This document shows, one piece after another, positions 1 through 64,000 of a stretch of 64,000 nucleotides of DNA; positions within the stretch are counted from its first letter, which is position 1, and each line of letters starts with the position of its first letter. A program made the translations under genes and the position numbers. The stretch lies in assembly GCA_029961685.1 (NCBI GenBank), contig JARWKL010000010.1, positions 7,771,931 to 7,835,930 of the forward strand. Reading direction: 5' to 3'. The notes under the pieces were generated by a model that was not told the origin of the DNA, searched no databases, and saw only the letters and a list, made by a program, of their open reading frames with translations. This stretch comes from Aristolochia californica (Eukaryota > Streptophyta > Magnoliopsida > Piperales > Aristolochiaceae).

Positions 1-1722
1 CTCTATGGCTGTTTCAGGAGGGTCAAGAACAACTCCGTTTTGTTTTCTACCTCGGAGCGTAGTCGAACAACACTAAGTACCTAACTTCGATCCTATTTAG
101 CACTATTTCGATACTATTTTAAGTATCACTATTGTAAACGGTTACTGTTAAGATTACAAGATAAACATAATATAAACAAATATTGTGGAGATTCAAATAT
201 ATATATGTGGAATTAAATATGAAAAAAAAAATACTGTAGAGATTCAAATATTACAAACATGAAAAGAATTAAAATATTGTTCAAAACAAAATATCAAACT
301 AATTACATAACTTCTGAAGTTACTGACCGTGTTACCGGTTGGCTCCCTCTTTCCTACCCAGCCATTATGACAGATACCGTGCTTTCGTCAGAAATCATGT
401 TGTTGCCAGAAATCGCCTTGCTTCGTCGCTCTTCAACTCGCTTGATGATTTTCAGGTCTGTTTTCGAATGCCTTGAACTTCATCTCGGCTTCCAATTTAT
501 AGCCAAGAGTAGAATAAATATTTCCTCTTATGCCCTTGAACGAAAGGTCTAGTTTAAAGATGAAGGGTAACTTTCGTCTTTTCTTTCTTTCATTCTTACC
601 CTTGCATTATTGCCTTTCAGCGCCGAAAGCAAGGGTAGATGAGTCCTTGTCCTTTCTGACGTCATTTTGCTGACGTATAAGGAATCTTTATCTTCGTCTT
701 TGTGCTAACTCGGATTTTGACGTTGTTTGCTAACATAGTTGTTAACGTCTTGAAATAAATGTTTTCATTCTGACATGCTGTCTTCTGTTGGCTTCTTTGT
801 GCATAGTTGACACTTGTGCAATTTGTCGAAGGTGAGCTGGGCCATGCCACAAAAACTTTTCTTTGTACTTTTACTAGAAGGAATTTTTCCACTAAATAAT
901 TTTCCAACTGTTTCTTCTAGTGATTTCTGAACATTCGCTGGAGATTCTTTGAAGCTTTTTGATACAATGGTCAGTGGCATTGATGTCTTGTATACATAAC
1001 TTTTCTTCTTTGGTGCCAATAGTTGGAGGTACTGGATGATATTTTTAATTCCCATGGTCCATCTGTTTTTCCAAGCTTCTTCAGAACATGGTCATGATTT
1101 TGGTTTAAGCTTTGGATCGAAATCCGATAGCTTTCCTTCTTTGTCAAGTATTTCGGTGTCCCCATGGAACATATTGCTAAAAGTTAGTCATCCTCCTTGG
1201 GTTTGGATTCATCGAGCAGGTCAATAGTTTTGTGTTTAGAGGTTATCTGGGTTCATATATCTATGTCATTATCTGGTAACTAGTATATCAATGTTTCCTA
1301 CGTCCAAAGCTTTCAGTTGTTGGGTACTTCAGTAACTTGGTTTTAGCTAGCTAGCAAATATGTCAAAAACTCTAGACTTGATGGATCACCAAAAACAGTG
1401 CCCTTAAACCTATTCTATGACATAGCTGGCCCAACCTAATACCAGTTTCCCAAGTTGCGCATACATTGTACAATTCATCAGATGACATTCATGACAACCT
1501 ACTTTGTGAGGTTTTTACTCTTAACTATATTGTCCATTGAACCTTAGTAGTGAATCTTATTGTGACACCTAACTGCCTTTTTGACAAGTCACCATCTCTA
1601 GTACTCAAATAGAAAGATAGTGCCACCTCTGGCATCGAGGATTAGATACATAGCAAATAATTGCCAAGTTCCAGAGCTGATAGATGTCGGAAGCTAGACC
1701 CTTAAACTAATCATATTCTTCG
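1..1722. other. Non-coding or intronic sequence, no recognised gene
   Basis: AT-rich DNA upstream of the first visible ENGase exon. Several short ORFs occur on both strands (for example minus-strand ORFs at 662-1165), but none shows a domain I recognise and they overlap one another in different frames. The stretch may be 5' intron of the ENGase gene or decayed transposon. I see no tRNA, LTR end or splice-linked exon that I can support. Confidence 0.5.
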
Positions 1723-2196
1723 TGTTAGGAATTAAATGCCCCAATTCCAAACTAACGAGAGAAATAATAATAATCGCCGAATAAAGGAACAACAAGCACA
1801 GAAAAACACAACAAGATTTATACAGGTTCGCCTCAAGGTGAGACTACGTCTTGTCTTTCGCTGCTACAGTAATCTACTATAAAGATGAAATAGTTTACAC
1901 GAGAAATCGTTTCTCTACCCTCTTTGGCTGCAATAGATGCTGCTGCTATGATGATAATTCTCCGGGTGATAAAACCCTAACAACAACGTCCTCGAATATA
2001 AAGAGAAAATTAAGGCAATCGGATTACAAGTGTGAAATCCCCAAACTACCCTTAATGAAATAGCAGTCCATATATCATGGATCTGGCGGGGGCTCCACCC
2101 TCGAAACCCTGGGGAGGTCCCACGGCGACCTTACCACGAAGGTCGACCTGCATACCGACTTAGGGTGAGGCGTTAATTAGGTTCCACAACTTAACA
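1723..2196. mobile_element. Solo LTR
   Basis: A 474-bp block beginning TGTTAGG and ending TTAACA, so its tips form the inverted pair TGTTA/TAACA expected of an LTR. It is flanked by CTTCG (1718-1722) and CTTGG (2197-2201), a 5-bp target duplication with one mismatch. No primer-binding site, polypurine tract or coding sequence lies next to it on either side. It is therefore best read as a solo LTR left by LTR-LTR recombination. The parent superfamily cannot be named from the LTR alone. Confidence 0.7.
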
Positions 2197-2305
2197 CTTG
2201 GTTGACTTACATTTATGTATGTTGGTGGACAGTGAACTGAAAGTTCTTTCTCTGAAGTGCATGAGGTGTTATGACAAGTGCTATTCTTGGTTTTGATTCA
2301 TGTAC

Positions 2306-2603
2306 TGTCAAACGCCTAACTAATACAACCCAAAAGACCGGTCTGTTAAGTGCGGAAAGCCAAGTACCTAACCTAGGTGGACCAGGGTGGACCGGAACCT
2401 AACCCAGGTGGACCAGAACCACCTAGCTCTGACACCCACCGTTCCCGTTCCCTACCGCTTCCGCCGGGATTCGAACACGGAACATGGTGCCCAGCTCTGA
2501 TACCATGTCAAACGCCTAGCCAATACAACCCAAAAGACCGGTCTATTAAGTGCGATAAGCCAAGTACCTAACCCAAGTGGACCGGAACCACCTAGCTCTG
2601 ACG
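2306..2603 (-). mobile_element. TRIM/SMART miniature LTR retrotransposon, 298 bp
   Basis: A complete miniature LTR retrotransposon on the minus strand. The 5' LTR is 2506-2603 (98 bp) and the 3' LTR is 2306-2434 (129 bp, longer through a short internal duplication). Both start with (T/C)GTCAGAGC and end in GACA on the element strand. Directly after the 5' LTR is a primer-binding site, TGGTATCAGAGCTGG (2491-2505), matching initiator-Met tRNA. A purine-rich tract precedes the 3' LTR. The element is bounded by a perfect 5-bp duplication, TGTAC, at 2301-2305 and 2604-2608. It has no coding capacity. The second half of the LTR and the internal segment closely resemble the Cassandra element at 12322-12742, but the 5S rRNA part is absent. 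Confidence 0.88.
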
Positions 2604-2608
2604 TGTAC

Positions 2609-3140
2609 TTATCCTTGTTTTGAATTATTGTGATTAAGGTACTTTGCATAATAAATGTTGCTTGTTGCTATTTTATTATATAAATGAGCAACTGCTTTTT
2701 CCCTTTAAAGTTCAAAGATAAAAAATTGAAGGCTTTGAAGCTAGGTTCCTACATGTTGCCAGAAAAAACATTTTTAGTTCAACATTTTTGGTTCCATACC
2801 TTCATCACCTATTGGCCCGTTTCAGATGCATATCAGTTAAATATCAGGAAATCTCTCTCATTGAACATTCACAGAATATCCTGTTTTATAGGTTAATGGA
2901 TTCAGTATAGAGCCCTAGTTGTGGGGAAAACAGTGAAATTTTCTATTACGATAGGTGGCTGGGCCATAGTTGTTCCTATGTTTTGTAATTGTTGTTTTTC
3001 CTATTACTTCCTTAGATTTTCCTTTTCTCTTTACATGGTTATTTTGTATTATTCTAATCTGTTGGACTCTGTTATTATTTTTCTTTATGAGACATGAGCT
3101 TGAAACATTATGGTTAATAATAGATGTCTCCTATGTCCAG
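2609..3140 (+). other. Probable ENGase intron sequence
   Basis: A T-rich stretch directly before a clean splice acceptor (…TATGTCCAG, ending 3140). It carries a 70-codon open frame (2684-2896) with no family resemblance. Upstream GH85 exons are not visible here, so the preceding exon probably lies outside the window. Confidence 0.5.
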
Positions 3141-3253
3141 ACGAATGTTGCACTAGATGTTCTAAAGACAGATGACGTGTCAGCTGCCATATTTGCTCCT
3201 GGATGGGTCTATGAAACCAAACAACTGCCTGACTTCCAAACTGCACAAAATCG
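3141..3253 (+). CDS. ENGase: ENGase exon preceding the giant intron
   Basis: A 113-nt exon beginning TNVALDVLK and ending DFQTAQNR, with the last codon split as CG|A. The acceptor is …CCAG before 3141 and the donor is GTATTTAT at 3254. The remaining A of the split Arg codon is supplied at 20598, 17.3 kb away, where the frame resumes with WWGLVEESW. Confidence 0.88.
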
Positions 3254-6200
3254 GTATTTATTCTCTTCTATTGCTTCAAAATTGGACAATTTTTATTTTG
3301 CATTTGTTATAACATGTCATGTAAACGTTTTGAGTAACTTATTTGTTTTTGTTCATGAACGTGTTGAATTGCATTATATGCTGTTGCATCTATGAAGTGC
3401 AATGATGTTGAATTCAGTTCTTCCGGAGCTTGGCCCAACAAAGTTCAAGTTGGGTTTTGTAAAATTGTAAAATTGGGAAGAATAGAAGAGGGAAAGGAAG
3501 AATAGCGAGGAGAATAGTTGAGGAAGCAGCTTTGGGTAAGAGCTCAGAAAGAACAAACTCCCCCTTTTAATAATTCACTTCTCTTAAGTTAGTTTTTACA
3601 TAAAAGGACAATTATGCCCCTTAGTAGAAAAAAGGACCAATATGAGATGATGAAATGACCAAAATGCCCCTGAACTAGTATTTGAATATTCCCCTTCAAG
3701 CAGAAGAGTAAATGTAAACAGTCCCAGCTTGTCATAAAATATCAGATGTTTATGCCTTCCAAGAAGTTTTCTAAATACATCTCCAAGTTGTTCAAAAGAC
3801 TCACATACGAGGTAAACCACCTTCCCTTGCATGATAATATCTCTTATGAAATGACAGTTGATCTTGGTGTGCCGCTGATTACACGACTATATACCATGAA
3901 GCATTGGGCCACAGCTGAACCCACTACATTGTGGTTGGGTAGAGATTTACTTACAATTGATTAGAAGACATTTTTTAATTTTATTATTTATATTTTGGAT
4001 TGTTTTTGGGAATTAATTATTTCATTTGATGAGGGGCATTTTTGTCATTTAAATTATCAAGATATACCTCTTCCTTTAAGTCACCATATAGGAATGCATT
4101 TTTAACATCCAGTTGAAATAGTGGTCATCCTTTGTTAGCTACCACAGAAACCAAAATCCAAACCAAAGTGAGTATAGCAACTAGTGAAAATGCTTCAAAA
4201 ACATCAATGTCGAATGTCTTGGTCACTAATCTGGCCTTATACCGATCAATGATCCCATAAGCTTTGTACTTAATCGTGTACAACCAACGGTATCCCTCAA
4301 CAATTGCTCTTGAAGGTAGATCATGGAGACTCCACATGCCCCTAGACACAAAAGGCATCCATCTCCTTTATAGCTTGTTGCCACTCATGTGAAGTCATAA
4401 CATCCTGCATTGGACGAGGTATAGTGGACTTAGATAATGACACAACAAAGAATTTGTAGGATGGAGGCAAGAAATCAAGAGAAACATATTGTGATATGGG
4501 ATGGACATACATGACCTTTTACCTTTTTGAAGACTAATGCGTACATCCAAATGAGAAGGAATTGGACCTGTAGGCAAAGAGGAAGACGGTTGGTCCTCAT
4601 TAGTGGGCTTATCAGTTGGAACATCAGTAGGCACCGGAGCAATCAACAAAGAACAAGAATGTCGAAAGTACACTTGTAGTGGCGGCAAGGGACTTGCGGC
4701 AGGTGCATCTGTAACAGTAATGGGCACTTGGTTATCTATTGGAGTACCAGATGATGATTGAGACTCAGTAGAAGATGCAAATTGAGGTGGCCTTTTTCTT
4801 CTTTGAAACTCCTCTGCAGTTGAAGTCTTAGATCACGTGACTGGCTCCTTCTCTATTGGAATTAAGTTGCGTGACAGATGCACTGGATTCACTTGGGGGC
4901 TTTGCCGGAATTTATGGCCCTACCTGATACAGGGATCGTCGCTCTTTTTGGGATTAGCTTTCTGGCCTTCTGCCTCTCTAGCAAGACGTTTACTTGGTCC
5001 AATGGTCAGAGACCTCCCATCCTGTCCAAGCTTGATCGGTTCCTTGCCATTGGTGATTGGCTCAACTCCACGACAACACATGCGGATCGGTTTTGAGTTG
5101 TGCTGGCTCTGACCACTAGCTTGTTCAGATTGATACCAAACTTGATAAATGGGGGCCTACCCTTTTCAAGTCTGATAATTCTTTGCTATTGGATAAGCAC
5201 TTCACCGGCAATGTCGCCTCATGGTGGGAAACCTTTGGAGACCCTAACTATGATGGCTGGTCTCTCCCACACAAGTTAAAGCGTCTCAAAGTGAAACTCA
5301 AATCATGGTCCTCGGAGTGTCGCCTTACTGCCTCCTCTCAGAAATCCTCTCTTCAGTCTCAGATTGCTGCCCTTGATATGGTTGAGGAACAAAGATGTCT
5401 TACTCATGTTGAGTTTTCTACCCGCATCTCTCTTCAATACAATTTTCAATCTATTCTACACTCTGAAAGGGTTCAGTGGAAGCAAAAGGCCCGCTTCAAG
5501 TGGTTGGCCGAGGGTGATACTAACACAAAGTTCTTCCATGTCATCACCTCGACCCGCAGGAGGACTAACCGGGTCACCTCCTTGTCTATTGACAACAAGG
5601 TTACCTTGGATAGGACCTCCATTACTGACGCTTTTCTCATTTTCTTTGAAGATCTTTACAGGGAGGAGCACCACCGCCGGCCCAATCTTTCTAGCCTTTG
5701 CTTCTCCGCGATTTCCCCAATACTGGCGAATTTCATTGAGCTTCCTTTCTTTGACTTGGAGGTTGAAGATGCGGTCCTAGGACTCCCTCGGGATAAGGCC
5801 CCGGGGCTTGACGGATTCAACGGGGAATTCTACAAGGCTTGTTGGCTCGCTTTGACATCGGATATCATTTCCATGGTCAGAAGTTTCTATGATCGTGGAA
5901 TCACTTTTAAGAGCGTGGGTGCTTCTCTTATTGCTCTGGTCCCCAAGAAAGCTAGTGTGGAATGCCCTCAAGACTACCAGCCAATCAGTCTCGTTTCAAG
6001 TCCATACAAGATCATTGCTCGCGTCTTGGCTCGTTGTCTCAAGGTTGTTCTTCCTACCATCATCCATCAGGGCCAGAGCGCTTTTATCAGAGGTTGTGAT
6101 ATACTCGACTTAGCTATGGCCACACATGAAATTGTGGATCATTTTGCCTAAATGGGTCGACCGTGGTTTGTTCTCAAGTTGGACCTCGAGAAAGCTTTCG

Positions 6201-9200
6201 ACCAAGTTAGTTGGTCCTTCTTGGACGACATTATGTAGCATATGGGGTTTGGAGACAAATGGAGGTTTTGGATCCGCGGTAGTATCTCTTCGGCCTCTTA
6301 ATCCTTGCTTCTCAATGGCACGGTTTATGGCTTCTTCCAGGGCACTCGATGCATCTGTTAGGTAGACCCCCTCTCCCTGCTCCTCTTCAACATCATTGCT
6401 GAGTACTTATCCTTTATGTTCTATTATGCTCGCAGCATTGGTTGGTTAGAGGTCGTCTCTGATCATAGTTGCTTTGAAATCCCCCTGCTTCAGTTTGCGG
6501 ATGACACCATATGTTTTGGCGTCGGCACACTTGATCAGGTCCGTAACATTATTGCCCTTCTCGGCCTTTTTGAGATCACTTCTGGTTAGAATGTAAACAA
6601 GGGAAAGTCGACCATCATGGGATATCACAATGATCCCCCCCTTGCTTCAGATTATGGCAGAGACTTTGGGATGTCCGGTTGCGATTGCTCCCATGAACTA
6701 TTTGGGCCTCCTCTTACTGACAGTAGACCCCGGATGGGACTATGAGCTCCAGTATTCGAGCGGCTTGAGCGACGCATCTCCACTTGGAAGGGTAAGATGC
6801 TCTCCAAGGCGGGTAGATTGCTCCTCTTAAACTTATGCCTCGCAATTATTCCTAACTACTTCTTCTCTTTCCTGGCTTGCCCCACCTCTATTAGCCGAAG
6901 CATTGACATGATCAAGAGATGTTTTCTGTGGTGTGTCACTGGAAATGAATTTCACTATCACCTTGTCAGTTGCGAGGAAGTGAATAGGCCAAAGTCTTTG
7001 GGTGGGCTCGGGATCAGACGCACCAAAGAAATAGGGCACATGCTCTATTTCTCAAGTGATTTTGGAAGCTCAACTCTTCCTCGAGGGCTTTGTAGAAGCC
7101 AATGGTTGCCTTCAAGCTTCGGCATCTTGGAGATATATGGATCACAGACGGCAATTGTCATCATCTCTCCTCCATTTGGAAGGCCTTGTTTCATATATTC
7201 TCCACTTTTTCGCACTTCCATTCGGTTTTTTATTAGGGATGGCTCCAGTCTGCATTTCTGGACAGATTGGTGGTCGGGCGATGGCTCTCTTGCCTTGTCT
7301 TACCCACCACCGCTTCAGCTCACCACCAGCCGCGACTTATTTGTCTCTGATGCTTGGCGGAATGGCTCATGGAATCTTTGCCTTAGATGTTGCCTTACTG
7401 ATGAGAAAACAATTTTTGTTTGTGGCCTGATTAATAGTCTTGGTAGTGTGATGGTGCGCCCTCAGACGGCTGATTTGGTTCCCTGATGACAGCGGGCGAA
7501 TCTTCGGTCTCCTCGGCCTACCGTCATCTTATGGGTTGGACCCGGCCACTCGCCCCCCATCCGGCTACTTTTGTTTGGCGCCTCTAGGCTCTGCCCAAGG
7601 TGAAATTTTTTCTTAAAAGTGCCTGCCGTAATATGATTCTAACTACAGACAACCTTATTAGGCGTGGCAATACCACTCCCGATCCTCTCTACCCCTTTTG
7701 TGGGACGACGGCTGAAATTGTGAGTCACCTTCTCCTCCATTGTGGCTTCGCTTGGAAGGTCTGGACTTTCATGATTGACAGCATGGGGCTCAGCTTCTAC
7801 ATCCCACTTGACCTGAGCATCATGTGTCGTTTCTCTTCTAGGACCCTCCTTCCCAGCCTGGGCAAGCTTCTGCTGGCTGCCTGCATTGCTTTTGTCCCTT
7901 AGTGCCTTTGGAAGGAAAGGAACTCCTGACGGTTTGACTGTGCTTTCCGCTCTACTGTTGAGGTTTCCTACACTGCCACAGGGGTCATCTCTACCTGGAT
8001 CAGCACCCGAAAAGAATTTGGCTACCTCTCTTGTGCCCCATTCTGCACCAACTGGAAGCTTAGTGCTCAGATGTTTGTCCCCTCTGCCCCCCGCCGAGTT
8101 GTTGTTTGGGAGCCTCTTCCCATCGGATATTATAAGCTAAACTTTGATGGTAGCACCTTTGGGAACCCGGGTTTGGCTGGTTTTGGTGGGGTGATTTTTT
8201 ATCCGGACGGCACTGCCATACTCTCTTACTCTGGCCCTCTTGGAATTACTAACTCGACCACTGCTGAGCTCTCTGGTCTCCTTCACGGTTTGCGTATTTT
8301 TCAAGACCGCTTCAATGGTCCCCTTATTGTGGAGGGAGACTCCAAGGTTGTCATCGGATGGTGGTCCACCTCATCCTTCCCCCCATGGCGTCACTGGCAG
8401 ATTTTTCTTGATATTTTGGACATTGTATCCACCATTTCTTGCACTTGGTCTCATGTACTTAGATCAGCCAATTATGTTGCTGATTTGTATGCTAAATTAG
8501 GCTCCCCCTTCAATCTCTTGTTGTTAGGGGAGGTCTCCTTTGATGTTTATTCTCTTTCTTTGAAATATAATTATCAATATTTCAAAAAAAAAAATGAAGA
8601 AGCAAAGAAAGGAGTATTTTTAAAAAAATAACATCAGAAGACGCATACATCTTTCGTTACTATCATAACACTTATACAACTTCTGATGACATAAATATCC
8701 CAAACAACACACTTACTGAGCGAAGAGACAATTTATCTGCAGAGTTACTAAATAAACGAATAAAACATGTTGACCCGAAGATCCGAGGAACAACATCAAA
8801 CAATTTACACTGAGGTTTTAAAATCAACATAGGAACTTATCCTTGCAAAACAGAAGATGACATACAATTGATCAAGAAGCACGATGATAACACTGCATCC
8901 CCAAAAAGATTTAGGGACGTTCATGTGAAACAGGAAAGTACGAATAACTTTAAGATGTATGTTTTCGTTCTTTTGTTGTGGAGAATAGATGTAGGAAGTC
9001 TGATGAGTAATACCATGTAAAACACAAAATGATGTAAAGATTGAGAAACTCAAGTCCATTGTCAGTACGAAAAATGTGAACACAGGCGGCAAACTGATTC
9101 TGTATTTCATTGAAAGAGGTAACAAATACATCAAAGGCCTTGGATTTATCTCACAAGATATACACCCACATGACTTTACTGAAATCATCTATTAAGGAAA

Positions 9201-12200
9201 CAAAGTAATTAAGGCCAAATAGACTAGGGACTCTACTTGGACTCCATTCATCTAAATGTATTAGTTCAAAAACTTGAGAGCTATGACTAAAACTAACGGA
9301 AAATAGTCCAACAGTGCTTTCCAGTTGACACGACTTACAATCAAAGAAAATATCAACTAGCAAAGATGGAAAACACTAATGGAGTTTAGCTGGTGATAGA
9401 TGTCCCAAACACAAGTGTCAAAGAAATGAGTCTTTAGTTGTAAGCAGAAAAGACTGATGGAGTTTAGCTCGTGATAGATGTCTTAAATGCAAGTTCAAAG
9501 AAATGGAGTCTTTAGTTGTAAGTGCCACAATCTTCGGAATAGATACATCATCCAACAAATAGAGTTCGTCCTTCTCATGTCCGAAACCAACCGTCCTCTT
9601 GGTCTGCGAGTACTAATGACACAAGTAGTGGGAGAAAAGGTTACAAAATAGTTTAAATATTTAGTTATATGACTCAAAAATAACAAATTGACAAGAAAAT
9701 TTGGAACAAAGAGAACTGAAATCAACGATATCTGAAGTGTAGTAAGTACAATGCCCTCCCCCTGAAATGGGGGAATAGACCCATTAGCTAAATTAACATG
9801 ACAATAGGTTTGAGAAGGGTTAATAGAAAGAAGGCATACCTGACATGTAGGTGGATGCTCCTAAATTGATGATCCAAGAGGGAGAATGAGACGCATTTAG
9901 TGTTGGCATACTTGTACTCGCCATCATGCCACTTGCTAAGGGAGAGGAATCCGGCTCAATGGGAATAGGTGTGGCAGATGTGATAATTAATTGAGCAAGC
10001 CTCTGGAGTAACCACTGAACCTCCTCCTAAGGACCAGAATAAGAAGTCTTTTTGCTGCCTGTCCATAGTTCATGCTGGCTTACCAAACTTCTCCAAACAT
10101 TTATCGGAGAAGTGGTCTGTTTGGCCATAGTGAATAATACACTTCCTATTAACTCTATCACTATGCCATGACCTTGAGCAGAGGAATCTTTGCCACAACC
10201 TCTATTGCTACTCCTATGGCCTCGGGCTTCAGACTTCCTAATTGATGAATTGAGGTTGAGAGCAGTTGCATCAGGAGGTTTCTTATCCTTTTCACTTTTA
10301 CTTGCTATTGCCCCTTCTGCCGGAATGACTCGGTTAAGGCTTGTTCCTGTGTAGTCACATTTGTTAATACTTTGCTCATATAGCATTATGTTCTAATCCA
10401 AGACCTTCTAAAAATCTCACCACTTTAATATGATGTTTTTCCTTGCAGGGATGGAAGGTGCTAATTTCTTGTAAGACACCCCTCATTTCTGTGAAATAAT
10501 CATTGACTGATTTGTCACTCTTCTGCATATTAAAGTATCAGACATACAATTTGAAAAATAGGTGATTTGGGGATAAAATAGAAGAGAAAATGGATTTCTG
10601 GAAGAGAGGCGGCTTTAGAATCCGAGCCAGAAAGGTCCTTTATAATCTGGGTTTAAGTGAAATTTTACAATAGGACAAAAATACCCATCAATACTCAAAA
10701 TTACATCTTCTAAAGTACATGTCTAAATTGAATGAAAATTTAACTAGAGATAAAATAAGACATTCTCTAACTAATAGCCATACTATAAGAGAAAAATGTA
10801 ATATTGAAAATCTAAGAAATGAGCTAAATACCCCTAAACTTGTATTTTAACATTCCCCCTCAAGTTGGAGAGTAGATATCAAACAATCCCAGCTTGTCAT
10901 TAAAGGATACATGTTCACGTCTCCCCAAAGGCTTGGTAAATATATCTCCCAACTGGTCTGAAGACTTTACATAAGGAGTTACCACATTCCCCTGCGTAAC
11001 TACATCTCTAATGAAGTGGCAATCAACCTCTATATGTTTCGTTCTCTCATGGAATACAGGGTTGCTGGCAATAAAAATGGTTGCCTGGTTATCACAATTC
11101 ATAACTGTTGGAAGATAGGCCCAAGGCCACACGACCAAGGAAGGCCCACAAGCTGACATCCTTATCACATAAGTTGGAAGATCAAGAAGGACTCATAAAG
11201 GCATCTTTATCTTATGGTCACGTCCTAGAAGAGTTCAAGTTTGAGTTATGTTTGTCTTTTATCTATATTGAGTTATTTAATTATGCTAGGACTTATCTTT
11301 AAGTGTTAGAGTTTGGGTGTAATTGGGACAAAGGTAGTTTTATTGTAATTGGGACTCTACTACCTTCCTTTATTATAAATAGAGGTTCATGTACTTTGAT
11401 TATATTAAGTTAATGAAGTCAATGAAGTATTTCTCTTTTCCATAAATTCAATATGGTATCAGAGCAGGTTCTGTGAGTTGACTTGGTCAACCACAGAGAT
11501 AATGAGATCCTTTTCTCTAAACCCTAAACTCTAAGTCTAGGTTCGTAGTTGTTTTTTTCAGTCCCTACACCCGTAGTTTTCTTTGCATTTTTTACTTCTA
11601 TAATGAGATTTTCATATTGCAAATTATATATTGACGGAAAGATATTTGAGTCTACTTTCCAAGGAAAAACGATTTTTTCCAATCAGAGTTATCTACAAAG
11701 AGAAATCGATATTTGAATGAGCAAAGGTCAGATTGCAAAAGAGGTTCGAGCAGTAGCAGAAAATTTCACCTTCCGAGGTATTTTATGCTATCAAGAACGA
11801 GATTTTATATGGAGATATATATATAAAAAAATATGTGTAAGTCTATTCTCTTACATATTCAATCAATTTTCAATCGGATTTATCTACAAAGAGAAATCTA
11901 TATTTGAAGCAGTCAGATTGAAAAAAAGGTTCGAGCAGCAACAGAAAACTTCAACTTCCAAGGTATTTTATGCCATTAAGAACGAGACTTTATATGGAGA
12001 AATATGTATCAAAAGAAATATTTGTAAGTCTATTTTCTTACCTATTCAACCAATTCTCGATCTGAGTTTTTTATAAGGAGATATTAATCTTGGAAGAGTC
12101 AATGGTCATGTTGGAAAAAAAGGGAGAAACAATGCTTAGTTTGGCCAAATGACAGAGACCGAAATCTATCAGATTATTTATCTTCTGATAATTATATTTT

Positions 12201-15200
12201 ATGAAGAGAAGTTATACTTGGATGAAAGGTATTTAAGTCTAGTTTCGGAAGGAGAAAATTTCATATCAATCTGATCTATATTTAAAGATATATTCGCATT
12301 CGAAGAATCAAAGGTCATGTTTGTTGGAGTTTATGGTTTGGGTTAAGTGTTGTGCTTTCCGCACCTAATAGACTGGTCTTTTAGGTTGTATTGGCTAGGC
12401 GTCTGACTCAGAACTCCAAAGTTAAGCGCGCTTAGGCAAGAGTAGTACTAGGATGGGTGACCTCCTAGGAAGTCTTATTGGCTAGGCGTTTGACATGGTA
12501 TCAAAGTTGGCGCCCACATTCCGCGTTCGAATCCCGGAGTGCAGCGGTCAGAACCCGGGAACAGTGGGTGTTAGAGTTTGTGGTCTGGGTTAAGTGTTGT
12601 GCTTTCCGCACCTAACAGATCGGTCTTTTGGGTTGTATTGGCTAGGCGTCTGACTCAGAACTCCAAAGATAAGCGTGCTTGGGCAAGAGTAGTACTAGGA
12701 TGGGTGACCTCCTGGGAAGTCTTATTGGTTAGGCATTTGACAATGCTGGTATTCTGTTGTATTGAAAAATCCGAATTTATGCCCTTTGTTTTGCATCACT
12801 GTTTGAGTTGCTATATTAGGAAAATATCTCACTTCTCCTTTGTTTAAGGGCTTAATACTACATCTATGTTATTTGGGCTTATTGCTACATCTATGATATT
12901 TGGTTTAAGTTGGGATCACTGCCATTACCACCCAGTTTGAGGGGGAGAAGTAGAAGAAGTACAAGAAAGAGGTATTTTATTCTATATGTTGTGGATAAGT
13001 TTATGTGACCAAAATATTCAAGAAAGGGGGAGCACAAAAGAAGAAGTTTATGCATCTAAGAAAAAATATTTATATCGGATTATGATTATTTCATGAGTCC
13101 TACAAAGTTTATTATTTTGGTTCGTGTTATATGTGTTGGAAGATGGTCGTGTTACATTACAATTGCTGCTATTATATCTCTTTGGATGAGACATTATTAT
13201 TCAAGAAGAGGTGGCCTCAATACCTTTTCTCATACCGTAATTTATTTGACTCTCAAAAATATCACAATTACGACACCATGAGAGTCGGTGCCTGGATTGG
13301 GACACCATGATAAATTTAACTCTCAAAAATATCACGGTTGCGACACCATGAGTGTCGGTGCCCGGATTGGGACACCATGATAAATTTAACTCTCAAAAAT
13401 ATCACGGTTAGGATACCATGAGAGTCTGTGTCTGGATTGGGACACCATTATAAATAAACCCACTAACCCTTCTGTAATGGCTTTTATTACTCCTACCACT
13501 TGAGAGTCGTTGTCCTGTGGAGGGACACGGTAGTGGACACTTTAGAGCAATGTCGATAGACACAGTACCTACAAAAGACGGAGTGTGCCCTACATCCAGC
13601 ATTAGGATTGGAGTATGGAGCAATGTTTGACCGGCTAGGAGTGATTTTTACTCACTTATATTATGCCAGCAGGGCCTCATGGAAAGACGCAATAGTGTGA
13701 GGGGGAGTGTTGGATGATGAAGGCATATTGGAAGATGTGTCATTTTATACAAAAAGATTCTATACATCATTTGCAGTAAGCTGGGAGTTCATGTTGTTCT
13801 CTCAACCCCAGCTTGAGGGGGAGTGTTGGAAGATAGGCTATAGCCCACACGACCAAGGAAGGCCTACATATCTAAGAATATTATAAGATGGGTCACACGA
13901 CCAAGGAAAGCCCACAATATGGGCCCAAACACATAAGAAGTAGGACCCACCATGATTATCACAAGCTGGCATTCTTATCACATAAGTTGGAAGATCAAGA
14001 AGGACTCACGAAGGCATCTTTATCTTATGGTCACGTCCGAGAAGAGTTCTAGTTTGAGTTATGTTTGTCTTTTATCTATATTGAAGTATTTAATTATGCT
14101 AGAACTTATCTTTAAGTGTTAGAGTTTGGGTGTAATTGGGACAAAAGTAGTTTTATTGTAATTGGACTCTACTACCTTCCTCTATTATAAATAGAGGTTC
14201 AATTACTTTGATTATATTAAGTTAATGAAGTCAATGAAGTATTTCTCTTTTCCATAAATCCAACAATAACCATAGGGTCATGTAACATAAAACCAAACTC
14301 AAGAAACACAAACTTAATCTACATAAGCTCACTAACTGTATGAGCCATTGCTCGATAGTCGGCCTCTGCATTGGACCTAGCCACAACCGTCTGTTTCTTA
14401 CTTTTCCAACTTATCAGGTTGCCTCCAACAAAACAACAGTAGCCTGATGTAGAATGTCTATCCATCTTACACCCAACATAATCGGCATCAGAATACCCAA
14501 GTACATCAATTTTCCCATTATGAGTATACAGAAGACCTTTTCCAGGTGCACCCTTCAAGTACTTTAAAATCCTCTGAGCAACTTCTAAATGAACTTTTTG
14601 AGGATTTTCCATGAACTGGCTCACAACTCCCACAGCAAATGAAATATCCGGCCTGGTAACTATAGCATAGATTAGTTTACCTACTAACCGTCAGTATTGA
14701 GTTTTATCCTTGAGTGTAGGACCCTGGGTGTCATGTAGATTATGATTAACTTCCATGGGGGTGTCTATAGGTTTAGCACCTAATAAACCATACTCCTGTA
14801 ACATAATCCAATATATATTTTCTCTAAGAAAGAACAATACCTCGCTTGCTATGAGCGACTTCAATGCCAAGGAAGTACTTGAGAGAACCCAAATTCTTTG
14901 TCTGAAAATGTATTGCCAGATATTGTTTTAACTTCTGTAACACCATCAAGATCATCACTAGATAACACAATGTCATCTACATAGACAACCAAAACCACCA
15001 TACCAGTCTTCCTATAGAACCCAAATTTGTAGTACCACATCACTAAACTTTTCAAACCAGGCCCGTGGACTCTGTTTAAGTCCATAGATAACCTTCTGTA
15101 GCTTACACACCTTTTCTGTCTCCCCCTGAGCAAGATACCCAGGAAGTTGCTCCATATACACTTCCTCATAGATCACCATATAAAAAGGCATTCTTCTCAT

Positions 15201-18200
15201 CGAGTTGAAAGAGAAGCCAACCCTTATTAACAGCCACATATATTAAGATACGTACCGAAGTAAGTCGGGCCATAGGAGAGAATGTCTCAAAGACATCAAC
15301 TCCAAAAGTTTGTGTATACTCTTTCACTACCAGTCGAGCTTTGTACCGTTAGAGCCATCAACATTATATTTGATAGTATAAACCCAACGACACCCCCACA
15401 ATAGTTGCTCTTGCAGGTGGATCACATAGATTCCATGTTCCCCGAGACACCAAAGCACTCATCTCATCATCCATAGCTTGTTTCCATTCTGGAGAGAACA
15501 AGGCTTCCTGCACTGAACAAGGTATATGGGAAGTAGACAATAACGTAGCAAAGGACTTGAAGGATGTAGACAAAAAATCAAGTGACACATATTTGGATAT
15601 CGGATGAGAAGTACAAGACTATTTACCTTTTCATAGACTAATAGGCAGGTCCAAATCAGAGACAACAGGATCTGCAGGCAATGAGGAAGCTGGTGGGTCA
15701 TGAGAAGAAAGCTCTGTAGAGGTAACTGTTGGAGACATTGTAGTAGTACGAGAGTGACATTTGTAAACATAAAGAGGCAATGAAGAACTCGATGACGCTG
15801 GTACATCCAAAACTGCAATAAGAACAGGACAATCTGAAGGAGATTCAAGTGATACAGGAAACTCAATAGATGATGAAAAATATAGAGTATGTTAAAAAAA
15901 GGTCACATCGGCTGACACATATGTTTTCCATCAAACAGGATCATAACATTTGTACCCTTTTTGTTCATGAGAATATCCCAAAAAAACACATTTGACAGAT
16001 TGAGGTGACAACTTATCGACCGAAGTTCCAAACATATGAACAAAACAGGTACATCCAAAAATACAAGGAACCACACCAAACAATTTATAATTGGGTTTTA
16101 AAATCTGAAGTGGAACTTGACCACTCAAAACAGTTGAGGGCATACGATTAACCAAGTAGCACGAAGTTAAAACTGCATCTCCCCAAAAAGATTTAGGAAC
16201 ATTCATAAGCAATAATAGTGTCCTTGTAACCTCAAGGAGATGTCTATTTTTACGTTAAACCACCCCATTTTGTTGTGGTGTATAAGGGCAGGATGTTTGA
16301 TGGGTAATACCATGAGAATCACAAAATACTGAAAATTTATGGTTAAGATATTCCAAAACCATTGTCAGTACGAAGTACATGAACACATGCACCAATTTAA
16401 TTTTTTATTTCATTGAAAAAATTGAGGAATACATCAAATACTTCAGACTTCTCCCGTAGGAGATACGCCCAAGTGACTCTACTGAAATGATCAATGAATG
16501 ACATAAAATACTTAAAACCAAATGGGCTAGGAACCCGACATGGACCCCATACATCAGAGTAGACTAATTCAAACAACTTGGTGCTTTGACTAGAACTAAC
16601 TGGGAAACTGGAGTGATGATGCTTTCCCAATTAACAGGATTCACAATCAAATGAAATATCGGTTGGCAGAGAAGGAAAAGACTAACGCAACTTAGCTAGT
16701 GAGGGATGTCCCAAGTGCAGATGCCACAAGTAAAAAGAATCTGTAGTAGTGAGAGCTACAACTCGAGAAACGGATACATCATCCAGCATGTCGAACCCTC
16801 CTTTCTCATGTCCTGAACCAATCGTCCTCTTTGTCTACAAGTCTTGGAAAACACAAGAAGTAGGATAAAAGGTTACTGAACAGTTTAAGGATTTAGTTAT
16901 ATGACTCACAGATAAAAGATTAACTGAAAACTTTGGTACAAATAAAACAGAATCTAAGGATATTTGTGGAGTAGTGCGAACTATACCCTCCCCCTGAATG
17001 GGAGAGGTGGATCCATTAGCTAAAGTAACTCAACGATACAAATGAGACGACTGAAATAGAGAGGGCATACCTAACATGTGTGTAGAGCTTCTGAATCAAT
17101 GATCCAAGAGGGGGAATGAGACACATTTAGTATATTCATACCTGTACTAGCCATCGTGGCACTTGCTGAGGAAGGAGGAGTCTCGGTAGCCTTGGAAGCA
17201 GTAGATGCAGCAGTCAGTTGACCCAGCTGCTATAATAAATGCTGAATTTCCTCATACGATCCAGTGTATGAGGAGGTGTCCTTATCTGTGACTATAGAAT
17301 TGGCCCAGGTAGGTTTACCAAATTTGTCCCAACATTTCTCAGAATTATGATTACTCCTACCACAATGAACACATTTTTTATCCCCCCAATAATTTCGGCC
17401 ACGACCACGAGTTGTGTGAGAGCGACCTCTATCTCTGTTATTACCACCATGAAACTGACTGTCGGGCTTACCAATAGAAGATTGAAGGTTAAGAGCAACT
17501 GCTTCTGAGAGAGTTCCACCTGACTCATTCTTATTTACTACTGCACCTTCAACTTGAAGAACTCTGTTAAAAGTTTGCTCAAGAGTGGTCACATCCTCAT
17601 TAACCAACAATTGGGCTCTAATAACATCATACTCATGCCCCAAACCATCCATAAACCAGGCTACTTGGATCTAATTTTCTTTCTTACGGATGTCTTCAAC
17701 ATTCGTAGTAAAAAGATGAAATGTACTAATCTCCTGTAGTACTCCCCTCATCTCAGTGAAATAATTTGTCACTAATCTACCTCCACGCTTCATATTAAGA
17801 ACTTCACATATAACTCTTAGATCCTTGATAAATTACTTTCTTGAGACAAAATGGAATCCAATGTAGTCCACATTGCCTTAGCAGTATTGCAACTCAAAAT
17901 TTGATCACTAAATCGGGATTCCATACTATTGACCGACCAGGTCATTACTAAATTATCTTCAGCCACCCAATCTTCAGTAACAGTTACCGGGGGATCATCA
18001 TTTATATATTTTGCCATTCTTCTGGCCCTCAAATACATAAAAAATGATCTAGACCAGTTTACATAATTTGATCAATTCAACCAGATCGTAGTTATCTGAA
18101 CAGATTGGGAAAATTTCACATCTGAGCTATCAGCAGTCCTTTTGACAGCTACCCGTGTGCTGTATCACCAAACACCACAATTCATTACACTAGAGCGTCA

Positions 18201-21200
18201 ATTAACCAAAGGGAAGTATTTTCCCCAAATTTCAATATTTGCATTGTCATGTGGGCCCCACACCGAATTCAATTAGGGTAATGCGGCACTCAATTCATTC
18301 AATTTAGAACCAGTAGTGATCGATTCCAGCAATTGAGACCATAAATCAATGAAAGAATTATCTAATTGCAAGAAATCAAGATGGCGTAGGCTATATGGAT
18401 GATGACGTAAACATTAGGTTGACGACACAGGCAGATTTGAGAAATTTCCTCAAATTGGGATCATTAAACACTTCTAAATCCCAACATTCAGTCAAATAGA
18501 AGCAGTAATCACTAGCCAATAGGCTAAAATAGCCAAAAAAAGGAAAAAAAAAGGAAAATTTTACCCTACCAATCTAGAAATGTGGGGAAAACCTTCAAGG
18601 AGATTACTAAAAATGGAGAGAAGATCCACAAAATCCAAAGAAACTTGCCCAAGACTTGCGTTACTGCTTTGATACCACGAAAAATAGGTGATTTGGAGAG
18701 AAAATAGAAGAGAAAATGGATTTTTGGAAGAGAGACAGTTTTTCTGCCTTGGAATCCGAGCCAGAAAGGCATTCCTGCTTCTTTATAATCAGGGTTTAAG
18801 TGAAATTTTACAATAGGACAAAAATGCCCCTCAATACTCAAAATTACATATCTCCTAAAATACATGTCTAAATTGAATAAAAAATTAACTAGAGATAAAA
18901 TAAGACATTCTCTATCTAATAGCCATACTATAAGAGAAAAATGTAATATTGAACATCTAAGAAATGACCAAAATACCCCTGAACTTGTATTTTAACACAA
19001 TTCATATATCCTTGACAAATTCCTCTCTTGGGACAAAATTGAGACCAGTGTATTCCACATCTCCTTTGCTTCCTACAATTCAATATCTAATAACTAAAAC
19101 AGGATTCCATGCTATTGACCAACTAAGTCATCACTTGATTATTTTCTGCCTCCCAATCTTCAGTTATGGGATTAGGAGAATCATTCCTAACATATTTGGT
19201 CTTTCTTTTATGGAAGTAATCTGAATAGAGTGAGAATTTTTATTCTCTTAGCTCTCTTAGGGCTTAATTACAACAATATGCTTACCAGATTCAGCCATTC
19301 GATACCTCAAGATGCACTTCTGTATATCCAAGGCAATTCTGTAAACTCAAAACAATAAACACAGATTCTCCAAATGCCTGTCAAGTGGGGCCCACACTCC
19401 AAAACTAGGGCACAACCCACTTCACAATAACAAACTGCAATTTGCAGAAACCAAAGTAGCAATGAAACCTCATACACATCAGCCTAAAACATCAATTATA
19501 AGGCCGAGGTAGACAAGATGAGTAAGGCACAAAAATGATGATGCAGGCATCAATGGTGTAGGAATTCCAATTTAGAACCCTTTATAGGCAGTCAAGCATG
19601 ATGATGCTCAATAGTAGTAGAGACCATCAGCCAAATTGGTTATGGCAGGAGAAAAAAACTCAGTTTTACCATACCAATAAAGAAACTAGTGGAGCCCTTT
19701 CCGTAGGGATTAGAAACTATGAAGAAAATCCAAGAAACTTGTAGAAGAACCTCCCAAAAGCGGCTTTTATTGCTTTGATACCATGTAAAATTGGGAAGAA
19801 TTGAAGAGGAAAAAGTAGAAAACTAGAGAGGAGAAGAGTTGAGGAAGCAGCATTGAAGGGCTGCGTTGGGTTACAGCTCAAAAAGATCGAGTTCCCCCTT
19901 TTAATAGGACAATTATGCCCCTTAGTACAAAAATGGTTATAATTCTATGAATACAGATCAGAACTAAGTGTAACTTGAAACATAAAGTCATGACAAGTAT
20001 TCTAACTTGCAATAATCAGATGGGATCCATATGAGATGATGAAATGACCAAAATGGCCCTGAACTACTATTTTAACAAGTTTGTTTAGAACCAGAAAGGA
20101 TATTCTATGCTTATAAAAAACGCTGGATTGCTGAGAGAAACATCATCTCACTATTATGCTTTGTGCATTTTATGGGTATCACAGTTTCCATCATGACCAG
20201 GTATTTCATGAAGAACTAGATTCCAACTACGAGATGGTTGTGGTAGCATATTGTTTTTCAAAATGGCCATTACTGTATTAGTGATGTAATATCTTTTTCC
20301 ATTGATTTATTCTTTAAAGCCTCTTTTTATTTTTATTTTATTTTAATATTTTGTCAAAGGTTTCCTATATGTTCTTCTACTTTTGGATGTTCAAACTAAA
20401 TGCTCTTTAAATGCTGTAAGCATTGCTTTGTGAAAATTACCTATGGGCCAGCATAGGACCTTGTTGCTTTTTCATAAATGCTCTTAGTAATGGGATACAT
20501 AGTCTTTTGAAGGCTGTAACTGTTGCTTTTCATTATGTTTTAGTCATTAAAAAGAAAATTTTATGTAGACCTGATGATCCACTTCTTACTTTTATAGATG
20601 GTGGGGCCTTGTTGAGGAATCGTGGGGAATATTACAAAAATATCCTAAAGGGCTGCCATTTTACTCTACTTTCGATCAGGTTTAAACTTGTATACTTGCT
20701 CTTTTTTATTGCTATTCTGAATAACTGCTGTAGATTGTATATTTTGTCAGCTCTCACATTAATTACTAGTAATTATGGATCTGTATTTTCATTACTGTAG
20801 TTTCTTTATCATCATTCTAGGCTTTTGTGGCCTTGCACCCTCAATACATCTAACAAGGAATCTGAGAATGTGATCCTTTGAGTTTCTTCAGGGACACGGT
20901 CTGCATATTTATTCTGAAGGCTTGCAGCTTTCTTCTAATGCATGGAATAACATTTCTTCTCAAACCTTCCAGGTATGATTTATGGACAACTGGTGCCTCT
21001 CTATCCATTAAACTTTTAGTCTGGCCATTTTTATCTTTATAAGAGATCTATGATCAGAATTTCATTGAATTTGTGAGAAGAAACTGTAGTAGCATTATAT
21101 AATTTTCTTGAGTCAACGGACTTATTCCATTTTTTTCTTGATGTTCTTCTTTGATGCTTTTTTCTTTAATTTATTTGCCTCTTTTAATTAAAATTTCATC

Positions 21201-24109
21201 TTTTTTTTTTGTTAAAGTTAGGCCTTGGTCCATCCTAAAATAACTAATAAAGTTAGAAAATCTTTCCCAAGTAATAAACATAAGATCTGTCTGAACATAA
21301 GGTGATCACTCTCATGCCATGTTAAAGTTGGTCCTGGTCCATCCCAAAATGATTAGCCAAATTTCGAAGGATTTTCCTGAGTAATAAGACAGGATCTTCG
21401 TATTCTTAGATTCATGTGTTATTCTTAACATTCTTTCCTTTGTGTTTTTTATTGTTCATTTCTTCCATTGCTTTTTTTGTACAGACATCTCGCTAGTGAC
21501 CCAAAAAACCTGGTTTTTAAGTTTTTAGTTCATGTTGTTGGTTTATTCTCTGTTATTTTTGCGTTCTACCCTGTTTAGGTGTCACTATGTACTGAAATAG
21601 ATAAGAAATTAAGTATTCTTAAATGTATTCTATTATCTTGTAGAGTTAGTTATACATGTTACAAAATTCCATGTAATCTGTGACAGCCAATACTGGATGG
21701 TTCTTCTGACCCTGCTAAAAGCACAATTCAGGCCTCTATCAAGTGAGTTCTTCACATGAATGTGATTCTTGTTACCTTGCAAATGAAATTTTTGCCGTCT
21801 TGAGTTCGTTTTCTTGAATTTAGCATTTTATTTTGAATTTCTCTTCTTTATTTTTATTTCATGATTTGTTCCATACGTTGGACATGATTGGAGGATAGAG
21901 GAAATTTTTTCCTATAATGATTACCAACTAGATATCTGATTCATTTATGATTGAAGAATCCCAGTGCAGCTTATTGGTGAATTTCTCAGTTGTTGATCGT
22001 GTCTTTCTTGAAAGAATAGTTTAAAATAAAGAGATAGGATCAACACTTATGACATGTGATTATTGAACGAATTCACTACTTACACATTAGTGGGAATAGG
22101 GGTGAGCATGGGGTCGGGTTTTACAGGGAACCCGACCTGACTCGACCCAAAAAACCCAGGTTAGGGTTTCTAATTTAACCTCGCGGGTCGGAGATGGGGC
22201 GGGGAAAAAAAACCCACCGGGTTTCGGGTCGGGGACGGGTTTTCCCAAATCCGACCTGAACCCGACCCACATATGAGATAGAGATGTAAAACATGGTTGT
22301 GACATATTGGGTTTATGGGGATGGAGCGGGGACGGGTCAGGTTTAAATCGGGTTAACGGGAACAGGCGGAAACGAGGTTACGAGGATGGTGATCGGATCG
22401 GGGTCGGGTTTGACGATACAGGTTTTTTGGGGTTTGGGTTTGGGTTTGGGTCTTGATTAATCCATCCCCGACCCGATCCATGCCCACCCCTAAGTGGGAA
22501 GTGGACTGTTCCACCGATATATTTGAATATGTATTTTTTTAGCATTGCCAGCTTTGCAAGTGAAGGCAATTTCAAGCATGATATAATGGGAAATTTCAAA
22601 GACCCTTTAAGCTTAAATTTTAAATATAGTTATTTTTTTCATAATAACTAAAATGATTTCTAAATTTCCCTAATAGTTCCTTATCCACTCATTTGAACCA
22701 GAAGGTCATACATAAATCATGCAGACTATCCTGCATTCAGTTGGTCAATATATTATTGTCATTATACTATTTATCTGAAACTAAAATAAGTTTTCCAGTG
22801 TTTTAGATTTATGTCATGAGATAAGGATTCTTACTTATTGTTGTTAGTTTCAAGGAGGCAACTTATCTTGGAGGTGCATGCATGACATTTGAAGGTAGCC
22901 TTGGAGTTGATTCCTCTGTCACAATAAGACTCTTTGATGGAGAAATTCCTTTGCATGACCAGCCCATTCATATCTCATATTCTGTAAGCTCACCTTTTTA
23001 TGTACAATACATGCGTTTATATAGAGTACCTTCAATCAAGTGCAACTTAAAGTAATTTAATATGTCTTGCTGAATAACCAAGAGAAGGTGTGGTAATATC
23101 AATTCTACATTGATGAGACACGGGTGAAATGGAAGATTTCAGTGCAAATTTGAGGGACTGTGTCTCTGAACATGCCATGTTCATGTCCATTTGTTGCCTC
23201 AAGGCTCTACCAAAAAATGTTTGATAGGGTCATGTATCAATAAGTTTTCTGCTTGTTACTCGTAATGATTGTTCATTTAATTTCATCAAATAGTTCTTCC
23301 ATGAAACGCAATGCTGTTTTGCAATCAATTAGGTGAAGTTGGACGGAAGCTCTCAGCTGGGCCTGTCTCTTGGGTTCTCCAAATTGAGTGAAAGAAGTTC
23401 AGTACTTCTTGCACCAAGAAGAAGAACCCTACGACCTGCAAATCGCATCAGTGGTCAATTTGCTGAAGTAGTTTCACCAGTGACAATTATGAGCAGTACA
23501 ACTAGAGAGAGAGATCAAGCAGAATGGAGCATACATGAAATGAGCATCAGCATGAAGGATTACACATTAACAGATATAAATGCCGTCTGCTACAGAGAAA
23601 GCAGTCCTGTTCTTAACCACCCGCCATCGAACCCAGATATTAAAGCTGATTCTGGAAGCACTACTCTAAGTTCAGCTGCATCGGAATACAACGCATCTCT
23701 TGGTCACATAAGTATCGGAGCATCAGGGCAGAACATAGTTTTCCCACCAGCTAGTTCATGGGATATTGGTGGTCAGAATATTACATGGGGATCGACTTCT
23801 CAAGGAGCCAAAACTGTGAGTCTCAAAATCAATTGGAAGCTGGAAGGAGGTATTGATACTTCATTATTTTCAAAGTACAATATTTATATCGGAACATCCG
23901 GCAAACAAGTAAGCAGTGCAGGCACAGATCAGGTGGGAAGAGGTGAAGAATATCTTGGGGTGGCAAGAGTGGAAGCTTTCTATGTGTCTGATCATGTAGT
24001 TCCTGAGGGTGATTCAAATGTATTATTCATCATTCAAGTATGTGGTGTTGATGGGGTTTGTCAGAAACTGGATGAGTCTCCAACATTTCAGTTGAATGTT
24101 TCTGGTTAG
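3141..24109 (+). CDS. ENGase: Cytosolic endo-beta-N-acetylglucosaminidase (GH85), C-terminal six exons
   Basis: This gene encodes the enzyme that cleaves the chitobiose core of free N-glycans in the plant cytosol. Exons assembled from splice sites and phase are 3141-3253, 20598-20679, 20892-20972, 21687-21742, 22848-22983 and 23333-24109, with the stop at 24107-24109. They give 414 residues in one unbroken frame, and every intron is GT-AG. Family landmarks are the conserved FAPGWVYET segment in the first visible exon, [10 protein letters not shown] at the next, then a glycan-site loop ([13 protein letters not shown]), [10 protein letters not shown], and a beta-rich C-terminal domain. The N-terminal half of the GH85 barrel, with its catalytic Asn-X-Glu, lies upstream of the window. 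The intron 3254-20597 is 17,344 bp of nested retrotransposons, yet exon phase is kept across it, so the gene is probably still functional. GH85 assignment is firm; expression across the intron is an inference. Confidence 0.9.
3458..3688 (-). repeat. 3' LTR of Copia A
   Basis: Starts TGTAAAATTG on the plus strand and ends …TTTGAATA next to a polypurine tract (element strand CTTGAAGGGGAA, 3689-3700). It matches 19784-20077 along its length but lacks about 100 bp present in the right copy (around 19930-20030). Confidence 0.8.
3596..3832 (-). pseudogene. Copia A pol C-terminus (RNase H end)
   Basis: The minus-strand reading contains [26 protein letters not shown], the hallmark tail of Copia polyproteins (Q-x-A-D-x-F-T-K-x-L, then a short KLGL). 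It lies just inside the 3' LTR, as expected. Sequence at about 3900-4070 does not match Copia and replaces the deleted RT/RNase H section. Confidence 0.8.
4125..4727 (-). pseudogene. Copia A pol fragment: linker and start of reverse transcriptase
   Basis: The minus-strand reading at 4358-4125 includes [20 protein letters not shown] and [18 protein letters not shown]. This is the conserved opening of Copia reverse transcriptase (W-hy-T-K-K-x-D-G, RYKARLVAKG, FSPVAK). The 4727-4395 reading is the proline/serine-rich linker between integrase and RT. The catalytic YVDD region is missing. Confidence 0.8.
4782..8595 (+). mobile_element. 5'-truncated L1-type LINE inserted in Copia A
   Basis: A non-LTR retrotransposon on the plus strand, about 3.8 kb, opposite in orientation to its host Copia A. 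It starts inside the endonuclease region (FTWSNGQ…SKLDRFL), continues through reverse transcriptase and ends after an RNase H domain with a short A-tract (8584-8594). Candidate target duplications are GAAGATGCAAA (4771-4781) and GAAGAAGCAAA (8596-8606), 10 of 11 identical. Copia A homology resumes on both sides, as alignment to Copia B around 15860-15920 shows. Multiple stops and frameshifts make it inactive. Confidence 0.85.
5183..6151 (+). pseudogene. LINE ORF2: linker and N-terminal reverse transcriptase
   Basis: An open frame of 322 codons with the L1-clade features [45 protein letters not shown] and GQSAFIRG. An in-frame TAA ends it at 6149-6151. The next RT block ([16 protein letters not shown]) continues just downstream in another frame, and an FADD catalytic box ([11 protein letters not shown]) is readable near 6490-6522. 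Known family function: target-primed reverse transcription. Confidence 0.85.
8071..8631 (+). pseudogene. LINE ORF2 C-terminal RNase H domain
   Basis: The reading contains [44 protein letters not shown] and [16 protein letters not shown]. These are the D-E-D and terminal D motifs of the plant type I RNase H found at the 3' end of plant L1 LINEs. The 124-codon frame at 7600-7902, with a C-x2-C/H-x-C zinc-like segment ([20 protein letters not shown]), is the preceding RT-tail region. Confidence 0.85.
8805..10386 (-). pseudogene. Copia A gag and integrase remnants
   Basis: Minus-strand pieces, 5' to 3' on the element: gag 10386-10027, protease/gag-pre-integrase 9725-9495, integrase 9363-9151 and 9188-8805. 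The last contains [18 protein letters not shown] and [15 protein letters not shown], the core and C-terminal integrase signatures of Copia elements. Frameshifts separate the blocks. Gag continues across the Copia B insertion at 18998-19220. Confidence 0.78.
10552..10852 (-). repeat. 3' LTR of Copia B
   Basis: 301 bp, TGAAAAATAGG…TATTTTAACA on the plus strand. It aligns over its whole length to 18678-18997 but lacks two short segments near its middle. Confidence 0.9.
10860..11105 (-). pseudogene. Copia B RNase H C-terminus (beyond element C)
   Basis: The minus-strand reading [22 protein letters not shown], then VDCHFIRD, then [23 protein letters not shown] is the end of Copia RNase H. Element C interrupts it just before the conserved CDNQ. 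Joining across the ATAAC duplication restores the family pattern M-x-M-x-CDNQAT. Confidence 0.88.
11106..11453 (+). repeat. 5' LTR of element C
   Basis: 348 bp, starting TGTTGGAAGATAGG and ending TTCAATA. Relative to the 3' LTR it lacks about 95 bp (the part corresponding to about 13870-13965). Confidence 0.88.
12408..12474 (+). other. 5S rRNA-derived segment in Cassandra 5' LTR
   Basis: This matches the middle and 3' part of plant 5S rRNA from CAGAACTCC through GGGTGACCTCCT to the AAGTC near the 3' end, with a few changes (GCGCGCTTAGG for the usual GCGTGCTTGGG). The A-box, intermediate element and C-box region of the RNA polymerase III promoter is included. It is not a genuine 5S gene, because the first third of 5S is absent. 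Confidence 0.88.
12655..12721 (+). other. 5S rRNA-derived segment in Cassandra 3' LTR
   Basis: Second copy of the 5S-derived segment. It is closer to canonical 5S than the first (GCGTGCTTGGGCAAGAG, GGGTGACCTCCTGGGAAG), with one obvious change where AAGATAAGC replaces AAGTTAAGC. Confidence 0.88.
13243..13451 (+). repeat. Three 70-bp tandem repeats in element C
   Basis: Unit with ACTCTCAAAAATATCAC, then GACACCATGAG.GTCGGTG, then GATTGGGACACCAT, repeated with starts of ATATCAC at about 13259, 13329 and 13399. Each unit also contains a short inverted match (GACACCATGAGAGTC). It sits in the 3' part of the internal region, where the related element D has a different tandem repeat. Confidence 0.85.
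13824..14265 (+). repeat. 3' LTR of element C
   Basis: 442 bp, starting TGTTGGAAGATAGG and ending TCCAACA. It corresponds over its full length to the 441-bp LTR of element D at 51786-52226 (reverse strand). Confidence 0.9.
14319..18038 (-). pseudogene. Copia B gag-pol (broken)
   Basis: Minus-strand readings in element order. Gag is at 18038-17230, with the zinc knuckle [14 protein letters not shown] in 17652-17230. Integrase is at 16630-16397 ([22 protein letters not shown]) and 16212-15931 ([24 protein letters not shown]). The linker and RT start follow at 15866-15364. RT at 15239-14861 carries the catalytic YVDD (VVYVDDIVL), and RNase H at 14633-14319 carries [21 protein letters not shown]. 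Frames change several times and stops occur, so no full polyprotein can be made. The RNase H tail is separated by element C and resumes at 11105. Confidence 0.88.
18678..18997 (-). repeat. 5' LTR of Copia B
   Basis: 320 bp, CGAAAAATAGG…TATTTTAACA. The expected first T is now C. On the element strand it is followed by the tRNA-Met-type primer-binding site. Confidence 0.9.
18998..19783 (-). pseudogene. Copia A gag N-terminus and leader
   Basis: Sequence directly after the Copia B duplication aligns with Copia B gag (about 17811-18030): the same order of ATATCCTTGA…, GGATTCCATGCTATTGACC and TCTTCAGT. This shows that B landed inside A's gag. It is followed on the plus strand by untranslated leader up to the primer-binding site of the 5' LTR. 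No intact frame remains. Confidence 0.75.
19784..20077 (-). repeat. 5' LTR of Copia A
   Basis: Starts TGTAAAATTGGG and ends TTTTAACA on the plus strand. It is immediately followed, on the element strand, by the tRNA-Met-type primer-binding site TGGTATCAAAGC. It pairs with the shorter LTR at 3458-3688. Confidence 0.82.
22097..22492. mobile_element. hAT-type MITE in an ENGase intron
   Basis: A 396-bp element with terminal inverted repeats TAGGGGTG(A/G)GCATGG and a perfect 8-bp duplication, AGTGGGAA, at 22089-22096 and 22493-22500. The 8-bp duplication and TAGGGGTG tips fit non-autonomous hAT transposons. The interior is rich in CGGGTCGGG/GACCCGAC on both strands and has no coding content. It lies in the intron 21743-22847, well away from splice sites. 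Confidence 0.9.
23333..24109 (+). CDS. ENGase: ENGase last exon (C-terminal domain)
   Basis: A 777-nt terminal exon after the acceptor …CAATTAG, in phase with the TCT that ends exon 22848-22983. It starts [11 protein letters not shown] and includes [21 protein letters not shown]. It ends in a beta-sandwich-like stretch ([39 protein letters not shown]). This resembles the accessory domains that follow the barrel in plant GH85 enzymes. No frameshift or stop is present. Confidence 0.88.
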   Translation: MKLDGSSQLGLSLGFSKLSERSSVLLAPRRRTLRPANRISGQFAEVVSPVTIMSSTTRERDQAEWSIHEMSISMKDYTLTDINAVCYRESSPVLNHPPSNPDIKADSGSTTLSSAASEYNASLGHISIGASGQNIVFPPASSWDIGGQNITWGSTSQGAKTVSLKINWKLEGGIDTSLFSKYNIYIGTSGKQVSSAGTDQVGRGEEYLGVARVEAFYVSDHVVPEGDSNVLFIIQVCGVDGVCQKLDESPTFQLNVSG

Positions 24110-24530
24110 CAAACAGCCTCCAAAGAGATGTATAATTTTTTTCTTCCAAATTCTGAAGCGTAGCATTAACAGCATTCTGGCAAAATATTAAAAAAGGGGT
24201 ATCAATAAATGCTTCCTTACATAGGAGCATGTTACTCTTTATTGATAGATTAGAATGACCAAATTTAATAGACACTGTCTAAATTGTCTGACAAATTATA
24301 TTTATTATTTTTTAATCTTTGGAAGCAAAAGCAAAATGCTTTGCTTTCTTAAGCTTTCTACTCTCTGTAGCCATCTGTAAGGAGTCATCTTTTCTAGCAC
24401 CAATAAAAAAAAATTTGAAACTTCAAAAAAGTATTAAAAGCAATCTTCAAAAGTAACAAGTAGATTGAAGATTCTCCTTGATGTACAAAAAAGCGTCAGA
24501 TAAAAAAGATGCATTATCTCACTCAGTCGA
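24110..24530 (+). other. ENGase 3' UTR and spacer to the tRNA gene
   Basis: AT-rich sequence after the ENGase stop codon. It contains a CAATAAAAAA signal near 24400 that could act as a poly(A) signal. No open frame with family resemblance is present. Confidence 0.5.
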
Positions 24531-24604
24531 GGTCCCGTAGCTCAGTTGGTTAGAGCGTTGGTCTTATGAGCCGAAGGTCGCGGGTTCGAGCCCCGCCGGG
24601 ACCA
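24531..24604 (+). tRNA. trnI-UAU: tRNA-Ile (anticodon UAU)
   Basis: A 74-nt cloverleaf. Acceptor GGTCCCG/CGGGACC (24531-24537 with 24597-24603), discriminator A at 24604, D arm GCTC…GAGC (24540-24556), anticodon arm TTGGT-CTTATGA-GCCGA (24558-24574) with anticodon TAT at 24565-24567, variable loop AGGTC, T arm GCGGG-TTCGAGC-CCCGC (24580-24596). All stems pair, with G-U pairs only in the anticodon stem. No intron and no encoded CCA, as expected for a nuclear gene. It reads AUA codons. A T-run that may act as Pol III terminator follows at about 24630. Confidence 0.96.
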
Positions 24605-25036
24605 CATTTATGATTGTTTACTCCAGTTACTTTTTCTGGCTCACGGGAATCAATCAATCTTTAGGAAGAAAAAACGGTGTGAAGTTGGCCCACATAAAAA
24701 AGTCTTTAACTACTTTTTCCATGCAACGAACCCTTCACTGGAAAACTTTTATTAAGACAACTGAAATATCTCCCCTCTTGAATTTACTAAATTACCCTTT
24801 TTAAGATTTCCTTAGTGAACCCACCACCACTGAACCAGCGTTGGACCAAAACCCCTCTCCCTTCAATAACAGTAAATTAGAGGACAAAAAGAGCAAAAAA
24901 GCAATGAAACAGTAAAAGCCCAAAAGGTGGAGACGGAGCAGAAGAGATATTTTCCAACGTTATCGTCTGCAAAAATATCTGAAACAGATGCCTGGTATTT
25001 TTCGTAATACCATCGTGTCAGTACTACACGTGATAC

Positions 25037-26067
25037 TCATTTTAATGTCTTTGTCTGAGATTCTGATCTCTTCACAAATCTCCCCTGTAAAAACCAAAGA
25101 TTGAAGTTGATCAGGAAAAGCCTCAAAAGATACAGAGGGCATCGATAAAATGGAACTAGTTCGAGGTAAAAAGGACCCATTTTGTTGGGGGTTTCGCTAC
25201 TGACTTCTAATGATCAATCAAATGCAATAAACTGAAAAGAAGAAAAGAAAAGAAAGAGTGCTCAGCATTTTTTTATTTTTTATTTTGTTCTGATCAGAGA
25301 CTCGAAGATGCAGGAATACGATAAAATGAGAAGAAATCGCATGAACCTTCAATCTTGGTCGTTTTTCTGCATTGAGCTTACGAACTTGGTATCGTATCTT
25401 CTTGGAGAAGAGGCGGCTCTGTCTCTTCTCTTTGTATCTCATCACTCTTGCTTCTCTCTTCGTCTTTTCTTCCTCCATTATCGGTACTTGGCCCATCTGA
25501 AAAAAAAAAAAAAAAAAGGCATTTTATCAAATGAGCAAACATGTAGTTTTTCATGTTTTCAGTAAATCGTCTCTATGCGCAGATCTACATAATGTACGCA
25601 TTGGCAGGAGAGAAAATAAAGGAAAGAAGTGGGGTGGGATGCAGACAGCGTACAAAGCAGTCGTCTGTCATCGGAAAACAGTAATCCTCGGAAGCCCAGG
25701 GCGAGTGTCTGTCCGACCATGCATCCATGACATCCTGATAATTTAAATTCAATGATATAGACTTCTCCTCTTCCCAAAACCCAACAATCTCCTTCTTCTC
25801 GGAAGCGTTTCCATTATCAAACTTCTCCAGGCATTCCACCCTCTTCGTCTTCTCCCCGCTCTCTTCGTCATCTTCCTCTAGCTCATACTCCACTTCTTCC
25901 ATTTCTTCTTTGAAGACTCCTTTACAGAATTCACCCCAGCCAAAGCAATCCCAGTTCATATAATGTTTTTCTTCTTCTTCTTTGATGCTTAATATACCTT
26001 CGAGTTCATCCAGTGTACCCATTTCATCTAATGGGTTATGTATCGAGGGCACGCCGGGTTCCGGCAT
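25037..26067 (-). CDS. CCT-motif family protein (putative transcriptional regulator)
   Basis: A three-exon minus-strand gene: 26067-25654, 25496-25347 and 25084-25037, with both introns GT-AG in phase 0, giving 203 residues. The C-terminus is a complete CCT domain ([37 protein letters not shown], then GRFVKR), split by the second intron between K and G. Upstream, [21 protein letters not shown] is the conserved acidic-neighbour motif of plant CCT-motif proteins that lack B-boxes (CIA2/CIL/ASML2-like). A run of Glu/Asp (about residues 50-75) looks like an activation region. CCT domains act in the nucleus, often with NF-Y. Start choice: ATG at 26067 is the first ATG after a TATA-like signal. An open frame continues 5' to LKLGDTPWFRTPKK without an ATG before a stop at about 26134, so an unseen upstream exon is possible. 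Confidence 0.87.
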
Positions 26068-26822
26068 GGTCTGTGCGTCCTCTTTCTTTGGGGTCCTGAA
26101 CCAAGGAGTGTCGCCGAGCTTCAACTTCTTCCTCTATCCGGTCTGTAAGCGGTGAAAGAGATCAGGGAATAAGAGTGTAAGAAGAAAGGATTGGGTTCGT
26201 TATCCGATTTGGAGTTGATCTTGGCGGGTTTGGTCTGCGTGTTACTGAGGAAAAGTTCGTCCTTGGTTGGATTTTATAATAATTTAGCCACAAAAAAGTC
26301 CTGATATTTTTTCAGAAGCATTTTTTGTTTGAAAGTGATGGTATTTTAAGGCCGTCCAATTACATAGGACCCACAAAATAATGGACGGTCTTTGAAAACA
26401 TATTTAAAGGCACTAACATGGCATTTAGAAGTCCGAGCCTTAAAACAAGTAGAAAATAATGTCACAAATATTTAAGAATAATATAATTACGGCTGATGGG
26501 ACGACGGAGATAGTCATTTGATTGGAAGACTGAGATAACGGCATGTTTCACACCACTTTTCCTGTTGGATTAGCCCTCTAATATAAACGGAATTAATTTT
26601 TTACATATTATATGCACATATTTTTTTACATTAAAAAAGAAAATAAGATAAAAGGGGACAATCGAAATGACTAGCTCAAATTGAAAATTTTAGATTGAAG
26701 AAAGAGTTGCGGTGGAGTTTGGGAATTTTCACCGTCTCCGGATGCCTGTGCGTCTCCTCAACTAAGTTTTCCCTCTTTAGGGGGAGGTCAAGTCCCTTCC
26801 GAGTTCCATCCGACCAGTGGAG
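26068..26822. promoter_or_regulatory. Shared upstream region of two divergent genes
   Basis: About 750 bp separate the CCT gene (-) from the Myb/SANT gene (+). For the minus-strand gene, TTATTATAAAATCC (element strand, around 26266-26280) is a TATA-like box, followed by a CT-rich leader with no ATG. AT-rich sequence at 26560-26690 precedes the plus-strand gene. The exact transcription start sites cannot be seen. Confidence 0.5.
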
Positions 26823-27779
26823 ATGACCGGCGGTGGCCCTGTAATCTCTGCAAGACAAGCATCCAAACCCCCTCAGACACCCCCCAAAGGCTCAGCGTAT
26901 TCTTTACCTTCCCTTACTTCATCTTCAACCTCTCTCGTCACCTCCATCTCTTCCCCCGGCACCCCATCGCCTTCAATCACAGGTTACACTTCCTCTTCAC
27001 ACCACTTGGCACTTTCGACCGGTCCAAGTTCTGTTGCCGGGAAACCAGGCGACGATGTTACTTGGACGGCTTCCATGGACGATTGCTTCATCAATCTCTT
27101 GAAGAACCAGACCCCAGGAAGGACGTTCTCGCCTCAATCTGGATACGCTGGATTCACGGAAGGCGTATGGAAGGCTATGGCGGATACCGTAAGTAGAAAA
27201 TTCTCGGTCCAATGTTGCATCAATGATTTGAAAGATCGATACCATACGTTGAAAACTCAATACGATCGCATCAAGGCTATTCTCGATCGAAGTGGGCTTA
27301 GTCTAGATGAAGCCAGGATCATTGCGAACCCTATGTTTTTGGAGGCGTACAGAGATTTGAACCTGATGTTCGCTCCGGCACACCTGGTTGATCAGCAGAA
27401 GTCTATTGTTACTGTTCATAACACAGAGCACCCGTCACAATCTGATCAAAGGGGTCAAGCCCACTCTGGCAAGCGACCATTAGATGATCCACTAAGCCAA
27501 ACACGTCCAGCGAAGAGGCAGATCACCGGTGCCGACAGTGCAGAGGATGGTAACTACAGCTTACAGACCGAAGTTACCGGGCAAAAGAAACACAGGGATG
27601 AAGCCCTTGGATTGTGCGGGAAATGGATAGAGGCTCTCAGGGAAGTGTCAAAAATGGAGGAAGAGTTCTTTCATGGCTGCGATATACTGGAGAATGAGAA
27701 CAGAGCGAAGATCTTTCTTGCTTTGAATGCGTCGGAGCGGTGGAAGTGGTTGCAGAGGAAGCTCCGATCTAGGATGTAA
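26823..27779 (+). CDS. Myb/SANT-like DNA-binding domain protein
   Basis: A single-exon gene of 318 residues. The N-terminal 65 residues are Ser/Pro/Thr-rich. Residues about 75-175 form a Myb/SANT-like (Myb_DNA-bind_3) domain: VTWTASMDDCFINLL at its start, GVWKAMADTVSRKF, DLKDRYHTLKTQYDRIKAIL, SGLSLDEAR and MFLEAYRDLN. This is the domain of plant LIMYB-type proteins and of PIF/Harbinger ORF1 proteins. The C-terminus (residues about 255-318) is helical and charged and ends WLQRKLRSRM. ATG at 26823 is the first methionine in the frame. The frame is clean and there are no TIRs around it, so it is probably a host gene, perhaps anciently derived from a transposon accessory protein. DNA binding is inferred from the family. 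Confidence 0.82.
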   Translation: MTGGGPVISARQASKPPQTPPKGSAYSLPSLTSSSTSLVTSISSPGTPSPSITGYTSSSHHLALSTGPSSVAGKPGDDVTWTASMDDCFINLLKNQTPGRTFSPQSGYAGFTEGVWKAMADTVSRKFSVQCCINDLKDRYHTLKTQYDRIKAILDRSGLSLDEARIIANPMFLEAYRDLNLMFAPAHLVDQQKSIVTVHNTEHPSQSDQRGQAHSGKRPLDDPLSQTRPAKRQITGADSAEDGNYSLQTEVTGQKKHRDEALGLCGKWIEALREVSKMEEEFFHGCDILENENRAKIFLALNASERWKWLQRKLRSRM

Positions 27780-28519
27780 TATCGGTTAGCGCCTGAAATT
27801 TGAGCAGGGAAGATTTTACCGCTTACTAAAAGGAAACTGCAATATTTATGTTCGGTTGTTGAAAATGAGAAATATTGAGTAGTAGTTAATTTAAGTGTCT
27901 TTCCGTTTTTTTTTTTTTTTCTTCTCAAACTAAGTTATCTATAGATTATACCCTGGATCACAAGAGTGAGGCCATGCCACCGCTCAAGGTGGAGGCTCAG
28001 ATCCTCGGCCTTCATTGCAAAGTGGATTAGAGAAAAAAAACACTGTGGGAACCTTCTCGGTCTCCATGTGGAGTGGAGGAAGGGCCCCTCCCTTGTCATT
28101 GTTATCTTTCTATAAAGATCATGAGAAAAAAATTACCGTCGTCGGAGAAGAGGACTCCACCTCCCGTTTCTTTTATATAAATGAAGAATGGACGTATCAC
28201 CGTCGTCAAGTTAATTTTTTTCTGCAACTTGAGAGTGAACAATGATTATTTTATATTATTCTGGTAGTTGGGAAAGAAAACCTGCTTCGTTTTATATTTT
28301 AACAAGAGATTTGTATAAAAACAGATGTAGTTATCTTTTCCCTATGAACACTAACATGATGACAAGAGATGCAGATAGGTGGACTCTGATGCTACGTCTG
28401 CTCTGATGCTACCTAACATGGAGTCTAAGGCAGTCATAAAATAACTAGTAATCTTAATAAACCACTTCCCCAACAAATAAATTCAAAATTCCTCCGTCGA
28501 AAACCTCTCGGTAAACAAA
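27780..28519. other. Spacer, no gene seen
   Basis: The 3' flank of the Myb/SANT gene, including a T-tract at 27908-27922. A short frame at 28015-28245 has no recognisable motif. Confidence 0.5.
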
Positions 28520-29005
28520 TCACACATCGCGGCAGACCACCGGTACCGTGACCACAGCGGCAGGCAACGTAGCCGCTTCCGGCTCCGCAGTAGGCTCTGT
28601 CCGGGGTTCCGGCTTCGCCGCGATCCTATCCTGCTCAGCCATCAGCAATTCCGGCGCCATTGTTTTCTTCCTTTTCAAACCTGTTCCCTCGTAAGAATTC
28701 GAGAAGCGAAAAGGGGTACCCAGAGCGAGAAACAGGCGAGGGAGGGAGGGATTTATTTTCTGTAACGTTTCAGCTTCTTCGTCGTCCAGCGTTTTACGCG
28801 ATTTGATAAGGGAAGAGCAGAATTGGAAGGCTCGAGGAGAACTGTTGGGAGAGAGGAAAAATTTTGGACTCGTCGGTTCGTCTCTCCGCCTCCGATTTAT
28901 TATCGTCTCTCTCCAGGATCTCACATCAGCCACAGCAAAGAGTGACAGGACAGATTGAGCGACCTCACCACATTGAAGAGGTCCTGAGATCTTACAGATC
29001 ACCAA
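28520..29005 (-). CDS. Unrecognised open frame, possible first exon
   Basis: A 161-codon minus-strand frame in GC-rich DNA, unlike its AT-rich surroundings. The most plausible translated part starts at the internal ATG giving MAPELLMAEQDRIAAKPEPR and runs through an Ala/Glu/Pro-rich tail of about 46 residues to a stop at 28520. No domain is recognised. The sequence 5' of that ATG resembles a leader. It could be a small hypothetical gene, the first exon of a gene whose other exons I cannot find, or transposon-captured sequence. Confidence 0.25.
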   Translation of the reverse strand: MVICKISGPLQCGEVAQSVLSLFAVADVRSWRETIINRRRRDEPTSPKFFLSPNSSPRAFQFCSSLIKSRKTLDDEEAETLQKINPSLPRLFLALGTPFRFSNSYEGTGLKRKKTMAPELLMAEQDRIAAKPEPRTEPTAEPEAATLPAAVVTVPVVCRDV

Positions 29006-29279
29006 AAGAATCTAAACAGAGAATCCAAGATCCGGACAAGCGAACGAGGCAAAGCAAGTAAAGAGGAACAGCAGCCGCCGACAGTTCCCGCAGAACGGAA
29101 GAACAAAGATCCATGGCTCGAACCAGTAGGAGCAGATCGGTAGAAAAGGTAGAATCAAGGCGGTTCTCCAGTCCCCTTTGTTGCTCAGTACGTAATTTTG
29201 GTCTCCGAATCTTCTCTATAACTCTCGGAGACATGAAAGGTTAACTCTCAAGAGCTCTCGAGGTTCGACGCCATTGCGA

Positions 29280-29880
29280 CAGACACCGACGAGGCTTCTC
29301 CATATATTAAATTTTTAGGAATTTTACCCAAATATCGATTTAAAATAACTTATTTATAATAATAACGAAGACCACAAATTATTTATTTGACTGACACGTA
29401 CGCTTTGACTACTTACGTGTCGCCCCATCATCAAAGTGCACACTCATAGTCTACCATATCATCATTATTGACACATCATCTGCCACGTAACTTACCATGT
29501 CACTTTTATTATATTTCTTTTTGCCATGTCATCAATGGCCACGTAGCACATGCCACATCAGCCCTCACATATGTTTTTAATTCTAATCTCTTCCACGATT
29601 TTCTCCTCGCCTGCTCTCCTCTCGTCGCTCTGTCTCCTGCCGCCGCTCCCCTGTGGCCGCTGCTCTGCCTCGGCCTCGTCCCTGTTGCCGCCGCCCGGCC
29701 TCGCCCTCGACGCCCTCCGCTCAACCACTCTCTCTTCGTCTCAGCCTTATCTCTCGTTCTTTTTCTCCGTTCCCCTCTGTTCATCCTCTCGCCGCCAACA
29801 TTCTTTCTCTTTGTTCCCCTCAGTTCGTCCTCTCGCCGCCCCTTCCCTTGAAACCTAGGGGTGATTTTTTAGGGTTTTTG
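29280..29880. other. Motif-dense, CT-rich block without recognised gene
   Basis: From 29390 to 29570 there is a cluster of TGACACGTA/GCCACGTA/GCCATGTCA-type words. It is followed by a CT-rich, GC-richer block (29590-29850) that is open in several plus frames but shows only Ser/Leu/Pro low complexity. The arrangement resembles a promoter plus 5' leader exon, similar in style to 58300-58870 inside the Harbinger element. No downstream coding exon is seen. Confidence 0.4.
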
Positions 29881-29929
29881 TTAATTGAATAGAATTATTA
29901 TATTTAATTATAATGTTAATTTGAATTTA

Positions 29930-30740
29930 GCTGTTTAATTACTGTATTGATTTTTATGTGATTTACTGTTTAATTTTTGATTTTATGTTAATAAAAATTT
30001 TGCCAAATTAAAATTATTGTAAAGTTTTGTAAGATTTTTAATTAAATAATATATTTTTTAATAATTTATTATTTTGTAAATAAGGTGATAAAAAGTATAC
30101 AAATAAAATATATTTTTAAACACTAAAACAACTTTTTTGTATATATTTTTTAATTTATAAATATTTTAAATGGATAATATATGGGTAAGACTTAAGAGTA
30201 AATTTTTTCTATTTATAAATATTTTAAATAGATAATATATGGGTAAGACTTAAAAATAAAAAAAATTATTTATAAATATTTTAAATCCATAGTAAATGGG
30301 TAAGAATTAGATTATTTTTATTTATAAATATTTTAAATTTATAAATATTATTTTGTAAATAAGGTGATAAAAATATACAAATAAATTATATTTTTAAACT
30401 CTAAAATAGTTTTTTTGTATATTTTTTTAAAATTTTAAATATTTTAAATCGATAATATATGGGTAAGACTTAAGAGTAAGATTTTTTAAATTTATAAATA
30501 TTTAAAATTTGTAAATATTATTATTTCGTAAATAAGGTGATAAAAATATACAAATAAATTGTATTTTTAAACTCTAAAATATGTTTTTTGTATTTTTTAA
30601 TTTATAAATATTTTAAATCTAATTAATTTACTTATTTTATTTTATTTTGTAAAATATGAAGAAATAAAAAGTGTAACAATAATTTTTTTAATTAATAAAT
30701 ATTTTAATTGATATTAAATGGTGTTAAATAAGTAAGAGTT
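29930..30740. repeat. AT-rich locally repeated block
   Basis: Interspersed tandem copies of two words: a TTTATAAATATTTTAAAT…GATAATATATGGGTAAGA unit (near 30145, 30215, 30270 and 30420) and an AAATAAGGTGATAAAAA…TACAAATAAA unit (near 30077, 30356 and 30531). Divergence between copies suggests age. No coding potential. Confidence 0.7.
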
Positions 30741-30754
30741 AATTTTTTAATTGT

Positions 30755-31165
30755 AGGCTCGAGTTCGATTACAATTTTAATTTCGAGGCTAGGGTCGGCC
30801 GAGCTCGAGTTCAAAATATTTAAATCAAGCTCGGCTTGAACAAGGTTCGGACTCAGTTTGATTTGATGCCACCCTTATGCCCAATTTTAAATAGAGGTTA
30901 TTCCTAATTTTATGTAAAATATATGTATAATTTTATATACAATTTATTTGACATGTATTTTTTGAAAAGTTTTAAATGTATGTTGGAGCACGAACTCGAG
31001 ACTTGTATTTTTTAAAAATTTTAAATAAATGTTGAAGCTCGAGCTCGGCTCAAACTCGGTTAAAATTATTAGGCTCGAGCTCGAGTTCAAAATATTTAAA
31101 TCAAACTCGGCTCGAGCATACGCAGGTTCGGGTTCGGCTAGGATCGATGCCACCCCTACTATTTA
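30755..31165. repeat. GAGCTCGAG-rich element remnant, inverted relative to 31570-31880
   Basis: Sequence rich in CTCGAGCTCG-type words ending in ATGCCACCCCTAC. That is the reverse complement of the GTAGGGGTGGCAT tip typical of hAT-like non-autonomous elements. Its central part (about 30860-31010, with GAGGTTATTCCTAATTTTATG and TTTGACATGTATTTTTTGAAAAG) recurs in reverse complement at about 31640-31780. The other terminus was not located. Confidence 0.6.
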
Positions 31166-31569
31166 CCATATATATATTGGTTAATTTTATAACCTTATAA
31201 TGCCAATCAACATAATTGAAAATATCAATAGTCTAACACTCATTATTATATCATTTTAGTCGTCTATTATTTTCAAACAGTTGTTAGGTCTCAACAAGAC
31301 ACAAACCTAGAATGTGTGTAGGGAGAGGGATTATGTAACAAATTTTATAGTTCTTCACAAAATACTTAATCAAATCCTTGTAAAGTGGAATTTACATTTT
31401 TAATATCAAAATTTAGTTAAAGCAATGATAAAATCTACATAACATCAATAGTAAAACATAGATTTATAATGGTTCACAACTAAAACTTTAGTTGTAAATC
31501 TACTCTTAAAGTGTTTTCTATATTTTCAAGTTTAATCTACTAAGTCAAATTGTCGAATGATACTTACAA

Positions 31570-33240
31570 CTAGAGGTGGTATTGAGCTGAGCCGAGCCCG
31601 AACTAGAGCTCGAGCCGAGCCAAATAATTTTAACTGAGTTCGAGCCGATCTCGAGCTTCAACATACATTTAAAACTTTTCAAAAAATACATGTCAAATAA
31701 ATTGTATATAAAATTATGCCTACATTTTACATAAAATTGGGAATAACCTCTACTTAAAATTTGACATAAGGGTGGCATTGAATCCAGTTAAGTCCAAACC
31801 TTGTTCAAGCCGAGCTTGATTTAAATATTTTGAATTCGATCTCGAGCTGATCCTAGCCTCGAACCTAAAATTATAATCGAACTCGAGCCTAATAATTTTA
31901 ACTAAGTTCAAGCTCGAGCTCTACCCGAGTTTGAGCTTAACCTACATTTAATACTCTATATAAAATATATGTCAAATAAATTATATATAAAATTATGCAT
32001 ACATTTTAAAAAAAAAATGATAGGGGAGGTTCAGGATTGAATTTCAATAATGGATTAAAACGCACCAATATTAATCTTTTTTACTCCAAATGTTGTCTAG
32101 CTTGTTTTGTAATTTTTGAATCTGGCCATAAATTTACCATGGCCTCTTTAGTGCTCCTGGTTGAAACTTATATTCTAGGAAAAAATAAAAATATTTTTCA
32201 TATGATACATATTTCCAAAAAAAACTTTAAATAAAATCTTATTACTATGCGTGACTTATTAGAAATTTACAAGAAATATTTTAAAATTTTCTTAGGAAAA
32301 TTAAATGGACCTCTTATTGCCTCTTCTAGGGAAATAAATAAAAATTAATAATCAATTTAATATATTACTATACTTATCGATAAATTTTTAATCAAATAAA
32401 ATGTCAAACACAAAATTGCAATAAAAATTGCCTAGCCTAATGCTAAAAGTATTATAGCATCAACTGTCAAATACTTATTCAAAAATTTTCTATACGGTTT
32501 TCTAGCCCATCTTGGCAGGAAAATCTTACTTAGAAAATTATATGATTTTTTAATAAGAATTTTCAATTGGAAAAATGTTTACAAAAAACCTAAGACACAA
32601 ATAGTCCCTAGAAACTTATTTCTACTCAAATGTATTTTTAATTTCTTCAAGAGCCATGAGAAAGGAGAGTTTAAGGATTTTTTTTTTTAACTTTATGATT
32701 TCACACGTGCAAAATCATCTTCACAGGGGGGGGGGGGGGGGGGGAATTGTTTCCCTCGAACTTAGGTATTCCGCTGAGACGACGTGGAGGAAGGGGGTTA
32801 CGGTACCGATGTGGTCGAGGATGACAGCTGCGATGGAGGTGGCGGCGACGAAAATAGAGGCGAAGGCGAGGGGAAGAAGAAATCGAATGGTTGGCAATAG
32901 AGGCGGTCGACGAGCAGCTATCGATGGCGACAGAGACGACCAACGAGTAGCTATCAACGGTGACAACAACGGACGGGAGGGGCTCAGCGGTGACGAGGGG
33001 AGGAAGTCTTTTCTCCCCCTCGCTCTCGTTCTCACTGCCGCTGCTGCTCCTGACTCAGCTCGTTAATGACCCGACTCGCGAGTCATCGAGCAGAACCTGG
33101 ATTCGATTGAGCTCGGCTCGTTAATTTAAACGAGCCGATTCGAGATCTCGAGCTCGGCTCAAGATCGAAAGACACCAAATCGAATCGAGCCGAGCCGGCA
33201 CCGAGCCGAGCTCGAGCCAACTTGGTTCGAAGCCACCCCT
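31570..33240. mobile_element. Non-autonomous hAT-like element, 1.67 kb
   Basis: Bounded by a perfect 8-bp duplication, ACTTACAA, at 31562-31569 and 33241-33248. The left end reads CTAGAGGTGGTAT and the right end, reverse complemented, AGGGGTGGCTTCGAA, giving an imperfect inverted repeat. Both ends are rich in GAGCCGAGC/GAGCTCGAG words. The interior includes a G-run (32728-32743) and a GC-rich segment (32750-33060), open on both strands, that may be captured DNA. No transposase is seen. Confidence 0.72.
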
Positions 33241-33248
33241 ACTTACAA

Positions 33249-35798
33249 TAGACACGCGACAAATATCAAAATACAACTACTTGGCTACACAAAAGCCAAC
33301 TTATAACAACAAACCCAACTATAATGCCTACTAACGACAACTCATCATGGGAAACAAACGTCTATCACCTAGTTACTACACAACTAGCCTCACACATTAG
33401 AAATAGCTACAAAGGCTTACAATGATCATGATATGGGGTTAGACTTAGTTACACAAATCTTGCCCAAGGAACAATGCAAATACTTTTTTTTTTTTTTTTA
33501 ACAAAGCACCCTCTACTCTTTCAAATTGGAAAATTTTAATGATAAAGAATCAAAATGTTACATTTGAGTCCTAATCATGTGCCTTTTGAAGTGAGCAACA
33601 ACTCACTTCAATCCCAATAGTCTTGATTTGAAAATAAAAAGGCCCTTATGAAACCTAAGATATTGATTTGAAAATAAATTAGTCCCTTGTAAAACAACTC
33701 AATGGATGATCATATTTAAAAACTTAATCACACAAATGATAATTGAACACCAATATATGATATGAAACTAAATGTGCACGAGTTCAACAAGAAATTTCTT
33801 ATTACAATCAAGAATTTAAATATAAAATACCAGTTGTATGTAACTTTTTGAAAGCCATAGATGATGAGTTTTTTAATCACAAATTCAATTTTCACATATT
33901 ATTTCAAAGTCAAAGAGTATTTGGAAGAGATCATGGTTCACTATAGAAATCATTACTTTATTCGAATGAGCCAAAAATGTCTTAAATAAGATAGATCTCA
34001 TTTTTCCAAAAATAGAATCAATGAGCTAGCTAGGAAAGGGAAATTTTGTACTTTACAATATTGGTATTTTTTTGACAAAAAATTTCAAATTAATAATTTG
34101 GGTTATTAATCACTATGTTAGGTCGTTGATAAATTTTGAAGACACATCTTGGCCAAACCAAAACTTGAACTCTTCTTTTGCAAATTTTCAATTGTTACCA
34201 ATCGAATGGTTCAAGTACCATTTGAATGCTTTCTTCCTAGAATTCCTTTGTTTGAGCCATCGTTCTAATGGTTCTTCTTTTTAGCAACTTCTCCTTTGCT
34301 TGACTATATAAATGCATGGAGGAGGACCATTAGAATGCATGACTTTTAGTAGTTAGTTGTTTGCTTAACCATGCAAAAGTTGAGATGAGGACCATTTGAA
34401 TTCTACTTCACTTGGGCTGGGGGTTGGATATTGGACATATAGAAATGGCTGATGTACCATTCAAATCCTCCAAATCTTTCCTTGCTTTTGTTTAATTTGA
34501 AACTTCACAATTATAATGCTATAATGATGACCATTTGAAATGCTTTGAGTTGTTGAAGCTTAAACTTGATTTCAAATGATGTTCTAACCTTACTAACTGT
34601 ACATGGTTAGTTATGGTTATATGTAATCACTTAAAATAAGTTGAATGGGGATTTTGTGACCAACAAAAGCTAGTAATGATATCTAAACTCTTATTCTAGG
34701 CATATCTATGTAATAGTTAATATTGGAATTCATATTACATAATTATATTTTATTATTAGTTTTAAAATAATTAATTTTATTTTGTCAATAAATAAGATTC
34801 ATTTAAACCTAATTATTAACTTTGATTAAATCTACTAAATCTAGGTAAATTAAAAATTTAGTAGAATATATTTGATATCTCAAAGTATCTTATATCATTT
34901 TATTAAATTATTTACGTCGTAATAAAATTGAAGGGGATGTGGGTGATTGTCATGATTATTTCAATTTTAAAATATAAAAAAATAAAATTTAAAGGGTATG
35001 AGTAATTTTTTTTCCACATTTTCTAAGAAATATAGATTATGTTGAAGTCAGTTTGGACATCAACCTTAGGTAGGGTATCACTCTTTGTTTAGTAAGATTA
35101 AATAACAACTCCTAAAACTTTAATTTATCTATTTTTTTTTATGAATCCTTTTGGAAGAAGACATCCCAGAGTGATTTTTCAAATAGACTCCACCTCCAAT
35201 GTTGACTTAGGAAATGTAAACATTATCTCTATTGATGAGTTGATCTCATGGGATTGTTACATTGCATTGAGTGATAAATGAAGCGGTAACATGTTAATCT
35301 TCCAGTCTCACTCATGACATAACACAAATGATATTTTATATATTCAATGTTTTCCCTCTATATGTGTAACATCAACTTATGTCGCTACATGAGGCTCATG
35401 TTAACCTATTGGGAGACTTTCTCAATGTCTTAGCGGCCATTGATTTTATTTATTTATTTATTATTATTATTATTATTAGCTCCGTTCTTGAGATCCATAT
35501 CCATTGCTTCTTCTCATGTTAGCAAATTGTGTTTGTACCCTTAATTAGGTCAGGTAACTGTTTCTACTCTTGTTTACGATTCCTTTTGAATCCATATTGC
35601 ATTCTTCCATCTTGAGTTTGATCTCCAGAAAGATAAGCATAGATCCAGTAAACAAGAGCACTTGTAATAATCAACAGAGACAAAGCCAAAACACATTATA
35701 TGGGATGGGAAATAAATTAAAGCAGATGGAACGAGAACAGAAGTTCATAACAACAAAGACCAAGCACAGGAGTTCCAATAATCGAGAAGTCGAGGTGT
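33249..35798. other. AT-rich intergenic DNA, no gene seen
   Basis: Only short frames (for example 34072-34284) with no motif. Contains a T-tract near 33486 and an ATT microsatellite at 35445-35478. The last 230 bases form the 3' flank of the DUF247 gene. Confidence 0.5.
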
Positions 35799-37220
35799 TC
35801 AAGGTGAAGGATGAAAGTATCTGTAGATGCCCAAGATGGTGTTGGTGATAGCCAGACAAATCACCAAAACTCCAGCCGTAAATGAAATTATCGCCCATGG
35901 ATTGCCGAAGTAGTCCCGATTCAGCTTCGCCCTCCACATGTTCCATGGAGTCTTGTAGTATTTGATTATATCTCTGGTCAGTTTGTGGTATTTGTCCTTG
36001 GCATCTGATTCAACTATCAGCCCCTTGCACATCATATTGAACATCAAAGCGATGTTCTTATCGCTTCCCAACCCATGATCAATAATCCCACTTTGATGCA
36101 GAATCTCCACGTCCTGAGCCGTGTTCACGATAAAATCCATGAAAGCAGTGTAGAAGGTGAAGCATTTCCCTAGTGCAGGGTTGGCTTGTTCGAACGCTAT
36201 CAAGTTTCTCAAGAAGGTGTTTGTATAACTGTCCACAAGAATGTGCGGAATTTCCATCACTCCCTTCTCGAATTTTATGTCCAGGAAGTTACCTCCCTTG
36301 CGTCTCTTGAACTTGATGCCGGCGTCTTGGAGCCTCTTTGCGCATGGGACGGTCTGTAATGGCCTCAGGCGGTGCGACTGGTGGTCGTCGGAGAGGTGTT
36401 TCTGCTCGACAAGAGGGAGAAGAGAGCGAGAGGAGTCGAAGTTCTTTCCTGGGTCCTCCTCCTGGTCAGACGTTATCATGAAATGAGAGTGAACCAAGTG
36501 GAGCAAGTGAAGCAGGCTGGATTCGTCTGGGTGGAAGGATTTCTTGTGGCTGTCTCTGTGGATGGACGATTCTGCTTTGCTGATTGTATAATACGAGGTT
36601 TTGAAGAAGTTCACTGAGAGACTGACCAGAGATACAGAGGAGATGGGCTTGGCAAAGGAATTGAATATGTGAAGTAAGACAGAGAAGGGGAGCTGGTTTT
36701 CTACAAGAAGCAAATCCCGGGCTACACATCTCAGAATCCACTCAGAAGAAGAAGCAAATATGAGGTCACTCTCATATGGATACTTCTTCTCTTCACCAAG
36801 AGACTTCCTCTCCTCTGACTTGAGGAAAAGCTCCAGAATGAAGCATCCATCGAGCAGCAGCATCTCCCCAAACTCGGCTTCCCCAATTGGGATGTCCTCC
36901 AAGTAGCAACTTCTTGCTGATTTCTTCAATTCCTGGACTTTGATGAGGATGTCATCCAAGGTCAATCCATCGTTCCGAGAACAGAAATCACGCAGATACT
37001 TCCACTTCTGCTTCTCCATCTCCTGCAACCTCTTCTTCTCTCGGTGGTAAGGGCCGATGGAGAGAATCTCAGGCTCGTAAGCTTCCTCATTTGTTTTGCG
37101 TATGATATGAGACACGCGGACGATGGTGGGTAGCTCTGGATGAGGCCGCTCGGCATTTAAGGAGCTGTATTTGCTTCTCATAGCAATCATCCATGACTGA
37201 TCATCGCCGTCTCCACTCAT
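35799..37220 (-). CDS. DUF247 (UPF0481) membrane protein
   Basis: An intronless minus-strand gene of 473 residues, the usual size for plant DUF247 proteins. Family features are the opening I-RV-HIIRKTNEEAYEPEILSIGPYHR, KWKYLRDF, the central LLLDGCFILELFLKS, RDLLLVENQLPFSVL, then LRNLIAFEQ and a C-terminal single membrane segment (WAIISFTAGVLVICLAITNT) followed by a short YRYFHPSP tail. The protein is therefore expected to be anchored in a membrane by its C-terminus. Biochemical function is not established for most members; some act in pollen-stigma self-incompatibility or hormone and growth responses. The start is the ATG at 37220 (a GTG in frame lies just 5'). A TATATATA box (37354-37363 on the plus strand) sits about 135 bases upstream. 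Intact, with a decayed duplicate at 39985-41013. Confidence 0.92.
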   Translation of the reverse strand: MSGDGDDQSWMIAMRSKYSSLNAERPHPELPTIVRVSHIIRKTNEEAYEPEILSIGPYHREKKRLQEMEKQKWKYLRDFCSRNDGLTLDDILIKVQELKKSARSCYLEDIPIGEAEFGEMLLLDGCFILELFLKSEERKSLGEEKKYPYESDLIFASSSEWILRCVARDLLLVENQLPFSVLLHIFNSFAKPISSVSLVSLSVNFFKTSYYTISKAESSIHRDSHKKSFHPDESSLLHLLHLVHSHFMITSDQEEDPGKNFDSSRSLLPLVEQKHLSDDHQSHRLRPLQTVPCAKRLQDAGIKFKRRKGGNFLDIKFEKGVMEIPHILVDSYTNTFLRNLIAFEQANPALGKCFTFYTAFMDFIVNTAQDVEILHQSGIIDHGLGSDKNIALMFNMMCKGLIVESDAKDKYHKLTRDIIKYYKTPWNMWRAKLNRDYFGNPWAIISFTAGVLVICLAITNTILGIYRYFHPSP

Positions 37221-39244
37221 CACTGCTTCTGATAGTAGGAAATGTTTGCTCGAATGGTGGATCTTGATTTCTAGGAAGAATTTACAGGAGAAGAAGGCGA
37301 TCGGTCACTAAAACACCAAGTGGAAGAGGCGACTCAGTTGCTCACAGCTTCTGTATATATAAAAATGGGATCGACCTGGCTGGATGAGTTGAACAACGAT
37401 GCCCAAATTGATGATATCAATATATAATTTTGATTCTGACTGACTTAAACATAGTAAATTTGCCACAAGTCTTGCACAAAAATAATTTTAAAACACGGAA
37501 GATGCAAACAAAGCTACCGCCACCTAATAGCCACCCATAATTCTCTGGCTACATTGTGGTTAACAGGATTTCAAAGAAATAAATTCTCACAACGGAATCT
37601 GTAAATTTAGAGTGTTCACTTCATTTTGAAATATATTTTTTAGAAAAATAGAAAAAATATTCTTAAAAACAACTCTGTTTTTTCTTTCTCTCTCTGGCAT
37701 GTCATCCTCCCCTCCCACGGGCGGCCTCCTGAACTGTTTGTATTTGGAAGCTAAGAAGTTCACTAGTAGATTACAGGTTGGTGGACTAGTGAAAAAGAAT
37801 CCCAGCTGAGGACGGTGAATTAGTGAACTTCAGTGGATTGCTCTGTGGTGACGAAAGGGGGGGGAGGTCAGAAAGATGAGCATCGGAATCTTCCTGCAAG
37901 CAGCAACTCAAGAAATTCCGGAATCGTCAGAGGTGCTCTCTAGGAAGTCGGCCAGGTGACTGAAGCAAATGGCGCACATGAAAATCGCCCAATCAGGCCT
38001 CCCCCCCAACGGAGAAGTGTAGAACAACCGATGAAGTCCAACAATGTGTTGCCCAAGCTCCAAAGATTGGCGGTAAAACCAACGTCGCTGACATTTGGAA
38101 GCTGAGAAGCTTGACTTGTGAGAAAAACCAGTACTGTTCACTCCTGCAGTAATCGTGTTTTCTTGCCTACTAATGGAAGGGAAGAGAAGCACACTAGTGT
38201 TAAACCTAAAACGAAGACAAACACAGCATATTCAACAAAAAATGATATGACTCGCGCTGCTTGAGTAGGCAGACAGAAATCGAGCAGAAATCGCAGGCAT
38301 TATTGAAGTTTAGGTACTCCTTATCCAAACAACGAAACTCCACATGCAGCTAACTCGTCAAAATCATCCACAAATCGAGTTCCTGAGTATTGAAAATTCT
38401 GAAATCAATAGTCTGATGGCTGAGCTTTGCTTTGGGTTTTCTCTCTGTGGAGACAAACACAAAGGCCGTGGCTGAATTGGTATTTAGAAACGAAGGAGAA
38501 ATGGGGGTAATTAGTAGGAAAGGAGGGGCGGGAGGGGCTCCGCCTGGGATTCTCCTACCACGCGGAAAATGGAGGGGATCTCCCTTCTCTGTTTGTCCCA
38601 GGTTTAAGAGGGAAAAAACTAAAGGCCAAATTTTAATAAAAAAATATTAAATAAAAAATAAAAAGTGTAATTGTGTGATTTTATATTTTTTAAAATTAAT
38701 TAATTGAGTTACCTTAATTAGCCATTAGATTTGAATTGCATGGTCGTGTATGGAATTATAACTTGTAATTGGTCTTATTTCTAAATATAGTATCTCAAAT
38801 TTGAAGATTATCCTCAAATATTTTTTATTATATTTTTTTTAAAAAAGGGTGGGAGTCTCTCCCCTACAAACACCTAGAGGGTGGCAAGTGAGGAGGGAGA
38901 CCTCACTTACAATGAAGTAGAGGAGGGCATTAGTGACCCACCCACCACCATCTTCCCCACTACAGGGGTAGCCCTCTTCCCAATCATCTTGCTCACTGAC
39001 AACCTCTATGTTAATCCACTCTTGGTAGGGAATAAAAGAAAAAAAGAAAAAAAGAAAGAAAAACAATGAAAAAAGGGCAGAGGAGGAAAGAAGATGAGTA
39101 ATGTGGGAAAGAGGGGAGTCTAAAAAAATTTTCTCCCCTTTTCCTTTTTTCTTATGTCTTTGAATTCCATGTCTTTCTCTCATATGTTTTTCTCTACTTT
39201 GAGTATAACTTTCTCTTCTTAGTTTTCTTTTCTATTTTATAGCC
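37221..39244. other. DUF247 5' flank and spacer, no supported gene
   Basis: The TATA-like TATATATA is at 37354-37363. A minus-strand frame at 38192-37908 (94 codons) shows no family motif. 38840-39240 is A/T-rich with poly-purine tracts. I see no supported gene. Confidence 0.5.
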
Positions 39245-39247
39245 TAA

Positions 39248-39603
39248 TCGCCTGTTTGGAACTCACATAAAAGAAAAGAAAAGAAAAAAAGACAATAGAA
39301 GGGGAGAGTTATTTTTGTAGTTTGGCAACAGAGAATCATTAAAGAAGATAAATAAGAGACAAATTAGTTAATAAATTTTCTCTTAAAAAAAGATGGAATT
39401 TTGAGAGAAAAAAAAAGAAATAGAAACTTGAGAGAAAATTTTAATATTACTAATTTTCTTTTTCGCGTGTATCTAAACAAGAGAAACTATATTTCTCTTC
39501 CATTTTTTTTCTCATTTTCCATGGGCATCCAAACAAGAGAAAATAAACCTTTTTTTTTCTTTTTCTTTTCTTTTCTGTCCATTTTTGTGTTCCAAACACA
39601 ACC
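39248..39603. mobile_element. Tourist-like (PIF/Harbinger) MITE
   Basis: A 356-bp element between TAA duplications (39245-39247 and 39604-39606). The left end TCGCCTGTTTGGAACTCACA pairs imperfectly with the right end, reverse complement GGTTGTGTTTGGAACACA, sharing TGTTTGGAAC.CACA. The GTTTGGAA tip and 3-bp TAA target fit Tourist-type MITEs. The interior is A/T- and purine-rich (AAGAAAAGAAAAG runs) and non-coding. Confidence 0.65.
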
Positions 39604-39984
39604 TAAATGTCTCTTAGGACATAACAAAAAAATGGTGGTTTATACTTTCTTTTTTTATATTTTCATGTGTTACATAATATGCTAAGCATGTGACGAGGTA
39701 GGTGACCATCTAAGCCTCATATTTTTAGTAGTAGGTAGAAGAGAATCCAAAGGCCATGTGAACCCATTGGAAGACTTTTGCAGTGTACTAAGACACAATT
39801 GACTCTTTTTACCACTTGTATTTGTATTTGTTATAGTACATCTCACTTTTCTATTTGTTCATTGACCATAAGACTTTTCTTAATGTACCATGAGGCTATT
39901 GACTTTTTGACTAATTTAAAGTCGTATTTGTAATCACTTTCTATTTGCTTGTTGATTCTGCGTGGAATGACTTTCTGTCCTTAT

Positions 39985-41013
39985 CTTTTTGAATGGATGA
40001 TTCTGCTTTGCTAATTTTATGGTACGTGGTTTTGGAGAAGTTCACATAGATGTAAGTTAATCATGAATTTTTAATTAATTCATTGAACAAAATATAAATT
40101 GAAGCCCAAAATTTTACCTCCCTCCATACGATCAGATTCCATAAAATTCACCGGTGGTCTATTTGGTTCTTCCGCTCTCTGATCACTCTCAGTGATAGTA
40201 AGTTGAAGGGTTCTTGTGAGTGAACGAGATTGATGACCAAACACTGTATTTATAAGCCAAACTTCTACCAAGCTTATCGGTTTCTTGTAACTACTGATGG
40301 AAAAGACGTGGGTCATAAACTTCCATGGACGTCTATGTTTCTCCGTGAGAGAAGTTAGACCAACCACTCCTTCCGAAACAGAACGGAAGCAACAGTAAAC
40401 AAGAGAGGCTTACAAGAAAAAGAGAGGAGACGGTTTTGGCAAAGGAATTGAATAAGTGAAGTAAGACGAAGGGAAGCTGGTTCTCTGCCAGGAGCAAATC
40501 TCTGGCTATACATCTCGGAATCCATTCGGAAGAAGAAGCAAATATGAGGTCTGTCTCGTATAATTCTGCTCTTTTCCTCCTGTGACTTGAGGATAAGCTC
40601 GATAATGAAGCAAACATGGAGCACTACTTGTCTTCCTTAATGAGGGTGTTCTCCAAGTAGCAACTCCTCGCTGATATCTTCAATTCCTGGACTTTGTTGA
40701 GGACGTTATCAAGGTCAACCCGTCATTCCGAGAGCAGAAGTTGCGCAGATATTTCCACTTCTGCTTCTCCATAGCCTGCAACCTGTTGTTCTTCCGATGG
40801 TAAGGGCCGATGTACAGAATATCAGGCTCGTAGGCTTCCTCATTCGTTCCGCGTATGGTATGGGATGTAGCCACCAGGCATTTTAGGAGATGTATATGCT
40901 TCTCATGGCAATCATCCATGACTGATAATCACCAGTCTCCAGTACTCTTCTTCGAATTCAGTGCTCGCTCGGATCGTGGCTTCTGATTGTCCTGTGAAGA
41001 ATTTACAGGAGAA
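39985..41013 (-). pseudogene. Broken tandem copy of the DUF247 gene
   Basis: Same strand as the intact gene and clearly homologous. The N-terminal reading (40919-40680) has TNEEAYEPDILYIGPYHRK and KWKYLRNFCSRNDGLTL. Further readings (40624-40355 and 40617-40333) carry YETDLIFASSSEWIPRCIARDLLLAENQLPF in shifted frames. DNA similarity extends 5' into the leader (GAAGAATTTACAGGAGAAGAA, about 40992-41012). At its 3' side a segment at 39985-40047 matches 36555-36617 of the intact gene. The copy lacks most of the C-terminal half, has at least two frameshifts and contains an unrelated insert of about 350 bp. Confidence 0.88.
40048..40400 (-). other. Unrelated insert inside the DUF247 pseudogene, promoter-like on the minus strand
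   Basis: This segment has no counterpart in the intact DUF247 gene. Read on the minus strand it contains GGCTTATAAATACAG, a good TATA box (about 40245). A leader of about 100 bases follows, then a short frame beginning MESDRMEGGK. There is a possible splice donor (GGGAG|GTAAAAT) within that frame. It looks like a displaced promoter and first exon, but no downstream exon is seen. Ends and mechanism are unknown. Confidence 0.4.
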
Positions 41014-43488
41014 GAAACATATATTTTAAAGGAGAGATGAACTCTCGTAAGTTGTGGTATAATTCAGTGCCAACATAAATGAAAGAGTTGCAAACTGAAT
41101 TTCTGCAAAAATAGAGATGTACGCTTACTGGTCATTAGAATTGATGTGAGATTCACCTACTTAAACTAATAATTTTATTTAAGCAATTATTAACGTATGG
41201 GTCTTACGTCACTTTGAGAATCCCATATTTGTGGCTCAAAATGATTTAGTGTTAGACTATGTAATGACCCATCAATCACTTTGATGCATGATTTTAAATT
41301 GACTTTCAGCTTGAAATGAAGGTTGGGAAAGACTCACTCTCTCGTGACTCAACTTTAAAGGTTAAATTGATTTGTTAGATGAAGGAATCCTCTTATACCC
41401 CTCTATATAAATCCAATGTTGAATCTCAAATGTGTGATTAAAACCTAGGTTAAGGCTTGAAATTTTGAGACCTATAGGTTCCCCAACCTCTTTGATTAGA
41501 ATAGGAAAACAAATAAAAGACCTAATAGGATGCCATGCATATGCCATCACACAAATTAATCTCAGAACTACTAGGTATTCCTAGAATTGCTTAGTATAAG
41601 AAGAAGTTGTCTAGCATGTCTTTCAATTTCACATTACTTGCAAAAGCTAAGCCAAAAAGATGCTCCTAGAAATTGTAGGAAGGGTATGTTTTATACCCAG
41701 ATTTGGAATCAAATGCACTTATGATCTAGTTTGCATTCAATATCTTGAAAATCTCATCTCATGGCAACGATAATTAATTATCCTCATATTGTGAAATCTA
41801 TAATTTGATTCTTTGCACGAAACTTTATAATTAAGATTCTCATCCTTGAGTTGGAGCATAGGCATAAGTACCATGCTTAGCTGACCATGAAGCTTTAAAA
41901 GGTTATTTGAATATGCACAGTGCAATTTAAACCTGCATATGAGTACACATGACAACAAGGCATTCATTCTCCTATAAAGTGAAGGAAGATCTTGCTCAAA
42001 CATAGCTAAATCGATGTAGATCATCACAAATTAGATTGGTTTTACGTCAAGATTTTAGAAATCTTGAGACCTGGACCTAAACTTGAGCTTAACTGTAAAA
42101 TCAACTATGTTGGGATTGGATGAGACTACATGCATAGCCCACTCCATCCTATCTTTTGGGTTCAAAAGCATATATAGGCATATCGCCACGAAACAGAAGC
42201 TTTAAAATATGCAAGATTGATTAAGTGAAAAGCCCTCAATCAAATGATGAAAAATCTTGAGCATAAAAAAAATGGCACAAATTAAAAACTTTTTGGGTCA
42301 AACTCCTCAACTAATGAGAAAAAGTAGGCAAGAGAATTCAAATAGCTTTATTAGCATGAAAAATATCCCTAAGTTTCTTCAAGAAATGAACCATAGAGTT
42401 TGAAATTTTATTGCCTATGAAGTTTTTCACTTGCTTGCTCTTATAATGATTTGAATGTGTAAATGCACATATGTGCTTAGATTAATGGTGAGACCATTGG
42501 TGTGTCTCAACCAAACACCATCTTTGAGTATTGAAACTGATAAGTTGGATCATATAAATCTCAAAGATCAATGTTTGGCATAAACTTGAATATCCCCTTG
42601 AGCATAAGAATTTGAGATATTATGCCTTGATATGTTTTTCTTACACTAGATTGAATTTATAATTATTTTTTAATTGAATGTTAAATTTGATCATTACCAT
42701 GAGTACTTGAAAGCATTATGACCAAGAGATGGTTGAAATTAAATGAATCATTTGGGTTGATAATGTTTATGTAACACCTAGAAAATTTGATTAAGCATGT
42801 ATGAGGAGTGTTTTTTGGGTGTCATAGTGAGTTTGAGGAGAATGAATGAAATAAGCAAATTGAGGAGAAAAGAAGTAAGAAGATGCAAATGAGGGTGAAG
42901 ATATCAAAGAAAGTTAAGGAGAAAAGACCCTAGTAGATTCACGATAGTGAGCGTATGAGATAAAGGATCCTGTTGTAATGAATGATCCTTGAAGGGGAAA
43001 AGAGAGTACTAGGCACACTAGAGAAACCCAGTAAGTTGAAGAAGATGATCAATTAAAAGGATGAATCAAATTACATACATAGGGATGAACAAATGGAAAA
43101 TGAATGAGGTAGAACTAGACTTTGAAATTATTGAATCAAATTTGTAGTATAAGAAATACATTGGAAGTACATATTAACACATGCTATAGGGGGAGTAAAA
43201 TACGATAATCCAAGGGAGAGCACAACATGATGCCAAGGGCATCAAGGGGAGCATCAATTTATGGGGAACATACCTCTAGTCCCCATTATGATTGATGGTG
43301 TCAAAAGGGGGAGAAAATTTGGAGGGAGTATATAAAAATTCTTACAAAGTAACAATAGCATTGGACTTTGGGGGAGTGAAGGTGAAAAAGTTTAATTTTT
43401 ATACTTGATATTTATTTTTATATGTGCATTCATTGTGATTATATTTTTATATGGTTACAGGTGTTTTTAATTATAAAAAAGCAGAGAT
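41014..43488. other. Non-coding DNA, possibly retroelement 3' region
   Basis: AT-rich sequence with no convincing coding frame. From about 43180 it becomes rich in GGGGGAG-type words (GATGGTGTCAAAAGGGGGAG near 43300), as seen upstream of SIRE-type Copia LTRs. The earlier part could be anything. Confidence 0.4.
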
Positions 43489-44982
43489 TGTTGGTCCAAA
43501 GATCTACATTGAGATAATTTTAATGATAACAAACATTCAAGTTATTAAGTATATTGCATAACTCATAAAGCCCTCAAAGGAAATTTCTGGCACCATATCA
43601 ATTCGATGAGCCATGGTCCGTTCTAACAATCCATTAAAAATGGGAAGCCAAGTAGTTCATGCAAAAAAAATACACCATCCAAACAATTCAAACAACACCT
43701 CTTAACGAAACAAGAGAAACAGATAATCATTTTGTGCCAATAGCCAATGGGCAGAAGGAGTCAACCACATAGCACCAAGTAACTTTAGTTAGAAAATTGA
43801 AGAATTAAAATACAAAGTTCAAAGGAGTCAAGCCACGTAGAGAAGTCAAACTCATCAGTGAGAAAGAAGAAACTTTGAAGTAGAAAAAAAAGGAATCAAG
43901 AATACTATGAAAAAGGAGCAAAAGGAGTCGACCCTATGGAAGGAGTCGACCCTCTATCATAGCAATAAGAAAGGGTGTTGAGTATAAAGAAGTAAAAAGT
44001 TTTGAAGGTCAAAATTGTATATTAGTTTTTGACAAAAAGGAGTTTACCTTGAACAAGAGTGTACCCCATGCTCTAGAAATTCAAAATTTTTGAATGTTAG
44101 AAATAGATCCAAAAGATGTAGGTCTCTAAATTTTGTAAGTGACCTACCAACATATTTTCTAGCAAAATAGGATTTACTGATTATTTTTCATAATTTTTGG
44201 ACTTATTTTTATAAATGCCAAAAATATTCATAGCAATACGTGCTTTAGCCGTCTTGGGCCCTATTGTGTAAAGGCGCTTTATAGGTAGGCATCTCGCTCT
44301 ATTGCTACTTTGGGCGTGTGCGCTAAAACTAAACTGCGCGAAAAATCTCTTTGTGGGTCTAGGTTAGTATGCCTATTAGTTGTTGTAAATGTAAGTGAGG
44401 GTATGTTATCATAAGTTGGTAGTTGTGGTCAGTTGATTTAGGTAAGTCCCTGTGTGGGTAGCATTGCAATTGGCCTAGAGGTAATTTGTTGTTGATGTTA
44501 TAGAACAACCAAAGGTTAATAGAGTCTCAAAGTGCTATAACATCTTGAGGGGTAAACTTGCAACCCATAGAAGGATTATTAACCACCTAAAAAATCCCAT
44601 GTTTAATTTTATGTAGTTACTCCCCAATGTACCTTGATCAATGTGCATGAATGTAAACTGTAAAATTGGTCATGGACAAGTACACAAACATAAAAATTAA
44701 GCAAAAGGAGTTAAAATTAAGAACAAAAGTTAACAACCAATTCCCCCCTTTGGGTTTGTTCCTTAGGGGACCTAACAAGGGTGGGTTTGGTTTCTCATAT
44801 AGTCACTTTTTTCTTAAGTGATAAAAATCTAAACAAAGAAAGGGCAAAACAACTAATAACTCAACCTAATGTATCAATTTCCATGCATGGTGTGTTTTCT
44901 TCTTCTACCTTGAGTCTTCTTATCTTTTCTGAGTTCATCACTTGCTGCCAATATTGTGGCTCTGTAGTTGAGAGGAACATAT
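43489..44982 (+). mobile_element. Possible SIRE-like Copia LTR
   Basis: Starts TGTTGGTCCAAAGATC at 43489, directly after an A/G-rich tract. It includes TTTTAATGATAACAAACATTCAAG, a word arrangement common at SIRE/Maximus LTR starts (family resemblance from memory, not computed). At its far end TTGGTATCAAACTAGG (about 44984) looks like a Met-tRNA primer-binding site, followed by a short gag-like reading. The 3' boundary and any target duplication could not be fixed. The element is probably partial. Confidence 0.45.
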
Positions 44983-45154
44983 CAAATTGGTATCAAACTA
45001 GGTTTCACTTTTGTCACTGAGTAATGAAAGGGAGAGTTATGATTTCAATAGAAGAGAATTTTACTGTTATTTTATAGAAAGCAACAGGTTTATTAATTTT
45101 TTTTCTCATAAATTCTTGTTTTGTCATGTTTAATTTTTCAATGGCACCATAAAT

Positions 45155-45310
45155 GAGCGAAAAGAAAATTGATGAATTGGTCACATGGATGGAAGCTATG
45201 ACTCTTAGGATAGATACAATTCCAGCCAAAGGAGATAAGGTGGATGAGAATATGACGAACATTCAAAAGCAATTATAGCTTATGAAGCAAATGCTTCAGC
45301 ACCTTTCAGT
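45155..45310 (+). pseudogene. Gag-like N-terminal fragment
   Basis: The reading MSEKKIDELVTWMEAMTLRI, then PAKGDKVDENMTNIQKQL, with stops soon after. It resembles the coiled-coil gag openings of plant LTR elements that begin M-x-E-K-x-x-D-E-L. Its position just downstream of a primer-binding-site-like sequence supports a retrotransposon origin. The superfamily is uncertain. Confidence 0.4.
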
Positions 45311-45867
45311 TGGAAGAGTTGGAATCTTAAAGCAGTACACTACCTAGAAATCTGCTCCAATAAGTTCTACCACTAGGGGAAGGGGATGCAAGGGATTGTC
45401 AGCCCTTGCCGACCAATTTGAGGTCTTCTCAAGCCATGAGCATTCAACCTTGAATACCTCACATTGATTTCTCACTACAAATAGAAAGATGAACGAATAA
45501 AAGACATGACAAAAATTAAGAAGAGAAATAAATGGATGGTTAAACCCCCTGACTTATAATAAATGAGATTAATATCAGAAAAAAAGCTAAAACTTGAAAA
45601 TAGAGAAAATTCATTGGAGCCAAAGGAATTTCAAATAATTGTCAAATTTACGTATTTATCAGATTTTTTATTTATTAAATGAAACAAGAACAAAACAAAA
45701 ATTCTTAACCAATTAGGCATTCAGGTAGTTTTACCTAATTACCATTTACTGTTTATTAAATGGAACTAAAATGGGTAAGGGTTACTCTACATCAAATTAA
45801 GATTAATTCGATAAAAAAATTATTTGAGTGAATATATGTTAAAGATAAAACATAAATCATGTACCTT

Positions 45868-46349
45868 TTGTTACAATGTGGGACCTACCATGATGTGCAA
45901 CCAAGGTGAGACCTACCATGAGGACGTCAGCCAAGAGGAGTCACCACATGAGCTGGAATACATTGGAAGATTTGAGGATCAAGTGGGACCCACAAAATAT
46001 ACCATCAGTTAGTATCTTTTCCAACATGAGTTGGAAAGATTTGCATATCTTCCTTGATTTATATGATTGATTTATCTTCCTTAGATTGACACATTATAAG
46101 GAAAAATAGGAATCTTAATTGATTAAGGAGTTTCCCTAATTATGTATTGGAAATAGTATAAATAGGGGGTCTTGGTTGAGGCATTCAATCAAGCTCCTCT
46201 TCTCTCATTCACGTGAAAGACTCTTAACTCTCTTCTCTTTAGTTTTTCTTCTTCTCCCCTCTCTCTACCAAAGAGCTCTCTTTTACATTTCTCTTTTTTT
46301 TTTCTCTCCCCTTGCTCGAGATATTATTCATGGGGTCCTAAATTCAACA
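45868..46349 (+). repeat. 5' LTR of Copia E
   Basis: 482 bp, TGTTACAATG…TTCAACA. The promoter-like part contains AGTATAAATAGGGG near 46150, a likely TATA box. Confidence 0.9.
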
Positions 46350-46979
46350 TGGTATTAGAGTAACCAATTTAGGATCTCCACGTCAAAGGAATGCTCTAAG
46401 AAGATATAATCATAGAAGGCTCTTCATGAAGCAAGATTGAAGCTCATGAGATTAGTTTTTCTGGTTATGATATTAGTGATTTATGCTACTGGTTTTCAGA
46501 TATTAAAAGGATGATTTAGAGATGTTTTTATGCACGCCTTCATCTTATGAGGTTGTGAAAATATTTGCATCTTGTATTAGAAGAAGTTGTCAAGGCAGTT
46601 TTTGTTATTTTGAAAAATTTGTTGACCGAGACCGGTTTATATTGAAATTTTTGCATAAAGAGTTATAACTTTGTGGGAACGAGATTTCCTGATAAATAAG
46701 AATGGTATTGAGCCTTTTATGAGTGATTATTCAAAAAATTTCAGAAATATGATTATTTAGCTTTTATGCTAAAACCTCTCCATTAACAAATTTGGTTAAA
46801 GACCTATACTTGGGTTTTTTAACTAGTAGTTGATTGGAGAATGTTTTAAAAAGTGAATTGCCTATTATGGCGGAAGAATACATGGGTCTCAAGAGTGATA
46901 TACTCAAGATTACTACTGTACCCTTGCGAGGGGTATCAAATTTTATGAGCTAGTCCACATCGGTTCGCAGATTTCTTAT

Positions 46980-49232
46980 AACAAAAGACCTCCTTGGTCA
47001 CCTCACCACCCGTGGACCACCTATTAATGAAGATGATATTTTTTATAACAAGTGGTTGAAGAATAATATTTTGGTGATTAGTTGGCTTATTAACAACATG
47101 GAAGAACATGTCTCCAATAATGTTATTCATCTTGACATGACTAAACAAATTTGGGAGACATGTACTAACATGTATTCCATCTTTGACAACTTACACATGC
47201 CATATGATATTCTCCAAAGAATGCTTACCACTAAACAAGGAGACAATATCCATGAATATTTGGCTCGGTGTAGAGGTCTTCTACAAGAATGGAAAATAGC
47301 CCAGCCTACCAACACGGATGTCTCGGTCCAAAACAAACAAAAAAAAGCTTTAGACACGACCATATGCCTTGCTAAAATCAAACCGTATCTTGAAGTTGCT
47401 AAGAGCCAACTTCTTCGCTCTTCCGTGGTTCCTACCTTTGATGATGTATATGCCACACTTCTCCATATTCCAGATGCTTTTTCCTCTAAAACAGAAGTAT
47501 CCTTCGCTATGTACTTTGGACATAGGAGAACATCATCTGACCAAGGGCAAGGCTGAGGCATAAATTATAGAGGAGGCCGAGGAAGAGGTAGAAGGAATGG
47601 GTTTGATAGAATAGATGGGAAGGAATGCGCTTATTGTGGGAAATTTGGCCACTCTAGAGACCAATGCTTCCATTTGAAAGATTGTTCCTACTATGGCATC
47701 CAAGGCCACCTTAGAGAAAGATGTTATAAACTCAAATGGCAAAATAGACCAGAATAAGGCTAAGCAAGCCTTAGAGAGTGAAACAAAAGAAGATCCGTCT
47801 ACCACATCACAAGCAAAGAAAACATTGACTGATGAAGAGTATGTGATGCTATAGAAAATGTGAACATTGATGGGTTCAACTCCAAGTACTTCCTCAACTA
47901 CTGCTACAACCACCGCTTCAGGTATGCTATTTACCTCTTCTTCATGTTGGATAATTGACTCAGGAGCCTTCCAGCATCTTACAGGTAAAAAAATTTTATT
48001 ACACTCAGTTTCTCTATTTCCTTCACATAAATATGTTCGCATAGCTGACGACTCCCAAACTAAAGTTCAAGGGAAAGGAACCACTTCTGTTACACCATCA
48101 CTTCCGCTCACTGATATTCTTTTTGTTCCTACCTTTCCTTCAAATCTTTTATCAGTTAGTCAACTCACCAAACATTTTCATTGCTCCATCACCTTCTCAC
48201 CCACTTCTTGTGTGTTTTAGGATCTTATAACGAAGCAAGTGATTGGTGGAGGCCATGAACAAGGGGGCTCTACTACCTAGATGTGACAAAAATAAATACC
48301 ATTTCCACCAGTGAAATTGAAACCAGGTTATGGCACAACCGGTTGGTACATTTGTCCACACAATATTTTCATCATATTTTTCCTACTCTTAAAATGAGGA
48401 CAAAGTTTCAATGTGAAGTCTGTAAAATGAGTAAACATCAGAGGTTTACATACTCACTTTGTCCAGAAGTTAAAAGTGTCACTCCATTTGCCTTAATTCA
48501 TACTGATGTATGGGGACCCTTGAGTGTCTTAAGCATTTCTCAAGTAAAATATTTTATTATATTTATTGATGACTTCGCTCGTACCACTTGGTTATTTTTA
48601 TTTAAAAAGCGTTTTGAAATACCATTGATTTTTAAATCTTTTCATGCTATGGTACTCACCTAGTTTAGTAAAAAATTCAAATACTCTTGTCAGATAATGA
48701 AAAGAATACACCTCCAAAGACCTTGACTCCTTTTGTCAAGAAAATGGCATTATTCATCAAACCTCATGCGCCTACACTCCTCAACAAAATGTTATAGCCG
48801 AAAGGAAGAACCATCATATTCTTGAGGTAGCTCGCGGTTTACTATATGCCATGAAAGTTTCATACTTTTTTTGGCCGCATGCAATCCTTACTGCATGTTT
48901 TCTTATAAATCGGTTACCATCTTCTGGTCTTGGTAACAAATCCCCTTCTTATTGAACTGGGATTCTACAAAGAAGCTCCTATGGACTTATATTGTGATAA
49001 TCAGACCGCAAAACACATAACATCGAATCTAGTCTTCTATGAAAGAACAAAGCATATTGAAGTAGACTGTCACTTCATACGAGAAAAATTCACTACAGGC
49101 ATCTTATCTCTTAAGCATATATCTTCGCAGAACCAGGTTGCAGACATTCTATCCAAACCAATCACTCATAAAATTTTGTCCACCATCTGCAACAAGCTGG
49201 GCATCTACGATGTTTTCTCACCCCCAACTTGA
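46980..49232 (+). pseudogene. Copia E gag-pol remnants
   Basis: Gag is at 46980-47556 (NNMEEHVSNNVIHLDMTKQI, WETCTNMYS). Two zinc-knuckle readings follow at about 47620-47740 (CAYCGKFGHSRDQC, CSYYGIQGHLRERC). The protease active-site reading SCWIIDSGAFQHLTG lies in 47867-48220. Gag-pre-integrase and integrase occupy 48283-48663 (LWHNRLVHLS, CEVCKMSKHQR, HTDVWGPLSV, FIDDFARTTWLF), with integrase continuing in other frames to about 48925 (PQQN, GLLYAMKVSYFFWPHAI). From 48940 the RNase H tail reads MDLYCDNQTAKHITSN and VDCHFIREKF, ending at 49230. RT is absent. Confidence 0.9.
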
Positions 49233-49239
49233 GGGGGAG

Positions 49240-49713
49240 TGTTACAATGTGGGACCCACCATAACGTGCAACCATGGTGGGACCCACCATGAGGACGTCA
49301 GCCAAGAGGAGTCACCACAGGAGCTGGAATGAGCTGAAATACATTGGAAGATTTGAGGATCAAGTGGGACCCACAAAATATACAACGAGCAAGTATCTTT
49401 CCCAACATGAGTTGGAAAGATTTGCATATCTTCCTTGATTTATATGATTGATGTATGATAAGGAAAAGTAGACATCCTAATTGATTAAGGAGTTTCCCTA
49501 ATTATGTATTGGAAATAGTATAAATAGGGGTCTTGGTTGAGGCATTCAATCAAGCTCTCCTCTTCTCTCATTCACGTGAAAGACTCTACTTCTCTTCTCT
49601 TTAGTTTTTCTTCTTCTCCTCTCTCTCTACCCGAGAGCTCTCTTTTCCTTTTCTCTTTTTTCTTTCTCTTTCCCCTTGCTCGAGATATTATTCATGTGGT
49701 CCTAAATTCAACA
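49240..49713 (+). repeat. 3' LTR of Copia E
   Basis: 474 bp, TGTTACAATG…TTCAACA. The main difference from the 5' LTR is a short deletion after ATATGATTGAT. Confidence 0.9.
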
Positions 49714-49718
49714 CCTTT

Positions 49719-51780
49719 TCCTAAGGATTTTATAATATTCTTTTAAATACTTTTTTATACATCGTAATGATGTTTTTCTTAGCTTTTTGTGTGTGTATAC
49801 TCTAATATGGTATTTTTATACTTTTAATAGTTTAAAAATTTTTAAGTCATTTTTATAATTCAATTTATTTATCCAATTACCAATTCTATTGTTCAATTAA
49901 TAGTTACATAAATGGGATATAGAATAATCTCATTTATATAATGATAACACCATATATCGATATACCGTGTATAATTGAAACGGTTACATGGAATTGTGTA
50001 TTCCATTTCATGTATATATCATTTACAACCTACTTTAAAAATACTGAAAATTCTATTGAAATCTTAATACAAACCTCACAACAAGAAAAAAATTGCCTAT
50101 TATTTTGTCATGTTTAGTTGAAGCTATTAAAAGGAGCATGAGGCCAAATTTCTTCTTTAGACGTTATATTGAGGCCAACACCAAGCTATTTGCCAATGAG
50201 AAAGTCAACATATCCATTGTTTCAGGCTTTTTTTGACACTTGTAGAAGATAAAGTTGAAGTCCTATGAAAATTCTACTGCAAGAGGTTACAACAAGAAAA
50301 CTCTCGACTGCACTACTTTATTGAACTTTTAGGAATCCACCAAACTTAACATGAGATTGAAGTTCCTCAAACGTCACACAATAGGCATCAAGAAAGTCAA
50401 AGTGCTAGTTGATCATGGAGACCCAATCTAGAAGTTAGTTTGACTAGAAGACTATCAAACATTGATTATAGACATCCAAATCAGAGGAAAAATAAGAAAA
50501 TTGATCTCTACACATTTAATTTCTTGTAATTTGACAATGTTGTACTTAAGATCACGCCTCTTAGTGGACCGAACTTTTGTAAGTCGATATTTTCAGCATA
50601 CCCGATTGGACATATTCGCCACTCATCTCTTTCTCGACATATGCTAAAGGAAACAAAGTACTCTAATACCATGACATCCTTGGGGTGCAAAGAATAACTG
50701 AGACATCAAAGCTTCAAGATCATATTTGAGTTGGTCAAGTAAAAAACGGGTAGACTCAATTGTTACCCATCTATGTTTAGTAGGCAATCAAATCATGGAG
50801 CACTAATGGTTCTATCATGCACCACATCACCATTTTTTCAGGTTCAATTATTCAATTGAGGACAATTTTTTTCTTAGGATTATTGTTAAGAAGCTATTGA
50901 TCTTAAGATCTTTGTTCTGCCAAGTTTTAATGTAACAAATCCATGTATGATTAGTAAGGTTCGGATATATTTTCAAAGCATTTCTACGTTCACAACACTC
51001 CTAACTTCTAGAAAGAGAAGGAGAAGAAAGATTGTTTGGATTGTCAAACTATGCATGACAGACTTAAGAGAAGGCCCAAAGTATTGTTTGAATAGTGATG
51101 CCATAAGCTGGCATTATGATTTTCTATCATGGCATTCTAATTTTGGAAACAGAAACTGCCCAAAAGCCTTTTAATTAAAATGTCAATCAAGCATTGAAAT
51201 GTTGTTGTCTAGAAACACAACAAAACTGGATTTTGAGTCTCGATCTAGCTAAGATAGTTATCCAAATTCTATAAGAGACCAACCATTTTAGTTAGCAATT
51301 AACACCAGGAATTGTAAGTACTTATTAGCAATTCCTCATAAAGGATTTTGCAGATTTTACAAACAAGTAAAAAATCTCTTTCAAAACCTAATAACTTTAT
51401 TGGAACATTAAGAGTTTGTTTCAAATGTGATTTTTGCCTCATTTCAATCAAAAAACTTAGCAACACCAAGGAGAAATTCTCTAAGGGACACACTTTCAAA
51501 TCATCTATAGAAGTGGGATTTGAAACTCAAAGTTTAATCTACCCCAACTTTCAAGAAAATAGATACACAAAAGCTCTTACTTTTAAATCTTTGAGATATC
51601 TTAGCTTAGAAACTTGTTGGATCTAATCCTAGTGATTTCTAAATCATTATCCAATGTCCAAAAAAATAAATTAAGCTTATAATTTCAAATCTATCATATG
51701 ATTGAGTTATTTTATATGAGGCACATGACATAAACTCATGTTTTTATATCCTTGATTGCTTTAGCTTTTTGTTTGAGTTG
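49719..51780. other. AT-rich DNA with no recognised gene
   Basis: Short unrelated frames on both strands. 50090-50650 reads like heavily decayed coding DNA (in-frame fragments with many stops) but has no motif I can name. No LTR ends or inverted repeats were found here. Confidence 0.4.
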
Positions 51781-51785
51781 GAATT

Positions 51786-53348
51786 TGTTGAATTTAAGGA
51801 AAAAAAATACTTCATTGACTTCATTAACTTATTATAATCAGAGTACATGAACCTCTATTTATAATAGAGGAAGGTAGTAGAGTCCAATTACAATAAAACT
51901 ACCTTTGTCCCAATTACACCCAAACTCTAACACTTAAAGATAAGTCCTAGCATAATTAAATAACTCAATATAGATAAAAGACAAACCTAACTCAAACTAA
52001 AACTCTTCTAGGAGGTGATCATTAGATAAAGATACTTTCTTGAGTCCTTCTTGATCTTCCAACTGATGTGATAAGGATGCCAGCTCATGGTAATCATTGT
52101 ACGTCCTACTTCTTATAGGTTTGGGCCCTTCTTGTGGGCATTCTTTTGTTGTTTAGCCCATCTTATAATACTCTTAGATATGTGGGCCTTCCTTGGTCGT
52201 GTGGGCTTGAACCCTATCTTCAAACACTCCCTTTTAAGTTGGGAGTGAGAGAACATCAAGAACTCCCAGCTTGCTGCAAATGATGTATAAATTTTTTTTG
52301 TATAAAATGACAGTCCTCCAATCTTCTAACTCTCCCCCTCACGCTGGTGCTCTCTTCCTTGAGACCCAGCTGGCCAATTCATGGGGGTATAACATATATG
52401 CAATAATAAGTTCCTCCGTCAAGGACTTCCAACCAGAAATAATTTTGATATTTTTGACAGGGATGAAGTTCCTTTGTCATGGACTCTCAACCACAAATAA
52501 TTTTGATATTTTTGACGGGGATGAAGTTCCTCCGTCATGGACTCCCAACCACAAATAATTTTGATGGAGATGAATTTCCTCTGTCATGGACTCCCAACCA
52601 CAAATAATTTTGATCTTTATGATGGGGATGAAGTTCCTTCGTCAAGGACTCCCAACCACATATAGTTTTGATATTTTTGATAGGGTAAAATAAATGATGA
52701 CATGAGGCGACCTCTTCTTCAATAATAATGTCCCAAAGAGACATAATAGATGCAATCGAATATAACACGACCATCTTCCAATACATATAACATGAACCAA
52801 AATAATAAACCTTGTAGAAGGACCCATGAAATAATCATAATCTGATATAAATATTTTTTCTTAGATGCAAAAACTTCATCTTTTGTGCTCCCCTTTTCTT
52901 GAATATTTTGGTCACATAAACTCATCCACAATATATGGAATAAAATACATCTTTCTTGTACTTCTTGTATTTCTCCCCCTCAAGCTGGGAGGTAATGGCA
53001 GTGATCCTAGCTTGAACCAAATATCATAGATGTAACAATAAGCCCAAATAACAGAGATGTATAAATAAGCCCTCAAACCAGGGAGAAGTGAGATATTTTC
53101 CTGATATATCAAATCAAAAAGTGACGCAAAACAATTGGCATAAATTCAGAATTTTCAATACAACAGAATACCAACATGACCTTTGATTCTTCCAATGTAA
53201 ATATTTCTTTAAAAATATAGATTAGATTGACATGGGATTATTCTATCCCAAAGAAAATATGCCTATCTTGGTCGTGTGGCCCATCTTATAATACTCTTAG
53301 ATATGTGGGCCTTCCTTGGTTGTGTGGGCTGGAGCCCATCTTCCAACA
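51786..53348 (-). mobile_element. LTR element D, internally deleted relative of element C
   Basis: A minus-strand insertion, 1563 bp, with a perfect 5-bp duplication, GAATT, at 51781-51785 and 53349-53353. The 3' LTR is full length (51786-52226, 441 bp, the same size as the element C 3' LTR). At the 5' end only the first 85 bases or so of the LTR (53264-53348) remain, joined directly to internal sequence, so the rest of the 5' LTR, the primer-binding site and the first part of the interior are gone. The remaining interior is collinear with element C (about 12250-13820) without the Cassandra insertion. No coding capacity. Confidence 0.9.
52404..52690 (-). repeat. Tandem repeats in element D
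   Basis: About five copies of a unit of 46-60 bp carrying GATGAAGTTCCTCCGTCATGG, then ACTCCCAACCACAAATAATTTTGAT, with spacings of about 59, 46 and 59 bases. It occupies the position of the unrelated 70-bp repeat of element C, sharing only the AAAATATCA-type border word. Confidence 0.8.
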
Positions 53349-53353
53349 GAATT

Positions 53354-54430
53354 TATGTGCAATAATTGTTAAAACCACTTGTAATAGACCAACAAGTTAT
53401 CCATAGGCTTAGTGTCAAATTGCTTTATGTGATTGAGTTGCAATTTGGGGACCAAGTCTAGTAGAACTCGTGTTTTTAAATCTATTACTGTACTTACATG
53501 TTTTGTTTGTGGAAGTTGAGTCATTGCACTTTTAAATTACTAGTTATTGTTCAACAATTCATCACCGGCTTTTTGAATTTTAAATTTGTCATTTAGTGAG
53601 GTAGTTTTTCTTTAAGATTTTTATCGAAAAATCATTATGTGGGTTTTCAAAAATGATATTGAGTTTCAAATTGTGCATGTTCGTATGTCCTTGAGTTGAT
53701 ATAACAATTGGAGGGCACATTAATATTGGGGTGCAATTATTTTTGTGCTTTATTATTAGATTTGCCTATTCAAAGAGGTCCTAAATAAGTTTAATTGTAA
53801 AAACAAGTATACCTCTAGCTTGAAATATAGACAAACAAATGAAAGTATAATTCATAGATTTGGAGTTTTTAGAATTGCCATTAAACCTTTTTAATTCCAA
53901 AAGCTTATCAACTATGAAATAAAGTTATAAAGATCTATCTCTACAACACAAGTCTCCCCTTATATATACACCCCTAGATGAAAGCTTCCCTTAGATGTGA
54001 ACTCTTCTATTTTCTCCATTTTTTTCATAATAAAATAGAGTACATCGAGGGACGAAGAGACTTGTGATTTTTCACTTGGGATATTAAGCACTAAGTATGA
54101 AAATTAACTTGTTAGAAAACTTTTCTAGGATGTTTACACCCATAATTTATTCTCCCCCTAAAGCTATGATTACTCTTCAATTTCACATGTTTGCCCTTGA
54201 AGCTTAGTTTCAAACACCTGATATCTCTTTTTGTCACGATAGAAAATGATCTTGGAGGGAAACATCCCAGATGTGGAAATCTAATGATTGTACATATGAA
54301 TGACAAGATAGATTCCAAGGAACTTATTTTTAACATATGAAATGTAACAATGAATTTGGAAGCATGATTATAATCACTGTATGTCAAACATTTCTAATAC
54401 CAATTGTTGCACGGTCATTAGTCAATCGTG
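53354..54430. other. AT-rich spacer, no gene seen
   Basis: No frame with a recognised motif and no repeat boundary. It directly precedes the Copia fragment at 54430. Confidence 0.45.
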
Positions 54431-55264
54431 ACTTGTGCCAAGCTTTAGTAAGTGATACAAAGGAGGACCAGTCTACCCCCATCAACGGAAAATAAAACCG
54501 TTACTGATGATGAGTATGACTTATTCCAAAAAATGAAAACATTGAAGGTCTCTCTTCCAAGTTCCTCCTCGACTGCTGCTGTGACCACCACTTCAGGTAT
54601 GCTCTCTGCCTCCTCTTCATCCTGGATAATTGACTCAGGGGCCTCCAAGCATCTCACAGGTAACAAAAATCTACTCCACTCAGTTTCTCCTTGTCTCTAG
54701 AATAAATTTTTTACCATAGATTACAACTCTCAAACTAAAGTTCTCGGGAAAGAATCCACCTTTGTTACACCATCACTTCCACTCACAAATATTCTTTTTG
54801 TTCCTACTTTTCCCTTGAATCTTTTATCTATTAATCAGCTAAAAAAATAAATATCGATTCAACCAGTGAAACTGAGACAAGTCTATGTCACAATCGGTTG
54901 GGACATCCATCCGCACAATCTCTTAATCATCTTTTCCCTACTTTAAAAGATAGGTTAGATTTAAATTGTGAAGTTTTCCAACTGAGCAAACACCAGAGGG
55001 CTACATACTCACCTCGTCTAGAACTTAAAACTGTTGCTTCTTTTTCATTGATCCACAAAGATGTATGGGGACACTTGAGTGTCTCAAATATTTCCCGAGT
55101 CAAGTACTTTATTACTTTTATTGATGATTTTACTTGTGCCACATGGCTATTTCTTTTTAAAAGAACATTCGGAAATACCATCCATATTTAAATCTTTTCA
55201 TGTTATGGTGTTCACTCAATTTGGTCAGAAAATCAAAGTACTTTGGTCTGACAATGCTTTGTAG
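54430..55264 (+). pseudogene. Copia gag-pol fragment F, related to element E
   Basis: Collinear with 47750-48700 of element E: linker (TVTDDEYDLFQKMKTLK), protease (SSSWIIDSGASKHLTG), gag-pre-integrase (GHPSAQSLNHLFPTLKDRL) and integrase (HKDVWGHLSVSNISRVKYF, FIDDFTCATWLFLFKR, KIKVLWSDNA). No LTRs adjoin it. At 55265 it is abruptly joined to Athila/Tat Gypsy sequence, so it is a truncated piece. Confidence 0.85.
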
Positions 55265-57040
55265 GAAACGTTCCCTGATGAGCAATTGCTCACCACGAGT
55301 GTAACATTACCTTGGTATGCAAATATTATAAATTATTTGGTTACTAATATGTGACCTCCTGGTTTGTCTATGACTCAAAGAGATAAGGTCAAGAGTGATG
55401 CCAAATACTATGTGTGGGATGACACGTAATTATGGATGCATCAAGTCGAGCCAATGACAATAAACAAAGGCGTTGCTTGGGAGGCAACCCAAGGGGAGTT
55501 CGTTCCCCTTTATTTTTATTTTCTCATTTATATGTTGGTTATTTTTGCCTTCTCTTTATATTTCACCTTACATTGGGGACGATGTATGTTCTAAGTGTGG
55601 GGGAGGGAATTTAGGTTGTTTATGTCATGAGCAAGATTAAATTAGGCTCTTGAAAGATTCATAACATGATTGAATAAGTAATCTTCCAACTGAGAATTAA
55701 TTAGTCTAGTTATTTTCTTTGAGGATGGTAGTGACTAAATCTGGTAGACAAAAGCCGACAAGATTTTGAGCCTTTAGACTGACACATCCATATTAGTCTC
55801 ACTATTTTCATTCATGAGAGTTATTCTTCCATGGATTTGTTTCTCTAGAACTTGCCTTGATTCTCTTTGAGGTAACATTGACACATGCATTCATGAACAT
55901 GATTAAGGCCTTATTTTTTATAAGTTACATAAGACAGATAGCCTACCTTGTAATTAATTTTTTTTCCTTTTGTTGAACCCCTTTGATCTTTATTGGTTTT
56001 TTGTTTTTGTGAACCCAATTTACAAGCTTTAAACCTAAAAAAAAAACACCTTTTCCCAAGCCGTAGAGCTAGTGGAGTTGTTCATCATTATGGTTCGTAT
56101 GGGTGTGCAAGAAATAAGTGTGGTGGTGTCTGGATTTGTGGTATGGCTATGACTGGTGAAATGAAACATGTTTTCATCCTCAATTCATGAGTTCCATTGT
56201 TAGTGTAATTTAAAAAAAAAAGTGAAGATAAAAAGAAAAGAAGAAAGGAAGTGATGGAGGGTGTGGTTTTTAAAGTTACAAACTGTCAGTGTTCATAATT
56301 CCTCCAAAAATTCCAAGAAAGGGGTCTATTTATACAAGATAGATACAAATTGAAGAAGCTACTGAGTGGAGTGATTGGTTTTACATGTCTTATATATCCG
56401 AGCTTGAGTTGATTCATTTTTGCTCCACTAGTTTCGATGGCTTTTGAGCTACATTCCAAAATATTTTCTACATTGATCCTAAACCCTATTACAACCCTTG
56501 AAAAGTCCTTATGATTTGTGTAATGTATGTGATATGAGTGGTGGAGAACGAGAAGATATACAAGCCTATGGTTGATCATTTTCTTTGGAATGAATTTGAG
56601 AGAAACACATACCCTTCAAACATATGAGAGTTGAGTATTTATTTCTGTGAGGGTCTACTTATTTGGTTTACTCAATCTTTGAATGAAAATGCTTACTAAG
56701 TAATTGTAAGTTGTTTAAGAATGTTGGTTCATGATATGTTATGAGTTTTGAAGATCTTGTTTTTTCTTTGTTGATGGCATTACAACCTTGGTGTTTTTGG
56801 GAAAGTGAATTTGAGTTTTGCCCGAGGATGAGCAAAAGCTAAGTGTGGGGAATTTGATGAGAATGCAAAATTTCATAATTCTTCCATAATACTTAGGCTT
56901 TTATAGTTATTTGGTGCCTAAATATACTCATTATTCTTATATTTTGATTTAGGCTAGAAATGGAAGCGTTATGTTATGGTCCCTAGCCATGGATCGAGTA
57001 ACTCGTGGTGGGAATTGTGAATCCAGCACTGTAATAGGGT
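55265..57040 (+). mobile_element. Athila/Tat-type Ty3/Gypsy 3' fragment
   Basis: 55265-55437 reads ETFPDEQLL, PWYANIINYLVTNM, then RDKVKSDAKYYVWDD and LW, the spacer between RNase H and integrase in Athila/Tat elements, with two in-frame stops. Integrase is deleted. 55465-55520 carries the characteristic GCTTGGGAGGCAACCCAA word (reading TINKGVAWEATQGEF). A polypurine tract, AAGTGTGGGGAATT, ends at 56854 and is followed by a probable LTR start, TGATGAGAATG, at 56855. That LTR is cut off at 57040 by Gypsy G. Confidence 0.75.
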
Positions 57041-57782
57041 TGTTGGTCTCGGTAATGAAGAAAGGAGCCTCCTTTCCTTGCCTGTTCTCTGTAAGTTTGA
57101 AAAGGAGTTTCCTTTTCTTAATCTTCTCGGTTAAGGGAAGATGTCTCTTGCTATTCTCGGCCAGGAAGGGTTAAACCCTTTTTGCTGTTCTCGTAAGAGG
57201 GTAGGAACCCTCTAGGAATGTTGCTTCTGTTCACGTAGGAGGGGTTAGGCCTTCCTAACCCTGCCTTGCTCGGTTAGAGGCTAAAGCAACCTTCTTTAGA
57301 TGTGCTGCTATGTTAGGCAGTCCAGAATCTACCTTTCTTGCTAGAAAGGGAAGATATCAAACCCCTCTTGCTCTTGTGAACGTGGAAGAGGCTAAAACTC
57401 CTTCTTGAACTCATAAAATAGTAACTCAAGTCCCTCTCCCTTGGCTTGGATAATATCAATGCAAACCAGAATTCAAAGAGAGGAAGAATAAACCCAAATC
57501 AAGAGAGAACTATACCTGGAGCTCGTCAAGGAGACCTCCCAACCCTACAGCTCGTCAAGGAAAACTCCACACCCTATTTAACCTAATTCAATACTTACCT
57601 TTCCTCTATTTCTCTACCCTCTAAATAGGGTTTGACGTCATAAGTGTTTTAGGGCTAAAATTGACAATTCTGCCCCTACGTCATTAATCATTACATAATT
57701 AATGAAAAAAATAAAAGTAATAAACTCAATAAGTCATTGCCGCCTCCATTGGGTGACTTGGTGTGCTATTGAACCCTCAACA
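57041..57782 (-). repeat. 3' LTR of Gypsy G
   Basis: 742 bp. It begins TGTTGAGGG and ends CCAACA on the element strand, next to the polypurine tract. The partner LTR is beyond the window, so boundaries rest on the inverted tips and the tract. Confidence 0.7.
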
Positions 57783-57812
57783 TCTGCGCCCCCCACACCC
57801 CCCTCCAATTCA

Positions 57813-58139
57813 TGGAGAAAGAGCTTGTCCTCAATTTCGTAAGAAGGGTAGACCTGTTGGAAGTTGGCTAGTTGCTCCCATGTCTCATCTTCTATTTAAG
57901 TGTCCTTCCAATGTACTAGAATATCCCACTGGTCATTAATATGATCGGCACAAAATACCGTATAACCCATCCATTGTCCATCGGAGGAAGAAACGGGATT
58001 GCCGAAGGAGGTGGACCCTTAAAGGGTTTCAGCAAGGAAACATGAAACACATAATGAACTTTAGTTGTTGTGGGAAGTTGAAATTGATAGGTGACTGGTC
58101 CGATGCGCCGAATAATAGAGAAAGGCCCAAAGTACTTTG
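57813..58139 (-). pseudogene. Gypsy G integrase C-terminus and chromodomain
   Basis: The minus-strand reading FGPFSIIRRIGPVTYQFQLP, then KVHYVFHVSLLKPFKG, is the GPF/Y module of Gypsy integrases. It is followed by a chromodomain-like end (hy-VHWKDT, stop, EDETWEQLANFQQVYPSYEI, EDKLFLHELEG). This marks the element as a chromovirus (Reina/Tekay-like). One in-frame stop and a frame change are visible. Confidence 0.85.
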
Positions 58140-58299
58140 GGGGGGGGGGTTATTCAACTTGAAGGACGAGATGATCTTCAACCGCATAACCCCCTTCAAC
58201 ACTTGAAGTCGTTAGTAGAGCGCAGATGAAGCTTCATCTCGATGCAAGGGATGAAGGGGTCCTTCATCTCCATGGTTTAATTTTGATCATCTGGAAGAA

Positions 58300-58870
58300 G
58301 GCCTTGTTTGATCTTCTTTTAATTGAAGGACGAGCGACGTTTGCTTTTTCCCCTCTCTCTCCTCGCACCCCGCCTTGCGCGTTGTCATTTCTCAATTTTT
58401 TTTCCTCTCTCCCGCACTCCCTCTCTCGTCTCCCTGCGCCCCCGAAGTCGCTGCTGCCATAAAATTGATCTCGTCCTTTGTCTCCGGCCACCGTCTCAGT
58501 TCCCTCTCATCTCCGGCTTCATCTCTCGGTCTTCTCTCAGCCTTGCCCTCTCTCTCACACCCCCTTTTTCGTCTCCGTGACTCCCTCTCTTCTCTCGGAC
58601 TCGCTCTCTCTCGCTTCTCTCTCTCTATTCCCTCCTGACCTCCCTTTCTTCTCTGTCTTCTCACTCTCTTCTCCCTTTCGGCCTCCCACTCCCTTCTCTC
58701 TCTGGCTAGTCTCCTTTCCCCTGAAAATAACTTCCGATTTCGTTCGATTTCCCCATTTCCATTTCGATTTTCTTCGATTTTGGACATTTGGGCATTGATT
58801 GCTTAATATCTACTTCGATTAGGCATCGATTTCACCCTTCGGCTTCGGATTTCCCCAAATTTCAGAAGGT
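58300..58870 (+). promoter_or_regulatory. CT-rich leader exon of the Harbinger element
   Basis: Pyrimidine-rich DNA (CTCTCTC runs, 58340-58700) without a conserved protein in any frame. It ends in CAGAAG|GTATGCC (58863-58875), a good splice donor followed by AAACCCTAATTTG. It looks like a 5' UTR exon whose intron covers the telomere-like block. The ORF1 start codon is at 59937. This is inferred from sequence style only. Confidence 0.4.
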
Positions 58871-59029
58871 ATGCCTAAACCCTAATTTGTTTTTCATTAA
58901 ATTAGTGTTTTATTTGATTTAAATTTATTTTCAGTGCGTAATTGGGGGTTATTTGTGCATTATTTTGGGATTTAAGGTTACGGTTTATAGTCTACATTCT
59001 TGATTCGTGTATGAATTATTTTTAGGGTT

Positions 59030-59520
59030 TGTTGTTCTGTATTTAGGGGTCTAGTAATTAGGGTTTAGGGTTTATGGTTAGGGATTTAGGGTATTTTAGG
59101 GATTAGGGTTTTTAAGGTTTAGGGGGTTTAAGGTTTTTAAGGTTTTGGGATTTTTGTGTTTTTAAGCTATAAGGTTTTTTGGGTTTAGGGTTTAGGGCTT
59201 TTAATGTATTATGTTTTGGAATTAGTGTTTAGGGTTTAGAGTTTAGTAGGTGATAGGGTTTAGGGTTTGATGGTTTAGGTTTTTTTTATATGCTTTGTGT
59301 TTCGGGTTTAGGGTTTAGGGTTTAGGTTAAGGATTTAGGGTATTTTAGGGATTAGGGTTTTTAAGATTTAGGGGGTTTATGGTTTTTAAGGTTTTGGGGG
59401 TTTTGTGTTTTTAAGCTCTAGGGATTTTTAGGTTTAGGGTTTGGAATTATGGTGTAGGGTGTAGGGTTTAGGGCTTTTAAGGTATGAAGTTCTTGAATTA
59501 GTGTTTAGGGGTTTTTAGTC
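59030..59520 (+). repeat. Degenerate TTTAGGG (telomere-like) repeats, internally duplicated
   Basis: Dense GTTTAGGG/TTTAGGG/TTTAAGG words, including a direct duplication. A segment starting GGGTTTAGGGTTTATGG near 59060 recurs near 59304 (GGGTTTAGGGTTTAGGG). Both run through GGATTTAGGGTATTTTAGGG and a TTTTTGTGTTTTTAAGCT word. It lies within the Harbinger leader, so it is not a chromosome end. Confidence 0.85.
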
Positions 59521-59936
59521 AAATTCAAACAAGGTTGAGTCGCCTACTCGGGCATCCATTAGCCAACGAAACCCGACCCCCATCATTGATGAGGTACAAT
59601 TCATAGTGACTGCAAAGTTATATGGGGCTCTACCAGGGGTCTTCGGTGAATTTAGACTTGATGTGTGTGTGTTTTCATTGTTTAGTGCATATGCATTAGT
59701 GAAAATAATTTAATTAATTTTGAAATGTGTGAGAATGTTGTTGAGAATTTTTGAAGTGCTATGGAATGTTTTTGCAATGTGGTGAGGAGATTCGGGTATT
59801 ATACATATCCACCACATGGTATTTTTTTATGGTTTGTGTTGGTATTTTTTTTTTTATGGTTTGTGTTTCTGTAACGAGTAAAGGTTGTCTGATATAAAGT
59901 TTTTTCCGTGAGGACCATCTCGGATTTAGATTATAC

Positions 59937-60917
59937 ATGGCTGCAAGAAGGCAACCAAGTGGTCGAACATATGATATTTAGACATTCGATGATGATAGCA
60001 AAATGCTCGATCTCTTGGTTGAGCAGGTCAATCTAGGGAACAAGTTGCCTAACGGGGTGTGGAAGCATGAGGTATACATGGACTGTGTAAATAAGTTCAA
60101 TGAAGACACAATCATGAAAAACATTGTTGAGCAGGTGAAGAATCGAACAAGAGCATGGAAGAAAACATACCAAACGGTAACGAGCTGTATCAACACTAGT
60201 GGGTTTGATTGGGATGCAACCACACAACGAGTTACTGCATGTGCTTCTGTATGGCTTGATTACATAAAGGTCAGTAAATTTGTATGGATTGACTACATGA
60301 TGTACTATAAAATATTTTTTATATTTTTCGCGTTAGTATAACTCTATTCCAAGACTTCTAAATGATGTTTTATTCTTGTAGGAGCATAAAGATGCTGAGA
60401 AGTATAGACGTGAAGGCTGCCCCCTGTACGAAAAATTAGCTGTGGTGGTGGGAAACACAATAGCAGTAGGGTCAGGAGCTGCAACCTTTGTAGATCAGGG
60501 CGATGAGGTGATCTGTGAATCGGAACATGTCCCGATGGATGAGCTAGAGGATGTTGATATAGTTAGAGATACTCCATCACCATTATTAAGCATGGATGAG
60601 TCTCTAGGTAATCAATCTGAAAGAAGTAAATGGTCATCTTCAAGTCATCGTAGAAAGAGAACCGAAATGCCCGATGATGACACTAGTAGAAGAATCTTTG
60701 ATGCAATAGATCAATTGCTAAGACATTTGAGAATTTCATGATGAAAGACGATATTGTAAGAGATTGGGTCAAAGCCCTCAGAGAAATCCTGGACTTGCCT
60801 ACAAAATTGAAGTTTCGCGCTCCTTCATGGTTGGATACGCCAAGTAAGAAGGTCAGGTTTACAGAGATGACAGAAAAAGAGCGGGTCGAGTGGCTTAAAT
60901 TTTTTTTTGAAAACTAA
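59937..60917 (+). pseudogene. Harbinger ORF1: Myb/SANT-like accessory protein
   Basis: Starts at ATG 59937 (MAARRQPSGRTYDI) and meets an in-frame TAG at 59979-59981, then continues MLDLLVEQVNLGN, EVYMDCVNKFNED, QVKNRTRAWKKTYQTV and SGFDWDATTQRVTA. This is the Myb/SANT-like domain that PIF/Harbinger elements need for transposase nuclear import and DNA binding. Exon 1 ends at 60269 (AAG|GTCAGT); exon 2 starts at 60382 (GAGCATAAAG). A frameshift near 60735 separates the tail (LREILDLPTKLKF…WLKFFFEN, ending 60917). Confidence 0.82.
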
Positions 60918-61084
60918 TTGTAATGCGTTATAAATACACTATTCTTTTGGAATATTGTTATGTATTAGGTATGATATTTGAATTATGACGTTACAAGACT
61001 TATTAGTATGGTTTGTATTTAAATTTGATATGTTGTTGTGTTTATATATTGCATGGATGAATATGGTGCTTTGAGTATGGATGT

Positions 61085-61225
61085 GGAATGTGGATGAATG
61101 TAGGATGTGGGAGTGTGGATGAATGTAGGATGTGGGAATGTGGATGAATGTAGGATGTGGGAATGTGGATGAATGTAGGATGTGATTGAATGTAGGATGT
61201 GGGAATGTGGATGAATATGGTTGTT
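61085..61225 (+). repeat. About 27-bp tandem repeats between the Harbinger genes
   Basis: Four to five copies of GGATGAATGTAGGATGTGGGAATGT with small changes. They are non-coding and lie between ORF1 and the transposase. Confidence 0.85.
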
Positions 61226-61273
61226 TATAGGTGTGATTGCAAATAGGTTATGATTGAAGATTGATGTTTACTT

Positions 61274-62698
61274 GTGTTTATGAATTTTAGGCAATTGAAT
61301 TTGTGGATTTCCATGGATACTATGACAGACGATGAAAAGGTTGCAACTATGGTTGCATTCACAACTTTGATTATCGCCATGGAAAGATACTATCTGTACC
61401 ATTGCAACAGACATGTACCACGTTCTTGTGGGATGAATGGTCCATTGTATTTGCAAAAGGCACTAGACAAATCACCAGTTAAATTTCAGAAAGTTTACAG
61501 GATGAACCAACGGGTATTTCACAAATTGGCAGATATACTTACTAGTAAAGGGTTTTTATCAGCCACAAAGACCATCTCAATTGAAGAACAACTTGCATAT
61601 TTCCTCCCAACTGTTGGTTAAGGACAAGTGTATAGTGTCACAACAAAGATGTTTGATAGATCAAACTGGACCATAAGTAACTATTTCAACAAGGTATTGG
61701 ATGCAATCCTCAAACTTCATTCTGATTACGTCAAACGGCCTTCAGAACGCACACACTTGAAGATTTTAACCAATTCAATGTTTTATCCCTACTTCAAGGT
61801 AACATCACTTCCTATAACTAAATAATTTTCGATTAATATACAAAGTGAGTAAATATTAATTGAAAATGTATAATTAGGATTGTATTGGAGCTATTGATGG
61901 AGCTCATATCAAAGCCAACATTCCACTTCAAGATCAACCAAGGTTTTGGAATAGAAAATGTTATCTCTCACAAATGTCATGGTAGCATGTTCATTTGATA
62001 TGCAATTCACTTATGTACTTGCTGGATGGGAGGGGTCAGCAGCCGATTCCCGTGTACTGAAGGACGCATTGACTCGTCGAGATAAAATTTTTGTACCTGA
62101 AGGTAAGTAATATATTTTTATGCAGTCATTTTTTATCTATTTTATCTTCAATTATTTTATGTGGTATATAATTTCTATTATAGGAAAATATTATCTAGTC
62201 GATGCTAGTTATGCAAATCTTCCGGGATTTTTGGCTCCATATCGAGGAACCCGATATCATCTACAAGAATTTGGAGATAATATTCCTAGAAATGAAAAAG
62301 AATTATTCAATCGAAGACATTCATCTTTACGGAATATTATTGAGCGAACTTTTGGTGCTTTAAAAGCTCGACTTCAAATTTTAAAAGGCACTCCTCCATT
62401 TTCTTTTAAGATCCAGGTGAAAATTGTACATGCTTGTTGCATACTGCACAATTATATATGTGCAGAAGATTATGATGATATATTTGAATATGAAGATGAT
62501 GATTCGGTTGGCGAGCTCGGTGGAGGAGGTGATGCGGTCCAATTAGGTGCAATGGATGATACAAACAGCGATGATTGCGATGATCTTGAGGATGTGGGTA
62601 GCCAAATAACAAGCATTCGGAGGCAGAGTGCATTAGAATCCACAAGTGCGGCACAATTTCGAGATGCCATATCGACTTCCATGTGGAACGATAAATGA
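61274..62698 (+). pseudogene. Harbinger ORF2: DDE transposase (DDE_Tnp_4 type)
   Basis: Three exons, 61274-61798, 61878-62102 and 62184-62698, with GT-AG introns. Domains: helix-turn-helix region (KVYRMNQRVFHKLADIL, ISIEEQLAYFL); first catalytic Asp in CIGAIDGAHIKA; second in GWEGSAADSRVL; Glu in RNIIERTFGALKAR; then the HACCILHNYI signature. The acidic C-terminal tail is EYEDDDS-rich. Lesions: an in-frame TAA at about 61619 (after LPTVG) and a one-base loss near 61975 that shifts the frame between KCYLSQ and FTYVLAGWEG. The catalytic residues survive, but the protein cannot be made. Confidence 0.9.
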
Positions 62699-63144
62699 TG
62701 GTTTACTCTTATTACTTTTGAACATGCGTCATTTATATGTACTAAACTTGTAACTTGCTGATTTTAATATTAAAGGCACAAACTCGTTATTTGAATAATT
62801 TTTTTAGGTTATTTTCAAAGTTGTATACGTATTTATTTATTATTTTTTTAATTTTATTACTATATTAAACTTCATATTTAAGTCTCTGGTAAATAAAATA
62901 TAATTAAAGTATGCATTTGATTAATTAATTACTTTTAATTTTGTCAAAATATATTATTAATTAATACCATGCAAATCTATCTTATGTTATTAATATAATA
63001 CTTTTTATTCATTAATCATAATTTTTTTATTTACTCTATTGTATTAGTGATTTAATAGTGGTAATTAAAATATTGTTAACTCAAACACTTGGTTTAATTA
63101 ACTTATTTTTATGATTAATAAAATCAATGGTTTTAAATTTCTAA

Positions 63145-63290
63145 GATGAAGATGAAGATGAAGTTGTCCACACTAACACCCTATTTCGAAGATTTCGAAG
63201 ATGAAGTTGTCCACACTAACACCCATTTCGAAGATGAAGATCATGTAGATGCATAAGATGAAGATGAAGATGAAGATGAAGATGAAATTT
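63145..63290 (+). repeat. GATGAA repeats near the right Harbinger end
   Basis: Two (GATGAA)n runs (63148-63165 and 63258-63286). Between them is a duplicated GATGAAGTTGTCCACACTAACACCC (from about 63155 and 63200). GATGAAG words also occur near the left end (58227-58262), so this may be a subterminal repeat family bound by the transposition proteins. Confidence 0.7.
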
Positions 63291-63316
63291 TCCTTTTGTT
63301 GACTAACTCCCCCTTG

Positions 63317-64000
63317 GGGAAATTTTATGTTGTAGTTGGCCTGCAAGGGAGTGTTGACGGTAAGGATGGAGTCGTAACCATACATAGTCACCTTCCTTGT
63401 AGATGATATCCCGGTATCCCTTGTCGTAGAAGTCCTTCATACGAACTTGTGCTTTGAGGAGGTGATCGGAAATATTCTATAGCACCTAGTCCCTTTCAAT
63501 GAGTGTTTGATCAATAGAGTCTACGCGGGTGGAGCCCGGAGTATACGAGCAAAGACGAGGAGGATCTCTGTCATATAGAATGCCAAAGGGAGTAGACTGT
63601 AAAGCAGTGTGGAAGGAATTGTTGTAACAATATTCCAGCCACTATAGCCATTAGACGCAGTTTTTAGGACGATCGCCCACCAGACATCGGAGATACATTT
63701 CCATAGTTCGGTTAACGACCTTTGTTTGGCCGTCTGTTTGAGAATGATATGATGATGAGAACTTCAACTTGGTACCACATAGACGAAACAATTCACGCTA
63801 AAAAGTGCTGGTAAAGACCGCATCACGATCACTAATAATCGATTCTGGAAGACCATGTAAACGAACAATATGCTCGAGAAATATCTGTGCCAGCCTAGAT
63901 GCTGTATATGGGCGAGGAATGGGAATAAAGTGAGCATACTTGGAGAATCGATCCACCACCACAAATAATATTGACCTGCCAGAAGATAGTCGAAGACCTT
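63317..64000 (-). pseudogene. Gypsy G integrase core
   Basis: The minus-strand reading contains VVDRFSKYAHFIPI, LHGLPESIISDRDAVFTS, YHSQTDGQTKVVNRTMEMYL, YNNSFHTALQSTPFGILYDR and YVWLRLHPYRQHSLAGQ. These are the D-D-E integrase core and the start of the C-terminal domain. In-frame stops occur near 63650 and 63480. The reading stops at HKISP where the Harbinger element begins and resumes at KYFGPF on the far side. Confidence 0.88.

What the first reader, a model, noticed from the sequence alone, without database searches (positions are those of the whole stretch)
3254..20597. A 17.3-kb ENGase intron holding a four-level transposon nest
Seen directly: the split Arg codon CG|A joins 3253 to 20598 and restores the GH85 frame, while the intron contains Copia A > Copia B > element C > Cassandra, plus a LINE in Copia A. 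Target-site duplications (GGTTT/AGTTT, CAATT, ATAAC, ATGTT/ATGCT) fix the order of four events. The exons remain intact, so the host may still splice across this repeat mass, possibly with DNA methylation-dependent intron processing as known for other repeat-rich plant introns.
Basis: partly seen in the sequence, partly recalled or inferred. Interest (0 to 1): 0.75.

Follow-up and report, generated by a model that had tools for sequence, protein, structure and literature searches.

The report
Transposon nest inside a plant ENGase intron
A plant gene for a sugar-trimming enzyme carries a 17.3-kb intron that is almost wholly a stack of jumping genes inserted one into another, while its coding parts look intact; it appears to be a clear example of a kind of intron already known from related plants.

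Summary
Intron 3254-20597 (GT-AG, split Arg codon CG|A) contains Copia A, Copia B inside A, an LTR element C without recognised genes inside B, a Cassandra inside C, and an L1-type LINE inside A. All five insertions carry target-site duplications; three are also backed by joined-flank comparisons, two by DNA and one by reading frame. Without the nest the intron is 719 bp.

The host genome is held (659.6 Mb; closest listed protein from Aristolochia fimbriata). The gene has 11 exons over 33.5 kb and an open 727-codon frame, 81% identical to A. fimbriata. GH85 matches were found only here; another place holds broken 3' remnants. Neutral decay since Copia A arrived would leave no stop with P about 0.002, so the gene was very probably spliced across the nest. 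No transcript was seen. Methylation-dependent processing is untested; CpG depletion does not single out the nest.

Long, LTR-filled introns are reported as prevalent in magnoliids and Chloranthales (PMC8626473). I judge this a well-preserved but ordinary member of a known kind. In passing: the 10.3-kb intron before it holds caulimovirid-like remains.

The parts
3141..3253 (+). ENGase exon 6 (phase 0 in, ends CG of the split Arg codon)
   Evidence: PF03644 positions 217-301 hit by the joined exons
3254..20597 (+). ENGase intron 6, 17,344 bp, GT-AG
3254..3457 (+). original 5' part of the intron (199 bp plus TSD GGTTT 3453-3457)
3458..20077 (-). Copia A, antisense to the gene; 3' LTR about 3458-3691, 5' LTR 19784-20077; interrupted by the LINE and by Copia B
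   Evidence: LTR pair and TSD; internal homology to B; Pol_BBD 18.2 bits, below its cut-off of 27
4782..8595 (+). L1-type LINE inside A, apparently 5'-truncated, sense to the gene, poly-A tail 8584-8594, TSD GAAGATGCAAA 4771-4781 / GAAGAAGCAAA 8596-8606
   Evidence: RVT_1 20.3 bits (below cut-off 29.6) and RVT_3 59 bits; TSD
10552..18997 (-). Copia B inside A, antisense; LTRs 10552-10852 and 18678-18997; TSD CAATT
   Evidence: SH3_retrovirus and RVT_2 pieces in integrase-before-RT order
11106..14265 (+). element C inside the RNase H-like region of B (region named from a recalled motif): LTR retrotransposon with no recognised gene, LTRs 11106-11453 and 13824-14265, Met-type primer site from 11454, TSD ATAAC
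   Evidence: longest ATG frame 119 aa (11717-12076) without a Pfam match
12322..12742 (+). Cassandra inside C: LTRs 12322-12495 and 12569-12742, 5S-like stretches 12378-12489 and 12625-12736, TSD ATGTT/ATGCT
   Evidence: Rfam 5S_rRNA 34.9 and 32.7 bits, E 1.2e-4 and 4.5e-4, both below the gathering score of 38 (not listed at gathering); empty site
20083..20597 (+). original 3' part of the intron (515 bp)
20598..20679 (+). ENGase exon 7
20892..20972 (+). ENGase exon 8
21687..21742 (+). ENGase exon 9
22848..22983 (+). ENGase exon 10
23333..24109 (+). ENGase exon 11 with stop codon; C-terminal Ig-like domain PF25529
51785..53349 (-). second, deleted copy of element C that lacks the Cassandra; serves as the empty site

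Best explanation
A working plant ENGase (GH85) gene, the only one found in its genome, of an Aristolochia-like species had a 719-bp intron 6. Copia A inserted there in antisense. A truncated LINE and Copia B then inserted into A, element C into B, and a Cassandra into C. The intron grew to 17.3 kb without touching its splice sites, so the spliceosome still joins exon 6 to exon 7 and selection keeps the exons intact. The growth is bystander expansion of the kind already known from magnoliids, Chloranthales and grapevine. Shown here: the anatomy, the order of the LTR insertions, the open frame, no second GH85 locus found. Inferred: that splicing occurs and that the expansion is neutral.
For: GT-AG sites at 10 of 10 introns and a 727-codon open frame, 81% identical to A. 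fimbriata over 728 aligned columns. GH85 matches only at this locus, 4 rows, 5 of 5 candidates scored; one other place, C438, has exon-10/11 remnants with stops and an interruption of about 8 kb. The window product keeps 88 of 89 gap-free columns that are invariant in the 10 homologues aligned, and it has fewer unique changes than A. fimbriata against 9 of 9 outgroups (chi2 over 3.84 in 5 of 9). If the frame had been neutral since A inserted, 6.1-6.6 stops are expected and P(no stop) is 0.0014-0.0022; since B, 0.030-0.039. Transversion-only LTR differences follow the nest: A 12/157, B 10/298, C 8/349, Cassandra 1/174. In C2:7754500-7835930 the one N run lies about 6 kb upstream of the ATG, outside the gene.
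Against: No RNA evidence was available. Total LTR divergence does not follow the nest at the last step (Cassandra 7.5% against C 5.4%, standard errors 2.0 and 1.2), although 12 of the 13 Cassandra differences are transitions. P(no stop) since C is 0.059-0.073, so intactness says little about the last steps. Codon-position differences against the C438 remnant are flat (36, 34, 36 at positions 1, 2, 3), so that comparison does not itself show constraint. The stop-codon calculation takes LTR divergence as the neutral rate. Of 58 single-intron gaps sampled from two other families, 0 reached 10 kb, so this intron is large even for its genome.
Confidence: 0.85

Rival explanations
1. Not exclusive of the main reading: the nest is heterochromatic, and full-length ENGase mRNA depends on the IBM2/EDM2-type machinery that prevents premature polyadenylation in TE-bearing introns; loss of silencing or stress would switch the gene to truncated transcripts.
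For: Premature polyadenylation in heterochromatic introns on loss of IBM2 is documented for rice and Arabidopsis (PMC7145194, abstract and passages), and intragenic TE state affects poly(A) use in Arabidopsis (PMC10241880, abstract). Three of the five elements (LINE, C, Cassandra) lie in sense. 7 of the 12 Cassandra LTR transitions are in CG or CHG context.
Against: No methylation or RNA data. CpG depletion in the nest is no stronger than in the exons or the intron's own flanks, though A and B are lower than introns 7-10. Sense-strand AATAAA is not enriched: 10 on + against 19 on - over the intron, 0 against 2 in the LINE, 1 against 7 in C (no shuffled control).
Confidence: 0.25
2. The gene is dying: recent truncation of transcripts by the nest with exons not yet decayed.
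For: No transcript seen; intron 5 is also large, 10.3 kb with viral-like and LINE debris. P(no stop) since C inserted is 0.059-0.073, so a recent loss is not excluded.
Against: The frame is open long after Copia A arrived (P about 0.002 under neutrality), exons 6-11 show fewer unique changes than the A. fimbriata homologue, and a broken copy in the same genome shows stops and an interruption.
Confidence: 0.1
3. Assembly artefact: repeats collapsed or mis-joined between exons 6 and 7.
For: Repeat-rich region of a draft assembly.
Against: Each level has its own TSD, and three levels have coherent joined-flank support. No N run in the window or gene. If the source is A. californica (inferred), it was built from HiFi reads (PMC11334207, passages).
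Confidence: 0.03

Closest known systems
Long LTR-filled introns of Chloranthales and magnoliids (Chloranthus spicatus genome, PMC8626473)
   Same: Long introns with LTR elements as the main contributor; genes above 20 kb common (876 of 2,184 orthologues in C. spicatus); coding length similar; genes with long introns expressed, up to a point (passages).
   Different: The passages I saw give genome averages and one example; here one intron is resolved to five insertions.
Expanded introns of grapevine (PMC3058033)
   Same: 2,697 large introns, over 80% repetitive, Copia about 6.5 times Gypsy (passages).
   Different: About 30% of LTR pairs there exceed 99% identity; here LTR pairs differ by 5-12%.
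Heterochromatic introns under IBM2/EDM2-type control (PMC7145194, PMC10241880)
   Same: TE-bearing, longer introns inside genes presumed active.
   Different: Methylation state and dependence on that machinery unknown here; this is intron 6 of 10, whereas rice shows a promoter-proximal bias.
Nested plant LTR retrotransposons (PMC6911290)
   Same: Younger elements inside older ones, mostly 5-bp TSDs (passages).
   Different: That survey counted only the first level of nesting; here there are four levels, inside a gene.
Cassandra TRIM elements (PMC10853983, PMC7215508, PMC4717578; passages)
   Same: No recognised coding region, 5S-like sequence in both LTRs, Met primer site.
   Different: 421 bp with 174-bp LTRs, against a smallest of 563 bp (Saruma henryi) in the PMC10853983 survey.

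Membership tests
GH85 plant ENGase | Glyco_hydro_85 domain and ENGASE1 C-terminal Ig-like domain | tested here: met
   PF03644 41 bits (cut-off 22.2) and PF25529 101.8 bits (27) on exons 6-11; upstream exons 69.9, 55.3 and 43.8 bits
GH85 plant ENGase | catalytic Asn-x-Glu motif (recalled) | tested here: met
   LNIEVNLD in exon 3, against L-N-x-E in P0001 and I-N-x-E in the other eight homologues that cover this stretch; activity not tested
Ty1/Copia LTR retrotransposon (A, B) | LTR pair, Met-type primer site, 5-bp TSD | tested here: met
   primer-site motif recalled; TSD of A 4 of 5
Ty1/Copia LTR retrotransposon (A, B) | integrase region before reverse transcriptase | tested here: met
   B only: SH3_retrovirus 15931-16254 (60 bits) lies before RVT_2 14861-15172 (18.8 bits, below cut-off 31.6) on the minus strand; integrase core itself not hit; A by homology to B
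Cassandra TRIM | 5S rRNA-like sequence in both LTRs | tested here: met
   34.9 and 32.7 bits, below gathering score 38, whole model matched
Cassandra TRIM | no coding region, Met primer site, LTR identity at least 74% | tested here: met
   421 bp; no ATG frame of 60 aa or more inside it; the one long stop-to-stop frame overlapping it has no Pfam match; LTRs 161 of 174 identical; primer-site motif recalled
Cassandra TRIM | length range 563-968 bp and 5S stretch about mid-LTR, as surveyed | tested here: not met
   421 bp; 5S-like match at LTR positions 57-168 of 174. These are survey values, not a defining rule, and another 421-bp copy exists
L1-type LINE | reverse transcriptase, RNase H-like domain, poly-A tail, TSD | tested here: met
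   RVT_3 59 bits, RVT_1 20.3 bits (below 29.6); tail and 10-of-11 TSD
IBM2/EDM2-dependent heterochromatic intron | long TE-bearing intron in an active gene | tested here: inconclusive
   long and TE-bearing; activity not shown
IBM2/EDM2-dependent heterochromatic intron | CHG methylation / H3K9me2 over the intron and loss of the 3' transcript without the machinery | not testable with these tools
   CpG and CHG observed/expected uninformative

The most novel reading that the evidence does not exclude
A single-copy ENGase gene has come to depend on silencing of about 27 kb of transposon-rich sequence and caulimovirid-like debris in two neighbouring introns, so that loss of silencing switches it from full-length enzyme to a transcript truncated within or after the catalytic-domain exons, making ENGase level a read-out of intron heterochromatin.
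Probability: 0.1. Interest if true: 0.45.

Novelty: new member of a known kind. Interest (0 to 1): 0.2.

Why it matters
It is a clean worked case in which the insertion order, the original 719-bp intron and continued integrity of the exons can all be read from one locus. That makes it useful as a test gene for splicing across nested repeats in a non-model magnoliid. It does not change what is known about such introns.

Tried and rejected
Dating by total LTR divergence: the last three insertions cannot be separated (B 6.7%, C 5.4%, Cassandra 7.5%); only transversions follow the nest. My first LTR alignment of A was inflated by forcing unalignable sequence together (16.7%); two clean blocks give 12.1%. 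Methylation footprint by CpG: no clear contrast. Poly-A signal count: no sense enrichment. Codon-position test against the C438 remnant: flat, uninformative. DNA-level empty site for C: only the left flank found a relative (53 bases at 77%), so the frame across the junction was used instead; Pfam gave no match to the RNase H-like pieces on either side, so that name rests on a recalled motif. No empty site was sought for Copia A; for the LINE, A was aligned with B on both sides, which placed it only roughly. Rfam on the Cassandra-like pair at 2306-2583: no 5S match up to E = 5; three weak matches to other families, all below gathering. Intron-size context: I pasted 89 of 89 myosin rows and 50 of 55 adaptin rows (five long uninterrupted matches left out; two more genes with a single row dropped by the script). 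'Single-intron gap' means a profile jump of 5 or less, which favours well-detected exons.
Full report
What was claimed and what is there. The joined exons 3141-3253, 20598-20679, 20892-20972, 21687-21742, 22848-22983 and 23333-24109 keep phase through five GT-AG introns and end in a stop codon. They match Glyco_hydro_85 (positions 217-301) and the ENGASE1 C-terminal Ig-like domain. The protein search found 303 proteins and listed 120; the best is from Aristolochia fimbriata (74% over exons 6-11), the other 119 are at 57% or below.

The gene outside the window. G000 (659,574,684 bases, 521 contigs; window = C2:7771931-7835930) has GH85 matches at this locus only: four rows. Exons 1-5 lie at C2:7762510-7764808. 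The full model is 11 exons over 33,530 bp, a 2,184-base CDS including the stop, and 727 aa, 81% identical to the A. fimbriata protein. Introns are 680, 491, 100, 89, 10,262, 17,344, 212, 714, 1,105 and 349 bp. A search with the A. fimbriata protein gives 13 matches, 10 at this locus and 3 at C438:3985597-3994756. The C438 remnant covers exon-10 and exon-11 parts with in-frame stops and an interruption of about 8 kb. The assembly size is close to the published A. californica haplotype 1 (661.6 Mb, 531 scaffolds; PMC11334207, passages), so that species is likely, but this is inference.

The nest. Copia A (3458-20077, minus) has LTRs and TSD GGTTT/AGTTT. Inside it lie a LINE, apparently 5'-truncated (4782-8595, plus, TSD 10 of 11), and Copia B (10552-18997, minus, TSD CAATT). 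Element C (11106-14265, plus, TSD ATAAC) splits the RNase H-like region of B; it has no recognised gene, its longest ATG frame being 119 aa without a Pfam match. A 421-bp Cassandra (12322-12742, plus, TSD ATGTT/ATGCT) sits in C; its 5S-like stretches score below Rfam's gathering score. By arithmetic the intron without A and one TSD is 719 bp, in the range of its neighbours.

Is the order real? The joined flanks of the Cassandra match the uninterrupted second copy of C in this window (87% over 170 columns). The joined flanks of B match B's own homologous region (73% over 251 columns). The joined flanks of C give one frame across the junction, with a stop just before it; at DNA level only the left flank found a relative. 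On clean LTR blocks the differences are A 19/157, B 20/298, C 19/349 and Cassandra 13/174; transversions alone are 12, 10, 8 and 1. Total divergence sets A apart (12.1%, standard error 2.6) but does not separate B, C and Cassandra. K2P of A is 0.132. At the 1.51e-9 rate used for magnoliid relatives in PMC8626473 (passage) that is about 44 million years; at 1.3e-8 (recalled) about 5 million.

Does the gene still work? The exon 6-11 product keeps 88 of 89 gap-free columns invariant among the ten homologues aligned. It has fewer unique changes than A. fimbriata against all nine outgroups tried, which are not independent of each other; 5 of 9 exceed chi2 3.84. Without selection since A inserted, 6.1-6.6 stops are expected in the CDS, P(none) 0.0014-0.0022; since B, P 0.030-0.039; since C, 0.059-0.073. 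These numbers take LTR divergence as the neutral rate. Codon-position differences against the C438 remnant are flat (36/210, 34/209, 36/208) and show nothing either way. No transcript data were available.

Is it unusual? In the same genome, 13 myosin genes give 36 single-intron gaps (median 97 bp, largest 9,976); one of the 13 has a 22.8-kb gap between matches that spans about 200 profile positions and so probably several introns. Eleven adaptin-family genes give 22 single-intron gaps (median 713, largest 8,639); four of the 11 have a gap above 10 kb that may hold several introns. So 17.3 kb exceeds all 58 single gaps sampled, but multi-kilobase gaps between exons are not rare. [quoted passage not shown] spicatus. 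Grapevine has 2,697 large introns, over 80% repetitive and Copia-rich. Over 10% of rice genes carry intronic heterochromatin (PMC7145194 abstract).

Mechanism. The best-supported account is neutral growth of a splice-tolerant intron. Methylation-dependent processing is possible by analogy with rice and Arabidopsis but has no support here: CpG observed/expected is 0.32 in A, 0.38 in B, 0.49 in C, 0.54 in the LINE, 0.67 in the Cassandra, 0.28 in the intron flanks, 0.32 in the exons, 0.56 in introns 7-10 and 0.54 over the window.

Verdict. Observation confirmed, interpretation partly supported, a new member of a known kind. My paper searches did not ask for this locus by name and I saw no paper describing it.

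Noticed in passing
L006 (G000:C2:7764000-7773999), minus strand, about 1311-6430; intron 5 of the same gene: Probable remains of an endogenous caulimovirid (Peptidase_A3 65.6 bits; nearby RT piece 26.4 bits, below cut-off, and RNase H piece 77.8 bits) with an L1-type LINE (L006 about 1959-4529) lying between the RT and RNase H pieces. Described from separate open frames only.
   Followed up: partly
window 2306-2583: Two direct copies (78 bp, 91%) related in reverse to the Cassandra LTRs: a decayed Cassandra-like element in intron 5 without a detectable 5S match.
   Followed up: partly
window 12322-12742; L015; L021-L023: Compact Cassandras: a 421-bp form at two of the 12 places looked at (window and C46); three others (L021-L023) are extended by about 24 bases at the left end, read as about 450 bp. 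Both forms are shorter than the 563-bp minimum in the PMC10853983 survey. The genome search gave 2,299 candidates, 40 scored.
   Followed up: partly
G000:C438:3985597-3994756 (L011): ENGase pseudogene remnant (parts of exons 10-11) with stops and an interruption of about 8 kb.
   Followed up: yes
window 35799-37304, minus strand: Uninterrupted 501-codon open frame matching the whole DUF247 profile (390 bits).
   Followed up: no
window 47864-48663 and 54835-55191, plus strand: Further Copia-type fragments: Pol_BBD and gag_pre-integrs hits in the first, gag_pre-integrs in the second. Two neighbouring frames (46954-47556, 48909-49232) had no Pfam match.
   Followed up: partly
window 62111-62698, plus strand: Transposase frame with DDE_Tnp_4 (48 bits) and Plant_tran (36 bits) hits, PIF/Harbinger-like by recall.
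   Followed up: no
window 24531-24605, plus strand: tRNA-Ile(UAU) gene about 420 bp downstream of the ENGase stop codon.
   Followed up: no
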